This document shows positions 1 through 64,000 of a DNA stretch of 64,000 nucleotides, one piece after another. This DNA comes from Macrophomina tecta (Eukaryota > Ascomycota > Dothideomycetes > Botryosphaeriales > Botryosphaeriaceae). The notes under the pieces were generated by a model that was not told where the DNA came from, did not search any database, and saw only the letters and a list, made by a program, of their open reading frames with translations. The translations under genes and the position numbers were made by a program. Each line of letters starts with the position of its first letter. Position 1 is the first letter of the stretch. Location of the stretch: assembly GCA_024180945.1 (NCBI GenBank), contig JAKSGN010000010.1:62001-126000 (forward strand), read 5' to 3'.

Positions 1-2165
1 ACATTCTCACGGCCAGTATGACATCAGAGGCCCTTGTCACCGTCTAAAAAACGCAGAGTATGTAAAGTATGTACATGCGATATACTATCGACCAATTTTG
101 GGTAAATTAGAATGCTTTCGGTGCTGTAGTAAGTCCTGTATTTTGGGGACGATGTTGGCGCACTGACCAGGTGGCCATTGACTTTCTGTGGGTGGCTGGT
201 CATACCACATCACTTCGTCGCAATAGATTTCTGGAACTGTGTGTCGTGGGAAGTCCAGCACTGCGGTATTATGTCCTTAAATCTACTTTATAGTTTGGAA
301 CGGAAAAGAAGAAACATACCGGACCTATATAGTGTATCGATGCTAAAGAATGTCGTCTTGGCATGAGAGAGCCGCTGAGATTCGTAGAGAATGTACTTCG
401 CAGTGGATCTAAGCTTCCAATTCTTTTTCGAAGACAGTAAATTGCAGCGGTACTCCACCTCTGTCACTACTGTTATATGTTGCTTTAATTTACTGCACTG
501 ATCGATGAAGGAATATGGCACACTTTTTTTATTTACTTTTTGCCTGCACCCATGTTTTTCCTGTAGTACAGCCCCTCGAAATCATCAACCCAGCCGCAGA
601 TTACGCCAAACTGGTCAGCGAAAGCTATATGAAGTAGCAAATATAGGGTGAGCACAGAGCAACCGAATTTTCTCTACTTGAGGCTCCAACGCTTCTCCTA
701 GCTCAACGGTGCGGAGACACCCCCGGGAGCACGTGCGCACGTGCGCCCAGCTTTGCTCGCTCGCTCGCGATCTAGGCATCTCGACTATCTTGCAGTGCAG
801 CCGGGTTTCGATTGGAATCCTGTCGCGTATATCCGCGAGCTGTAGCTAACCAGCAGCACTGACTCGATAATTGTGTCAGAATCGTTATCGGCTGTTGCTG
901 CTGTGCCGCTGAGCCGCCGAACACGCAAGGCAGACACGATGGTTGCCTTCGCATTTACCGAGGCTTCTACTGTGTACGACTTTATGATGCAGTAATCGTA
1001 CGTGCGACGTTGATTATGGGCGACATATTGCCATCAGCGCAGCACTACCAACTGCTAAATACGCTTGAACCTGACTGTGGAACTGTACAAAAACACCGTT
1101 CTTCAGAAGCACGCTAGTTGGGAACATCATCGTATCCATCCAGCGGGGGCTTGCCGCTTGAATTGCAGCTCAGTATTGTAGGTTTGATCCGCAGTAGCGT
1201 AGCACAGGCCCCATGCGGCGTCGGTCTGGGGTTCCTGAGCAGGGTCTGCAGGAAGCAATCAGGCCACGCCGCTCACCCTGTGGTTGTGCCCAGCCTATCG
1301 CGGATGCACCGACTCAACCCCGAGAAGAGCCCCACTTAAGCGCGGGTGTGAAGATAGTATTCGTTGCAGCACCCGGAAAGTCAGGAAAGGCGAGGGCATC
1401 GTTGGCCGAACAAGAACTGTGCCACACGGCTGCAGCGCTCCAAACGCACAGACGGAGAAAAACTTTCCGAGCGCCGTCACTTCCTTTGCTCTTGTCTCGG
1501 GCCACTTCCAGTTCGAGAGAAAAGAGAAAGAGTTAGCCAGAATCAGTGTTAGCCAGAACCAGTTATTCCGTCGTTGAGGCGTAGCTTGTGGGTAGATGGC
1601 ACGAAGCGGCTCAGAATTCTCCCGTCTGACGGCGGCACAGCAGCTCGCGACAGCAGCTCGCGACACAGCTGCTAGAACTCTGCTGCTACTTAAATCAGAC
1701 CGCCTCACGACCATTGCCGAGAGAAACTGCCGTATGGTAGTCTACTCCCACGAGATCGCGTGAGGTCTAAACATGGGAAAGCCGCACACTCGCAATTCGA
1801 TCGCGCCGACCTACACGCCTGCCTCAATGGGACTGCAGCTGCAACAGGCGACGAGCTGCGGTTGACAGAGATCTGCATGCCTCCTTGGGAAGTCTCCTAA
1901 ATTTAGACCTTCGAGCAAGAAAATCACATCCAGTAGAATCGGCTGGCCCAGACGGTGGGGCAAGCATGCGAAGCGCACAGAGCGTACATGGCATAAACGG
2001 CATACAGAGCATACAGGGCATATAAAGCACACAGTTAGCATCGAGCGCTGGATGGCATCTCCCTACAAATGTAGCGAGTGAGGATCACCGCATGTTAAAC
2101 ATGCTGCACACTGACCAGCCATAGAGGGTCTACACCGCGACTCGCGATTTTCCTCGTCAGTAATC
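1..2165. other. Intergenic region, no supported gene
   Basis: No reading frame here looks like a real protein. The longest, a minus-strand frame of 139 codons at 1295-1714, has arginine/alanine/serine-rich shadow composition and no recognisable motif. Short local repeats occur near 1633-1660 (CAGCTCGCGA units) and 1990-2035 (GGCATA/CATACAG units). Positions about 151-197 match an inverted-repeat end of the mariner element near 31 kb; see the separate entry. Confidence 0.5.
151..197 (-). repeat. Relict Tc1/mariner terminal inverted repeat
   Basis: Read on the minus strand, this stretch matches positions about 31007-31050 with only a few mismatches. The shared core is TGGCCACCTGGTCA followed by a TGCGC motif, and the flanking AGCCACC block is shared too. 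No transposase remains beside it. I infer a solo or decayed end of an element related to the mariner at 31-32 kb. Confidence 0.45.
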
Positions 2166-3208
2166 ATGTCCAGCATGCCTAACGCCGATCAAGGGGCCAC
2201 TACAAAGATCAAGAAGGTGACAACGAGGCCGAAAGCTCCGAAAAAGAAGCCAGGAAGGGCGCAGAATGGCGATGGGCCGTACTGTCCACCAGCCAGACGA
2301 CGTGGCCGGCCAAGAATCTACGGTACGTCATATTGCCTCACCTGGGCATGAAATTCAACTGAAGCCGGTGGCCAGACACAACAAACCCAGTGTTGGAAAG
2401 CTCTGGTGGCAGCTCTGAGCTCTCGTCAGCCACGCGGTCTGTAGTTGAAGCGGCCGATGCAAGAACGAGCAGAAGCGATGTCTTCAGCTGCACGAGCACG
2501 ACTGAGCTTCCCAACTCGCTTTCCACTGCCAACGACGCGTACACTTGCTTTGCGCTCCCGAGGACCGGGCCCGGGACTGGGCTCTCAAACACGTTGCCAT
2601 CCGCTGCAAGGACCTCCGAGACGACACCTACACAGTCCACGAACGAGTCTCTGCCCCCGACTGCCGATTTCCCGAACGGCATCCTGGGCTTTAATGAGAT
2701 CCAAGACGCCAATAATCTGCTTGGAGGCACACTCCTCGAAGAGACAAACGTGCAGCATTTCAATAATACAGCCAACGTCGACGGAATATTCGAAGCTACT
2801 TGGAATTCTGCTCTTTCTGGGAGCGGGCATGAGGCCATCGTTCCCACTGATCTTCTACACGGCTTCACCGCGGTGGGACCGGCTCCGTCAACTCCAACCG
2901 TGAGGGGAAAGCCTGGTCCCGCCTTTTTTTCCGCTCCTGCGGGCTTCTTCTCGACTCATCATCTCGCATACAATGGCCTGTGTAGCCATCACTTTTGTCC
3001 GAATGGTTGCCAGCCGCATTTCAACGTCGATCCAGGAATGACCGTGCAAAGCTCCTGCGGGATCACCGCCGGCGTGATCAGTCCGTCACAGTACCAGATG
3101 CCGCCTCCTGGTATGATGGAAACTCAATGGAGGCTGGTCCCGCTGACTGCATTTCCCCTGGTCCACGTTAATACGCCAAGCAATGCCAATGCGGGACATT
3201 ACCGTTGA
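2166..3208 (+). CDS. AT-hook hypothetical protein (two exons)
   Basis: Exons 2166-2322 and 2376-3208 join across a 53-bp intron (donor GTACGT, acceptor CAG, branch-like CAACTGAA). The junction is phase 1 and gives a 329-aa protein. Residues about 22-52 are lysine/arginine-rich and end in RRRGRPRIY, a classical AT-hook core that binds the minor groove of AT-rich DNA. The rest is serine/threonine/proline-rich with a short Cys/His cluster (CSHHFCPNGC) about two thirds along. Without the intron the first frame stops at 61 codons. A nuclear DNA-binding role is inferred from the AT-hook alone. I do not recognise a family for the C-terminal part. Confidence 0.5.
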
Positions 3209-3634
3209 TAACGCGCAACCCGGATGTTTTAATGGTATCTGATCTTTGTTTTGTTGAACTTGGTCGGGACGAATGATGAGTTTTTGGTTATGTGCTGCAG
3301 AAGGATGGAGGGGGCTGTCTTATACTTGACGCAGCCAAGCCACGCTACTGAATCTTGAATACACGAGAATTCCAAAAGATTTCTTTTTTTTTTTTTTTTT
3401 CTCCGATCAAGTGAACGTTTAGCCAATGCAAAGTGATATGGCCAAACGTTAGTAAAGAGCTGCAAAAGGACGAAGGAGGTCCGATGCTTCATTCTGATCT
3501 AACTCTATCCTAACTTTGAAACATTCTCCCCTCAACGTTGAAGTTCTTGTTGCCATTGAATCATCTGATACCAGAAAAACATCCAGCATGGGGAACAGAA
3601 CATGTCTATCATCAGTTTACAGTGGGCCCTGGAA
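3209..3634. other. Intergenic region with poly-T tract
   Basis: Contains a run of about 18 T near 3382-3400. No coding frame or RNA gene is evident. Confidence 0.5.
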
Positions 3635-4156
3635 CTAGACACTTGATCGCCGATGCAGCCGTTGCTCTTCCCGTGTGCTACCCTTCCCATCTACTTGAAG
3701 TCTCGTGTTGTCAGCAGCGAAGAACTCTCGAAGCCTTCGTATTTCAACGGCTTTGACTCTTGCTTCTAACCGTCTTATACGTTCCAGAATCTTCAAGTGT
3801 AGCAGGAGAACATGGTTTGTTGCATCCAATCCATCGTGGAAACCTTTGCGCCGCTCCTCTGACTGTGCTGGTGAGTAAGAGTTTTTTGCATGTATACCAG
3901 GAGAGTTCTCACCGTACCATTTCTTGGGCGGAATAAGCGTGGTTAAGCGAAGCCCGTCTGTCTGCCTGCATGTTAAATATAGGCTCCTATGAGGACTCGA
4001 GTTAGATATTTCTAGAGCATTATCATGCATCGTGTGGCAGAAAAGGCAACGCTCACATATAATTCTCTGCTGGAGTGCGAATTCAGCCGGGATGCCGTGG
4101 TGTTCTTCTCCACATGACTTGCTCCGACCTCTCTCTTCTCCTGCTCGCAGTTCCAA
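3635..4156 (-). CDS. Hypothetical protein, 173 aa
   Basis: An uninterrupted minus-strand frame from ATG to stop. The N-terminal half has a CERCLFCH cysteine/histidine patch. Residues about 115-150 are strongly helical and charged (LLLHLKILERIRRLEARVK), like a short coiled coil. I recognise no family. The composition is more protein-like than the other local frames, but the gene could be part of a larger spliced model or spurious. A LINE fragment begins just downstream on the other strand. Confidence 0.25.
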   Translation of the reverse strand: MELRAGEERGRSKSCGEEHHGIPAEFALQQRIICERCLFCHTMHDNALEISNSSPHRSLYLTCRQTDGLRLTTLIPPKKWYGENSPGIHAKNSYSPAQSEERRKGFHDGLDATNHVLLLHLKILERIRRLEARVKAVEIRRLREFFAADNTRLQVDGKGSTREEQRLHRRSSV

Positions 4157-4274
4157 TCTGGGCTTTCTGTAATGGTTAGACTGATGGCGCTTATATGGGT
4201 AACACGCCCGCCATGTGAGGCACTATATGTTATCTATGCCTGATTCATACGTTCTTACATTTTAGCGTGCGGTG

Positions 4275-4984
4275 ACAAAGATACTCTAACTCTTCGAATG
4301 CTTAGAACGTCGAGGTCAAGATTGAACGAGTCACTACACAAGATCAGAAGAGCGGATTCCCCACGGTGCGCGTGCGGACGCGGAGAAGAAACAACCAAGC
4401 ATTTTCTGCTTGAGTGCACTCGCTGGCCTGAACAGCGTACGGAGCTTCAGAGAGCGGTAGGGAAGAGGTTCGGTGATATTTCGTACATGCTAGGTGGATG
4501 GTCAGGAACGAAGCGACCGGACGGAACGTACCTCGACGGACCAGCGGAAACATGGAAGGCTGACATAGCAACGGTCAAGGCATTTGAGATCGCGACAGAA
4601 CGACTGCAGGCAGTCACTGAGTAGTGAAGATAAGAGTGCCACCATAGAGGCTGAGATCTGGCCAGTTGCCACGCCGCTACAGGGACTGGCAGCACTTAGG
4701 AAGATGTCCTGATGATTGGCCAGACGTAGGCTTGGAAAACCCACGGCTCGAGCGAGGAGAGTGTTTCTTTCTACTTCTTCTACCTCAGCGTTCTCTCCGC
4801 TCTTTTCTTCGTATCTCTTCCCTCTCCTTTTTTTTTTTTCTGCTTTTGATAACCTTGATTAGCGTGGTTTTCCCCTGTTTTGTTCCTAAGAGTGAGGGCT
4901 TTGAATGAACCGGGAGTTAATGTAGGTAAACGTCTGCTCAGTGTTAGTTCTTCCCTATGGCCGTGGAGGCCGACGGGGTGTATG

Positions 4985-5016
<32 letters not shown>

Positions 5017-5017
5017 C
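4275..5017 (+). mobile_element. 5'-truncated Tad1-like LINE, 3' end with (TCA)n tail
   Basis: Codons from about 4275 to the stop at 4622-4624 encode the last ~115 residues of a LINE ORF2, homologous to the C-terminus encoded at 32629-32990. Both share CGxxxET(V/T)KHFLLEC, a CCHC-like motif after RNase H, then FMLGGWSGT/YMLGGWSGT. After the stop comes a 3' UTR and then GGCCGACGGGGTGTATGAA followed by about ten TCA/ATC units (4986-5017). The LINE at 32.25-35.04 kb has the same tail. Everything 5' is missing, as expected when target-primed reverse transcription aborts. Confidence 0.8.
4298..4624 (+). pseudogene. LINE ORF2 C-terminal fragment
   Basis: The 108-codon frame holds the terminal CACGRGEETTKHFLLEC zinc-finger-like motif and the GGWSGTKRPDG segment of a Tad1-type ORF2. 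The reverse transcriptase, endonuclease and RNase H parts are absent, so no function is expected. Compared with the copy at 32.6 kb the peptide is diverged, so the two insertions are not recent sisters. Confidence 0.75.
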
Positions 5018-5158
5018 GATACCTGAGGTTCAGAGAGCAACCAAAGCCACATCGTCCCGCGCGATTACTTGACCATTCTCTGTTTTTCTTGTCCACAATA
5101 TAATAGTACGCGCCTGAGATGATAAACCCTGAGTCACAGCAACGTTCAAAAGGCGATA

Positions 5159-5563
5159 CAGTCGCTTGCAAAATCGAGTTCACCCTACCTCGCGAAGAAA
5201 AAGTTGTGAGCACGGACCATTTCTACGCATATTTTTTTTTTAAAGCCGCCATTTTACGGCTACAAATGACTCATCCGTACACTAGCCGCCCAAAGTCCTC
5301 AACACCTCGTTTTCCAGCCATACGTAAGCTATTGATTATAGGTGTTCGGTAGAATTCTAGACCTGAGAAAATGTTGACTTTACAGTAAGCCTGGAGTATC
5401 CCCTAAATTGCGAGGGCATAAAGTTAGCATGTCGTGATAACATCAGCTGTGATACAAAAATACATCCCAATTGATAGGTAAAAATACGCGAGGGAGAGGT
5501 CTGTGTTCAGAATCTTTTTTTTTTTTTTGTGAGGTACGGTGAAGCTGATTTTGCAAGCGACTG
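5159..5563. mobile_element. MITE with CAGT-type terminal repeats
   Basis: The ends are inverted repeats beginning CAGTCGCTTGCAAAATC. The first 17 bases match exactly, and the similarity continues for about 36 bases (TTCACC, TACCTC) with a few mismatches. TA flanks both ends (5157-5158 and 5564-5565). A length of 405 bp, TA target sites and CAGT ends fit a non-autonomous Tc1/mariner-derived element. It has no coding capacity. A T-tract lies just inside the right repeat. Confidence 0.6.
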
Positions 5564-5565
5564 TA

Positions 5566-6472
5566 AGATGACTAGGTGCCATAAAAGTGGTTCTTTAATG
5601 TCCATTTTTTTAATAGTTCTAGACATATTCACTGTCCATTACCAACTATTACGTAGTATGCGCTTATGTAATTTAGCTCACTTTTGGCTCTATGTGCAAA
5701 CCTCCCAGAAGATGCTATTGTACATCATACTATCCGTTTTGTATTCCTTGGTAAATAACCTTTGTGGAACGCGTATTTCGTTTCTTTCCTTTTTTATGCG
5801 CAAATTTTTATGGAGTACTAACTGCTAGGTTCATGTGCTATGAACGAGATGCCGGATCGTTGAAGAGAAACTGCACTCGAAGTTTGCTAACACGTGTAGT
5901 TACACAAATAATTTGTTGGAATATAACTCAATTAATTCGCACTGAATCTAAGTGCGGCGTCGTGCTTTTTTTTATCCAACATAATTACTTCACCACCGTA
6001 AAACCCCTCCCGAGACTATAGTGGTGCTAGAATTCTGAAAGAAAGGTAAAAATTCAAGCAGTTCCTATGTCGCTTTCTCTTCCACACAGATACATCTAGA
6101 AATACCGTCGAAATTTCAGTATGTCAGCTCCAGCTTTTCTCTTCCTTGCTTGTGCTCATCGCTTTTATAAGAAGAAAAATGCGTCTAACCACGACCGCTC
6201 ATATTTTGCGTCATATTTTCTTCCACACGCTGTCAAAATTATGGTAAGCTTGCTTCGGCTTTCTCTCTCCTCTTTAGTCCCAATCACTTTTATTAGATTT
6301 AAAAAGCGCCTAGCCACGGCCGCTAATGTTTGCCATCACCTTTTTTTTTTTTTTTTTTTTTTGAAAGTGGCATAAATTAGACTCATTTCCTTGGAGGTCT
6401 TGCCTATAGGCGTCTGCTTAGTAGAAATGGAAACACCGGTACGTCGTTCTCTTCGTCTCTCGAGCATTCTCA
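5566..6472. other. AT-rich intergenic region with diverged tandem duplication
   Basis: AT-rich with poly-T at 6341-6362. Segments about 6131-6211 and 6258-6340 are diverged copies of one ~80-bp unit; both hold a CTTTTAT...AA(A)AA(T)GCG(T/C)CTA(A/G)CCACG(A/G)CCGCT pattern. No gene is supported. The segment immediately precedes the casein kinase gene and presumably holds its promoter, but no clear TATA box is seen. Confidence 0.4.
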
Positions 6473-7485
6473 ATGCCCGCTCAGGACACGAGAGTAAATA
6501 AGCACCATATCTACAGCCTGCAGAATATAACTCGGCGCGTGTAGGACCTTACCTTCAGCGCGAGATATCGCATAGATAGAAAGATCGGCAGTGGCGCTTT
6601 TGGAGATGTGTATGCCGGTGAGCGTCCAGCTGCCCTTACTAGTACCGGCTGCGGTCATCCTGATGCGATCAAACAGGCACCGACATAAAGACGGGGCAGG
6701 AAGTTGCGATCAAGGTCGAGCGGAAAGATGCGAAACAATCACGGATCGCGTACGAAATCCAGGCATACTCCGCTCTCGCTGGGGGCGTGGGGGTTCCTTC
6801 TGTCCACTGGTACGGCGCCGAGCACAAGAGGATTGCGATGGTCCTGGACCTCCTCGGCCCACACTTGGAGCATATCTTCAACTATTGCAACCGCAAATTC
6901 TCACTCAAGACCGTCCTGTTATTGGCAGACCAGATAATATCTCGCCTCGAGTACATTCATCTCAAGTCATATATCCACAGAGATATCAAGCCGGAGAACA
7001 TTCTTCTGGGAACTGGGAAGCGGAGCGGTCGCATTAGCATTGTCGACTTCGGGCTGGCTAAGAGTTACCACGAGCCAGCTACTGGCCGGCACATTCCATA
7101 CAGCGATAAGAAGAAACTGACTGGCACAGCTCGCTACGCCAGCATCCACTCGCACCTCGGCATTGAGCAGTCGCGCCGTGATGACATGGAGTCTCTGGGG
7201 TACGTCCTGGTATATTTTTCCAAAGGATCTCTCCCGTGGCAAGGGCTTCGGGCCAGCACGAAGGAACAGAAGCGGAGCCTGATTCTGCAAAAGAAGTTGC
7301 TCACTCCCACGGAAGTCCTCTGTCGAGGGCTTCCGGGAGAGTTCGAGACTCTTATGAACTACGTCCGTTCACTCGGCTTTACCGACAGACCAGACTATTG
7401 CTATCTTCGGAGACTACTACACGGCTTGTTTGACCGCAAAGGTTATGAATACGACGGCAGATTTGACTGGGTGCCAAAGAGATAG
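6473..7485 (+). CDS. Casein kinase I-like Ser/Thr kinase (three exons)
   Basis: Exons 6473-6493, 6545-6617 and 6677-7485 join across introns of 51 and 59 bp to give 300 aa. The start is chosen because MPAQDTR leads straight into [19 protein letters not shown]. All kinase landmarks are present: the glycine loop (residues 22-29), VAIK Lys44, HRDIKPEN with catalytic Asp134, DFG at 155-157, and [15 protein letters not shown] in place of the CK1 signature with [17 protein letters not shown] and SLPWQGL follow. CK1 enzymes phosphorylate acidic or primed substrates. The protein ends right after the kinase domain with no regulatory tail, and several normally invariant CK1 positions differ (PENILLG for PDNFLMG). 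It is probably a divergent paralogue rather than the main Hrr25-type enzyme. Confidence 0.85.
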
Positions 7486-8109
7486 ATTGTAAGCTAGAGG
7501 AAGCAGCAGCTCGATTTCACTTGCACGGTTTGAGGGAGCACAACTACAACACCGGTTTTGTCGCAGTTCTGGCCAGCAATTTTCCTGTATCCGGATCCAC
7601 CCTGGAGGCTTCTAGACCACTTTGCTGATTATAGGAAATTCACCGCACGATGACAGCTTAGGCGTCAAAATTCTGTGTCTTTCGTACTATTATTACTGTA
7701 CATCCCTGTTCGTTGCCTTAAGTAGCTTTTAGCCGCATTAGCAGCGGTCTTCTTCCAGAAATTCATTTTCAAACCTGCTATTACCACAACATCTCAAATC
7801 AATTTCCGATTAAAATGCATATAGACAGGGTCACATAGAAAATGGTTAAAATAACTGGGCTCTAATCTTAAGCACACAGTCTCACGAGGGAAGACACGAG
7901 ATGTTGACCATTGGATATTGTTGGAACGAAAAAGCGCGACGCCACGCTCAGAATCTGAGCTGGCAGGCGTTTCACGCCACGCGGGGGAGTTAAACACTTC
8001 CAACCTCCTATAGTTACGGGCCAGCAAACATCGTAAGAGAAGTAAGAAAATATGGTAATGAATCGCTCACCGTAATGTGCGATTTAAAGACCAAAAAAGA
8101 AAAGCCGTT
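7486..8109. other. Intergenic region
   Basis: Between the kinase stop and the pogo left end. No coding frame, RNA or repeat is recognised. Confidence 0.4.
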
Positions 8110-8111
8110 TA

Positions 8112-9938
8112 ACGTGGTTTATCAGTGAGCGACGCATATCAGTAAGCGACGCACTTTTCCTTGGCGCTACCACCCTTCATCTTCCACAGGCGTTTTTTCC
8201 ACAACAAAGCATGCAAGTCCAAACAACCGAAGCACGAATTATCTTAGCCATCGAAGCTATCCGAGCATCCCGAAAACTCAGCCGCCGAGCCGCCGCAAAG
8301 ATCTATAACGTGCCCGAAGCAACGCTCCGCCATAGAATGAATGGCAGAACCGCAAAAACCGATTCCCGGCCCGCTATTCAGAATTTGACCGAGATCGAGG
8401 AAGATGTGATCGTTCAATATATCTTAGACCTAGATTCGCGAGGATTTCCACCCTCGATCGAAGATGTACGCGCAATGGCGGATGACATCCTCGCGTCGGA
8501 AAACTCTGGCCAAACCGCTTCATTAAGCGACGAGAAGAGCTGCGCACGCGTTTCTCTCGCGCCTACGACTTCCAGCGAGCCCTTTGCGAAGATCCCCAGC
8601 TTATAAGCGAATGGTTCAGCCTGTTCTCGAACATGCGGGCCAAATACGGCATCCAGGACTGCGATTTATACAACTTCGACGAGACCGGCTCTATGATGGG
8701 CATGATCTGCTCTTCTATGGTTGTTACCCGTGCCGATCGACGCGGAAAAGGCAAGGCAATTCAGCCTGGCAATCGAGAATGGGCGACCGTGATTACCTGT
8801 GTCAGTAGTGACGGCTTTGACGTTCCCCCGTTTTTGCTGGTTTAAGGCCAGTGCCACCTCGCTAATTGGTACACCGACGGCGGTCTTCCCGATTCCTGGC
8901 CTGTTAAACCGACTTCGAATGGGTGGACCGATAACCACATAGGTCTAGATTGGATTAAGCACTTCGAGAAGTATACTGCGGCGCGTATAAAGGGTGGTTA
9001 CCGGATGCTAGTACTCGATGGGCACGAGAGCCACCAATCGGTCGAATTCGAGGATTTCTGCAAGGCATATAACATTATTACCATCTATTTACCTCCTTAT
9101 TCGTCCTACTTAACCCAGCCACTCGACGTCGGCTTCTTCGGCCCGCTAAAAAGGGCATACGGCAAGGAAATCGGGTTGCTCATTCGGGCCCACATTAACT
9201 ATATTACTAAAGTTGAGTTCTTTTTAGCATTTCGCGAGGCATATAATACAACAATGACCTAAAAAAAACATTGCTGGTGGTTTTTAGGGTGCTGGGCTTA
9301 TTCTATTTGACCCGCAAGCCGTTATTTCTAAGCTAGATGTCAAGTTACGGACGCCAACACCTACGGGCACCCTGAACGCCAACGCCGACCTTTGGGTTCT
9401 CCTAGACGCCATATAACCCGACCGAGGCCATTTCGCAGTCCGAGCTGGTTATATCTCGGATTAATTGTCACTAAGGAAGCTCCCCGACGCCTATTTTTTT
9501 TTCCGCTGTCAAGCAAATGGCAAAGGGTTTGGAGGGAATGGCCGAGGAGAACCGCGCGCTTCGAAAGGCAAATGAGGCAATTAGTAAGCGCCGGAGGGCT
9601 AAAAGAACACGTATCCGTAAAGGAGGTACACTAACTACGGTAGATGCACGAGATATTTTAGCTTAAAGGAATGCTGAGGAACAGGTAGCGCGCGATAGGC
9701 GTGAAAATCGGGATGGCGGTAGAGCGAGGCCGGCGACTATACGGCGATGCGGTACCTGCGGCGAGCCCGGTCATAATGCACGAACGTGCTAGGTCGAAGA
9801 AGTAATGTCTGATGTCTACAGCTCCGACTAATTTCAATTAATTTCAGCGATGTTGGCTGCGCAATTTGGGTGAAGAGTGATAGCGCCAAGGAAAAGTGCG
9901 TCGCTTACTGATATGCGTCGCTCACTGATAAACCACGT
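8112..9938 (+). mobile_element. Fot1/pogo-family DNA transposon with perfect 58-bp TIRs
   Basis: 8112-8169 and 9881-9938 are exact inverted copies of each other, beginning ACGTGGTTTATCAGTGAGCG. TA duplications flank them (8110-8111 and 9939-9940). The length, 1827 bp, fits Fot1/pogo elements. Each TIR holds two tandem, slightly different units of the form TCAGT(G/A)AGCGACGCA, a likely transposase-binding pair. The internal transposase is broken (separate entry). Intact ends with a dead gene mean that any movement would need enzyme from another copy. Confidence 0.9.
8211..9795 (+). pseudogene. Degenerate pogo/Fot1 transposase
   Basis: The N-terminal frame (8211-8606) encodes a psq-type helix-turn-helix (KLSRRAAAKIYNVPEATLRHRM) and the start of a CENP-B-type domain (LDSRGFPPSIEDVRAMADDIL). 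The frame is then lost. The DDE domain resumes in another frame: YNFDETGSMMG (first Asp), a stop at 8843-8845, LVLDGHESHQ (second Asp, about 9003) and YLTQPLDVGFFGPLK (third Asp, about 9115), then a stop at 9260-9262. Beyond that, fragments of the lysine-rich tail and a C-terminal zinc knuckle (CGTCGEPGHNARTC, about 9750-9790) are still readable in shifting frames. At least one frameshift and several stops inactivate it. Confidence 0.85.
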
Positions 9939-9940
9939 TA

Positions 9941-10194
9941 CGTTACTTCTTTTCCCGTCGCATTAAAAAAATGCGGAGATGTCATACTTCATGACGCTAA
10001 TGCAAGCTACCATGGGAAAATCCTTTGTCAAGAGAGCACAGACTTCAATAAAGAGTACGCACGTAAGTTATATTGTAGCTCACAATACGAAGCCTCCACA
10101 GCCCTCGTAGTCACACTTTTCCCCGCGGTAGAAATGACCGTCCACTGGGTCGCTCCTTTATCTTCGCTTTTAATGTTTCGAAGAAAAGGAATTG
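9941..10194. other. Short intergenic region after the pogo element
   Basis: No gene seen. Holds a short (A)n tract near 9965. Confidence 0.4.
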
Positions 10195-10400
10195 TTGGAA
10201 TATCTAGTTATCACGAGTTAGCAAAGATTATGAAATTAACTTAGTTAAGCTCTATTCAGCAGACGACAATAGGCATCTTCGGGTTCTCCACACTTTCAAC
10301 CACCCTTTCGGTACCATGCTTCCTCATCTCTTGATCATTCTGACCATCAAGAAGTCCAACAGGAATCCCCCTTGCAAATATACGTCTGCCAGCAACCCGT
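10195..10400 (+). repeat. Copia-like solo LTR remnant, copy 1
   Basis: Begins TGTTGGAATATCTAGTTATC, the usual TGTTGGAATA start of many fungal Ty1/copia LTRs. It aligns in the same orientation with 12431-12600 over the head and again over CCTCATCTCTTGATCATTCTGACC. The 3' end (expected ...CA) is not clear and no internal copia sequence is present. Confidence 0.45.
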
Positions 10401-10524
10401 GCACACCATTGTCTTAGCTCTTCTACTCACGCCTTAGACTCACCTGGTGCCCCAGCAACTGACGCAGTAGCGTGAATCTAATCGCCTCGTCAACGGTGTA
10501 GAATTACTTAGATACAAATACGCT

Positions 10525-11990
10525 TTAGAAGTAGAGGTACGGATTTTGAATCCATTCATACTCCGCCATCGCCCTCTCGTACACGCTAACAGCTTCTATC
10601 GCTGGCAGTTTGCGCTTGTCCACGTTCACCTCATCAGTGAGCTTCCAGATGTGCACTTCAGAGAGCTTGTTCCCGTAGAGAAACGTAACGGTTTTGTTAT
10701 GCGGCCCCAGTAGAGCTTTGGCGAACGATCGCGCATTGGATCTGGCTTTTGGTATAGACGTTAGTCCCGGCAGTATGTACGATCTCGCGTGAAATTCTCT
10801 CAACATTGGATGCACTTTTAGATAATCCTGCTAAACGTGAGCGTCCCGAATTTCCTCATCAATCTTCTGGTCCATACCTTCATATACTTACAAAGCTCCT
10901 TGCCCACTCCGTTCAAGAGCACGGGAACACCAAGGTGCTGAAGCCGAGGGAACGCGTTCATGGTGTCGACGACGTCCTGCACGGAGTAGTGATAGGTCGA
11001 TAGGTACGAGTCTCGGTTTTGCCTGCATTCTATGGTAAGGCTCCGCAATGACAGGCGGTGCGGTTTGAGCCAAGCGATTGGTATACTACAGCTACTCTGC
11101 GCGAGGAGAAGCGCTACGTGGGATAATGAGGTATAGTTGGCCAGGTCGGAGAAGAAGGCGCCAAGGTACGGGTGGGGCTCGTACGAGACGAGCTCGAATT
11201 TGCTCAGGCTCCTCTTGGCGCGGGGCGAGAGCAGAAGCCCGTTGCAGACTTGGTGGCAGTACCGGAAGCTGATATGCTCCACTGTCTCCAGCGACTGGCC
11301 CGGCCACTGATCTATGTCTACGTATTCGAGCCTTAGGCACTTCAATGACGGGGCCTGCAGCTGGTCGGGGATGAGCCTGGTTACGGGCATGTTCGGAAAA
11401 TCCCTCCCGACACTGAGACAGGCAGTGTGGAGCGAGCGTGCGTGGACGAATTGAAGCTTCACCCAGCTCGCCTGGTCGAGCGATGCTATATTCCGACACT
11501 CGAAGTCCCTCAACAATGGGAAGCAGACAGACAGCGGCGCTTGACTGGCTTCGATCACGAGGCTCGTCAGGGTGGTCGGGGCGTCGAGAAGGATGTTGAT
11601 CGGCAGGCCTGAAGCCTCTCCACCAAGCCGCCACCGGAAAGATCGCAGGTTAGAGCGAATTTGGGGGTTCTTCAGCAGCAACGCGCCGATAATGAGCAAT
11701 TGTGTGTTTGTTCTCCTTAACCGCGCCTCCCAGACCTCATGCACAAACTCGAAGGTCAAGGCGCGCACGAATGCACACAGTCTCTCAGTGCGCAGCAACT
11801 TTTCTAGTAGTAATGTGGATTTGTATGTCAAGTCTAAGGTGTATGGGTTGATCTGGAAGGTGAGAACTGAGTACAGCTTGGGAGCTGCAAAGTGGTAGAA
11901 CCATTTGTTGAGTCTGTTGACGACAGCGAGCTGGCGGACATCTAGAAAGTCGAAGATATCAAGGAGAATCTCCACTGGGAGGTTTTCCAT
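10525..11990 (-). CDS. F-box protein (two exons)
   Basis: Exon 1 is 11990-10878 and exon 2 is 10827-10525, with a 50-bp intron (donor GTATGG, acceptor CAG; an alternative TAG acceptor 3 bases earlier keeps frame). The protein is 471 aa. Residues 3-40 are an F-box: NLPVEILLDIFDFLDVRQLA followed by VNRLNKWFYHFAAPKLY. F-box proteins dock substrates on SCF ubiquitin ligases through Skp1. The remainder has leucine-rich stretches (TLTSLVIEAS, LKCLRLEYVDI, SLRSLTIECRQ) typical of the irregular substrate-binding repeats of fungal F-box proteins. Exon 2 carries no known motif. The intron rescue is supported because frame 1 would otherwise end at SRII and frame 2 lacks a plausible independent start. 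LTR-like relics flank the gene. Confidence 0.8.
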
Positions 11991-12430
11991 CTTGCCTTGA
12001 CCAGAAGGCTAGGACACGCTTCGCCGCACCGCTGTAGCCGTGGAAATATGCAGGAGAGACGCGTTCGAAGTCGTACAAGCCTAGTGATCGCAATGTCGAA
12101 TCTGAGGATGAAAGAACTACCACCACGATAAATGTTCACTCATATAAAGTACAGCGTGGTGAGTCCTATCTTTGTTGATTAGGCCATTGAATTTCCTCTA
12201 CATGCTGCATTCCCTCCCAAAGCAGTGAACACTTTGCAGCGGTGGTCTATAGCTTTGTAATGGCAATTACAAAACCTAGCAAGATTCATCACTCGGACTG
12301 GACAGTGCGCTTATAATAGGCTCTCTGGCACGCCTTCCTCTACGGGCTAGGTGGGGCATGTTAGAACAGTCGCGTACTTCCGGAACCAGTCGCACGTAAG
12401 ATGCTATTCTTGTGATAACTATCATCAGAG

Positions 12431-12600
12431 ATTCATGTGTTGGAATATTTGGTAATCACGTGTTTGCGAGGATTGCAAAATTAGTTAAACTTTATGTAAC
12501 GTTAGCAGAGGGGAAAAGGCACCTCTGGGGCCTCCCATTCTGAAGACATTGCCCCTCATTCCTTGATCATCCGGATCCATCAGATTCCAGCAGTAAGGCT
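12431..12600 (+). repeat. Copia-like solo LTR remnant, copy 2
   Basis: Starts TGTTGGAATATTTGGTAATC and continues CACGTGTTTGCGAGGATTGC, a diverged direct copy of 10195-10400. The shared downstream block CCTCAT(T)CCTTGATCAT confirms the relation. It is the second member of a direct-repeat pair around the F-box gene. Confidence 0.45.
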
Positions 12601-12652
12601 CTACGTTTTTGATTCAGCGCTTATTAATACTCTTATTTAAGTCGCTCCACTG

Positions 12653-13117
12653 TCATCCACCGTGCCTGTTGGTCTGGATAGGTTGCCGTGGGTACCGCAT
12701 AGGGCGTGTCTTCCGTGGCCGTCGATTCGTGACTACTCTCCAATCGTCTTCCGATGCATCGTCCTGAAAATGCCAACGGTAGAGGCCCTGTTCCTGCTCG
12801 ATCCTGAGCCTTTCATCCACATAATCGTTTGGCCATCTCGCCGACGAAAACATCAGTTCGAGCCCGACAAGATTCCTTCGGCCCGTTACGTAAATACAGC
12901 AAGTATGGACTACATAATCATCGGATTGATTTAATCGCTCCCGTCGCTCTCCTCCTTTTAGAGCACAAGTCGAGTACATCATCCATCTCACTCTCGTCAA
13001 GTCCGTACTGTGTGCATCAAATGCTGTGGGTATTGCAGATGAGTCTCGCAATCTGCTGAGCACCAATGCTGTTACTATACGTCTGCCGTTGGATGATAGG
13101 TTCCACAATATCTCCAC
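12653..13117 (-). CDS. Hypothetical protein, 154 aa (doubtful)
   Basis: A single open frame. The C-terminal half is charged and protein-like (ERLRIEQEQGLYRWHFQDD) while the N-terminal half is less convincing. No family is recognised. It may be one exon of a broken gene. Confidence 0.22.
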   Translation of the reverse strand: MEILWNLSSNGRRIVTALVLSRLRDSSAIPTAFDAHSTDLTRVRWMMYSTCALKGGERRERLNQSDDYVVHTCCIYVTGRRNLVGLELMFSSARWPNDYVDERLRIEQEQGLYRWHFQDDASEDDWRVVTNRRPRKTRPMRYPRQPIQTNRHGG

Positions 13118-13193
13118 ATAGGCTGATCTTATTATCTCTTATTTCGGTAGAACATCAACTAGAAGCACCTAGCTCGATTACAACTTTCCAGAC

Positions 13194-13850
13194 ATGCAAA
13201 ATGAAGTGGCAGACAGTCAAGCAAACGAACGGGTTGGCATCTGGATGCAAACTGATATTGATGGCCTAGAACACGAAGCACCTCGACTCGTAGGGGAATC
13301 CACCCCAGTCATATATGAGACCAGCCTACCTCCGGTATCAATTTTGGGGAAGTCCGAGGAGATTTTGCATACCGCCAAGTTTACATATCTCCCCAGGTCT
13401 GCTGCCTGCGACGTGACTGCTCGATACCTACAACGTCACGGGGAAATGATACTGACTCACAGTATAGATATCAGACAGGCTTGTAGTAAGCTCCTACGAG
13501 ATGATTGGGTAAAAACCATAAGCTACAGATGGGCTACTGTCCAAGGGAACAGGGTGAAATTTAGCTTAATCATGCTGAGGCCGAGCGAAAGCGCGAGATA
13601 CGAGCCAATACTAAAGAGCCTAAGCTACAGAGAGGCTCACGAATTGCTGGCTGAGAAAAAGGCGAGAGTTCTAATAAATGACGAGATAGAGGCGAAATGC
13701 GTACTCTCAGTCAATATACAGAGAGTGCAGAAGCCTGCAACTGATCGTTCGGCAGAGGATATATACAGGAAGGTCCTATGCTTTCTTGACCAGCAACCAA
13801 AAACGTACACTGCGCTACGAAATCTGTTCACCCAGAAAGCTCTTAAGTAG
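13194..13850 (+). CDS. Hypothetical protein, 218 aa
   Basis: An uninterrupted frame with balanced composition and clear alternating secondary-structure character (YREAHELLAEKKARVLINDE near residues 145-165; EDIYRKVLCFLDQQPKTYTALRNLF near the end). There is no signal peptide, membrane segment or recognised domain. It lies between the relict LTR and the gypsy insertion and has no intron signature inside the frame. It is probably a lineage-specific protein. Confidence 0.45.
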   Translation: MQNEVADSQANERVGIWMQTDIDGLEHEAPRLVGESTPVIYETSLPPVSILGKSEEILHTAKFTYLPRSAACDVTARYLQRHGEMILTHSIDIRQACSKLLRDDWVKTISYRWATVQGNRVKFSLIMLRPSESARYEPILKSLSYREAHELLAEKKARVLINDEIEAKCVLSVNIQRVQKPATDRSAEDIYRKVLCFLDQQPKTYTALRNLFTQKALK

Positions 13851-14287
13851 ATGAGTGGAGCTCGTCATATATTCTATCGAATTTCGATATGGCTTGTCAC
13901 CACCATCTGTTATCATGTGTCACGTATTTGTACTTGGTGAGCGGTGGAGGAGAGGATGCACTGCTGTCCTATGAAACAACGCAAAATCGGAAGAAATTAT
14001 GTACTTATATATATGCAGGCCCTGTCAATTTTGCGTGCTAGCGTTGTGTGGTGCTGTGATTGCGAAGAAAACGAATAAAAAAATTAACCTAATATTTTCA
14101 AGCTTCTTACTGTCTCCATGCTCAGATCTTTAGAACACCCTATTACTGATTGCCATCGAGTGGTGTGTTATCTGAGCCAACCAGCAACCTTCTGTCCTAA
14201 GAGCTGGTGCGGAGAGATGAGTACTTTTCTAGTTGAGAGATTGTGGCACATTCCGGCGTTGTATGACGTCTGAGCTCAACTTCCGCC

Positions 14288-14729
14288 TGTAACGAGCGGG
14301 CCTCTGCCTCTAAGGATCCAAACACCGAAGAGGGAGAAAACCTGTCGAAGGATTTCCTTGAGTGGGTACAAGAAGAGGGTGAGAGCAAGTCGAACACGTG
14401 ACAAGACTGAGCACTGCGTGCGAAGGCCGTGTTACTAACAATGTGCGAATTGTTATTGAAGTTGACCACGAAGGTCAAAGCTATCTAAAGAGTGTGGTTT
14501 ATATAATAGTGGGAGAGTGTATACAATCTGATAGTTCATGGGTTCATTCTGCCAAGCGGTTGAACGTCTGAACTTCGCGAGTTCAGGAGTTCAGAGTGCC
14601 AAGGCTCTGAACAGTTGAACCGGGAGTCACGTGACTCCTTGCCGGTGGATCTTTCTCGCGGGCGCGTAGGCGCCCCGCTTGTCCTTCTTATCCTTCTTAC
14701 CCAGGTCCTGTGTAGGCTGCGCCGTAACA
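14288..14729 (-). repeat. Gypsy 3' LTR
   Basis: 442 bp, TGTAACG...CGTAACA on the plus strand. It holds the TATA-like TTTATATAA (14498-14506) and, toward the high-coordinate end (U3 of the element), a cluster of palindromes: stems at 14568-14586, 14589-14612 and 14660-14675, and a perfect 14-bp palindrome with a CACGTG E-box at 14624-14637. The TATA motif is near-symmetrical and could serve transcription in either direction, including the antisense gene starting at 14830. Confidence 0.95.
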
Positions 14730-17700
14730 CTATCCCCCCCTTTAAGGATCTTCGGCCCGAAGATTCTCCGTAAAGGCTATAATTCGTCTGCTGCTGTGAT
14801 TCCTCTTTCTCCCGTAAGTTTCCTTCGTCATGGCTGGCGTGAAACGTTCTCGCGACGAGTCGGCTTATCGCGCTGAGTTGTCGACCGCGATCAATTCCTT
14901 TGCTCCGGTCACGCGTGCTTGTTTCGATTGTTCCGCTAACGGGCGTGTCTGTAGGATTGGTCCTCGTTCGTCCCGTTGTGGAGAGTGTGCGGCTCGTGGT
15001 TATACCATGTGTGACGCTCAGAGGGTTTCCGTGTCCACTAGTAAGGATTCGTTTTCTTTGTTCTTTTCCTTGCTGACGTCCTAACAGTGAATCGTTTGCG
15101 TCGCCAACAAGAGCGGATCCGTTCTGAGGAGGAGGCTGCTTATCGTGATTTCCAGGAGGCCTCGGAGGCGTTGGAGAGGTTACAATCTCGCCTTCGCGCT
15201 TCTTCCTCGAAGCTAGTACGCCTTCGGAAACAGCAGAAGTTGCTGGAGGATCGTGGTTTCTCCATTCTTGATCGCGAACTTTCTTCGGAGGATGTCGCGG
15301 CTCTGGAGATGAAGGATCAGAGGCTGTTGGAGCAGCTGGCGGCTGGGGAGCCGTCTGACCCTGAGAATTCCGGGGGTCCGTCCGCGTCAAAACGGCCACG
15401 TCACGAGTCGGTGGATCCTGCTGCGCCGCGGGAGGCTGGGTTTGCCGATTCTGCCGGCGAGCCTGTGGCTGGTGCGTGGTCCCCGCGTTCTCCTGGACCT
15501 GTGGATTCTGTTCGCCGGTCGTCGTCCCTGGTGTGGGATGTTGCGACTCTCGAGGGCCTTCCGTCGTTCTCGTTCGAGGACGGCCTCGTTTCCGCGGGAG
15601 GTCAGGGTTCTGGCGATGGAACTCCGTGACAAGGTCTGAGTGTATGTCGTCCTTTGGCACCCACTGGTTGTCTTCATTCCCGTAACCTTCCCATTTGACG
15701 AGATATTTGAGCTGACGACCGAACCGCTTGCAGTCTAGGATCTTCTCGACTGGGTACTGGTCTTCTTCGGCGTCAGGGTTTTCTGGTATAATTTCTTCCT
15801 GAGTTTCCGGAATGGTGGCGTTTTCTGGTGCTGGCTCGAGCATTGCCACGTGAAAGGTGGAGTTCATCCGTGTGTTAGGCAATTTGAGTCGATACGTGAC
15901 TTCTCCGAGTTTTTCTGCAATTTCGAATGGACCGATTTTCTTGAAATCCAATTTGTCGCTCGGTCGTTTTGATTTGATGTTTTTCGTGAGGAGGTACACT
16001 TTATCCCCCCTTTTAAGGTTCGGTGCCGCCTGGTGCCGTCTGTTGTAGTATTTGGACATCATAATTCGTACATATTCGAGGTCGAGACTGATGGCTTTGT
16101 GCAATCCCCTTAGCTGCTCGGCCTTGAGAACGCCTTTCTGGGCCAATTTTCTGCTTGGGATGGCCTCTCTATACGCGTCTGGTTCAAACCCATAGTTGGC
16201 AAAGAACGGGGATACGTTGGTTGACTCTTGTTTGGCGCTGTTATAGGCGAATTGTGCCATGGGTAGCCATGTGGCCCAGTCATCCTGTGGGTAGTTGATG
16301 TAACAGCGAAGATACTGTTCGAGAGTCCGGTTCATCCGTTCTGTCTGGCCGTCGGTTTGCGCGTGTGCCGTTGTAGAGAGTTTGTTCTTTGCTCCAAGCT
16401 GGCGCATAAGCGTTTGCCAAAATTCTGATCTCATCAGCTTGTCCCTGTCCGAAACCAATACTTCCGGCATTCCGTGATCCGCGAAGATGTATCGGAGAAA
16501 CGTGTGGGCTAGCTGTTCTGCATTCGATGCCTCTAGGTAGGGCAAGAAGTAGGCGTACTTCGTGAGTCTGTCGACAAAGACTAGGATCGAGTCGAACTTG
16601 ACTTCTGTGAGCGGGTCCCTAGACCTTGGTAGCTTTGTGATGAAGTCTAGCGTGACCCATTGCCATGGTCGTTCTGGTACTTCCAGGGGTTGTAAATGTC
16701 CGTACGGAGCGTGTGTCGCGGCTTTGCTCCGGATGCAAAGGTCGCATTGCGAGACTATACGCTGGACCGTCTTTCGTAATCCCGGAAAGTAGAAGTTTTG
16801 CGTGATCCTCTCGGTTGTCCTGTCGATGCCCTGATGTCCATGCGCGGGTGCTACGTGCATGTCTTTAACGAGTGCTTCTCGCAGTCTTGTCGGGACATAG
16901 ATTAACCCTTTGAAGAGAAGCGTTCCTTCTCTATCTCGAGCAACACGCGGGTCGTCCTCAAGCGCTAAAAGTTCCTGCGCGAAGGAGTCCTGAGCGTATG
17001 CTTCTCGGATCTTCTGATGCCACGGGTTTGACTCGATGCGAAGCATTGGGAAAGACTGTCTGGCAAGGGTGAGCGATCCATCGCTTGTCCACTGCAGTAC
17101 TGCAGGTTGCGGCTCGATTCTTCCTTCCATGTAGTCTACCCTTCTGCTGAGCGCGTCAGCGGCGGCGTTATCTACACCTTTTCTGTGTGTGATCTTGAAA
17201 TTGTAGGATGCCAATTCTTGTGACCAGCGAACTTGTCGTCGGTTCAGCTCCTTGGTCGTGGTGAAGCGCGTGAGATTCTGATGGTCACAATGCACTATCA
17301 CCTGTTGGTCGGTTCCTTCTAGGTAGTGTCTCCAGTGCTTGAATGCTGAGACGATAGCCAAGAGCTCCTTGTCATGAGTGTCGTAGTTGAGCTCTGCTGG
17401 GGTGAACTTTCTTGAGTAGAACGCGATCGGATGCCATCTGCCTTCATCGTCAGGCTGGCTGAGACATGCTCCTAGGGCGAATCCTGACGCGTCAGTTTCT
17501 ACTTCGATTGGTTTGTCGGGATCGTATATCCCTAAGACGGGTGCTTCGCAAAACATCCGTTTCAGCGAATCGAAGGCTTGCTGCTGATCGTCTCCCCATT
17601 GGAAGCCATGCTCCTTCTGAGTGAGTCGCGTTAAAGGTTCCGTGACCTTTGAATAGTTCCAGATGAACTTCCTGTAGAAATTCGCGAACCCAAGGAAGGA

Positions 17701-19845
17701 CTGTACTTCCTTGATCGTCTTCGGTACTGGCCATTCTCTGATGGAATCCAGTTTCGAGTCGTCCATACCGACATGTCCGGGGGTGATGACAAAGCCTAAG
17801 AATTCCACTTTCTGGGTATGCCAGAAGCACTTGTCCGGTGCAATAGTGAGATTCTTTGCTTGAAGCGTTTCTAGGACCTTTCTGACATGCTTCTTGTGTT
17901 CCTCAAGGGTGTCTGAAAAGATGAGGATGTCGTCGAGGTAAGCCATGCAGAAGATATCCAAGTATTCGCGCAGCGTGTCATTGACGAGATTCTGAAAGGT
18001 TGCTGGTGCGTTGGTAAGCCCGAATGGCATAACCGTATACTCGTATAGTCCTAGTCTCGTGCGGAAGGCTGTCTTCCACTCTTCCCCTTCCTTGATTCTG
18101 ACCAAGTGGTAACCGTCCCGTAGGTCCAGCTTCGTAAAGTACTTTGCGTTCCCTAACTTGTCCTGGAGCTCGTCGATGCGTGGGAGCGGGTATCGGTTCT
18201 TGATCGTGATGTCGTTAAGTTGTCGGTAGTCGACACAGAGGCGTAACTTGCCATTCTTCTTGGGGACGAAGAGGATCGGATATCCGGCTGATGACGTCGA
18301 TGGCCGAATGTATCCTCGTTCGAGGTTCTTCTCGATGTATTCCTTCAAAGCCTCCATTTCCTTCTTTGATAAGGAGTAGATAGGCTTATAAGCCGGTTTC
18401 GTTCCTGGCTTGAGCGGAATCTCGTGGTCCCACGGTTGGTGCTTTGGCAAGTCTCCCTTTCCTCTTTCTTGGCAAACGGCAACTAAGTCCCAATATTCGT
18501 CGGGTACCGTTTCCATTTCTGGGATTGGAGGTGTTCCTTGTGGTTGCTGCCACATCTCCAAACTACCGTGTTGTCCTCTCTTGATCCTCGCAGGATCGTC
18601 TCCTCCGATGGGAGTTGGACAGTCCTCATCCCTTGGCCTTTCCCGTTGGGCCCTGGCCAGTGCTCTCTGTTGCACCGCCGGTGAGGGTTTGATGTACATG
18701 AGGCAGACCTGTTGTCCTTGGCGTCGCATACGCCTGAATGCCTCTCTTGAGATTGTCTGTACGTCCACGGGAGGTTCGGTGGCTGCCAATTGCTTCCGCG
18801 AAGCCTTACTCTTGGCCTTACGCTTTCTCTGCGTGGTCCTTCGTGACAAATGTTGTACCTGATTTTCGGGAATACTTGACTCGGTAGGGCTTACTCCGCT
18901 TGAGGCGCTGCATTTTACCGAGGAGGCGGCGTCTTGCACGCTGCAGTCCTGGTCCTGTCTTAGGCCTCCCTCAAGGTTGCCGTTGATGTTGCCGTCACTG
19001 GGCCTTACGCCATCGTTTGAGTCTTGCTCTTCTCTTGATGATTCGAGGGTATCGTTTCGCTCGGTAGGGCTTATTCCTGCGATAGGGTTGCATTTTACCA
19101 AGGAGGCTTCGCCTTCTGCGTCGCAGTCCTGGTTCTGACTTACACCACTATCGGAGTCGCCTACACAGCTGCCGCTCTTGGGCCTTACGCTGGCTACTTC
19201 CCGATTCATAGTAGACAAGAGTCGCTGTAGGGTGTTCATTAACCCGTTTTCCATGCGTAAACCGAATTTTCGTAGGAGGTCGTCGATCTCTTCTCGAAAG
19301 ACGATTTCGTCTCCTTCGCTGAAGTCGAAGATAGGTTTCTGTGTTCGGATCCAGGGCATACCTAGAATAATGTCATGCCCGGGGATCCTTTGGACATCGA
19401 GGGAAATCTGCTCCCGATGGTTCTTGATCTGGAGGGTTGCTTCCTCCGTTTCTATCTTTACCCAGCCTTCTCCGTAGACTGAGCTTTTCCCGTCGAATCC
19501 GCTGAGTGGGTATGGCTCTTTCTTCTTCCGGTATAGGATCTTGCATTGTTCCACAAACTCGTTGTGTATAAAGTTTCCGCTTGATCCTGTGTCGATCAGT
19601 ATCCTGATGGGCACTCCGTTGAGTGTTCCTTTCGTTTTGAATTGTTTCCAAAGATTTGGTCCGGTGAGAATTTCCGTATTCGATGTGCGTGATACCATGT
19701 GAAGGGACCTAGACTGTGGCCCCTGGGTCGATCCCAATGCCGTAGGGCCGTCTAGTTTTTTGGCTTCGGATAGCCGTAGACTTCGCTGTGCATGTAGTCT
19801 TTCCATTCGTTGACTTGAAGGTATGCTTGTTTCCAGTTGGTCCAT
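14536..19845 (-). CDS. pol: Gypsy Pol polyprotein (protease, RT, RNase H, integrase, chromodomain)
   Basis: The open frame spans 1769 codons. It is entered by -1 frameshift at 19755-19761, so the ATG at 19845 is not the true start. In order along the frame: aspartic protease ILIDTGSSGNFI (Asp85); reverse transcriptase with YLDDILIFS near residue 634; RNase H with ETDASG near 782; integrase with an HHCC zinc finger (HGHQGIDR...CDLC, near 998) and D-D-E residues in TLDFITKLP, VSDRDKLM and QTERMNRTLEQY; then a chromodomain (EKILDCKRFGRQLKYLVKWEGY...NQWVPK, near 1350-1400) that targets integration to modified chromatin. The last ~370 codons are low-complexity Pro/Gln/Arg/Thr sequence antisense to the plus-strand gene, and the frame runs on through the polypurine tract into the LTR. 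No internal stop disrupts a domain. Confidence 0.93.
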   Translation of the reverse strand: MDQLETSIPSSQRMERLHAQRSLRLSEAKKLDGPTALGSTQGPQSRSLHMVSRTSNTEILTGPNLWKQFKTKGTLNGVPIRILIDTGSSGNFIHNEFVEQCKILYRKKKEPYPLSGFDGKSSVYGEGWVKIETEEATLQIKNHREQISLDVQRIPGHDIILGMPWIRTQKPIFDFSEGDEIVFREEIDDLLRKFGLRMENGLMNTLQRLLSTMNREVASVRPKSGSCVGDSDSGVSQNQDCDAEGEASLVKCNPIAGISPTERNDTLESSREEQDSNDGVRPSDGNINGNLEGGLRQDQDCSVQDAASSVKCSASSGVSPTESSIPENQVQHLSRRTTQRKRKAKSKASRKQLAATEPPVDVQTISREAFRRMRRQGQQVCLMYIKPSPAVQQRALARAQRERPRDEDCPTPIGGDDPARIKRGQHGSLEMWQQPQGTPPIPEMETVPDEYWDLVAVCQERGKGDLPKHQPWDHEIPLKPGTKPAYKPIYSLSKKEMEALKEYIEKNLERGYIRPSTSSAGYPILFVPKKNGKLRLCVDYRQLNDITIKNRYPLPRIDELQDKLGNAKYFTKLDLRDGYHLVRIKEGEEWKTAFRTRLGLYEYTVMPFGLTNAPATFQNLVNDTLREYLDIFCMAYLDDILIFSDTLEEHKKHVRKVLETLQAKNLTIAPDKCFWHTQKVEFLGFVITPGHVGMDDSKLDSIREWPVPKTIKEVQSFLGFANFYRKFIWNYSKVTEPLTRLTQKEHGFQWGDDQQQAFDSLKRMFCEAPVLGIYDPDKPIEVETDASGFALGACLSQPDDEGRWHPIAFYSRKFTPAELNYDTHDKELLAIVSAFKHWRHYLEGTDQQVIVHCDHQNLTRFTTTKELNRRQVRWSQELASYNFKITHRKGVDNAAADALSRRVDYMEGRIEPQPAVLQWTSDGSLTLARQSFPMLRIESNPWHQKIREAYAQDSFAQELLALEDDPRVARDREGTLLFKGLIYVPTRLREALVKDMHVAPAHGHQGIDRTTERITQNFYFPGLRKTVQRIVSQCDLCIRSKAATHAPYGHLQPLEVPERPWQWVTLDFITKLPRSRDPLTEVKFDSILVFVDRLTKYAYFLPYLEASNAEQLAHTFLRYIFADHGMPEVLVSDRDKLMRSEFWQTLMRQLGAKNKLSTTAHAQTDGQTERMNRTLEQYLRCYINYPQDDWATWLPMAQFAYNSAKQESTNVSPFFANYGFEPDAYREAIPSRKLAQKGVLKAEQLRGLHKAISLDLEYVRIMMSKYYNRRHQAAPNLKRGDKVYLLTKNIKSKRPSDKLDFKKIGPFEIAEKLGEVTYRLKLPNTRMNSTFHVAMLEPAPENATIPETQEEIIPENPDAEEDQYPVEKILDCKRFGRQLKYLVKWEGYGNEDNQWVPKDDIHSDLVTEFHRQNPDLPRKRGRPRTRTTEGPRESQHPTPGTTTGEQNPQVQENAGTTHQPQARRQNRQTQPPAAQQDPPTRDVAVLTRTDPRNSQGQTAPQPPAAPTASDPSSPEPRHPPKKVRDQEWRNHDPPATSAVSEGVLASRKKREGEIVTSPTPPRPPGNHDKQPPPQNGSALVGDANDSLLGRQQGKEQRKRILTSGHGNPLSVTHGITTSRTLSTTGRTRTNPTDTPVSGTIETSTRDRSKGIDRGRQLSAISRLVARTFHASHDEGNLREKEESQQQTNYSLYGESSGRRSLKGGIVLRRSLHRTWVRRIRRTSGAPTRPRERSTGKESRDSRFNCSEPWHSELLNSRSSDVQPLGRMNP
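14734..14745 (-). other. Polypurine tract of the gypsy element
   Basis: On the sense strand a purine run TTAAAGGGGGGG ends four bases (ATAG) before the 3' LTR start TGTTACG. This is the expected primer for plus-strand DNA synthesis. The pol frame remains open across it. Confidence 0.75.
14830..15629 (+). CDS. Antisense Zn2Cys6-like, coiled-coil protein carried by the gypsy element
   Basis: Exons 14830-15040 and 15088-15629 join across a 47-bp intron: donor GTAAGG, a TGCTGACGTC branch region, then CTAACAG. The phase-1 junction makes ATG (Met71) and gives 250 aa. Cysteines 31, 34, 41, 50, 53 and 61 follow C-X2-C-X6-C-X8-C-X2-C-X7-C, the spacing of fungal Gal4-type binuclear zinc clusters. Residues about 72-130 are a long charged coiled coil (QERIRSEEEAAYRDFQEASE, then LERLQSRLR and KLVRLRKQQKLLEDRG). 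A KRPRH basic patch and a Ser/Pro/acidic tail follow. This is the zinc-cluster plus dimerisation-helix plan of a transcription factor. The gene lies wholly opposite the pol tail and starts 100 bp inside the 3' LTR boundary. It lacks the usual Lys/Arg between Cys 2 and 3 (SANGRV), so DNA binding is unproven. Confidence 0.75.
19752..19761 (-). promoter_or_regulatory. -1 ribosomal frameshift site (A_AAA_AAC, then gag UAG)
   Basis: On the sense strand the last gag codons are CCA AAA AAC TAG. The heptamer A AAA AAC (plus 19755-19761) is in the correct zero-frame register for a -1 slip. After slipping the ribosome reads AAA AAA CTA GAC GGC, which is exactly the pol frame (KKLDGPTALG). The stop immediately follows the slip site. 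I did not find a clear downstream stem-loop by eye. Confidence 0.8.
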
Positions 19846-21590
19846 TTATTGGCACGCAACTGTTTCCGCTGGTAGACTATATCCCTTCGCACCTGGTATC
19901 GGAAAGTCGGCATGTTGAGTTTCTCGTCCGGTATCCACTGGAGTGTGCGATTCTGGATGGTTGCCGTACCGTGCCGACAAAGAATCCTCGCTAACTCTCG
20001 GAGGGAGTCGTAGTCTGCCTGTTCGCGCGCAGAGGTTCCTTGGTGGTGGCGCTCGACAAGTGTCGTATTCTTAGTTACTGGGAGTTCGTACTTCTTTCCG
20101 TTTTGTTCGATCCGGATTTCCCAAAGAGTATTCTGGCGCCATTCCCAGAGGACTGTCAAGGCAAGGCTTCTTTGATGCGGAATCCAGATGGTCCTGAGGT
20201 TGCCCCATTCGTCATGTAAGTGCTTGCTAATGCCGTATCTTTCGGCAAGAACTTCCAATGAGATGAGGGTATCCCATTTATCGGACAGCATCGGAGGGTC
20301 CCCTGACCGTACGCTATCGCCGCTTTCGGTCGTGCTCTCGTAGAGTTCTCCTGTTTCGCTGTTGACCAGTTCTTCGTCCAAGGGGAAACTGTCGATAATA
20401 TCGTCGGTCTCGATGACTTCCTCGTTCCTAGTCATCATACCGAATTGTCGCGGTTCGTGGGGGTACCATCCCGATATGTCCTTGCTGCTTTGGTGTGTCT
20501 GACAGTCATCGTTGTAGCAGGCTGTCCAGTGCAGCATATCGTGATTGTCTTGACGGGATGCAACCGATGCTTCGCGTTGAGCGCTCGAGGTCTGCTTTCC
20601 ATCCTTCTTGTTGCGAGGGTTCTGCGGGCACTTAGGAGAGAAGTGCTTGTCACTTCCGCAGGTGATGCAGAGTCGATCCTTGTAGCGCTGTTTTTGCTCG
20701 TCCGTCCAGTTCGGGTTAGGTCCTTTGGGCTTCTTGTTTCGACCGTTGTTGTTGCCCTTCTTGGAGTCCTGTCTGTTGGCCGCGTCGAGGGCCATAGCGT
20801 CTCCGCCTTCGAGGGTTGTTCTTTCACGGCGAGGTTTCGAGGTGTTGGCTTGTCGGGAACCCATTTTCCATTCGTACATGCGACCGTCGATCTGAGACGC
20901 AAGGTCTACCATCTTTTGAAAGGTGGCCGGGTATTCGTGGGTAATCATGTTCTTCTTGACTTCTTCCTTCAGGCCTTTGTAGAAGAGGTCGCGGAAAGTC
21001 TCGTCTGACCATTCGAGGTAGGCTGCAAGCTGTTGAAACTTGGTTGCGTAGACAGCTACAGATCCCAATTGTTTAACGGTCATGATATCGTTGGAGGCTT
21101 TGCGGACTTCATCTCGATCGTTGAAAGTGGCCCTAAGGTTGTCTGCGAATCCCGTATAGGTGCCGAAGATTTCCTTGGTCTTTTCTCGTCTCTTCTCGAG
21201 AGAGTGTTCGTTGGCTAGGTGGTCGCGAAGGTATGGTTCCATCCATGCCTCTGCCGTTCCTCTGAGGTAGGTCGATGCGAAGAGTACTTCCTCGGCGTCG
21301 CTGTCGAATTGCGCTTGATTGAACTGGAGGTAGCGTTGCATCTGGAGGAGGAAGGATTGAAGCTTCTTCCTGTCCCCATCGAACTTCTCGGGTGCCGCTA
21401 CTTTAACCTTAGTAGCGCTCCGCTTTGTCGTATGCTCGATCAGTCGAGCGTTCTGAGCCTTCAGCTCCTCGATGAGCTGCAAGAGCTCAGCTCTGGTGGG
21501 CTCCGTTTGCTGTGTGGGCTGAGCTGGCCCCTGGGCACCCTGAACCTGACCCTCGACCGGGTCGACCTCCATCTGAGATCCTGGTGCCAT
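19752..21590 (-). CDS. gag: Gypsy Gag polyprotein
   Basis: 612 aa from ATG at 21590. An N-terminal glutamine/proline-rich stretch with a short coiled coil (ELLQLIEELKAQNARLIEH) leads into the retrotransposon Gag capsid fold (PEKFDGDRKKLQSFLLQMQ, then TYLRGTAEAWMEPYL and FYKGLKEEVKK, residues about 70-230). A CCHC zinc knuckle (CITCGSDKHFSPKC) lies near residues 307-320 and packages RNA. The remaining ~290 residues, including WYPHEPRQFG and an acidic patch, are a C-terminal extension. The frame ends KPKN-TAG. The slippery heptamer A_AAA_AAC sits directly before that stop and sends a fraction of ribosomes into pol. Confidence 0.93.
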   Translation of the reverse strand: MAPGSQMEVDPVEGQVQGAQGPAQPTQQTEPTRAELLQLIEELKAQNARLIEHTTKRSATKVKVAAPEKFDGDRKKLQSFLLQMQRYLQFNQAQFDSDAEEVLFASTYLRGTAEAWMEPYLRDHLANEHSLEKRREKTKEIFGTYTGFADNLRATFNDRDEVRKASNDIMTVKQLGSVAVYATKFQQLAAYLEWSDETFRDLFYKGLKEEVKKNMITHEYPATFQKMVDLASQIDGRMYEWKMGSRQANTSKPRRERTTLEGGDAMALDAANRQDSKKGNNNGRNKKPKGPNPNWTDEQKQRYKDRLCITCGSDKHFSPKCPQNPRNKKDGKQTSSAQREASVASRQDNHDMLHWTACYNDDCQTHQSSKDISGWYPHEPRQFGMMTRNEEVIETDDIIDSFPLDEELVNSETGELYESTTESGDSVRSGDPPMLSDKWDTLISLEVLAERYGISKHLHDEWGNLRTIWIPHQRSLALTVLWEWRQNTLWEIRIEQNGKKYELPVTKNTTLVERHHQGTSAREQADYDSLRELARILCRHGTATIQNRTLQWIPDEKLNMPTFRYQVRRDIVYQRKQLRANKWTNWKQAYLQVNEWKDYMHSEVYGYPKPKN

Positions 21591-21671
21591 TGCTGTTTCC
21601 TAAACTCGTTAGGGGGTGATACCTTACCCGATGAGACTTGATCTCGGAACCTTCCTCTCCTTGCAAGGATG

Positions 21672-21681
21672 GTGGTCAAAG
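21672..21681 (-). other. Candidate self-primed primer-binding site
   Basis: Directly after the 5' LTR the sense strand reads CTTTGACCACC, not the TGG start expected for a tRNA-primed element. Its TTGACCAC core is the exact complement of GTGGTCAA in the LTR (plus 21856-21863), which lies at the expected 5' end of the transcript. Tf1/sushi-type elements prime with their own RNA 5' end in this way. Eight base pairs is short, so this is inference. Confidence 0.35.
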
Positions 21682-22123
21682 TGTAACGAGCGGGCCTCTG
21701 CCTCTAAGGATCCAAACACCGAAGAGGGAGAAAACCTGTCGAAGGATTTCCTTGAGTGGGTACAAGAAGAGGGTGAGAGCAAGTCGAACACGTGACAAGA
21801 CTGAGCACTGCGTGCGAAGGCCGTGTTACTAACAATGTGCGAATTGTTATTGAAGTTGACCACGAAGGTCAAAGCTATCTAAAGAGTGTGGTTTATATAA
21901 TAGTGGGAGAGTGTATACAATCTGATAGTTCATGGGTTCATTCTGCCAAGCGGTTGAACGTCTGAACTTCGCGAGTTCAGGAGTTCAGAGTGCCAAGGCT
22001 CTGAACAGTTGAACCGGGAGTCACGTGACTCCTTGCCGGTGGATCTTTCTCGCGGGCGCGTAGGCGCCCCGCTTGTCCTTCTTATCCTTCTTACCCAGGT
22101 CCTGTGTAGGCTGCGCCGTAACA
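21682..22123 (-). repeat. Gypsy 5' LTR
   Basis: Appears base-for-base the same as the LTR at 14288-14729. As the 5' LTR it should drive gag-pol: TTATATAA (plus 21893-21900) would place the RNA start near plus 21863-21870. Its outer flank repeats CCGCC. Confidence 0.95.
21893..21900 (-). promoter_or_regulatory. TATA box of the gypsy 5' LTR
   Basis: TTATATAA on the element's sense strand, followed about 25-30 bases later by a GACCTTCGTGGTCAAC start region. It is the only good TATA match in the LTR. An equivalent copy sits in the other LTR at 14499-14506. Confidence 0.55.
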
Positions 22124-22128
22124 CCGCC

Positions 22129-23860
22129 AGGGACGGAGATAAGTTGACGGGAATCAGGGCAGCCCGCAGTTATGGTTTGCAGGATGGCTACCCTTCAGGC
22201 TTAACTCCATCTAGAACGTTAGAGTAGTCTTCTCGGCAGAGCTTGGTCGGCAATTTCTCCTTGTGTGGGATTCTATATATGTGCTATAGGCATGACGAAG
22301 GGATATGAGCATATGCCTCCCAAATTATTTTAATCTTTTTGCAGCACCACAACGCGGAGATCAAATTCAGACGTCTCCAAGTCTACTACTACGAGCTGCA
22401 ATAGCCTTGCGAACCATATTAACCTGACCATAGGAGGCTTAGGCAAAAGATTTTCTTAAATTCAAAAGCCTGCTAATTTGGCAAAGAGACTGCGCCGCGG
22501 CTTCTCAGTTCTTTAGCAAAAGCTGCCACGCAGTCCAACCCTAGCTCTGCGATCCCCAAATCGCGAACCTTACTCAGACAGTACAACTCTAGATATCCGG
22601 GTCGTTTGTATGAGTCTTCAAGCCCCGTTACAGGTTGCTGATTCGACAGCTTGTTATCAGGGGGTGCATCTGAATGAAATGGAGCTGTGAGTCACTAAAT
22701 TCTGCGTTTGGTCATATTTTCGATGCTCCTTCATGCTAACAGAAAGCCTGAGCGGGCCTGTTGCACCAGATATGCCAGGTTTTCTCTCCCTCGTCGAACA
22801 AGGTCACCGTCAACAAGGGCTTCTTTATTCGAACACTATCTCGCCGCGTCGATCATGATGGTTACATCATCTATTATCAGCACCTTTTGGGTAGACAATC
22901 CGTTACCATTTTGCTCACGATACTGGAGCGTTATTAGCAACACCAATGAATGCTACTAGAGACCTACCGCGCTCATGGTACCCGCTGCTTGCACCGGTTA
23001 CTCTTTGGCTGCTTTTTAGTGGTTTAATCAGCATAGGCACTGGCCCCATCAGATTTCGGCGATCGCCCTCGCTTTTCTCGCGGGGATCGAGTTATCGCTA
23101 GTCCTAAAGGCTGATCTGGAGCACATTATCAGGAATGCCTTAACTTGGAGCATGTTCTCCAGGCTGATAGTGAGCGCCATCATGGATCGCCGAAAGGTCT
23201 CCCGAGGCGGGGGTTAGCCCGTCCGAATAGAAAGAAAAGATTTCCGCACTTCATTTCGACCGCATTTGTTGCAATTGGTGATCACAGTCCACTAAGTAAT
23301 GGATGTTAAGGGGGAGGATATTTCTTAAGACAATGGTGCTTTCAGTGACATGTGTATTCGCTTGGTCTTAGCCAATGCGCATAGAGTTCGCTAAGTTTTG
23401 GATGAGATTCTGCTTTCAGTTTATTAATTTTGCACGAGATGTCTGTTTGCAACAACAGTGCGTTCTTACTGGACATTCCAGTTGTTCATACTGATTTGGA
23501 ATGCTAAAATGGAGCAAAGTCCTACTAAATTTCCAGGAGGTTTTTGCTCAGCTGGAGTGTTATTCAACATCCGTAATCAAAACTCCAAATCAAATCCCAT
23601 GTCATACAGTAGGATCAGCAAGATGCATTCCTTACAGAGAAAATCCGAGGACCTGTTCAATACAGTAGGGGCAGTTCCATTGCTCAGCGATTTGACTCAA
23701 CCAGTGCTGTAAGACTTTGTAATGAGTAGAGAATGAATTGACGATGCTACTGAAGAGTGTAACGAGTGGTGGGGGAGGATCCCCTTTATACTACAGTGTC
23801 GGGCTAGTAAGCCGCGGATAGTCCTGTAACGCTTAATGTTTGACATGATTTAACAACTTT
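22129..23860. other. Intergenic region after the gypsy element
   Basis: No supported gene. Short frames at 22708-22959 and 23458-23712 lack protein-like composition. The joined sequence across the insertion (…AACTTCCGCC + AGGGACGG…) gives no obvious gene, so the element landed in non-coding DNA. Confidence 0.45.
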
Positions 23861-24046
23861 AACGGCATTAAAACACCAAGATTTGGTTGAATAATCGATA
23901 TTCTATGGCTGCGAATAGCCTCAGTTGAGTTTGGTGTTGCAACCCCTGCCGCCCTAATCGCGTTAAAAGGCCCTCACGGAGCGAGTACATACCTGGCCAA
24001 CGAGTACATAGTCCGTCCCGAACCGTCACTACGCTGCGTGACCATG

Positions 24047-26253
24047 TTATAATTCCGAGTCCATGTCGGTACCCTCCACTAATCCGCTCTCCGGCGTGCA
24101 ATCTGCATCCACTTCCGTATTCGCCTGAGTCGCAGACAGCTCGATGCTTTCTGGTACCCACCCGTATCTTTCATGCATTCTGCCTCCAGGGCCCGGCTGA
24201 CCCTCGCCTTCCGGGCCCTCATCCTCACTTCCTCCACTCATCACACCGCTATTTTTGCCTGGTGATTCCGGATGTGGGAGCCTTCTACTTTCTTGCGCTT
24301 GCGCCTGCACCGCCGCGTCTTCGACAGGATCGCTCTTGTCGGTCGCCGTGTCAAGTATTATTGCCGTTGGGCGGTGACCTTCGTATGCCAGCCCGTCTTC
24401 GCTTCCGCAGTATGATTCCGTCTCGGTGGTATCTTCAGAGCTCACACGAGGCGCCGCCCTTCCCACATACCGTTGCGCCTCGGCAACACTATGTGCTTCC
24501 TTCCCAGTGTCATTCCCTCTTGCGGCTTTCCCCCATTCGCCTTGCTGTGCAGTAGAATTACTAAGTATACCTCCCACAGAGCGGCCGCCGCTTGATCGTG
24601 CCGAGCGTCTGACCCTTTGGAACCGAAGCGGGTCAACCACACTACCCTTAGTACTCTCACTAGCCTGCTCATCTGCCTTTATCATATTTCCAAGTTCTTG
24701 CTTTCCCTTAACACTCTGAGATCCTATTTTACTTACATCACCCGCCCTTTTGAGCACTTGCGTTTCTTGATCCTCTTTCCATCTCCTGTGTAGGGCTTCG
24801 ACCCGCTCAAGATCAGTCATGATCTTTTTAGCAGCACCTTCGATTTTTCTGATAGCTGTTTCTTCTGTTTGGAGAAGCCTCATGTAGCCACTCTCCACCC
24901 CCTCATCAACCTCATTCACGGCATTCTCCATTTTCTCAGAGATCTCTTCTAGAACCTCCTTCAAAACCTTATTCTTCTCTTCGTGAATCTCTATCAAAGC
25001 GTCCTCCTTCTCTTCCGAAACCGCAAACTGGGCTTCCCCAACGATATCCTCGTCCTCGAGATACTGTTCCGCCACGTCCGGAAACTGTTCACGGACAACT
25101 GGCAGTATCACATTCGGGAGCATTTCGAGCAGCGTAGCTTCTAAGAGTGCTGGTAGCATTTCCCTTACAGCATTCTGTACTGCATCACGCACGACTGAGG
25201 GAAATGAGCCCTCCGCGGCAGCGATTGGAGCTGGAGACTTGGCACTCTCATCTGGTCTGGCTTTGGGCTTGGACGATGCATCCGGAAAGGTCGGTAGCGG
25301 GCTGACGGCCGGCGCGGATAAATTGGTGGGAGAGTTGGTTTTAGAGATGCAGCCAGCAGGGTCGGGGATGATTGCTTTCGAATAGCCGGTTGGCCGCTTC
25401 TTTGGGGGCGAATCAGGGGAGTCTGCAGCAGATTAGAACTCCGCATTCAGCGGCACTCTTGAAAATGATGCGCTGTGCAGGAATCTGCACCGGTCCGGAG
25501 TGCGCGGAAGGATGGGCGCCTCACCTGTTCGAGCTCGTTTACTTTTCGTCTGCCCGGGTCTCGGCGTGTAGGCAGGAGGGAGATCGTCGGGGAGGTCGAA
25601 GACCTCCCAGGTTGTTTCCCGGGCACCGCGACCATTGTATAAGTTGGCCAGTCCTGCAGGCAGTGACATCAACATTCCCTTTTGACCGGCGAGCCGTCCG
25701 ATCGAGTCCAGCATTGCCTCCGGGATCTCCGTTCCCTCAGGGACATAAGTATGGATCATGATCTTGGTAGATCGACACAGTCGCTGGAAGGCTTGGATGG
25801 GTTTCTGATCTTCAGTCTTGGGCGTGAGTTTGGAAACAGTCAGTGGCACAATTACGGAGCCAGGGGAGCTGATCGTCAAAGTTAGAGTGAGCACCTGTGC
25901 GCGTCGACGTATCGAATGCTTTCTGCTGAGGTGGTGCGTGATAGCTGGGCTCATGTCTCCCACGGTGGTGAACCTTCGTGACACGGATTTAAGATTCTGA
26001 AGTGGCACCCGCAGTGAGACCGGTATTCTGCTTTCATGACCTTTGAATGGATATTGACACTGAGGCTGGAGAGTGACGATGCCTTGACGTGGGGCTCCCG
26101 TCTTGTCTGGGTCGTTACCGTCGTCGTCTGCTTATCAAATGTGAGGGACAGAATGCATGGACACCATGAACCGTCGGCTCCATCCTCTTGAGCCACAACG
26201 GAGCGCTCTTGGAAGAATGGGTTCGAAGCAGAAGAGGGGGTGCGTCGAGGCAT
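24047..26253 (-). CDS. Large hypothetical protein, 686 aa (three exons)
   Basis: My model: exon 1 26253-26172, exon 2 26127-25525, exon 3 25422-24047, with introns of 44 bp (donor GTTCAT, weak) and 102 bp (donor GTGAGG, branch CTAAT, acceptor TGCAG). All phases agree. The N-terminus (MPRRTPSSASNPFFQERS) leads to a basic region and then QAFQRLCRSTKIMIHTYVPE...LYNGRG...LPPAYTPRPG. After a Ser/Pro-rich linker comes an acidic, coiled-coil segment (EEKNKVLKEVLEEISEKMEN and onward) and a low-complexity acidic tail. There is no signal peptide or membrane helix. I do not recognise the family. A nuclear or scaffold protein would fit the composition, but that is a guess. An in-frame extra intron near residue 90 is possible. 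Confidence 0.6.
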
Positions 26254-27465
26254 GGTTTGACACGTTTTCACGCAAGTACGGGGCTGAGACACGTAATATC
26301 AGCTTAGGAATGCATTGATGAATCATTAATGAGCGCCCCGCGATAGCGGTGTTCCCTCCCACCCGGGCTTTTTCTTGGAACGAGCAGCCCTGGCTCCATT
26401 TCACGTCGTCTTGACGGCGCGCAAGACGCAATGGCGACTAAATCCAAGGGTACACCATCACGTAGACCAATCTCCGCGGTCGACCAAATCTGGCAGGATC
26501 CCTCCCGGAAGAACTGGTGTCCAACAATTCTACCACCCCCTCCCGAAAGAGGGCCCTGTGACACCACAGGGATAGCAGCATTAGAGCCGGAATGGACCAG
26601 CTCTCCGTTCGAGAAAATCTGCCCAGCTGGAGGTCTTTCGACATCGATGTCCCACTAGTATTGCCCAGCCGTCACGCCCAAACAGCTATGATCTCTCCCC
26701 TGACTCACAAGCTGTTCACACGCAACAGCTAAGCAACTCCAGCACGGCATCAGTGTCGAAGAACACTACAGCTCGACGCCCACTAAGTAGCTCTCACCAC
26801 TTCATCCAACCTCCAATATCCGGTGACCACACTTGCCCCTCGAGGGCCGGCAAGAGACTCAGCAGGACGCGCGAGAGACGTGCTAGAGCCTTTGCCGCCC
26901 CCAAGGCACCTCTGAAGGCTCCTCAGCGGTTATCATCAGACGACAAGTGTGGGCGGAAAGGGCAGGACGAAGGTGGCGGCCAGAACGCGGAACGAGAAAT
27001 CTGGTCGGTTTGGAGAATGGAGGCGAGGGCCGGGGAGGGTAGATGAAGGGGATGTGACGAGACTATCTGCGCAAGTGAGTGAGAGGACACGTACAGCAAA
27101 GGAAGGTGGTTCCAAGGGTCGAGGGTCCAAACCGGCCGTTAGGGGAGACTGGGGGATGAGAAGTGATGATAAGACGCGCGGTGTTAGGATGGTTTCAATA
27201 GGTTGAAGTGGTCGGGGTGTCGGGGTGACTCGGGGAAATTGGGGTTGGCGGGGAAAGCGCATGATCTCGACTAACGCCAAGCAACGCCATCCCGATCCGG
27301 CCGAACACCACCCGAGTCTACCGCCTTATGAGCTCGGAAATTGAAAAAACCACCGCCTCGCAGCGAGAACGAATTTTTGGAATTACGCCTTACAACCACG
27401 AATAATCGCCCTGCAACACGTACTAAGCCCGCTCTACTGGCAATCCGCTATCGCCCAGTACCGGA
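26254..27465. other. Region upstream of LINE copy, no certain gene
   Basis: Frames on both strands (for example plus 26431-26658 and 26753-27046, minus 26936-27280) are arginine/proline-rich and overlap one another, so none is convincing. Part of this stretch may be the 5' UTR of the LINE whose ORF1 begins near 27484. Confidence 0.35.
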
Positions 27466-27483
27466 TTGTCCGCTATGGCGGTC

Positions 27484-29006
27484 GCCGACGCCTTGCGACC
27501 GGGCGGTAACGCCCTTTCACTCTACGAGCACGCCGACAACTTAGGACCCAGGCAAAGCAGCTTCTTGACGATGCAGGCGACCACAGACGCAGCTTCTGCT
27601 ACCACACCATCGCCCCGCTTATCGAAAGTGCCATCAAGCTGTGCGACAAGGCCCTCAGACAACCGACGCCGGCCAAGCTAAAGGCAGCTATGCACTCAGT
27701 TCTTCAGACAGCCACAGCCATCAAGAATGACACGAAGGCAATCAAGCGCACCACTGACTCCATCAATACGGCAGACCCTCTAACGCAGCGGACCACACAG
27801 CAGAGCCCTATGACCTGGGCTCGAGTAGCAGCGATGCGAACGACAGCGACAGCGCAAACGAAGCCCAACCTCGCGCCGAGCCTGACCGAGAAATGTCGCT
27901 AATTGGTGATCAAGCTTACAGACCCGCAGATGATTAGCCACCTTCGCTCGCGGCCCCCGACACACCTGAAAGAACGCATTAACCGTGCCCTGAAGTCGCA
28001 GACGGGCCCCAGTGTAAACAAGATCCAGGTAATCGCGGCCAAGCAGCTTCGAAGCGGGGACGTTGCGGTATACACAAAGAACCAACAGGAGAAGGAAACA
28101 TTGCAGGAAAGCGCACACAGCTGGGCGGGGACTTTTGGAGACACAGCCCGGGTAGTCACGCAGACGTACGGCGTCATCGTGCACGGCGTACATACCAAGT
28201 CAATAGACCCCTCAGACATGGACAATGCCATCAAGCTGCTTCAAGCGGAGAACAAGTCACTACTCCCCAATGGTGAAATCAAATACGTAGGCTGGCTAAC
28301 CAAGGCTTCCACCAACAAGAAGGCGTCGTCGCTGGTAGTGGAGTTCAGCAGGGCGGAGGACGCCAACGCAGCGATCACCGGAGGGATGGTGTGGCAAGCG
28401 GAGATGCTCTCGTGCGAGCTCTACGATCGGACGTGCAAAGTCAAGCAGTGCTTCAACTGCCAAAAGTATGGTCACATAGGAACCCAGTGTCAAGCACCGC
28501 AAGCCTGTGGCTACTGCGCAGGCCAACACAGCTCCAAGGACTGCAGCCAGAAGGAGGACCCGAGCGCGGAGCGCAGGTGCGCCGCGTGCAAGCGCTCTCA
28601 CACGGCGTGGAGCGCGGCCTGTCCAGAGAGGGAGAAGGAGAAGGACAGCGTTGAACGAGCCAAGGCCATGAGGCCTTTTCTTCACCCGGAAAACATCAGC
28701 AAGAGGCCGCTAGTACTAACGCAAGCACCAACACAAACAACTCAAACCGCTGAACAGACGACGAATCAAAGGTCGGCAGTCCTAGCAGGACGCCCGACCA
28801 GGAAGCGCGGAAGACCGAGGTCACCGCAAACCGAATCCGAAGACACCGTGCTGAGGGGAGAGAGGCAAGAAGAGATCGATAGCCTGATCAGAGCAAGCCA
28901 GCAGCTCTGGGAGGAGGCGCTGGCCATGTCAGGCAGGCAAGCCGCGAAAGTTCAGCAGTCAAACACACAGCCACCTAGCAACGGGATTACGATGCTCGAT
29001 GACTAA
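27484..29006 (+). pseudogene. LINE ORF1 (Gag-like, CCHC), degraded
   Basis: Reading begins MAVADALRPGGNALSLYEHA at 27484, shifts frame near 27550-27560 (KQLLDDAGDHRRSFCY...), then meets a TAA at 27900-27902 (CGC TAA TTG). The rest runs open from 27903 to 29006. The C-terminal half has three zinc knuckles: CFNCQKYGHIGTQC, CGYCAGQHSSKDC and CAACKRSHTAWSAAC, which bind the element RNA. A basic GRPRSPQ stretch follows. One frameshift and one stop make it non-functional as it stands, although the damage is light. Confidence 0.75.
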
Positions 29007-29221
29007 AGACAGACAGCTGTCCACCTTGCAGTACAACGTCATGAGATCCAGAGCCAAGGTGATGGCGCCCCTTTTCCGGGACAGGCGGATGCGCGAGTTT
29101 GATATCATCGCCGTGCAGGAACTATGGAAGAACCCCTTCCGAAATACGACACACCATCCGTTGAAGAAGGAGTTTCAATTACTACATCCGAACGGTCCTG
29201 CCCGGCAGTGGTGTATTCGGT
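27484..29221 (+). mobile_element. Tad1-like LINE, 5' part (ORF1 and start of ORF2), interrupted
   Basis: Contains a gag-like ORF1 with three zinc knuckles and the first ~70 codons of ORF2 (endonuclease start). Similarity to LINE ORF2 stops at about 29216-29221, where a pogo-type transposase region begins. The remaining endonuclease, reverse transcriptase and tail are not found directly beyond that transposase. The 5' boundary is uncertain. Confidence 0.75.
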
Positions 29222-29226
29222 ATTGA
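28999..29226 (+). pseudogene. LINE ORF2 N-terminus (endonuclease/exonuclease/phosphatase domain), truncated
   Basis: LSTLQYNVMRSRAKVMAPLF and FDIIAVQELWKNPFRNTTHH are the opening motifs of the apurinic-type endonuclease of LINE ORF2 (catalytic Asn and Glu visible in QYNV and VQEL). Homology ends near codon 70 at the junction with the pogo sequence. Its ATG overlaps the ORF1 stop in ATGACTAA. Confidence 0.75.
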
Positions 29227-30966
29227 AAAACCCCTGTCAATATCCTCAATACATATTGAGGATAGTTACTTAGTATTTAAAAGTTGAAGCAAAAGGTGGA
29301 GAAATACCACATAAAGCCGCACAACATCCACAATTTCGATGAGAAAGGCTTCCTTCTCGGCCTCTGCCATTCCACGAAGCGCATCGTCGGGATTGCACAA
29401 CTCAAGAGCAAAAAAATCATCGGTGCAAGTCAGGATGGGAGCCGAGATTTCATCTCTCTCCTTGCCTGCATCTGCGCGGACGGAACGGCCATTCCACCCG
29501 CTCTCATTTACCAGGGAACCTCTGGAGATCTTCAAGACACTTGGTCAGAGGATTTCGATCACTCATCTGACCATGCATACTTCGCAACTTCAGAAAAAGG
29601 ATGGACAAACGAGGATCTCGGGATAAAATGGCTCGAGATATTTGACCGGCATACAAAGGAGAAAGCGGGCAATTCGAGGCGTCTGTTACTCGTTGATGGT
29701 CATTCGAGTCACGTAAACCTCCGGTTTATTGACTATTGCGACAAGAACGGGATTCTACTGGCGGTTTTGCCTCCGCATTCGACCCACCGCCTGCAGCCAC
29801 TTGACGTTGGGATTTTCTCGCCTCTTGCGCATGCATACTCACAGGAGATCGATCAGTTAATTCAATCGAGCCGTGGGTTCTCTCGCCTGACAAAACGAAG
29901 CTTCTGGCGACTTTTTGCAGCGGCCTGGGAGCGCTCGGTCACCGTTTCGAACATCAAATCGGCATTTTCTAGTCCTGGAATCTTCCCTCTGGAGCCCGAA
30001 AGAGTCCTAAAGTCGGTAAAGGCAAAGACTCCGTCTCCGGAAAGTAGCGACAATGATTTGAAGAGGAAGACACCGGGGTCTGTGAGAGGAGTCCGTCGGC
30101 TGGCCAAAGAAATCCACAAGGAACAAGCTGTGCACACAGCCAAAATGGAAGAAATTATTCGAGCGTGTGGGAAGCTCGCAATTCAGAATGAAATTCTCCA
30201 GCATGAGAATACTGGTTTGCGTGCAGCGCTTGTGGAAGAGAAGAAGAAGCGGAAAAGCGGGAAAGGTATGGGGATTTTCGATAAAGAACGGCCTGGAGAA
30301 GCGCAATTCTTTTCGCCAGCGAAGGTTGCAGCAGTCAGGCAACGAGCGGAAGAGACTGAGATAGAGAACCGGCTGCAAAAGTCTCTTGCGGAGGAAAAGA
30401 GGATCCAGCAGGCGCGAGAGAAGGAGAAGGCACGGGCAAAGGCGGAAAAGGCACGAGAAAGAGAGGAAAAGAAACAAGCCAAAATTGTAGAGCGCGAACA
30501 GCTTGCAAAACAGAGGGAAGAGCGTAAAGCTGGCAAACTTCTTTTGAGACAAGTTCAGCTGGAAAAGAAGGCCCAATTAGCTGCTGAGCGAGAGGGTCGG
30601 AAAAAGTGGGGCGGAGAAGATCTGGGAAAACCGGCTGCAAAAAGGCGCAAAATCGCAATCCAGGAACAGGCGAAGGCGCCTGAAAAAGCAACCGAGAAGC
30701 AGAAAGAGGCTTCAAGAATCGGCCTACGGCAGCAAATTCGTCTGCAGAGGCTTGTGGATCAGGTCGCAGTGGGTCAAACCAGGGTGGGCAGGTTTTGAGA
30801 GTTTCGAGGACCGGGCGCAAAATTGCTCCTCCACGGCGATTTTTAGACTAAAAAAATTAATGAATAACTTCTCAAGATTCTATTCTATAAGGCTGCAAAC
30901 CTTTGTATAAATTGATTGATGTGTTGTGGAGTAAGACCATTTTAAAATCAGGCGTTTGATTTTTGA
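29222..30966 (+). mobile_element. Tigger/pogo-like DNA transposon, 5'-deleted
   Basis: A DDE_1-type transposase frame lies inside LINE sequence. A 24-bp near-perfect palindrome (29241-29264) marks the left junction. I found no matching terminal inverted repeats, so both boundaries are approximate. The N-terminal DNA-binding part is missing. Confidence 0.6.
29284..30798 (+). pseudogene. Pogo-like DDE transposase lacking its N-terminal HTH
   Basis: The frame of about 504 codons opens in the middle of the family: KYHIKPHNIHNFDEKGFLLG contains the first catalytic Asp, LLVDGHSSHVNLRFIDYC the second, and HRLQPLDVGIFSPLAHAY the third. It lacks the psq and CENP-B helix-turn-helix domains that normally precede. 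An in-frame TAA just upstream means there is no natural start. The C-terminal 200 residues are an extreme Lys/Glu/Arg coiled coil (EKARAKAEKAREREEKKQAK). The catalytic core is intact, so a domesticated or alternatively spliced product cannot be excluded, but a 5' deletion derivative is most likely. Confidence 0.7.
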
Positions 30967-32249
30967 TGAGTGGTCAAGATGCAGGGATGGTCAAGATGCC
31001 GGGAAGTACAGCCACCTACAATAAGTCAGTGGCCACCTGGTCAATGCGCAGTTCTGAATCAACAACCTTGTCTACTAGCAGTCCCATTTTCTTACCCACC
31101 AGTTAATGTAATCACCTAGAATTTGCTAAAGATATAGTATAGTGGCAAAGAAAGCTATAATAATATAAAACTAACTTAGTACTTAGTTGGTCCACCCTTA
31201 GCCTCTAAAACTGTAAAAAGACGCTCCTGCCAGTTAAGAATACTAATTTGATAGTCACTAACAGTTAACTTGTCCTATTCCTCTATAATAGCAATCTCCA
31301 TTTGCTTCTTAGTCTTAATTTGATGCCTCCTCTTAGCTAGTCGGTACTTAATTACTGACCAGAGGTTCTTAATCAGGTTTAAGGGCTTTGTGGCGGCCAG
31401 TCCAGGCGCTGAATAAGCAGAGACTGGCGGTAACTAGTAGTCTCCTTGCTGGTATGATATCTTGCCCCATCATCCATAAAAATAGCGTCTCCGTAGTCAC
31501 TGGTTAGTTCCTCAGTAAAGGGAAGTACGTGATCATTAAGAATCAACTGCGTGTATATTTTCGAGTTCATTCTTGATTCCTTCTTGAGGACTACCAGTGG
31601 ACCCTTCTTGTTCATAGATATACAGCCCCAGACTGACACTGAACTGCGCCCTGACTTAAAAGGATGGCTTGTAGTACTTATCATCAAAGGCCTTGCCAAC
31701 TGGCCGTCTCACCCACTTAGTAAATGGGTCAGCACCAGTCTCAAACGTGGCCTCGTCTGACCAGGCAATTAACTGCAAGTCCTCAGGGTCAAGATCAAGC
31801 ATCTTGCGCGCGAATTCGAGCCGTTTTTTGCGTTGTTCTGGGTTAACAAATGGTTTAGTCCTTGCCCTACGGGCTGGCAGTCCATTTTCGTTTAGATATT
31901 TGCGAGTAGTATTGGCGTGCATGCGGCATCCTGACTTGCTAGGGGTTGACAGGCAGTTGATAGATTCGAACGGGTTATTGGCCACATAGCGGACTAGCCG
32001 GCGTTCGGCCCGTTCATCGAGCTTTGGTGGGCGCCCAGTTCGCTTTGCAACAGCGAAAGGGTCCTCTAGCTTGCCCCTGACCTGTTTAAGGATTGAACTG
32101 ACAGTCGACTTGTTGATGTCAAAAAAGGACCCAATTTGACGAGAGGAGTCACCCTTGCAGTGCAAAAACCAGATGGCTGAACGCAGCTCAGGAGGATGCT
32201 GCCTCCGATCTGTCTTTGGCCTGACAGTCATTTGGAGGGTGGTAGTTGA
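30967..32249 (-). mobile_element. Tc1/mariner-like element, one end lost
   Basis: The transposase is on the minus strand. A TIR-like end at about 30967-31050 contains two tandem TGGTCAAGATGC units and CAGTGGCCACCTGGTCAATG, and a related copy lies at 151-197. The other end is not found: LINE sequence begins within ~20 bases upstream of the transposase ATG. The element is dead because its coding frame is broken. Confidence 0.65.
31190..32231 (-). pseudogene. Tc1/mariner (DDE_3) transposase, frame-broken
   Basis: Natural start MTVRPKTDRRQHPPELRSAI at 32231. It has a helix-turn-helix (IGSFFDINKSTVSSILKQVR), a GRPPK hook, the first Asp in IAWSDEATFE and the second in IFMDDGARYHTS. The frame changes near 31655-31680 (around VGKAFDDKYYKPSF/FKSGRSSVSVWGC), and again at DWPPQSP, where TAA intervenes (about 31379). 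Beyond it LNLIKNLWSVIKYRLAKRR is readable. Relative to the usual PDLNPIENLW the Asp is lost and Glu is Lys, so the third catalytic position is destroyed. The frame also reads upstream, without a stop, into the LINE tail. Confidence 0.75.
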
Positions 32250-32253
32250 CTGG

Positions 32254-32288
<35 letters not shown>

Positions 32289-35045
32289 CATACACCCGTC
32301 GGCCTCAGTAGGCCGTAGGGACAAGGAACGCTATTCTACGCTAAGCTACATTAGGATCCCGGTTCATTCGAGACCCAGCACACTGTATGCAAAGAAACCA
32401 CACCTCCCTCCAGTTCAACGGTCTGAAAATAGACACGGATAAAACCACTAATAGATAAAGCTTAACAAAACGCAAGGATAAAAGAAAGGAAACGTAAAAG
32501 CAGAGCTGTCCTCCATGCACCCCTCGTACCATCCCCTTCGAGACCACTTCCCGAGTGCTGTCAGTCCCTGTAGCGGCGTGACGGCTGGTTGGAGAAGGGA
32601 TTGCTTTGCTTAGAGAAGGATTGAGCTCTCAGTCTCTAGTTGCTACCAGTCTTCCAGTAGCCAGAGCAAATACTGCTGTTGCTTTAACTGCGCGCATGTC
32701 CGCCCGCCACTTCTCCGGCGGCCCATCTGCATATCTACCGTCTGGTTTTCTCGTCCCCGACCATCCGCCTAGCATGAACGCGAGATCACCGAATCTACTT
32801 CCCAGGTCAATCTGTAATCTAGCGCGGAGATCCATCCAACGCGGACACTCCAAAAGGAAGTGCTTGACTGTTTCCCTCTCTGCTCCGCAGTTACACGAGG
32901 GCGCCTCTGCTCGCTTGATCTTATATAGCGGTTCGTTTAGGCTCGCTTTCGACGTACTTAGTTGCGTAATCGCTGCGGCTTTCTTGTAGTTCAGTTGGTC
33001 ATAGAGCTTCTTGGTGTGGGAATGTGCCAACGCTCGGTCAAGCTTGCGGGTCGACTCGCCGACCTTGGAAGCTTCGAATGTTCTCCTCCATAGTCTCAAA
33101 GTGATTTCCCTACACCGAGCCAGTGCTAACGGCCGTAGTAGATTGCCTAAAAGAGGTTCTTGGTTGTTCTCTGTAGCTTGTAGTGCCAAGCTATGCGCCT
33201 TCTCGCTCCCTACAATCCCTTCGCGCGCTGGCACCCACCTGAACTCGACGGGCGGTCCCTTGTTGCATCTGATCTGGTCTAATAAGCGGAGGATGTTTCG
33301 AACAGTTTCCTGACGCGGCACTTGTTGCGACCTGCGGAGGAGACGGAGGGCTGTCTTGCTGTTACTATAGATGGCGTGTTTTACCTTGGCTGCTTCGGGA
33401 TTTTCAGCCACCATCGCGGTCGGCCACGTGCCATGTATCAGCTCTACTGCTTGGTGGATTGCGTGGAGCTCTGCGAATAATCTGTCTACTGACTCAGATT
33501 TGCCGACCGGACATGAGTGAGCGACGATGGTCGTGCCCCTACTATCCACGCAAAAGACGCCGGTTCCGAGCTTGCCGCTTCTTTGCGCGCCACCCGTGAA
33601 GATGGCTACCTCTGACCTTGGCGGAGAGCTGGCTCGGAGCTTCGCCGGCTCTAGGGAGTCAATCTGAACGGCTGGTCTGTCGGCCCACGGCATTCTTACA
33701 AATGGGCGGATCGTTTCGAGGCGTTCAGCGTCGATTTCTCTAGCCGTTAGCATTATTCGTTGCAGCGGGGACACGAACCTCTTGTTGGCCGGGTCGATTG
33801 CACGCTTCAGCTTCCAGAACGGGTGCTTCTGCAGCAGAGTGTGGCAGCTGACCCAAAATCGAAGTAGTTGCTGGTAGAGGCGGATCTCGATAGGTAGAAT
33901 CGCTGCTTCGACTTCGAGGATGGGCAGCGCTACCGTCCGGAACGCCCCGGTGATTGCTCTGCCTGCGATTCTCTGCACTGCCTCGAGTGGTTTCATTAGT
34001 GGTGCCGTTATGGCTGGCGCCCATATTGGAGCCGCATAGCCGACCGCCGGGGCTACGGTGGCTGAGAAGAGCTGGCGCACGCTGCTCGGTCGGAGGCCCT
34101 GTAGTCTCTTTAGCGCCAGGGCTGCCTGGACGCCCCTCTTCGCGATCCTCCCCGCATGGGCCTTAAATCGGAGTTCCCGGTCGAAGACGACGCCGAGGAT
34201 CTTAGCCTGCGCTTTTGGGGATACTTCCTCTTCTTTCACTACGATCGGCTGGTCCGACAGCCTCTGCGCGTTCCGCGTGAAGTGGATGAGCGTCGTCTTC
34301 TCCGCTTCGAACGTTGCGCCGCTCGTCGCTTCCCACTCTTTAGCCCGCGCCACCACCGTTCTTTGGAGCTCCGCCACGTTTTCGCTTGCGGACGGGCCGG
34401 TGATCCAGACGCTGTAGTCGTCGATAAAGGCAATAGCTCCTTTGTTCTTGTTAGTGACAGACTGTACCAAGTCGGCGTTGAAGGATAGAAATAATATCGG
34501 CGAGAGAGGCGACCCCTGTGGAAGCCCTGCCTGTGGCAGGTCCATGACCCTGGATGCCTTGCCGTTTACCACTACTGAGGCGCTCCTATTAGAGCAGAAA
34601 GCTTCCACCCACTTCACCAAGACTTCCGGGATCCTTCTTTGTCGGAGCCGCCGGAGGAGCACGTCTCGAGCCACGCCGTTGTAGGCTCCCTTGACGTCGA
34701 ACGACAGGAGCGAGAGGACCTTGCCCTCGCGCCACGCGTCGTAGATGCGTTGTTGGAGGACTGTCAGTGCCTGTACAGTGGACCGTTGCTTTCTACCACC
34801 AAAGTGATTCTTGGGTAGCAGGGAGTGCTCTTCCGCCAGGGCAGAGATCCTCTCTGCCACCACTGACTCCAACGCTTTCCCCAGCGTCGACAACAGCGAG
34901 ATTGGCCTGTATCCTTGCGGCATCTCCGCTGACTTTCCTGTCTTGCGCAGCGGGACAATCTTCGCGACACACCAGCGGCTGGGCAAGCGGCCCTGCAACA
35001 AAGATTAAGGCGCTGGAGATGGCGCCGGGGAAATCGCATCGATTA
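32250..35045 (-). mobile_element. 5'-truncated Tad1-like LINE with (TCA)n tail
   Basis: On the minus strand: an ORF2 fragment (reverse transcriptase onward), a ~380-bp 3' UTR, GGCCGACGGGTGTATGAA, then about ten TCA units ending near 32250. The 3' end matches the LINE at 4.3-5.0 kb. The endonuclease domain and ORF1 are absent, and in-frame stops appear just before the RT start. The insertion sits 10-20 bases upstream of the mariner ATG. Confidence 0.85.
32629..35001 (-). pseudogene. LINE ORF2: reverse transcriptase plus RNase H-like domain
   Basis: 790 uninterrupted codons. The RT region contains CVAKIVPLRKTGK, YRPISLLSTLGKALE, FDVKGAYNGV (catalytic Asp), GLPQGSPLSPILF and FIDDYSVWI (catalytic DD). 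An RNase H-like domain follows, but its carboxylates are mostly gone: IFTGGAQRSG for TDGS, IYSNSKTAL for SDS, and EKAHSLAL for AD-LA; only the Glu in FAELHAI remains. The C-terminus has CNCGAERETVKHFLLEC and the GGWSGTRKPDG motif. No start codon context exists because the element is truncated, so translation is unlikely. Confidence 0.82.
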
Positions 35046-35578
35046 CGCGCAGTCACATGATAGTGAAATTGAATCGACGAACCAGAGGCCTAGAATTATT
35101 GCGCTAAGCCTAATGTGCAAATCTGAAACCTTCCGAAGTTTCTCCGGCCCTCAATCATCAACGTAATTCCCCAGCTCCCGCCTCCGCTTCGGACCTTCGG
35201 CCCTGCGCTACGGTTTCGCCGGGGGATAAAATTAAGCATACTTATAGATCTAAGTCTCTAGATTTTAAATATCTAGTTATTTTTTTTTTAAAATTTCTAG
35301 ATATAAGAGAGTAGATTAGAATATCTTAAAAATACTCGATTTTTACCTAGTCTTGGCGACTCTTGGCGGGAAGAACGCGAAAAAATTAAGTTCTTTTTTT
35401 TAGAGAAAAAAGGGTAGAAAGTATAGTAGTACTAAGAAAGACTATAGAAAAGTCTTTTTTATTAAAAAAAGAGGGTGTAGTTACGAAAAACTAGATACGA
35501 AAGGATGCGAAAGGTGCCGAAAGTCGGGTGTGTGAAATTTTCGGCGGTTGGCCAAACTAACAGATAAGCTGCAAAACC
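35046..35578. other. AT-rich spacer
   Basis: 35230-35470 is strongly AT-rich with T/A runs and TCTAGA(T)-like motifs. No gene. It separates the LINE from the dispersed repeat. Confidence 0.45.
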
Positions 35579-36353
35579 CGATACCAGACCCTGTCTGCTC
35601 CTTTCCGCCCAGCAGCAAACCCAAAAGATCTTCGTAATCTGCCAGACTACGCAGGACCCCACTTCCCTCCCGGCATTCCATCGCTCAACAAAACCGTGCA
35701 CGAAGCCCGCACTCTACTATCGTAGGATTTGCGACGGCCACTGAGTGGTTGAGGTGGTAGTCGATGTTGAGGCGGTGTCTCGCCTTACTGCTAGCACAAA
35801 GAGTCTCTAAGTCCCTTCCTGACGCAATAATTAGCGAAAGTACACCCCACCAACTCCTCACTCGAGCAAAACAAGCCACCGCCAACGCGGACCCGGAAAC
35901 GCGGGGCCCAATGAAACAGTTCAATGCAGGAATCCGGCGGTGCTGACTGCATCTTCTTTGAGATGAACCCGGATCGGCGAACCATGCTTTCATCGCCGAC
36001 CGCGCAAGAATCAGGCATTAGCACCAGATGCCTATGGCAATCAAACAACCCCAACTTCGTATTCGCGGTTTCGCGGACCTAGGCTTGAGAAAGAGATGAT
36101 CAGCTTGTTGTACAGGTATGGTAGATGGGCCTAGAGAGAGCTTTGTGAGCGAGTGTTTGGACGGATTGGATCTCAAGCTGGCGGCATCTCTGCGCGCTTA
36201 TGAGCTGAAGCCCCGCGCAGGAGTCACAAGGGAAATTGCAGCTCCCCACGAATCCGCACACTACTCCCGCCCCAGCGTGCCAATCCGCCATCCGATCGCC
36301 CTACCCTAAGCCGCTTCGCTCGCCCGCTCGCTTGGGTTTATCCGAAACATTTA
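35579..36353 (+). repeat. Dispersed repeat, copy A (inverted partner at 52.8-53.6 kb)
   Basis: From CGATACCAGACCCTGTCTGC to TTATCCGAAACATTTA this matches the reverse complement of 52832-53564 at high identity. Two reciprocal length differences exist. Copy A has an extra ~88 bp (about 36076-36162) ending in TGTTT. Copy B has an extra ~90 bp near 53150-53240. No intact coding frame is seen; the short frames in it are out of register between copies. It may be part of an unrecognised element or a segmental duplication. Confidence 0.7.
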
Positions 36354-36760
36354 ACGTGTTTCACCAGTGAGCTGCGCACCCCAGTGAGCTGCGCACCGCG
36401 TTTCTCCCCAAAAATCGTAAATTTGGCAGCACGATATCTCCACAGTCACCCAATAAAAACTGCCAAAATTCCATTATTAAGCTTTTATACGTTCAATGTT
36501 TTCTCTTTCTCATTTTTAGAGTGATTGACAAGGTGAGTGTTGACATGCAAGAATTGGAGCAGATTTTGGGGTCCGAAATTACATTTCTCCATGGCCACTT
36601 GACGCATTCTTATAAATTTAAGATGGGAATAGTGGAATATGTGTGCAAACTTATCCGTAGAGTTTTGGAAGTTGTTATCTAGTGGTTGTGGAGATGCTGT
36701 GCTGCCAAATTTACGATTTTTGGTGAGAAACGCGGTGCGCAGCTCACTGGTGAAACACGT
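36354..36760. mobile_element. Fot1/pogo-type MITE, 407 bp
   Basis: Long inverted repeats begin ACGTGTTTCACCAGTGAGCT. TA duplications lie outside (36352-36353 and 36761-36762). The similarity continues ~80 bp inward (AAATCGTAAATTTGGCAGCA). The left repeat has two tandem CAGTGAGCTGCGCACC units and the right only one. Copy B of the host repeat has no insertion at the same TA. There is no coding sequence. Confidence 0.8.
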
Positions 36761-36770
36761 TAGGCAAATA

Positions 36771-38410
36771 ACGTGTTTCACCACTCACCCAGCCACACCA
36801 GTCATCCGGCCACCCACCAACACCAAAACGCTTCTTTGTACAATCACTCTACCACAACGCCTTGAATTCAATCGAAATCTCTATCTAACTACTCCTTGAT
36901 TACCAGGACATCGGCGGATTGTGTGGCCTTGTAAATGGCAATTGCTGCACGTCGGCGGCGCACGTTGTCGTACAGCCGTCGCCTCCTGTTGATCAGCCTC
37001 TTCCTCCCTATTTTCTATCCCGTGAACCAAGAACTGCCCCTGCTGAGCCTGCAGAGCGCCTCCCTGTGCAATATACCTTCGCCGGTATTGCTGCTTTCGT
37101 TTTCGCCGTTGGTGAGCTGTACGAAGCTCCGAATTCTCCTTTGCAACTATCACAGCTGAATTCATCGCCATCTGACATCCCTTCACAAGTTGACTAAATG
37201 CTTGGCTCGTCGGGCTCTGAGATTAGCGCTGGATGAGATCCCGTATAAGCCGAGCCTGCTTCTCTAGCTGAGCCAGAGTATGAGGTGTTTCTGACGTCCA
37301 TTGAGGTGCTTGTCCGTTCGCCGTACCTTGGTGGAGAGGGTGTTTTGGTAACGGTAAGCGACAATAAGACGCGTTGTGGGTTATACGGTATAAGCCCTGT
37401 GGCTTGAAATCCACTTCTGATATTTTGACCCGTAAAGACTGATGGGCGCACCTTCGAGTATATTGCGAAAGTCATCTTTGTCAATATGGTGGATTCCTTG
37501 GCGGACGCTTTCTTGAACCTCCTGACCGTACGAGCGCTTGAGAGGGGGGAAGCAGCTTACATCAAGCGGCTAGAGAAGATGCGATGTATGCGCAGGCATA
37601 CAGAGCGTGACGATATTATTTGCCATACAGTATTGGTCAAATTCGGGCGTTGCGTGGCTGCTGTGGCCATCGAGGATGAGGAGACGGTAGGCTCCCTTCG
37701 TACAAGACTCTGTGTGCGTATTGAAGTGCTTGATCCATTCAAATCCGAGCTGGTCAGTCGTCCAGCCATTGCTGCTTACAGCAATCACCCAATCAGCCGG
37801 CAGCCCTCGATACCAGTTTGACTGGTGCACCTTTCCCGCGAGAATGACGAACGGCGGAATCGCCCAGCCGGAGGCGTTGATGCCCTCGATCGCCGTTGCG
37901 CACTCTCGGTTTCCTGGTTGCACAAAGATTGCTCGGCCTATCGTGTCGGAGCTTGTGACCACTTTAGATGTCACAACCACCCCCATCATTAATCCTGTCT
38001 CGTCAAAGTTGTAGATGTCGTCGTCGAGAATGCCGTACGACTGACGCGTCTCTTGAACACGCGTAAACCACACGTTAATCGTGTCTGGATCCTCGCATTT
38101 GGCGCGTTGTGAATGGAATTTTCGATTCCATTTCATTTTAAGCTCGGGCTGGTTGTTGATAAAACGAGATGTCCAGTTCTTGCCGACTGGCTGAGGTGGA
38201 GGATTATGGCCGCGCGCTGCGAGTAAACAGTCTGCCATCCTTCGTACATCAATGACCTGGGGAGGGAATCCTCGCCGATCAAGGCTTAGAATCCACTCAA
38301 CTAAAGCCTTCTCTTCGGACGGCTGCAGCTTTCGTTTTTGCGAATTAGACGCGCTTTGTGAGGCTGTTCCATTGAGACGATGTTGAAGAGTAGTTCGAGG
38401 TATAATTATA
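36771..38410 (-). mobile_element. Fot1/pogo-family transposon, 5'-truncated
   Basis: One terminal repeat begins at 36771 (ACGTGTTTCACCACTCACCC), after TA at 36769-36770, only 10 bases beyond the MITE. The transposase on the minus strand runs up to about 38400, where its N-terminal HTH is cut. The opposite TIR is missing; unrelated DNA and a host gene follow. Confidence 0.75.
36881..38410 (-). pseudogene. Pogo/Fot1 transposase, truncated and broken
   Basis: Reading begins inside the HTH (IPRTTLQHRLNG). It continues with a CENP-B-type domain (LSLDRRGFPPQVIDVRRMAD, then GKNWTSRFINNQPELK) and the DDE core: YNFDETGLMMG, LLILDGHSSHAT, then a TAG/TAA-type stop at SHLL (37570) directly before PLDVSCFPPLKRSYG, which holds the third Asp. 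Further fragments, with frame changes near 37480-37190, lead to a C-terminal zinc knuckle CSNCHLQGHTIRRC. Truncation, stops and shifts make it inactive. Confidence 0.8.
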
Positions 38411-38472
38411 TTTGCATGCACCAAAAAGAGGAACGAGAGCAAGGGGCCCCGCAGCGAGCCTTTTTCTGTAGC

Positions 38473-39358
38473 TCAATACATGACGACCTTGTCATCGCTT
38501 TCGTCGATGTAATAATGCAAGCCTCTCCTTTCACAAATGCTCGCGATATCTTCTTCCACCTTGGGGTTGTAGGGGTGACGCGGCCGAACCCACAACATGA
38601 CCGAAATGCTTGAGATTCCGCGGCACGCATCTCTTAGCATCTTGGTCCCAATATGATCTTCATTTCTGACCTTGATGAGTCTGTACGCAGGTCTGAGATT
38701 GCAGATGCGATCCATTACTGTTGTCTGATTGATCATGCAGACATCCACGGGTCCAAAGGCTTCACGGACTTCTGGGATCGTGCCTTCATTTAGCCAATCT
38801 GGCCAGTGTATGATCACAGATGAATCGTGGGCCACAATTGGCACCGAACAGTCACCACTCCCCGAATAACCACCATTCACCATACTCAGGGGTGAACAAC
38901 TGGTTGGGACCTCTCCGTGGGTCTGAATGGCCGCCGGTCACGATGAGCGTCATGCGAGATACCGGCAGGTGGGAGATTTGGCCAGGTTGGGCCGTGAATA
39001 GATCACTCGTGCCCATCATGCGCGGAGATTGCAACCTGATGGCTAGCTGATTGTTCGTACCGGTGACTGCGCGTTCCGGGGGAAGGGTGTTATAACGGAA
39101 GGGTTTCTGAGCGAGATGCTCCTAGAACAATATATTAGTGACGTAGCAGATGTTGTTCACCTGGCTTTACCTTACCTGGGGCAACCCGTCGATGGAACTC
39201 TCACGGGGCTCACCATCCTCGCTCAGTGTGTCTGAGCGCCATGGGCTCAACTCATCCGGCGCCTGGGTGTTCATCACCTGTTTTCTTTTCCCGCCGGCGG
39301 ACAATGTGTCCGTGGTCGATGACGAGTGATGTTTGATGATGCGTGGTGTTCGATGCAT
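38473..39358 (-). CDS. Hypothetical protein, 263 aa (three exons)
   Basis: My model joins 39358-39176, 39121-38963 and 38922-38473 across introns of 54 bp (GTAAGG...CTAG) and 40 bp (GTATCT...TTCAG). All junctions are phase 0. Without the second splice the frame stops at GEW. The N-terminal 60 residues are polar (KHHSSSTTDTLSAGGKRKQ) and the middle includes NTLPPERAVTGTNNQLAIRL. The C-terminal 110 residues look globular: VIIHWPDWLNEGTIPEVREA, then YRLIKVRNEDHIGTK and YNPKVEEDIASICERRGLHY. I do not recognise the family. The gene ends 60 bp from the truncated pogo element. Confidence 0.55.
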
Positions 39359-40264
39359 TGCCGAAAGAAAGACAAGACCCTGTTTTATACACTGGAGGCG
39401 TCATGCCCTTCCGCGATTCCAACATGCCCAGACGCCACCTTCCATGCGATAGGTTGTAATCAAGCAGCTGCAGCCTGCAGTTGGTGATCCGTGCCTCATC
39501 CCATGCCGCTCATTGCAATAGTCTCCGGAACCAATGAATCCGATAATATCAATCACTTTTTGTCAAAAGAGCGACGCCGTCCTTAATGGTGGAAAAGACG
39601 GTGTGGTGGCGAGGCATTACGTGGTTCTTCCGACGGTTTCTTCCCTACCGTGGCTCGAACTCACAGCCTCTTTAAGCGACAGCCAGGGATTAGCACGTTG
39701 ATCCCTTGCTTGAGGGGCGCACCAAACCCCAAGTTATTTTAGTGCCTGTAGACGTGCTTGCTTTTGGATGTCTACCACTGAGTCTCAGTGGAATTGACAA
39801 AGGGCTTAGAACTGCCAAAAGAGACAACCCCGCCCTAATGGTAGGGCAGCCTGAGATCTATATTTATGGAGCACTCATCCGAGGCGGATTCATCGGTATG
39901 GAAACTTCCTGCATGAGGCTGGCCCTGTCAACTGGCAGCCGCTGTATGTCGACAGCTGGAAGGCGACTCTGGGGGGACCAAAATCTGATCCAATTAATAG
40001 TACAACATGAGCACCCACACCTCTGAAGGAAAATTGCGCAAGAAAGTGGCAACCTTTGATTCAGATAAAAACTCTGGAATGCTAAAGTGGTGCGAAATCA
40101 TGAATAGCCGGGCTCGCAGGCCATTTGGGACTGCGTTGCGGACATATCCTCCATTTCTCGTTGCTACTTTCACATTTCATTACAGCCAAGGAGATTTCCA
40201 ACCATCTACGCAGCTGGCGAGTCGTGTTGCCTGCACCTTTAAGCAAGATTAAGCATCGGGAGGC
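39359..40264. other. Intergenic region
   Basis: No supported gene. Around 39640-39720 (minus strand) a GTGAGTTCGAGCCAC stretch resembles a Pol III B box, but no tRNA cloverleaf can be folded. Confidence 0.4.
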
Positions 40265-40648
40265 CTACTCAGCAATGAGGTTCGCCGCCTGAGAGTAGCG
40301 GCACTGGGACCGCCGCCTGATGCAGGCGAGGCATTGCGGCCTGCCTCTGTCGCCCTTTGGGAGCGGTCAGCCCACATCCATCCCGCTTGGGCACGCGAAC
40401 GGGGGAGCAGGTGCGAGAGATCCCACCTTGGCCTTGCGTTCGACGCAGCGATCGCAGCTCAACGTCGGCTTGTTTCGCTTCTGCTTTTTCTTCGGCGGCG
40501 GAGGCGCGTTCGCAAGCACACCTTGAACGGACTGAGCGGACTGAGTGGATTGCTGCTCCACTCTGCGCTGGGCGGCAGCGACGTCCAAAGGCGGCGGTGG
40601 AGGAGGAACAGCAGCGTCGCCGGGGCCGAAGGGGCCCCACGTAGCCAT
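40265..40648 (-). pseudogene. Zn2Cys6 transcription factor N-terminal fragment
   Basis: Exons 40648-40427 and 40354-40265 join across a 72-bp intron (donor GTGGGA, CTGAC branch site 12 bases before AAG) at the position where such genes commonly carry one. Product 103 aa: a proline-rich leader, KKKQKRNKPTLSCDRCVERK, then GDRGRPQCLACIRRRSQCRY. This is the Gal4-type cluster CX2CX6[C]X6CX2CX6C, but the third cysteine position is Gly (GGC; a TGC codon would restore the pattern). A stop follows at NLIAE. The missing ligand and early stop indicate a remnant. Confidence 0.55.
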
Positions 40649-41205
40649 AGCTCATCACAAGCACTATTATCTCTGAGCGCTCTGCAGTTGGCGGGGCCTC
40701 CCAAAAAAAATAATGGTAGTCTCGTCTTCAGGTGCGCTCAGGCGTGAAGAGAAATAACGCCACACGGACTGGCCGGCTCAGCGCTCAGACTGTCCAGGCT
40801 TCAAGCTGGTCTACGTCTAACCCGGATTGGTTAACTAAGCGAAGCGCCCCGCGGGTCGCGAAAGCGACAGTGGGCTGAGGTTGCTGAGACTAACGCGCGT
40901 GGGCGACGTACGCTAGACCTTGACGGCATGGGGCGGCACAAGGGCATGCAGAACGGTGGCCGGGGCCAGCGCCCTAAAAATCGGCGCAGCCCCAAGCACT
41001 CCCCCTTACTGCGAAGACTCATGTCAAGCCTCCCTTTACCCCGACAAAATCCATTTTGCTCCAGCGATAATGTACGTCAACCTATGGAGCACCTTCGAAT
41101 CAGTGAACGGCACTGCCCGCTCTGCTTGCGTCGACGAAATGCTGGAGACTGGCTTAGAGCGGGTACGGAAGCTAGGTCCTAGCCGCGGACATAGACGCCG
41201 CAATC
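40649..41205. other. Intergenic region
   Basis: Only mutually overlapping short frames. No supported gene. Confidence 0.4.
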
Positions 41206-43089
41206 ATGATTAACACGAGTCTAGTAGCCGCGACTTCACCTAGGGTCTCCCCCGTTATTCGACAGCCAGATCGTACTACGAAAAAGGTTACAGTTCGAGG
41301 TCGCGAGCTATGCTTTAGCTCATTCTGTTCTCGATGCAGAACACGAGATCCTAAGATAGCTGTTCTAGTGCACCAAGACTGCTACCTCGCTTTGCAAACT
41401 GCAAGCCGTCAACACGGATACGATATCACAGGCAAAGACATATGGGAGCTAGCTATCTCGCTACAAGCCATTTGCCCCACGTCAGCAGCGCGAAGAGAAA
41501 GAGAGAGAGCCTGCTTTAATAGTTTTTTTTCGAATCTGGAAGGACTACTCAACGCTCCTCAAGGCCAGAAACCAACGTTACTGGATCGTCTCATCCGTCT
41601 ACCTCTCGAGTTACGGCAGGAAATTGCCGTTCATTCGTGGCGCTGTCGGTATCAGTCTCTGGCCGTATGTTTCGCCCAGTCGTCATTGCTTTTTGGTGCC
41701 TTGCAGGATTTCGATGCTACGAAAAGAGTCGAGAGTCTAGATCTAGCCGGACCTATTTACGTTACACGCCTTGACATTGCTGGTGTCCCATATATCTCTG
41801 GCTTCTACACCTCGAACGTCCCTCATACCGAATCGCTCCAGAATCACGACAGATGCAAAGCCGTGGTGGCCTGGGATGATATTGGAATGCTGGACATGCA
41901 GTTTCTCACCGACACAGAATCTGGAAGGCGGACACAAGGAGCCCTCTGGTATCAAACATTGGAATATATTAGCGGTGCTACCTTACAGATTCGATACAAG
42001 GTTCGTCAAGACCTTTAAATGTATTTCCACTGGCGCTAAACATACCGCTAGCAACTCTTGATTGGATCAGTCCATGTCTCAAATAATTCTGAAAGCCTGC
42101 TATGGGATATTCCGAATCCGCCAAATCTGCGACGGCATAATATGTACAATATGCCTCCTCGACCCAGTCCCATCATCCCTATGAGATACGTCCACCTTCG
42201 AAACGATTCCGCTGGACTGACAATCGCGTGCTCACGCGCCGGCGTGGTAAGCATCTATACTCATTCATTGTGCTCGAGAAACAAGCAGAGCTCGCGGGGG
42301 TCTCTCGATCTGGACTACTTTGAAGATCTAGTCTGCATTTTCTTTCCTCTGCAAGCTAGAGAATCGATAACCCATTTATGGGTTCGGGACGAGCAGGAGA
42401 GATTCACCTGCATCCGCTATCCGGCTATTGTGGTAAGCTGTCTGATCATCAATGACTGTGACTAAGCTCAATTCAATCAGATCCGTACAAGCCTTGGAAA
42501 AGAGTGTACTTTTGGACCATACATTAAGGCTGACGCCCGGAATCGCTACTATTTCTCATCGCTCATAGCCGGGATGGACGAATCCGTGACTGCGCTGTGC
42601 TACAACGACCTTGGAGTGCAATCACCAATCCATGATCTCGCCCTTGCCATAACATGTACGACTGGAGATTCATGTCACCGTTCAGTTGTCCCAAGCTGGC
42701 CTGATGCGGCAGTACCACGTCTTGCTGGCACTCTAAATCACGATTGGTATCTCTCAGCGGCATCTTTGGACGATGTCTCCCGGGTGGAAATGTTGGTGTA
42801 CATGTCTACTAAGTACGTCAGGATAGGTGCGCTGTTGTACTATACGTCTGGAGATGTTGCAGCCTTAGGGGAGTGTAGAATCAATCAGGCATTGTTAAAA
42901 GAATTCCGGTCTCCGATAGCTTTACATTGGTCTCAGAGCGAGGAAGGGTATTTGCAAGATATCAACTTTTTAGAGGAGTCTGAAGAAACCCACTTCGAGG
43001 ACACTTTCAGATCCTTTCCAATGAGGGGGAATTTAGTATGGTGGTTTTCGGCGCGAGGCTCGAAATTGGAATACATGATGGATTCGTAA
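41206..43089 (+). pseudogene. Fungal F-box-like protein gene, probably frame-broken
   Basis: Exon 1 (41206-~42000) encodes 265 residues, including LIRLPLELRQEIAVHSWRCR, an F-box-like helix near residue 135, and IYVTRLDIAGVPYISGFYTS. The final intron is clear: 42433-42480 (GTAAGC...TCAG, phase 0) joins CIRYPAIV to IRTSLGKECTFGPY. The last exon ends at 43089 (GALLYYTSGDVAALGECRIN). Between exons 1 and 2 the frames do not agree. Reading FVKTFKC after 42001 needs a one-base shift, followed by a possible 50-bp intron (GTATTT...ATCAG) into HVSNNSESLLWDIPNPPNLR. The layout resembles a large ascomycete family of F-box-containing proteins of unknown function. Either the junction is non-canonical or the gene is recently dead. 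Confidence 0.5.
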
Positions 43090-46000
43090 AGCATGCACTA
43101 TGAACATGACTTGCAGTAGTTGGCATATGTCAGGGTGCGCTGCTGGATGTTACGGAATTCAATTATGTTCTGGGGTTAGCTCTAGTTAGAAGGGATTTCA
43201 CCTAAGGGATCCCATCTTAGGACATTTTGCTTAGGATATTTGGAGGATGTTTCGCACGGTGAAATCTATGCACACAATTATGGACGCACGTTTAAAAAAA
43301 AAAAAAAAAAAAAGCCTCCTGCCGCACTTTATCTTGCGTGGCCGTTGGTAGATGGCATATGCGACGCAAAAAAACAGACACGAGCGGGGTGAGCACCTTG
43401 ACATGCGTGGGTTGCGACTAATCTCGTAAGTCGCAACGCTCGGAGAATCTACGTGACCTGGATGCTGAAATGGAAATCCCTCGCTCACCGACAGCATAGA
43501 CTGCATTTGCTATATTGCTAGATCAATCTATAGGCACGAATAACCATGCACGGGCGACAACTTACTGCACGCGTCCACATCGCTGAGGTTGGGAATGCCT
43601 GTGAAGGCAGTGCCTTTGGAAATAGCCAAGTGCAGAGATGATGGTCGGAAGCCCGCTGAAATGCGGGTTGTGGTGATGAAACGCCCGCCTTGATTTCGCG
43701 GCGCCTGGGCCCGTTTAAGCGTCCGCCTCTGATCTCCCCTAAACGGCCGCCTTCTTTAAGTGCTTACTTCTCCCACGCCATAGCATTATCTACGCGATGG
43801 CCTTCCTTAATGGCCTGTTCTCATCCCAGAGACGCCTTCTGACATGCTAACAAGCGGCGCATATTTGTTCCTCCACCGCCCTATTCCGAGTTCAAAACAG
43901 AACGGCAAGCGGATAACCCCATACGGCTTAGTGCCCGAGACTAGAAGCAATAATTTTTTAAGGTTGCAGATGTTACGCGGTTAAGGGGAAATTTAAGGCC
44001 ACCTTCCATCGACCTCGCATTATCACAAGATTTTGAAAATTTCCAATGCCCGAGCCAAGCTGCAAGCCCGTTGTCGAGACGGGCAATGCCATTCTTATGG
44101 ACATGCAGATATATTATAGAGGTGCTGCCAAGGTGAAATTCAAATTTCTCAAGCTTGAAGAGGGCCCTCCGGAAGGAGGATGGTTTCTCGACTAAACAAG
44201 TTCGAAAGTTAATAGATATTTACCAGAATGAGGGTATGAAGCATTGGAAAATGGAGAAACGGAATTCCGCTTTGGTTAAAGAGGACCTTCAGCGCGCACT
44301 CGGGCTGTCGCGGGTTTCTCAGGGCGACCTTTTCTAGTGGCACCAGTTTCCACCCGAGCTTCGCTTTCACGAACATGGAGTTTTATGCGACTTAGGGAAA
44401 CAGAGCGATCAAAGGAGCTGCATTAGCGCCGTCGTGAATCTTTCCCCTTGCCGCCGGGCCCCGCCTACCTAATTCGGTAGGGCTGTGCAATTAAGATTTT
44501 GTACCGCTACCCACGGCGTATAAAGCATGCTCAGGCCGAGGTCTGTTCCAACACGCGAGAGATGAATTTTTGCGGCGTGCGATAAATGGACTTTAGCGTG
44601 GGGCCCAAGAAAACTCATATTGGCCTTCCTATTCAGGACGGCCCGTATCTGTACCTTGGACCACCTTCTGTCCCATGTCTACGCAAACGGGTTAGGGTCC
44701 ATATCATCCGCCAGCCCCTTACGACATCGTCGATGGAAGCACGGACGTCCGTCTAGCGTACAGCTTGGACAGAAGTCTAACCAAATCTAAATAGCTCGTT
44801 CGCTTACGGCGGATCGGGGCGGGTCGGGTTTGCCACTGACCAGGTGACAGCGCCACGGGCGCGGATTCAGAAAAATTACCCAAATAACACGGCAGACTTT
44901 GTTGAACTACGCATCCTAATTGGTCCGTAACTCATCGCTGTTCAGCTCGAAAGGAAAGAGCTTCCGTGCTCTCTGGCTTGCTGTGCTCCTGATCCCCGGG
45001 CCAACATAATTTTCACGGGCGTGTGGTCGCAGCCCCCTGGCGACATCAGCTCTGACGCTTTGAAGCTCTGTCAATTCTTTTCCGACTGATCCAACGCAGT
45101 CTTCTGTTGTGGCAGTAAGCGGATTTTAACTCCCGACCCTTGTCAATATTTCCAGGACTTGAGGACGTGGAACCGACGGCTTGGCGCAACCCCAGCTTGC
45201 GAGCATAACGCGAGTTACCCCGAGGGCGCCTGCTAGTCAATAGTCATATAAAAGCACACTTCGTGCGTGCTACTAATGCTAGCATGTTACCCTTCTACCG
45301 AAACAGACGGGCAAATAAGTTATCGCACTCCCTTAAACCACTTTTGCGATCCTTTGTGCAACACAACAATTCGAGCTGCTCACTTTTCCTATCACCAAAC
45401 TGTGCAATCTAGCCCCTTGACCCGGAAGTCGTTCAAGCGCATAGCGCAGATCTAGCATTCCCGCGGACCGGCTTCCCTGCCAGTTCGGTCTTGAGACCTG
45501 CCCCTGCCTTCCGTCGTAACTGAATGGAAAGAACTCACCGATTCCGGAGCAACCCGATAGCAGTACAATCGCGACTCAGGACTGCCAGAAAAGTCCTCGC
45601 AAGAGGAATTACGTGCGCTCCGCCAACGAACGCGGGAAGGGTCTTGACAGGGATGCGAATCCTTCGGGCACGGTTTGGGGATTGGCGTCAGCAACAGCCC
45701 GTGTGCGCATTGATGCCAAAAGCAGCCGTGCGCAGATAGGACCGCAAAAACAGCAAGCATAAGGGAGTTAAGAGAAACCCCAGCAATCAAATGTAATCGC
45801 ATTTGTGCCGAGAGAGGGCCGTGGTAGATCTTTCCCTTTCGAGGACCGCGCACGTGCCATTTCGGTTGCTTGCCTGTCGTTTTACGCCACATCCGCAACT
45901 CACACAGCATTCTTCACGAACCATTCCGAATTCCACGGCCCAGGACTCAAAGTCAACGCCCTGAATTGGCTTGAGTCCCGGATCTCATCAGCCTCTTATC

Positions 46001-46422
46001 TAGTCACTCTTTGTTGCACCTCTTATCTGCTTGGGGTGGATCTACAAGATACTATGGCCACCGCGGAGGTACATTGCGCAATGTAGACAACAAGGTCAGG
46101 CCACTTTCGCTTTCCTTAGTCGACTAAATGAGTAAGGTAGTGATTGTTGGTTGAGGGGCGACGGACCACACACCGCATGCCTCAGCTGCCTTCGGCGGTG
46201 CTTAGGATTCCTCGGTAAAGCTTAAGTGTGGGAAAGATTCGGAACTGAAAAGAGTGTCGTCTCTTAAAACCCGTTGTCCTTCTCGTCGCTTATTTCTACA
46301 GCGCCCTGCTCTTATCTGATTGGGGATATGCTTCCTATGTGACGTCCAGGCCAGGTAAGTACCAGCTGCGGAGTTCCCAAGCCGTCAGCTAAAGGGCGAC
46401 ACGCCGCCACCGCTCATTCGCC
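43090..46422. other. Long gene-poor region
   Basis: A poly-A run at about 43292-43312. A short plus frame at 44155-44337 (KQVRKLIDIYQNEGMKHWKM) looks mildly protein-like but lacks context. The 152-codon minus frame at 45452-45910 has shadow composition. GC-rich patches near 44800-44840 resemble nothing I recognise. No RNA gene seen. Confidence 0.4.
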
Positions 46423-47527
46423 ATGGACGTCGTGCTTGAGGGCTTTGACGTCTACATATTTGACTATATCTACGCCCTCCTACCTTTACCCTCTGTGAGC
46501 CATCTCGGTAAGGTCGCCTCCACCAATGCCGCATGCTAAAACGTTGTCGAGATGCCTGCACCGCAAAGCACGTATCAATGGGAACCCGCGAGTCGGTACC
46601 TCTCGTTTAAACCGTCAGAATACGTATGGATGGGTCGGTGGGGGAGAGAGAACATCTACAGGCAGTTCACGACCGTGTTCCTGATCACATGGTACGCGCT
46701 AGCTGCGCATTGAGAGCGCATTGAGGACGCTCAGTAGCTATTAACGCAATCCACAGGATCTTCGGTCTCGTCATCTACTTCATACGCGCGACCTTCTCGT
46801 ACGTCTTCATCTTCGACAAGACCACCTTCACCCACACCAAATACTTCAACAACCAGATATCACTCGAGATTGCGCAGGCTATGGTTGCGATACCCGTCGT
46901 TGCCTTCTTCACCGCACCTATCTTCGTCGCCGAGGTGCGCGGCTACAGTAAAATGTACGACACGACTCCCGACGGACCGGGGGTTTGGTACGACATCATC
47001 CAATTCCCCTTCTTCATCATTTTCACCGACTTCTGCATCTACTGGATCCACCGGTGCCTGCACCATCCGAAGATGTACAAGCACCTGCACAAGCCGCACC
47101 ACAAGTGGATCATGCCGAGCCCGTATGCCAGCCATGCCTTCCACCCGCTTGACGGCTATGTCCACTCGCTCCCCTACCATATTTTTCCCTTCTTCTTCCC
47201 ACTCCAGAAGTTCGCTTATATCTTTTTCTTCGCTTTCGTAAACATTTGGACCGTCCTGATCCGCGATGGCGGGTATCTTGCCAAAAGCCCAATCATCATC
47301 GGCGCCGCATGCCACACTAAGCATCAGTAAGTTATCCATAACAATCCTAGCATTTCTTAACCCAAGGACTCTTCTATCTGACAGTGCTCAATCACAGTCT
47401 CTACTTCAACCACAACTACGGCCAATATACAACGTTGTGGGACCGCCTCGGCGGCTCGTACCGCAAGTCCGACGACGAGCTGTTCCGCGAGGAGCTTAAG
47501 ATAGTGCGGTCGGAGCGGGAGAAGTAG
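46423..47527 (+). CDS. Sterol C-5 desaturase (ERG3-like), four exons, C-terminus cut by stop
   Basis: Exons 46423-46494, 46552-46691, 46757-47326 and 47398-47527 give 303 aa. Introns 2 and 3 are canonical; intron 1 uses a GAG acceptor and is less sure. The protein is an ER-membrane di-iron enzyme of ergosterol synthesis that introduces the C-5(6) double bond in episterol. The three histidine boxes are present: HRCLHH, HKPHHKW and HTKHH (the last restored by the third splice). [33 protein letters not shown] and [20 protein letters not shown] match the family. TAG at 47525-47527 ends the protein. The same frame beyond continues RMERIVREVDGEDNR, like the normal family C-terminus, so the stop is probably a recent nonsense change. 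The catalytic core is complete and activity may survive. Confidence 0.85.
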
Positions 47528-48117
47528 AGCAGGCGGATGGAGCGCATTGTCAGAGAGGTCGATGGTGAGGACAATCGCCCTACGACCCAGACCCGGATGC
47601 TACATACAAAGGTGCAGTGAGCGCCGCCGCGACCTGGCAAAGGAAGGCGAGCGGTGAGAGCATAATCGATGCGCCCTCCCGCCCCCTTTGAAAACTTGGG
47701 CCGCGTGCCCGTCTTCCTTTGCAACGTGATGGGATGGTATTGTACGTCATACGATTTGGGAAGTAGGTGGGCGCTGGCAAAAAGGCTCTGCGGCTGAGTG
47801 GTCTACTCAGCAGATATGGCTCACAATAGGTGCAGACACACATCTAGGTGAGGAATTAAGACTATGGGCAAGTGTGCTGTCGTCATATCGCTGGAGCACG
47901 TAGTGGATTACGCTATTTATTCTGTTTAGTCCGTGGGGCAAGTATGCATACGTATCCAAAACGCCAATAGCTTTTAATTTGGAGCTACGCCTGCGCATGC
48001 TTTAACCTGATTCATTGAGCTTCTGGGACAGTAGTTGTTTTCTCTAAGAAAGTCGTATGTGTCGTAACTGGTGAAGATATAATGCGAATACTCTTCAAGA
48101 CTGCCAAGAATGGCGGA
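47528..48117. other. Intergenic region
   Basis: The first ~50 bases are the orphaned ERG3-like C-terminal codons. No further gene is seen before the stop of the minus-strand gene at 48118. Confidence 0.5.
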
Positions 48118-49564
48118 TTATCTCGAGGCGGCATGCCTATTTGGGGCGCACGCCCAAGAGATGGCCTTAGAAAACTTGATATTGTTGAACTTCACCCACG
48201 GGGCCTTCTTGGAAAAACGGGGCTGCACGTTCCTCGTCGCGATCTGGACTATAGGGCCCACGATATCCTCGTCGCCAAGCGCGGGGAATTGGCCAAGCGT
48301 TCTCGGGTCTTCCAGCAAAGGCACTTCCATCAATGCCGGGGGCTCCCTGGGTGTTGGGTTGACAGCCAGGTCGAGGCCAGCTTCGGCTGCGCGTGCGACT
48401 GCTGTTTCATGGCACCTTTCCCATTGAGCGTCGATCTCAGCCCATTTTTGCTCCGTTACCCTGTACGTTTCTGATGTAATACCGAAATGCTCTGCAATGC
48501 GAACCTGATGTTTAGCGTAGTGGCAACGTGCCTCCTCCCACCGGGCGAATACTTCGCGGCACGCGGCTACATCGCACACCTCAGGCATACAAGGCTCCGG
48601 GTAAATCTTGAAGTTAGAGTGTCCAAGCTTTGTTGACCATTTGTCCTGCTTCTTGTCCTCATTGATCGTCATTGGTGGGATGTCCGAACTCGGTACCATG
48701 CGGTTGGGGTTACCACGTCTGAACGAGGTAAGAGAAAGCCTTAGAGATAACGGTGGAGACTTCAAAAACGATGCCTCCGGAGTTCCTAAAGGGCTGCTTA
48801 TCGCCGAAAAGGTGGTCTTGGAGTGGACAACGGGAGGAGACCGCAAGGGTGACTGGCGGGATGTTTCCTCCGACGTTCGCTTGTCGACCATCAGAGGCGG
48901 GAGCAGGGGTGTTGAAGCGAGTGCTGCGCGGTCAATTGGTTCCCGTTCGAAGATAGTTGTGGCAGTGTCGACCGGTGAGGTTGGAGTTGTCCCGTCTTTG
49001 TATTCCCCGGACGGCCGAGCAGGACTAGGAAAAAGCTGGTTCTCACTGAGATTGAAAGATGAACGTAGAATGGAACCCGCTGGCGGCGATGACCAGCTAG
49101 CACGACCTTTGGATGCAGTTGAAATGCAAGTATCTTCCCTGGAAAGTATAGATACGGTCCTATGGTCCCATCGCCTCGTGAGCGAGGGAAATCGCTCGCC
49201 GACGTGCGATGCGATGCTGTTGCCAGGTGATTCGCCCGACCTTCGACGCGTCGCCGGAGCCTTCAAGTCGCTATCATCGCCGATTGAGCTGTCGCCATGC
49301 GGGCAGCCTTCGGTTACACCTATTTTATTGTTAGAAGCAGAAGTATGTATAGAAGCATCGCACCACGTACAGCATAGATACCATAATCCTCGCCTACACT
49401 CCAATTCTTCTTCGTCTTCTACTTCCGGTCCGAATGGTTCCTCCATCGTGGCTTCTGCTAGCCTTGGGAGATTGCGTGAAGAGGTCATGCTATCTACGTG
49501 CTCGTACAAGGATGGCGGCGACGATGAGAGGGAGGTTATGGAGCTCGAATGCCTCAAGTAGCCG

Positions 49565-52424
49565 CAGGGTGGCAATCAATTCAATCAACGTCAATATCGG
49601 GTCCAGATTGATTGATTGATAGGATTTTCCAATAAGGTCAAATTGATTGATCAATAAGGTGTTGATATTGATTGAATTGAATTGATTGACACACGGTTCA
49701 CGTAGCAAAATCTCGTGATGCTTGGCATAGTGTTGAGATTGATAGCCATACAATCTAGCTAACTCTTGCTAGCTATAGCTACTCCCGCGTGTATAGAGTC
49801 CTCAACTTCTTTCAATGATGCCTTCTGCGTTCCATGAGCGTAGTATCTGCCCAGCTGCTATAGTATTGGCCTCCAGCCTATTGCGCAATGGCGTCACCAT
49901 TTGTCCTGCCAAACTGAATATCCTCTCCACCTCTGCCGACATTGCCGGTATAGAAAAGAGGTCCAGAGCCATACGTGATAGGCGGGGGTATTGCTGGCGG
50001 CGTAGTATCCAGTAATCAACTGGATTGGTGACTGCGTCATCTGTAGGAGAGGTATCGAGCTGCCAGTAGGTGTACTCATCCTCGGTCAGATCTAGATGCT
50101 TGGTCCTCCTGGAGGCAGCAAGCCAGCTGTCAAATTCGCTGAGATGTTCGCGTTTACGCTTCTGCGGTAGCTGTGGGTCCTCAGCAATAGCAATTGACTG
50201 ATACTCATCCTTCCAGAGCTTTAGAACAGCTGCCTTTGCCTTCTTGATCCAGCTCTTCTTGAATGCCCACTGATCCTCAATCCACTCCCAGCGGTAGGCA
50301 GGGTGAAGGGCGCAAGCTGCGACGTAAGCTGGAGTATCATCAAGGAGCTGATAGTACTCATCTAGCTTAGCCCACCCCAAATTGATGTTCACCTTGAAGT
50401 GAGAGTCAGGATACTGATCTGTGCGGATCTTGACCTCCTCCAGCTTGTTCAACAGGTACTCCATGCATGGAAGGACTTCCCATAAGCCGCCAAACCTACC
50501 ACTAGTTGGGTTGGCTTGTAGCCTGATTGTGACTTCATGAAAAGGCTTCAAGATGGAGTGATATTCAGCAAGAGTTGCCCAATCATCTGAGGTTAGATAA
50601 TCATCCACGATTGCCGGCTTGTTCTTTGTCTTAGCTGGCATTGGCTGAGTCCTACTAGCAGTGCGAGGCTTGACGTATTTATCCCATTCTTGAACTTCGT
50701 GGAGGACGAGGGCGTCAATGACTGACTGTAGCTTGATTGCGCGCTCAATCATGGCGGAGGTAGAGTTCCATCGTGTCGCATTATCTTCTATAACCTCGTA
50801 GGTAGGGCCGTTTTCGCCAGTCAACGCTTGCTCGTTCCGCTGAAGTTGGTGCAGTCTCTGATAGACAAGGTTTGAGCGCTGAATCCAGTGGACGATATTG
50901 TGAAGCTTGCCGATAGGGCCCTTCTTGCGCCAGAGTAGGAGCTCAGCGAGTAGCTCCTTTGGCTGAGCGCAGTCGTTCTCGAACGCGTCAGCTTCCTTGC
51001 CAAAGAGGATCTGGCGGACTACCAGGTTTATGATATGGCCAATGCAGCGCAAGCGGCGGTGCTTGTGATTGAAGCCAAACTCTTCAGCTAGCGCGTCCAT
51101 GCACGTGTCGTTGTTTGACGCGTTATCCGTGACAAAGTAGCCAAGTTGCCCTCCAATGCCCCATTCCATAATTATCTGGGCTACCTCTTCCGCAAGGCTG
51201 TCACCAGTATGCCGTCCTTCGGCGTGTGGGAGGCCAATAAGGAACTTGCGAAGCGTGCCAGAGAACGTAAGGGAGAAGACGTTAATACCGAGTAGAGAGA
51301 GGTGATTACACGACGTCCAGCCGTCAAAGGCAAGGTGTATAAGGCCAGGTGAGCTCTGAAGAAGCTCAGCAACGATCCCTTTATGGCGGTTGAATTCATC
51401 AAGTAGCCATTTACGAACAGTAGAGTGTGTTGGAAGGCTGCCAGTAGACGTTACTGCAGGATTCAAATAGCTAAGAACGCGCCTGAATCTCTCGCTTTCA
51501 AGCTTGCGGAAAGGAATGTTATCGGATGAGACCCAATCAGTGAGTAGTTGCTGGAAGTACGCCGGATTGAATGATGTGACAAGGCGATTGACAATAGCCT
51601 GCTCTGAAGGCCTATTCGTATCCAGTCCAAGCCGCTGAGCAACTGAAATCTTGGCCCGTTTGACGTGACGCTTCCCTGTAGGATCCTCAACCTTGTGCTC
51701 AGTCACCAGGTGCCTTGCCTGATTATCAGTGCCAGCAGCAGCGAAGCTAGCTGGTTTGTGGGCTTTCTTGTGCACGCAGTACATACAGACCCAGCGGGTA
51801 CGCCCTTCTACGTCCTCAATGTCATATGCGTGCTCCCAAGTCCACCCGCTGCGCTGCTTTGACTCTGTGACATGATATCCACGGAATTTCTGCCATGGGA
51901 AGTACTCCCACCCTTCGCGTACAGGTCCTCGGCCATCAACGGCAAGATTGGTGGGTTGCGCAGGATCTGAGTCCTGTTGAGAGGAAAAGAGGCTAGTGGG
52001 CGCGCTAGAGAGGCTTAAAACAGAGTGTTGATCATTGCTAGAGTCCATCTTGATAGTGGGAGAGTTGCTGCTGAGCTGCTGAGAAAATGTAGAACGGATC
52101 TGAAAGAGCAGATTCAGCTGTCCCTTCTAGCCATTCTGAGAGAGCGTTTATATACTAGCTGCCAAGAGAATGTGCCCGACACGTTGTGTGCCAAGAGTGT
52201 ATCAGATAAAAGGCTAGCCTGACGTGGCTTGAGCGCCACAAGAGCGAGATGATCATCAAAGCTGCTTTCTATACAAGGTAAGCCGTCAATCAATATCGTC
52301 AATCAACTGGCCCGGAGCAATTGATTGATTGACGAAAATGACAGACCTCAGTTGATTGATTGATTGCCAAGACATTGGTCAATATTGATTGACCGTCAAT
52401 ATTATTGAATTGATTGCCACCCTG
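49565..52424 (-). mobile_element. hAT DNA transposon, complete
   Basis: The ends are CAGGGTGGCAATCAATTCAAT and its inverted copy. The 8-bp duplication AGTAGCCG flanks them (49557-49564 and 52425-52432). Length 2860 bp. Both subterminal regions are packed with TTGATTGA/TCAATCAA motifs (49575-49690 and 52275-52415), the usual clustered binding sites of hAT transposases. The transposase frame is intact, so the element may be autonomous. Confidence 0.93.
49802..52048 (-). CDS. hAT transposase, 748 aa
   Basis: A single exon from ATG at 52048. A BED-type zinc finger lies near residues 60-120 (WTWEHAYD, CMYC with Cys88/Cys91, HLVTEH with His113/His118). The RNase H-like catalytic domain starts at HLAFDGWTS (Asp242) and VTDNASNNDTCM (Asp308), with the insertion domain between. 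CRCIGHIINL-type and DNATRWNSTSAMIERA motifs follow. The C-terminal dimerisation region reads YWILRRQQYPRLSRMALDLF, then SAEVERIFSLAG with the catalytic Glu. The hATC signature is complete and there are no frame breaks. It cuts and pastes its own element and leaves 8-bp duplications. Confidence 0.92.
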   Translation of the reverse strand: MDSSNDQHSVLSLSSAPTSLFSSQQDSDPAQPTNLAVDGRGPVREGWEYFPWQKFRGYHVTESKQRSGWTWEHAYDIEDVEGRTRWVCMYCVHKKAHKPASFAAAGTDNQARHLVTEHKVEDPTGKRHVKRAKISVAQRLGLDTNRPSEQAIVNRLVTSFNPAYFQQLLTDWVSSDNIPFRKLESERFRRVLSYLNPAVTSTGSLPTHSTVRKWLLDEFNRHKGIVAELLQSSPGLIHLAFDGWTSCNHLSLLGINVFSLTFSGTLRKFLIGLPHAEGRHTGDSLAEEVAQIIMEWGIGGQLGYFVTDNASNNDTCMDALAEEFGFNHKHRRLRCIGHIINLVVRQILFGKEADAFENDCAQPKELLAELLLWRKKGPIGKLHNIVHWIQRSNLVYQRLHQLQRNEQALTGENGPTYEVIEDNATRWNSTSAMIERAIKLQSVIDALVLHEVQEWDKYVKPRTASRTQPMPAKTKNKPAIVDDYLTSDDWATLAEYHSILKPFHEVTIRLQANPTSGRFGGLWEVLPCMEYLLNKLEEVKIRTDQYPDSHFKVNINLGWAKLDEYYQLLDDTPAYVAACALHPAYRWEWIEDQWAFKKSWIKKAKAAVLKLWKDEYQSIAIAEDPQLPQKRKREHLSEFDSWLAASRRTKHLDLTEDEYTYWQLDTSPTDDAVTNPVDYWILRRQQYPRLSRMALDLFSIPAMSAEVERIFSLAGQMVTPLRNRLEANTIAAGQILRSWNAEGIIERS

Positions 52425-52831
52425 AGTAGCCGTGTGTGGGGAAGGTTGAGCTTGGTGACGTGGAGCCCTCGGAAGTGGAGAGAGTCGAGTCGGCACAGGC
52501 CGCGGAGACGCGTTTGTCGCTTGTGGGAGAGTCGACCACAGAGTTCCAGGCCGCAACCAATTTGGGGAGTATTAGAGGCTTCATGTCGTGCCGTATGGGA
52601 GGAGCCGTAGATTGTGCCCTGCCACCAGATCCCACCACTACTTTACATGCTAAAGAGCGAGTGTCGCAGGAGCGTAGACGGGCGGTAGAGGACGTCTGCG
52701 GTGCTTGATCGTCAGACGGTTGTTATACACGTCCTGCTTGACTGGTTGGGAAGCGGTGGTGGGGCGCTAGGCTTTGCCAAGATTGCCACGGAGGAGAGAG
52801 GTCCGCCGTCGCTAACAGATTTACATATCGC

Positions 52832-53564
52832 TAAATGTCTCGGATAAACCCAAGCGAGCTGGCGGGGGGGAGAGTATGGTGCGGATTCGTGGGGAGGTGC
52901 AGTTTCCCTTGTGACTCCTGCGCGGGGCTTCAGCTCATGAGCGCGCAGGGATGCCGCCAGCTTGAGATCCAATCCGTCCAAACCGCGAATACGAAGTTGG
53001 GCTTGTTTTGATTTGCCATTTGGCATCCTGTGCTACGCCTGATTATTGCGCGGTCGGCGATGAAAGCATGGTCCGCCGATCCGGGTTCATCTGAAAGATG
53101 CAGTCAGCACCGCCGGATTCCTGCATTGAACTGTTTCGTTGGGTATCATTGCACTCGCAAGAGTTGGCCGGACTGGTGAAAAGCACGTAGCTAACCGGTA
53201 CGCTGTGTCCTCCGACCGGCTTGACCAAGTGGCCCCCGCGTTTCCGGGTCCACGTTGGTGGTGTGTTTTGCTCGAGTGAGGGTCTCTGGGGTGAATTTTC
53301 GCTATTGCGTCAGGAAGGGACTTACAGACGGTTGGTCTTTGTGCTAGCAGTAAGGCGAGACACCGCCCCAACATCGACTACCACCTCAACCACTCGATGG
53401 CCGTCGCAAATCCTTACGATAGTAGAGTGCGGGCTTCGTGCACGGTTTTGTTGAGAGATGGAATGCTAGGAGGGAAGTGGGGTCCTGCGTAGTCTGGCAA
53501 ATTACAAAGATCTTTTGAGTTTGCCGCTGGGCGGAAACCGAAAGAGCAGACAGGGTCTGGTATC
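52832..53564 (-). repeat. Dispersed repeat, copy B
   Basis: Reverse-complement partner of 35579-36353. It retains the unoccupied TA (52832-52833, in CATTTAGCG on the minus strand) where copy A carries the MITE. It has an extra ~90-bp segment around 53150-53240 and lacks copy A's ~88-bp segment. Confidence 0.7.
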
Positions 53565-54260
53565 GAATATAATAAAGCTGACCTTATGATATCATCGAAA
53601 TTCGTTCCTGTGCGGCGCAGCGGAGCCAACATGGAAGGCGTCCGGGATTGCCTGACTCGCCAAGTTGCTAACGGCACGGATGGCAGAAGGGGGAAATTGG
53701 TGATAACACGACTCTGCAAGCCATCATGAGGCATGTGGGTCCATGGCGCAGCATGCAAAGTCTCCCCGGCTCAAAGGTTGCAGATTGGGGTTTGCGCACA
53801 ATGGCCCAGGTCTTCCGCGGCTGGCCAAACGGGTATTCGGCCTGGACGGCCTGCCGGGCGTACGGTAGTTTCCCCGCTCTCGAACTGCTCACTTGCCGCA
53901 AGCACCAAACGCCGGTAATTCCTTTGCGGTGCGTTCTCCACCTCTTCTCGTCACCAGCGAGCGCTTCTCCACAAGCTGCCATCCACAACCAAATGTACCC
54001 GCTCATTACTTACGTATCCGTACCTTGAACATCCAGCGACTGTCCGAGACGTATCAAAAGCGTCTTACACTCCAGGGTTACCGTACAAAGCACTTAATCT
54101 TCTGTAGGCTTTCTCGCCTATATCGTAACGCTGCTTTCTACATACCTATCGGCTTTTCCAACCTCTCCCCAAAGCTCCGCTTACCGTGCTCCTTGGACCT
54201 ATCAACCACTACCTTCTCCCTCATCACCCTCACCACTCCCCGCCTCCCGCGTCTGCCGCC
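53565..54260. other. Intergenic region
   Basis: Overlapping short frames on both strands, none with recognisable motifs. Confidence 0.35.
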
Positions 54261-54440
54261 ATGTATACGTCGCAGTCTTGAGGCCGCTCCTACCTCCAGC
54301 GTACCTATCGCCAACCACCCGGCCAGCACCTTGAGGTTTTCGACGACGACAAGTACGTCAGTCCCGCCTTCTCGTCCTCCATCAGGAAGACCAGCCAGGC
54401 CCAGAACCTCACCGGGCCCAAGTTATGGCGTTGTAAGTCG
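54261..54440 (+). pseudogene. Remnant ORF with early TGA
   Basis: ATG TAT ACG TCG CAG TCT TGA GGC... then an open run YLQRTYRQPPGQHLEVFDDD, KYVSPAFSSSIRKTSQAQNL, TGPKLW. The run looks protein-like, and a CGA codon in place of TGA would keep it open from the start. I do not recognise the family. It fades into the inverted short coiled-coil gene copy that follows. Confidence 0.3.
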
Positions 54441-54451
54441 AGTTGCAACAA

Positions 54452-54575
54452 TCATTATCCCCGTGTGGTAGCTCTCAGGTCAAGTAGGGCGAGGAGTCGT
54501 AGTACGAGAACGATGCGAGAATGATAATGCCAAGAAGGACTAGCGAGGAGACTAAGAAAATAAGAGAAATGGAGC
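54452..54575 (+). repeat. Degenerate inverted copy of the short coiled-coil gene exon 1
   Basis: Aligns with the coding strand of 55199-55054: AATGATGCGAGA versus AACGATGCGAGA, and AGGACTAGCGAGGAGA is shared exactly. Many differences are C-to-T or G-to-A relative to the gene (CCGAGGAGG to CCAAGAAGG, ATTGAGAAGATC to ACTAAGAAAATA), a RIP-like pattern. The ATG is lost. Confidence 0.55.
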
Positions 54576-54735
54576 TGGTTGTCAGCGCTTTACCTTTGGC
54601 GGGATCTATAGGGCGACTAAATGTCTATATTTGATAACTACCTGTTGTCCCTTTGTGAGCACGTTCCGGCGCTGCGAAAATGGGCAGTCACGCAGACTCA
54701 ACTAGCATGCACACGTCGCTAACTGTTAAAAAGAT

Positions 54736-55199
54736 TTATTTAGCGGAGCGGCCTTTGGTGGTCTTCCGCTTCGCAGCGCTAGCAGCTGAGAAGTTTCGCG
54801 CGTCCGTATGAGCTTGTCGATGTAACTCGTCATTATCTAACCTAGCATCTAAACCTGAATCAGACTCCTGTAACGACGCGACGTACGATTGCAAGATTCA
54901 GTTCGCCCCTTCGAGCAGCTCATTCTCGCGTCTTAGTAATTCGACGCGGTCGACGATATCCAGGAAGCTGGCTTGAAGCGCCTTTATTTGTCTGGCGTGA
55001 CAAAGTTAGCAATTGCAGCGTTCAGCGTTCACATAAATCCCTCTGAGATTTACTGTATCAAAGTCTCTCTTGCTTCCTGACTGATCTTCTCAATCTCCTC
55101 GCTAGTCCTCCTCGGGCTCATTCGTCTCGCATCATTCTCATCGTAGTCCTCGTCCTCGTCACCCAACTCGACCTGGGGGTTGTCGCGCGGGATGATCAT
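54736..55199 (-). pseudogene. Short coiled-coil (SCOC-like) protein with internal TGA
   Basis: Exon 1 is 55199-55054 and exon 2 starts at 54991 after a 62-bp intron (GTAAAT...GCTAACTTTGTCACGCCAG). The product is 79 aa up to TGA at 54900-54898: an acidic N-terminus, then QIKALQASFLDIVDRVELLR and RENELLEGAN, the core of the SCOC/DUF2205 coiled coil that acts at the Golgi in other eukaryotes. After the TGA the same frame continues ILQSYVASLQ, the normal end of that domain, and then ~45 more codons to TAA at 54738-54736. CGA to TGA explains the stop. The domain is therefore cut near its end and function is doubtful. Confidence 0.6.
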
Positions 55200-56079
55200 T
55201 GTGCTACTCGATTTGCGAAGGCCTAACTTAGGCCTAGAGAGATGTCGAGCTTAGCCGAGCTCGTTCGTGGACAAGAAGGCGGTCCCGACATACCGGTTGT
55301 CGATGGTAGAGGTGCTGACCGGATTGCCGGAGACAGGCATGAATAACGTGATAAGTGAGGTAGATATACGATATGGACGGTGGCACCGTGTGGAAAACGG
55401 ACGGCTAACGGGACGAAGAAATGAATTTATGTGTAATGTAAGGGAAGCGCAAGGGCGACAGGTCGCAGGCCGCGGTGAGGATAGGATGGCTTATCCGCCG
55501 AGCGTTTGCAAATGATGGGGTGCTGCAATGGGGATTAACCAGCATTTCGTTCATGCAGCCAGCGAGAAGCTGTCGTCACCCCGCGCTCAGCAAGCTGTCG
55601 GTCGAATCGCCTTTTGGGTCAGCCGCAGAAGCACCCAGTCACGCATGCAAACACATGTCTTTGCACCCTCGATCACCGGGGAGAATGGGCGATGCGGCAC
55701 CGTAGAGCCGCGTTGTCGTGCCCTTTTACCCCTGCTGTCCGCTCCGTTTGGTGGCTGGCGGGACTGGCTGGCTAAGGCAAGAGATCCTGGGTAGCGAGTC
55801 ACATTCTACGGCGCCTTCCGCACGGTTGCACCCCGTCACTCGTCGCCTCGCTTACTTGTGCCGCGCAATCAGCGTGAGTGTTGCCTCGTTGGCTTCTGCT
55901 GCGACGCTGCGTCATGTGGGGCAGAATTTGATGATGTCAAAGTTCCACTTACTGACTCAAGTGACTCCATATATTCAACCTCCATGCCATCCCGCGCAAC
56001 GCCCTACCCGCCCGTCACAGCCAAGTGCACCTCGTGACCAGGCGCTTTCATATAAATATTTTTGACGATATTGCGGAGA
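55200..56079. other. Intergenic region
   Basis: Several overlapping short frames (55267-55515, 55475-55794, 55718-56065) without recognisable motifs. No gene supported. Confidence 0.35.
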
Positions 56080-56200
56080 AAATCCATGATTATAGTAGGA
56101 GTGTTATACGCCCATCGAACCCCACGGGTCAGGACAACTTATCGCTATGATTAACGCTAAGCTACATTGGGACTCCCGGCTCATTCCGAGGTAAGTAGGT
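56080..56200 (-). repeat. Degenerate LINE 3' UTR fragment
   Basis: ACGCTAAGCTACATTGGGAC followed by CCCGGCTCATTC matches ACGCTAAGCTACATTAGGAT...CCCGGTTCATTC at 32338-32370, the 3' UTR of the Tad1-like LINE, in the same (minus) orientation. The neighbouring GTTATACGCCCATCG block matches the tail-proximal sequence. The (TCA)n tail itself has decayed. Confidence 0.5.
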
Positions 56201-57349
56201 AACTTAGGTTGGTTAGTTACATTCCCACGCCCGTGCCGACGCGCCCAGCATCTATGGGGGTCACATGATTATCTGCAAAACAAATTTTCAAGCCTTGGTT
56301 TCATCCAACATCCCGTCAACGCCTCACATTCCCAGCTTTGTTTCCGTTCTAAGCAGACAGATAAAAGTTGATATAAGATCCTCCGCCCACCGCCCAACTA
56401 AGCACCATACATCGGGGAAACGGACACGAATCCGGCTATCGTCTTGTCGATGGCTATACCTAGCTGTATCCCAGATCAGCCATGGATTGAGATCTACGAT
56501 GTGGTAGAGGGCAGACAGCGTGCTGCCTTGGCAGCGCCGGCGCCCGTCCCGCAGCGGCTAGTCAGTAGCGCAGTACGTCGCAAGCAGCTGGGCCAAGTGG
56601 CCTGATTCACAGTGCTGCTGCCAGGATCGTGAAGGCATGGCTGGCGCGCAAGAGGTTAGCCCCGCAGACGAAGGAACGCACCCCTGCACCTCTAACAGCC
56701 GAGTTGGATCCGAACAGCGCAGCGACCTTTCGACAAGCAATTCTTCACCAGAGGTCTTCTCCAAAACGTCACCATGGAGGGAAATTACGATTGTGCTGAC
56801 GTGATATAGGTGGTCTGCGCCCGGAGACCCTGCGACGCCGCGTCCTGCGCCGACGATGCGATCCTGCGATCTCTCGATACGTTGCAATCTTGTAAGCCCC
56901 ATCATGCACTCAGGGTCGATTGTAATTATTGCGTTTGCACAGTTGAAACGCACTGTCGGCCGGTCCCGGAAAGTGTAGGTCCATTGTTATTGCGAGTTGA
57001 ACGGTTTGCGTCGCTGGTAAGGAAAGGTTTTGAGTACTGAGGCGGCTAGACAAGTTGAAGCAAAGACGTTCGATACCGCGGCTTGCCGGGGGGGCACACC
57101 GAAGCCGTTCAGCTAAGGACTTTTCGAAGGCGAGACTCAACCAACCACTGTGTAAGACTAGATCCACGCATTAGTGAATATTTTCTCCCTGAATGCATAC
57201 GATGGTCGACTGCCGAGCTTTCCCCCTTTCAGTCGCTTATCTGAAACTTAGGTCAAAAGCGCTTTTATATCCTCCCTTCGAGCTCTCAGCTCGAGCCGTC
57301 TATTTTAAACTTGGTTAACTGCCCTGGATTAGTCCAACCACACAGCTAG
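56201..57349. other. Intergenic region
   Basis: No convincing gene. The minus frame at 56558-56953 lacks domain features. Confidence 0.35.
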
Positions 57350-57778
57350 CTAAATCGCATAGTTTAACACCCACCGAATACCGAGCTCGACTTGAAGAAC
57401 ACTGCAGATCTTGTCCATCTCTTCTAGTATCTTTCCCGCACGTTCGAGTATGTCTTTATTCTCTCTCACACTCTCGGTTCTCGTCGCCTCGTTCAGTTCT
57501 TCCCTCGCTTGCTGAATTAGCTGTTTTAAATGGCGGCAGCTTCGCTGGTCTGAGGGTACGAATCCATCCTGACTGAAATGAGTACTTGGCTTCTCTATTC
57601 TAGCTTGACATATGCGCAAGCTTTGACCTTGTTTGTCGAGCCCTTCGCTTGGTTTTGAGGCAACATTGGCTGGACACATGTCGTGGGTTGTCGCCTTCGA
57701 GGGGAGAATGGAATGGAATAGCCGCTCAGGCCGAAAAAAGCATATAACACGCGATTCATCATTCTTATACGCCTTCAT
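57350..57778 (-). CDS. Hypothetical coiled-coil protein, 142 aa
   Basis: The C-terminal 75 residues form a plausible helical unit (DQRSCRHLKQLIQQAREELN, then ENKDILERAGKILEEMDKIC, SVLQVELGIRWVLNYAI). The N-terminal half is less convincing and may be upstream non-coding sequence read in frame. No family is recognised. Confidence 0.35.
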   Translation of the reverse strand: MKAYKNDESRVICFFRPERLFHSILPSKATTHDMCPANVASKPSEGLDKQGQSLRICQARIEKPSTHFSQDGFVPSDQRSCRHLKQLIQQAREELNEATRTESVRENKDILERAGKILEEMDKICSVLQVELGIRWVLNYAI

Positions 57779-58181
57779 CGAGAATGATAGGCAGCAAAGC
57801 TACGCCGCCCCGATAGCTGGAAGATCGGGTCCGGGCTAGTGAGTCGATCCTTGCCGCCTTTTTCTAGAGTGACGAATTAGAACCAGTCTTTTATGACGCG
57901 GGGACTCCGTGACTCGTGCCCCTCGCGAGCGAAATTTTGCTACTCAGCGAGCGACGCAATTCGGTAACGCAGCAAGGAAGCAGCTGCCGTTCGACACAGT
58001 CATGCAGATCTCGCTTAGCCGGTCACTTGGAGTACCTAGTACGCGCGTCGCACCGCTGTGCCTCCTTAACCAGACGTTCGAAGTTGTTGCTACATTGCCG
58101 GCCCTAATTTTCCGTGGTTTTTCCGCAACGCGAAAATCGCGCAGTTCGCGTCTCCCACCCCCCAACACCAAACCCACCAAA

Positions 58182-58790
58182 ATGCCACCACAACGGACGC
58201 CTCTCAAGGAGATCTTTCCAAATAGAATTCCAGGAATGGAACTCTCACCATATCAGCGTGGAATCTTAGCATCTGCAGTCGTCTGTGGCAAGCAGATTGC
58301 GTCGCTTTCAAGAGACACAGACGTGCCGGAGTCTACCATTCGAGATACACTATAAGAAGGCGACATTACGCAACGACGGAGTAAGCCAGAAGCGCGCTGG
58401 CCGGCCTAGGGGCTATTCAGAACGCACCGAATGCCATATTCTTCGCATTATTCGCCTGGAGCCGTTGCTGACGCTTGAGAAGGTCCGGCAGCAGGTGGGT
58501 GTAGACCTCACCCGCAAGCAGCTACGCGCTACCTTAAAGCGGCATGGCATTCTCAACTGGCTTGCGAAGAGGCGCCCACTGCTTACGCCGGAGCTGGCGG
58601 CAAAGAGGCTTGCCTGGGTTAAGAAACACAAAGGAACCGACTGGCATTTGGTTATCTGGAGCGACGAGTGCTCCGTAGTTAGAGCGTGGAACCAGCAAAA
58701 AGCGCCTATGGGCATTTGGATATCCAGGCGAGCGCTGGGACACCAACAAAGTTGATGGAACATGTGGTGGACCGATGGTAAAATGAGTGA
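58182..58790 (+). pseudogene. Tc1/mariner-like transposase remnant
   Basis: MPPQRTPLKEIFPNRIPGME starts near 58182 and continues LSRDTDVPESTIRDT, the helix-turn-helix. The frame then shifts near 58345-58360 into RAGRPRGYSERTECHILRII, VGVDLTRKQLRATLKRHGIL and LVIWSDECSV (first catalytic Asp). A further shift is needed to read WGYPGERWDTNK-like sequence before similarity fades at about 58790. The second and third catalytic residues are absent. Confidence 0.65.
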
Positions 58791-61700
58791 ATTAATAGTT
58801 GGTTGTTCTGGCTTATACTACATGATAAGGAACTTTATCTAGAATATGAAACAGGTCAGGTGACGACTGAGCCTATGTTCCATCACGCACTATTATAGTA
58901 CTTAGCCTGTTGACACAAACGAGCAAGGAAAGTTTTACTACAGTATAGTACCTGTTAGCTCTTGGATATCCTAGCATGGAAACCGAATAGAAGTATGCCT
59001 CCTATGCTAGATGAGGTGCTTTATATTAGCATTATATATATTTCGCTAGGTATCTGAATAGGGTTGTCGTGAGATGAGCAGTGATGGACTTACTTTAGAA
59101 GCCATTCTAATATCTGAAGGCAGAATACTAGGCATAGGAGGTCGTTCTGATAGATACTATTAGGTGGAGACTGGTAATCACTTTAATTAAAGGGTAGATG
59201 TTAAGTGATCTTGCTTGCGTAATCTTAGCAAATAATAACTAATGCTAGAAATTCTTCGCGGAATCGTGTACAAGGGTATGGAGTTGTTAGATTTAACATA
59301 AATTTGAGTTTATAGCCTTGATGTCGCGGCGTCGGAATCGTTGGAGAAATCCCGGAGATCCTTAAGGCTAATTGAAGTGAAGTAATTGCCAGCCTAGCTG
59401 GGTGGTGGAGGCTACTGACGGGCAGAGCTTGCTAGGGGGCAGGGAGCCCAGGAATCCCTGGTTATTATCTTATGTTGCGGGGCGGGGTTAGAACCAGGAC
59501 TAACTTGTCCGAATCGCTTATTATGTATGTAATAGCGACTAGGATTGACCACTCCGATCGATGATGGAAGTGATCCAAGAAAATGAAAGAATGAGGCATA
59601 GAAAGGGCCTTAGTTAATTTAAATTAAAGGCGCTTCTGAAGAAGTTCTTACCTTCGTAGTTAACTTATTTAATTTATATCTAACTAGATACGGTTGAGGG
59701 TGCGCTATGCCGCTGCGAAGTAGCGGTTTACCCGTGCGCGGTTTCGCTGATAACTAAGGACGGAGGCTGAGATAAGGCCCGCGGCGCTGGCCCGCGCGCG
59801 GAATGGCTATAGCGTAAGCGCGATGGCTTTCTCTACTCCATGGAATGCTTGCTGATTTGGTACCGCTCCGCTGGGCAAGGTCCAGATCCCGCGTCCTGGG
59901 CCGTATGTGAGACTTGGCTCTAAATTGTGAGCATTACTATTCTTAGGCAGCGGGCTCGCAGCACTACTTCCATGCTTACCTCCGGTCGGTTAGAGGCACC
60001 GCCTAGCTATTATAGGCGCAATTAGACCTCCGCGTAACTTAGCCAAAGGAGCCGTTTTGGTTGTATGGGTGGGTTATAGGGCCTAAAAGACGCTTATTAA
60101 GCGATTAGTAGGCAGCCCCGCCCCCGGGCGTCGGAGACGCCGTGAGAGGAGATTAGAAGCGGATGCGAAGAATTGATTGACTTTATATTTGCGGGGTTAT
60201 GGTCGACGCGTTGATTCATTTGGCCGTCCTCGTCGCCCCCCGGAGCGGCCCGTGGCCGCATTCCGGGCGCGGGTATGTATTACCTATACCGCTACCCGGT
60301 CATGCCCCTGCTGCAGGCTCGTCCCAACAGCATGTGACTTTATGGCATAGGAATCCATGACATAGAGACAGGGTCTCTGAAAAATTGATAGGGTGAGAGA
60401 GCAAGTAAGATTCTGCATCGAACGTAATATTGTGCGATTATCTTTACGCATGCTGCTGCTTGCTCTGCCATTCTTTTAGAGTTATCCGAGATGTGTGTGC
60501 GGCTGAACTGAGGTTTACGAAACTAGGAAGAGATGCAGATAATAGCAAACTAGAGTAAATATAGGAACTTCTAGAATATGCGTCTGCAGTGATAATAAAC
60601 TGAACAACTTCCGCGAGGTTGCCCCACGATACGATATGAGATGATATTACTACTTCTTATTGTTGGAACTTTCGTGTATTTAAGGTTCAGTAGCGTAGCT
60701 TGGCCGTAGCAGGTATAAGAGGGCCCCCGCCCGCCTGCCACGGCTCATCACCAAGAATCTCATTTCACCACCAACTCCAACACTTATTAATAGATACGAT
60801 TCTGATCCCCGTTGGAATCCCTTTCGTTTATGACCGTTACATGGCCTAGATGCGTATGCAGCCCTTAACATATGGAAGATGTTGCATGGCATCGTTAATC
60901 TAGTTTATAAAATTCCAGAAGACTCCTCTGCTCGTACGTAAGCACCCCACCACTCTTACTTATAGCCTTAATGGCGAAGAAGCAGAAACCTACCCGGTAA
61001 TACTCCCCTAATTGGCTAGATATTGGCTTTGAAGTGAGTGTATTAGGGTTAAGCATTTATTTTGTTGGGAGCACTTCCCTCCGGAGAATTAGAGATGCCG
61101 AAGTACCTAGAAATATGACGTCCGGAACTCGGCCGAGATATCGGCTGACGAAAATTTAAGAGGCAGCAAATCTTGGACATTTCCGACTGCCCTGGACTGT
61201 GCGACGGCAATCGCTGGTCACTTCACTAACTGCATGCGCGTTCGGCGAATGTTGAGGCAGAACAGTGAAACAGACGCTAGTGGATCCAGTGCGATGGTAG
61301 AAAGCGTGCCGTTTAACCGGTTGAGGTGCGCTGATCTACTTGAACTCATCCCTAGCCGGCCGGCCCAATCCCGCACGCGCACAACTCGCTCAGCAGGAGA
61401 TAGGTCTCTCCCAGTTGTCCATGTTCCGTCCTGCCTGCGTTCCTACTGGTCATGTCAGCTACCTCTATTCATATACCCAGCCGCTCGTCGTCGCTCTATG
61501 CCTACCACAGGCACACCTACGATAGCACCTCTGACTGGCGGAATCTCTAGAGTTATCCCACTTCGAGCCTGCAAAAGATTTAGCTCAGGCAGCTCTTCCG
61601 GTCTAGGCTCGTCCGCCCTCTACCCACCTGCGGCTGTTATTCCATCTCTCAAAGGTTGTGATGGACGATCAGTGCGCATGAGAGGATGAGGACTGAGTTG

Positions 61701-62886
61701 ATTGTTAACGAGTGTATCTAGCTATCAATATATAGAAAGGAGTGAAGTAGGCAGCAGTAGGCAGCAGTAGGCAGGTTAGGCAACTATGCGCACAGACGCC
61801 CACATCTCGAGGAAGTCAACATGTTGGATTTGGTGGTGATACCATCAATTGAGAATGAGTGGCATGAGGACTGAGAGAGACGCTTAGGAGAGTCCTCTTA
61901 TCCGTCCTCTTCCGTGACTAAGCTAAAGTTTATTGTACACACACGTGATATTCCAACACAACATAATCAAACCAAGGTTTACGTATAGCATCCTACTTCG
62001 ACCTGGGAGGACTTAGAGCGGTGAAAAAATATTAATTGACTGTTATTCCGCGCGTAAAAGCCAAACACTAAGCAGATATAGATCTGACGCCCATTTTGCT
62101 TTCCTACAAATCTAGAATACGAACTGTTAGGAATCACGTCTTTTGTTTGGCTTTTGTCTATCAAACTACTTCATACAGTCGCTCCCCTACCCCCTTACAT
62201 TCAAACCCTAGGCAGAACGGGATACGGTTTCATAGGATACCAAAACTGCAAGGAAACATTTCACGGATAGCTGAGTCTAGGCGAGCCGGTGGAGGTATTT
62301 GACACGGAAATTATAGCGATCCAAGCTGGCCTAATCGCGGCATCTAAAGCAATAGAGGTTAGGACGGCAGCTAACAGAGTAGTGAAAGAGCGCTGGCTGA
62401 ATCTACATGCCAATCAAGTGGGTTTTATATGGAATTGAGACTCAACACAATACCAAGCATCGTCACTTTCCATCAGTTAATGCCGAACAGTGTGAAGAAA
62501 GCAGACACTAGTGTCCCCTTAATGTTGTTGCTGCGCTCAACTAAACATTCAAAAACTAAGAGGACGCGTAGACAATGGTACGTAATGAAGCCAAGTACTA
62601 TATGCAAAATGATAGTGCCGGTGTGGTAAGCAGGGGTGTACAAAAGCAAGGACAAAACGTGATGCTGTTAATGATGGCTGAGAGTTGATCAATCCTCAGG
62701 CTTTATTCGCCCCATATATCGCAATTTTGTTTGCGGACCCTTCCAGCCAGAATCTCGCCGAGTCTCATCGCGCTACGCTCTCAGGATCCGCCACAGGCGT
62801 AAAAATTAGTGTCACTCAGCAATACTCAGGACACCGTGCCGGCATGAATCGCCAATTCGCCACAGTGCAATCCTGGCGGTTTCGGG
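58791..62886. other. Long non-coding region of unknown origin
   Basis: No gene supported. 58800-59260 is AT-rich; 59680-60310 has GC-rich patches (GCGCTGGCCCGCGCGCGGAA, CTCGTCGCCCCCCGGAGCGG). 61743-61775 is a short tandem run of AGGCAGCAGT units. A minus-strand TGTTGGAATATCACGTGTGT at about 61938-61957 resembles the head of the copia-like LTR at 12431. The 151-codon frame at 61234-61689 is Ser/Arg/Pro-rich and not convincing. Confidence 0.4.
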
Positions 62887-63195
62887 TTAGGTTTTGCTGG
62901 TAATGTTGAGTTGGACAAAGACGCCATTCTGGCAGCCGTACTGCGTGGGATCGTAGCACGCTTCGCCGCAAGGCACCGTCGCGTTACCGTTTAGGACAGG
63001 GCACAGGGTGGTTCCGTTGTAGCAGACGTAGGTACCGGCGAAGTATGGTGTGCTGTCACAATAGAGAATGGTGGTCGTTGTGTTGGTGGTGGCGCTAGAG
63101 TTTGTATCTCGTCCGCGGATGGCCCAGTTTTGTCTGTGGTCAATTGCGGAGGCGAGAGCGGTGGTTGCGAGGGCGAGGAGGGTGGAGAAGTGCAT
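62887..63195 (-). CDS. Small secreted cysteine-rich protein, CBM52-like
   Basis: 102 aa. Residues 1-17 (MHFSTLLALATTALASA) are a signal peptide with likely cleavage after ALASA. The mature part has a Thr/Ser/Asn-rich linker and six cysteines in YCDSTPYFAGTYVCYNGTTL, CPVLNGNATVPCGEACYDP and YGCQN. This resembles the short carbohydrate-binding domain of family CBM52 (Carb_bind), which binds fungal cell-wall glucan. Several N-glycosylation sequons (NSS, NTT, NGT, NAT, NIT) are present. A single domain with no enzyme attached suggests a secreted wall-binding or effector-type protein. Confidence 0.75.
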   Translation of the reverse strand: MHFSTLLALATTALASAIDHRQNWAIRGRDTNSSATTNTTTTILYCDSTPYFAGTYVCYNGTTLCPVLNGNATVPCGEACYDPTQYGCQNGVFVQLNITSKT

Positions 63196-63344
63196 TATGA
63201 CTACGGTGGGAGAACGGACGGGCTGGAGTTGAAGAGGACGAAAGGTGCAGTACTTAAAGTTGAGAATGTAAGATGATGTGCTTATTAGCGACTGTCGTTC
63301 TGCTGAAGATGGATTGGGATGAAAAGCTAAACATTTACAGGTGG

Positions 63345-63351
63345 ATATATA
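63345..63351 (-). promoter_or_regulatory. Candidate TATA box for the secreted protein gene
   Basis: TATATAT-like on the minus strand, about 150 bases before the ATG at 63195. A pyrimidine-rich leader (TTCGTCCTCTTCAACTCC) lies between, a common layout in highly expressed fungal genes. Confidence 0.3.
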
Positions 63352-63359
63352 GGCCTATA

Positions 63360-64000
63360 GTGTAGGACATCAGCACATGCCCAAAATTCGCTCCTCCCAA
63401 ATTTCGTCATGGCTAGTATCTCGGCCGAGCTCTGGGCGTATTGTTTCCGGGTACTTCGGCATTCCCAAATGATTCTCCGAAGAGATGCATTCCCAACAAA
63501 AGAGTACTCGGCTCTAATGCACCCGCTTTAACGCCGATAGCTAGCTAATCAGAGGCATAGTAATGGGTAGGCCTCTGCTTCTCGCCGCTGACTCTGTGAG
63601 TGGGAGTGTTGAGACCTTACATGCGAGCAGGGGAGGCTTCGGGAAGATTTAAACTAGAGTGACGACGCCCCGCAGAATTCTCCATATGTGAAGGGCTGCG
63701 TACGCGTTTGGCGACGTAATTTTTTTTTTTGTGAACGGAAAGGATTTTCGTAGGAGATCAGAATCCTATCTATCGATGAAAGTATACCATGTTGTGCCCC
63801 GGTATAGCGCAAAGACCCGATCAGTTACTAATCGAGCCGATTAGTTACTAAAAGCCAACGATTAGTGCAATTGCGCTATTCCGGAGGATTAGGGACTAAT
63901 TGCCACCCCTGTGTAACATTACATAAGTAATCTTTTAGTGCAAATTGTCCACCCCGGTAAACACCCCACCGGCTGGTGCGGAAAGCGACGATGTCGGATC
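63360..64000. other. Intergenic end of window
   Basis: Contains a T-run at about 63720 and a near-palindrome around 63825-63850 (TTACTAATCG...CGATTAGTTA) with further GATTAG/ACTAAT motifs to 63900, possibly a MITE end. No gene. Confidence 0.35.

Follow-up and report, generated by a model that had tools for sequence, protein, structure and literature searches.

The window, by which we mean the whole stretch of DNA that was analysed (64,000 nucleotides), carries on its minus strand an intact gypsy element of Macrophomina tecta (contig JAKSGN010000010.1) that occurs in 13 copies. Pfam domain order and the identical LTRs place it among the Ty3/gypsy chromoviruses, with gag, the order protease, reverse transcriptase, RNase H and integrase, and a C-terminal chromodomain; the integrase core itself scored below its Pfam cut-off and the flanking integrase domains above theirs. 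A 5-bp duplication, CCGCC, flanks the element. Opposite the pol tail lies a spliced plus-strand gene (14830-15629, stop codon at 15627-15629) with a product of 250 aa. The features are as follows.

14288..14729, minus strand: 3' LTR
14500..14505, minus strand: sense LTR promoter, TATA-like box (3' LTR copy)
14530..15369, no strand: exchangeable cassette of upstream U3, antisense exon 1 and coil (identity scan, 40-bp blocks)
14534..14620, no strand: U3 array, two forward-forward-reverse-reverse modules that together hold eight GTTCA/TGAAC half-sites
14536..19845, minus strand: pol ORF (protease, RT, RNase H, integrase, chromodomain)
14730..14744, minus strand: polypurine tract, kept in 8 aligned families
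14748..14764, no strand: perfect palindrome of 17 bp, ATCTTCGG-C-CCGAAGAT, with the polypurine tract on one side and the antisense ATG on the other
14778..14783, plus strand: TATA-like box, putative antisense promoter
14830..15040, plus strand: exon 1, from the ATG at 14830, with basic N-terminus and six-cysteine cluster
14920..15012, plus strand: the cluster, C-X2-C-X6-C-X8-C-X2-C-X7-C, residues 31-61
15041..15087, plus strand: 47-bp phase-1 intron, GTAAGG...CTGAC...CTAACAG
15088..15629, plus strand: exon 2, with coiled coil, acidic/NLS-like linker (KRPRH) and aromatic-acidic C-terminal tail
15093..15341, plus strand: predicted long helix or coiled coil (single-sequence AlphaFold2 and heptad test)
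19752..21599, minus strand: gag ORF
21682..22123, minus strand: 5' LTR, identical in sequence to the 3' LTR

The first-pass annotation had claimed an ATG, a 47-bp intron and a 250-aa product opposite the pol tail, and the coordinates were all borne out. The cysteine spacing it gave (X2, X6, X8, X2, X7) was also found, but its description as exactly that of Gal4 was too strong, as the spacing merely lies inside the Gal4-type range; the middle loop of Gal4 itself is X6. The long coiled coil expected after the cluster appeared in the window protein as a confident predicted helix, with helices at exon 2 residues 2-54 and 66-84, pLDDT blocks of 92-98 across exon 2 residues 1-50 and a heptad periodicity of P = 0.0005, all pLDDT values being from single-sequence AlphaFold2; the exon 1 model was poor (pLDDT 52). 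We compared nine families in the genome (A, which is that of the window, and B, C, D, E, G, H, I and K). Heptad periodicity reached P < 0.05 in five of them (A, B, C, I, K) and was not significant in D, E, G and H. The C-terminal aromatic-acidic tail overlaps the pol segment RKRGRPR, and codon-position counts reveal no separate antisense constraint on it. A C-terminal activation domain was considered and rejected, the likeness being resemblance only and confounded by the overlapping pol.

The Zn2Cys6 pattern, C-X2-C-X6-C-X5-12-C-X2-C-X6-8-C, is matched by six of the nine families (A, B, C, D, E and K, the last with C-X2-C-X6-C-X8-C-X2-C-X6-C), and the first loop is 11 residues long in G and in H and 15 in I. 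Searches with Pfam PF00172 (Zn_clus), in which HMMER filters remove most matches above E 0.1, gave no match for A, B, D, E, G, H or I (C was not submitted), and K scored 12.5 bits as a whole and 16.7 bits for a trimmed piece, matched over half of the cluster, all below the gathering score of 21. Against the PDB, 6 of 20 matches of K were Gal4 and Hap1-type chains (E 0.27 to 1.9), with alignments that span cluster, linker and coil; an unrelated protein ranked first (E 0.12). The exon 1 profile search of the PDB yielded no Gal4-type chain, and NCBIfam gave nothing for A and, for K, matches that were all far below the cut-offs. The proposed Zn2Cys6/coiled-coil plan can be kept for its regulator layout (basic N-terminus, six-cysteine cluster, coil) and not for formal membership, which falls below the Pfam cut-off. 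The order of cluster, linker and coiled coil is shared with the fungal Zn2Cys6 regulators Gal4 and Hap1, to which K is weakly matched in sequence, whereas the antisense protein is element-borne, remains below the Pfam cut-off and has a longer first loop in G, H and I. Many Zn2Cys6 regulators have a large middle region, absent from the short antisense protein. The recognition segment of the window family lacks the usual basic residues.

The six cysteines, the phase-1 intron and the predicted coil are kept in all nine families. These were chosen for intact frames, so that frame intactness itself is no test. All six cysteine columns are invariant across eight aligned families, and family C, outside the alignment, has them too. 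The intron lies at the same alignment column and phase in 8/8 families and is in phase 1 in K as well, with a branch-like motif 13-18 bases from its 3' end in 9/9, loosest in G (TTGAC). The first-pass annotation had named loss of the frame or splice sites in relatives, or cysteines preserved only as far as pol requires, as grounds for abandoning the gene; frame and splice sites are both conserved, and the cysteines are conserved beyond what pol constrains, the pol register over exon 1 differing among families. The synonymous/non-synonymous comparison of the plus frame that it suggested gave exon 1 omega values from 0.04 (B-C) to 0.58 (B-G) in the 11 pairs where it could be measured, and dS was saturated in two further pairs (A-E, C-E). 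In B-C the exon 1 changes number 3, 1 and 18 at codon positions 1, 2 and 3; for B-C plus G-H, the antisense third position takes 56 of 100 exon 1 substitutions (P = 2.7e-6), and coil substitutions likewise follow the antisense codon (P = 1.7e-6). Exon 2 overall is under weak constraint in several pairs (omega 0.21-0.89), with purifying selection on the coil and without demonstrated selection on the linker and C-terminus. Among at least 150 chromodomain matches scored, 31 were stop-free and the antisense gene stood beside 29 of these 31, a count made by cross-reading that does not extend to degraded copies; it is present in 13 copies of the window family. No relatives were confirmed in viral contigs. 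The locus has the marks of an antisense additional ORF of LTR retrotransposons: its ORF is conserved, faces gag-pol on the opposite strand close to the 3' LTR and occurs in most of the copies counted. The gene is confirmed as real, selectively maintained, spliced and protein-coding.

In the window element the pol frame runs without a stop beneath the antisense gene and on into the 3' LTR. The same holds beneath the gene in eight of the nine families, with 0 stops where 31 are expected; the ninth is a pol fragment with one stop there. The identity of the pol tail is only 20-48% in five pairs, compared to 71-99% for the core from RT to chromodomain, and over exon 2 the pol register evolves with a dN/dS of 0.8-1.4 (13 pairs). 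Three different pol registers run over exon 1 among the families, and antisense exon 1 is nonetheless conserved. One frame is selected for its sequence, and the opposite frame apparently only for the absence of stops. Such coding on both strands is unusual in itself.

Between the LTR and the gene, the order of polypurine tract, palindrome, TATA and ATG is conserved. The palindrome has 165 exact genomic sites, compared to 0 for a reversed-pattern control, and TATA[AT] is found in six of eight families 12-14 bp past it and 51-59 bp ahead of the ATG. Since the palindrome has no CpA or TpG and cannot be hit by RIP, its conservation in degraded copies is no proof of selection. We argue its conservation from the intact families and from K, which retains the inverted repeat despite changes in both arms. 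An RNA hairpin may still account for it but gains no support from folding, in which shuffled versions of the leader do as well (z 0.23). The core of the palindrome is common to all cassettes and is therefore no fit for a cassette-specific protein.

The cassette is about 840 bp long, with its left edge at the block border 14529/14530 and its right edge near 15370, and is interrupted by a conserved island at 14690-14769. Among the A, B/C and E types the distal LTR is 95-98% identical (150 bp) and the pol core 95-99%; the same types have 24-63% identity over most U3, exon 1 and coil blocks. Fast protein evolution was rejected as the cause, because synonymous sites have diverged just as far (dS of 1.58 for exon 1 in A-B, versus 99 changes at third positions among 868 codons of the pol core), which indicates that the cassette was replaced. 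The GTTCA array of the window was reached by 0/300 dinucleotide shuffles. In 200 bp of U3 we counted eight GTTCA in A, seven GAGCC in E and five TCAGT in each of B and C; the LTRs of B, C and E contain no GTTCA, the TCAGT enrichment is weak (P of 0.06 and 0.07 in B and C), GAGCC is fairly frequent in other places too (the antisense genes of A, B and C have 3-5 copies), and no clear U3 array was found in G, H and I. In a dyad test on 4-mers with spacing of 0-14, shuffles reached the top count in 0/300 cases for A and 1/300 for E, and the same statistic was 0.12 for B and C and 0.06-0.11 for G, H and I. When RIP-type transitions are allowed, A-like relatives keep the paired half-sites (4/4 in L011-L014, 3/4 in L009); in L011-L014 the same stretch of about 245 bp has 21-22 transversions and 19 gap columns. 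That the U3 arrays change with the gene in three cassette types is indirect evidence that the gene may go with the LTR promoter.

Classical CGG-Nn-CCG operators in the LTRs were not taken as sites, according to their observed and expected counts: 0 (1.3) in A, 0 (1.6) in B, 1 (1.6) in E, 6 (5.2) in G, 10 (4.8) in H and 7 (5.0) in I, with C not counted. Several CGG-N9-CCG pairs are common to G, H and I.

We consider it probable on balance that the gene encodes an exchangeable, element-borne regulator with its own operators, which would most likely act on its own U3. Transcription may start from a small promoter of its own between the polypurine tract and the ATG and be followed by one splice. 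The product would be a nuclear-type regulator with a basic N-terminus, Zn2Cys6-like cluster, dimerising coil and acidic tail, and would bind the half-site array that accompanies its gene in the U3 of its own LTRs; we infer its expression, its zinc and DNA binding and the array as its target. In the 5' LTR the array would govern transcription of gag-pol; its copy in the 3' LTR, between sense and antisense TATA, could control expression of the gene itself. Gene and upstream U3 would move as one cassette among elements with nearly identical enzymes.

Lambdoid phages exchange a regulator gene and its operators as one cassette between otherwise near-identical genomes. The likeness is an analogy only. 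As the diversification of the cassettes resembles an immunity region, we lean slightly towards a repressor or self-limiting role. We regard it as possible, although doubtful, that the cassettes are immunity-like, with residents controlling only their own type, and that pol is kept stop-free, perhaps against nonsense-mediated decay: a pol frame open through gene, intron and leader into U3 would leave the genomic RNA without a long untranslated tail. On this reading the same 800 bp is read on both strands, and pol is kept open there even though its sequence can drift.

The antisense protein might instead serve the replication cycle, binding Gag, integrase or chromatin by way of its cluster and coil so as to limit copy number or steer integration, which we think rather unlikely. 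As a classical reader of DNA the cluster is a poor candidate, the part of pol that the gene overlaps comes directly after the chromodomain, and gag varies between some types (57% identity in A-E although the pol core is 98% identical). However, A and B share gag (97%) and pol core (98%), have unlike antisense proteins (43% and 39%) and differ in U3 as well, which makes a variable partner more likely in U3, and the U3 arrays match cassette type. With a still smaller chance, the cassette was swapped for promoter diversity, as an escape from host silencing or into new expression niches, and the gene was carried along with a separate function. U3 adjoins the gene and is a natural switch point of reverse transcription, and first-strand transfer at R followed by a single template switch would carry both along with no functional tie between them; the array could bind a host factor; and for the crapaud element of Podospora an abstract describes variation that is limited to the 5' half of each LTR. 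Purifying selection within a type (B-C exon 1) nevertheless shows that the protein matters, without pointing to its target. Action of the antisense transcript as RNA (dsRNA, silencing or interference with gag-pol) with an incidental protein is raised for plant antisense ORFs in a review, and such a transcript must be complementary to the pol tail along its full length, but codon-level purifying selection, invariant cysteines and an in-phase intron make it very improbable. There is practically no chance that the ORF arose merely as a side effect of the pol coding opposite it: it lies entirely over one open pol frame, yet exon 1 is conserved over an unconserved pol tail in three registers, and the codon-position counts rule out this origin as well as a chance ORF.

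HBZ of the animal retrovirus HTLV-1 is a spliced coiled-coil regulator of the bZIP and not the zinc-cluster type. The gene described here is similarly antisense and spliced, with a putative promoter at the 3' LTR and a regulator of coiled-coil dimer type, and no homology to HBZ is claimed. Published work describes HBZ as nuclear, with an antisense promoter in the 3' LTR. The initial statement that fungal gypsy elements have no described equivalent is not supported: several papers refer to brtn, an extra antisense gene that the Boty-like gypsy elements of Botrytis cinerea carry (Zhao et al. 2011, Virology 417:248). A review adds Sclerotinia to Botrytis for this gene, a Boty-like pol is described as also having a chromodomain, and in Monilinia one transcript is reported to match BRTN and a truncated Pol. 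As cited, brtn is likewise an antisense gene in a fungal gypsy element, and the two may well belong to the same gene family. Antisense aORFs are also described for the plant gypsy elements Retand (TRP28), Grande (gene23) and RIRE2; TRP28 is predicted to bind DNA and gene23 to be nuclear, and a regulatory role is proposed there and unproven. Unlike the plant ORFs, the Macrophomina gene overlaps pol itself, encodes a cluster of six cysteines and is interrupted by a 47-bp intron.

Two papers on plant elements state that it is still an open question what antisense genes do in LTR retrotransposons. The elements of this genome, nearly identical except in regulator and U3 array, constitute a natural experiment in which each of three cassette types comes with a concrete predicted half-site, and make self-specific control of the LTR by an antisense protein directly testable.

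The element hosting the antisense gene is an intact minus-strand Ty3/gypsy chromovirus with a 5-bp duplication (CCGCC) on both sides. Its features in the window are as follows.

14288-14729 and 21682-22123, minus-strand element: LTRs, identical to each other
19752-21599, minus: gag, with the expected domains
14536-19845, minus: pol, with the expected domains, chromodomain included
14830-15629, plus: antisense gene opposite the pol tail (ATG at 14830, intron of 47 bp at 15041-15087, stop at 15627-15629)

After splicing, the gene encodes a protein of 250 residues, and the antisense stop coincides with the end of the pol chromodomain, whose match ends at pol residue 1411 (position 15613). Directly after the chromodomain (under 15560-15629) pol reads RKRGRPR, an AT-hook-like motif that overlaps the antisense C-terminus. 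The genome searched (54.1 Mb in 37 contigs) contains, with the window's own, 13 copies that match the stretch over its full length at 100% (rounded), and numerous older copies carrying transitions typical of repeat-induced point mutation. Elsewhere in the window, judged by eye, plus-strand ORFs at 8088-9262 resemble a Fot/pogo-type transposase with an N-terminal helix-turn-helix, and the start of a 396-aa minus-strand ORF at 10818-12008 resembles an F-box protein.

Six-frame searches of the genome gave 68 matches with the window's exon 1 (E <= 0.1) and 57 when exon 1 came from a second family. With exon 2 as query, a third family gave 139 matches and a fourth 45 (the latter at E <= 1e-5). From these related families of one genome we assembled nine complete spliced frames, chosen for being intact (A, the window's own, and B, C, D, E, G, H, I and K). 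Family F, which has lost the cysteines and lacks the ATG at its place, and the degraded family J were excluded from the counts. The spliced gene with six cysteines proposed in the first-pass annotation was recovered in all nine: the intron lies in the same alignment column and in phase 1 in 8/8 aligned families, is likewise phase 1 in K, measures 44-49 bp, and has a branch-like motif 13-18 bases from its 3' end in 9/9 families (loosest in G). The donor of family D is irregular (GTCTGT). The six cysteines are invariant in the alignment of 8 sequences, and family C, outside that alignment, also has all six; the spacing first read in the window protein is the same in families A to D.

Cysteine spacing in the antisense proteins of the nine families
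A, B, C, D: X2-X6-X8-X2-X7
E: X2-X6-X9-X2-X7
K: X2-X6-X8-X2-X6
G: X2-X11-X8-X2-X7
H: X2-X11-X9-X2-X7
I: X2-X15-X8-X2-X7

The family D locus (L065) carries a lone antisense gene (exons 2138-2345 and 2392-3002 in reversed orientation, open frame of 273 residues) with an LTR end, the palindrome described below and almost no pol; it is either a decaying fragment or a solo gene. Among the matches listed, two stop-free chromodomain matches at 50-55% identity (G000:C12:130412-130582 and G000:C10:553422-553589) have no adjacent antisense-gene match, and are either other elements or host proteins.

Codons were compared in 13 family pairs, each exon separately: exon 1 gave omega of 0.04-0.58 in the 11 measurable pairs, dS being saturated in A-E and C-E. 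B-C has the lowest value, its changes by antisense codon position, first to third, numbering 3, 1 and 18; the ten further pairs range over 0.16-0.58. Exon 2 as a whole is less constrained (0.21-0.89). Pooling B-C and G-H, changes at positions 1, 2 and 3 number 23, 21 and 56 in the cluster exon (P 2.7e-6) and 33, 24 and 67 in the coil (P 1.7e-6), and this third-position bias is absent from the linker (21, 26, 22) and the C-terminus (1, 8, 5). Since the antisense third position in exon 2 lies opposite the pol second position, pol constraint is not the cause of the coil bias. The pol register across exon 2 has dN/dS of 0.8-1.4 (13 pairs), and in five pairs the pol tail is 20-48% identical compared to 71-99% for the core from RT to chromodomain. 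The codon bias together with the drifting pol tail shows that selection acts on cluster and coil at the level of the antisense protein; the apparent conservation of the antisense C-terminal tail may come from pol. We regard it as nearly certain that the antisense gene is real and under selection.

The pol frame beneath the gene is nevertheless stop-free in 8/9 families, across both exons, intron, leader and polypurine tract into the 3' LTR (K only to the end of the fetched stretch, C 5'-truncated, H with a frame change far upstream). That change in H (L060) appears as two overlapping open pol frames, 4774-7386 and 2093-5140. Within the gene, the eight families have 0 stops in the pol frame compared to 31.0 expected with antisense proteins and codons kept as they are, a count that common ancestry keeps from being eight independent trials. 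Outside that sum stands family D, a fragment that contains little pol, with 1 stop compared to 3.9 expected. The pol register over exon 1 takes three values (0 in A, E and K; 1 in I; 2 in B, C, G and H), which means that pol stayed open, or became open again, in more than one frame. We infer from these sequences selection against stops in the pol tail rather than for a peptide; one conceivable reason would be that the transcript thereby avoids the nonsense-mediated decay to which a long tail would expose it.

As for the protein itself, the six invariant cysteines and, in the window protein, the predicted helix behind them resemble the Zn2Cys6 plan originally suggested, with a longer first loop in G, H and I. 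Pfam Zn_clus reported no match for the A, B, D, E, G, H and I proteins, and for K gave weak matches that miss the cut-off (E 0.17 over the full protein, 0.0079 over a piece of 42 residues). Against PDB, the 20 matches of K include Gal4 (3coq, 1d66, 7uik) and Hap1-type (1hwt, 1qp9, 2hap) chains at E 0.27-1.9, aligned over cluster, linker and coil and ranked behind MazG (E 0.12). An exon 1 profile search of PDB gave no Gal4-type chain. In structure prediction the exon 1 model is poor and exon 2 contains a confident helix. The protein is Zn2Cys6-like and is not filed as a Zn2Cys6 member.

Exon 1 and the coil also belong, with the upstream U3, to an exchangeable cassette of ~840 bp. The pol cores of A, B and E are 98-99% identical, and gag is 97% identical in A-B and 57% in A-E and B-E; exon 1 protein identity is 43% in A-B, 26% in A-E and 31% in B-E. 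In a 40-bp block scan the left edge lies within the LTR, 25 bp upstream of the sense TATA and at the block border 14529/14530, where identity of 88-97% gives way to 30-52%; the right edge lies near 15370, behind the coil, and an island at 14690-14769 (LTR end, polypurine tract, palindrome) is conserved inside. B and C have one cassette type (78-98% per block, except two blocks at 63-64%), with pol cores 95% identical, slightly below A-B (98%). Synonymous sites in the cassette have diverged strongly as well, so the cassette was exchanged and is not fast-evolving. First-strand transfer at R and template switching are established retroelement biology, and here such a transfer and then a single template switch close to the chromodomain would suffice as the route. 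The contrast is milder among G, H and I, with identities of 89-91% for the pol core, 60-67% for exon 1 and 88-100% for gag.

In the leader, past the polypurine tract, a 17-bp palindrome with core CTTCGG-C-CCGAAG begins 17-18 bp away from the edge of the LTR. Its exact pattern ATCTTCGGNCCGAAGAT has 165 genomic sites and the reversed control 0. By cross-reading of match lists, 34 of the 50 sites listed adjoin a correctly oriented match to the antisense gene; nine of the other 16 were fetched, eight having gene remnants and the ninth (L070) being cut on the wrong side. In family K (TCCTTCGGCCCGAAGGA) both arms are altered and the inverted repeat is retained. TATA[AT] follows 12-14 bp after the palindrome, 51-59 bp before the ATG, in 6/8 families, with CTATTT in its place in B and C. 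A donor-like GTA(A/G) (GTAAGT, GTAGGT, GTAAAT, GTAAGC) stands 11-16 bp before the ATG in 7/8 families (14814-14819 in the window; GTGACT in K) and, if used, could splice out exon 1.

The U3 was searched over 200 bp and compared with 300 shuffles. In family A, eight GTTCA/TGAAC sites form two modules with 8-bp steps, the order in each being forward-forward-reverse-reverse; eight copies of any 5-mer were reached by 0/300 shuffles. Family E carries GAGCC/GGCTC seven times, and four of these sites follow that order in 10-bp steps (0/300), while B and C have five TCAGT/ACTGA, four being forward-forward-reverse-reverse in 18-bp steps (P 0.06 and 0.07). The LTRs of B, C and E lack GTTCA. GAGCC does not occur in the B and C LTRs and occurs once in that of A; one TCAGT in the shared distal LTR is common to all four. 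Background counts in the antisense genes of A, B, C and E are 4, 5, 3, 1 for GAGCC, 0, 1, 1, 0 for GTTCA and 0, 0, 1, 3 for TCAGT. Twenty relatives were taken (L009-L028, some being copies of one family), and 14 were examined after dropping 6 without an exact palindrome. With RIP-type transitions permitted, A-type pairs are present in L009 and L011-L014, all with A-like antisense genes, and in 0/9 others; E-type pairs are limited to the two E copies. The B/C-type relatives, six in all, have six TCAGT-type sites, the D copy has three and L014 one. Over ~245 bp L011-L014 differ from A by 21-22 transversions and 19 gap columns, and the four pairs survive. G, H and I have no clear array (5- and 6-mer P 0.10-0.62, dyads 0.06-0.11). 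Their LTRs carry CGG-N9-CCG pairs (4, 5 and 3 in L059, L060 and L061), some at matching places, possibly operators of another type. Going by these patterns, the best reading is that the antisense protein is probably a regulator acting on its own U3.

The initial view that fungal gypsy elements have no described equivalent is not supported, since brtn, as titles and citations present it, is an antisense gene of Boty-like elements and a fungal precedent; a Monilinia transcript is reported to resemble truncated Pol and BRTN. Titles and abstract openings in the literature gave no description of a zinc-cluster antisense gene in gypsy elements, and the word antisense is absent from the main texts of two fungal surveys and the crapaud paper. 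The window's antisense gene may belong to the brtn family, described here by its domains, its selection and the way its cassette behaves.
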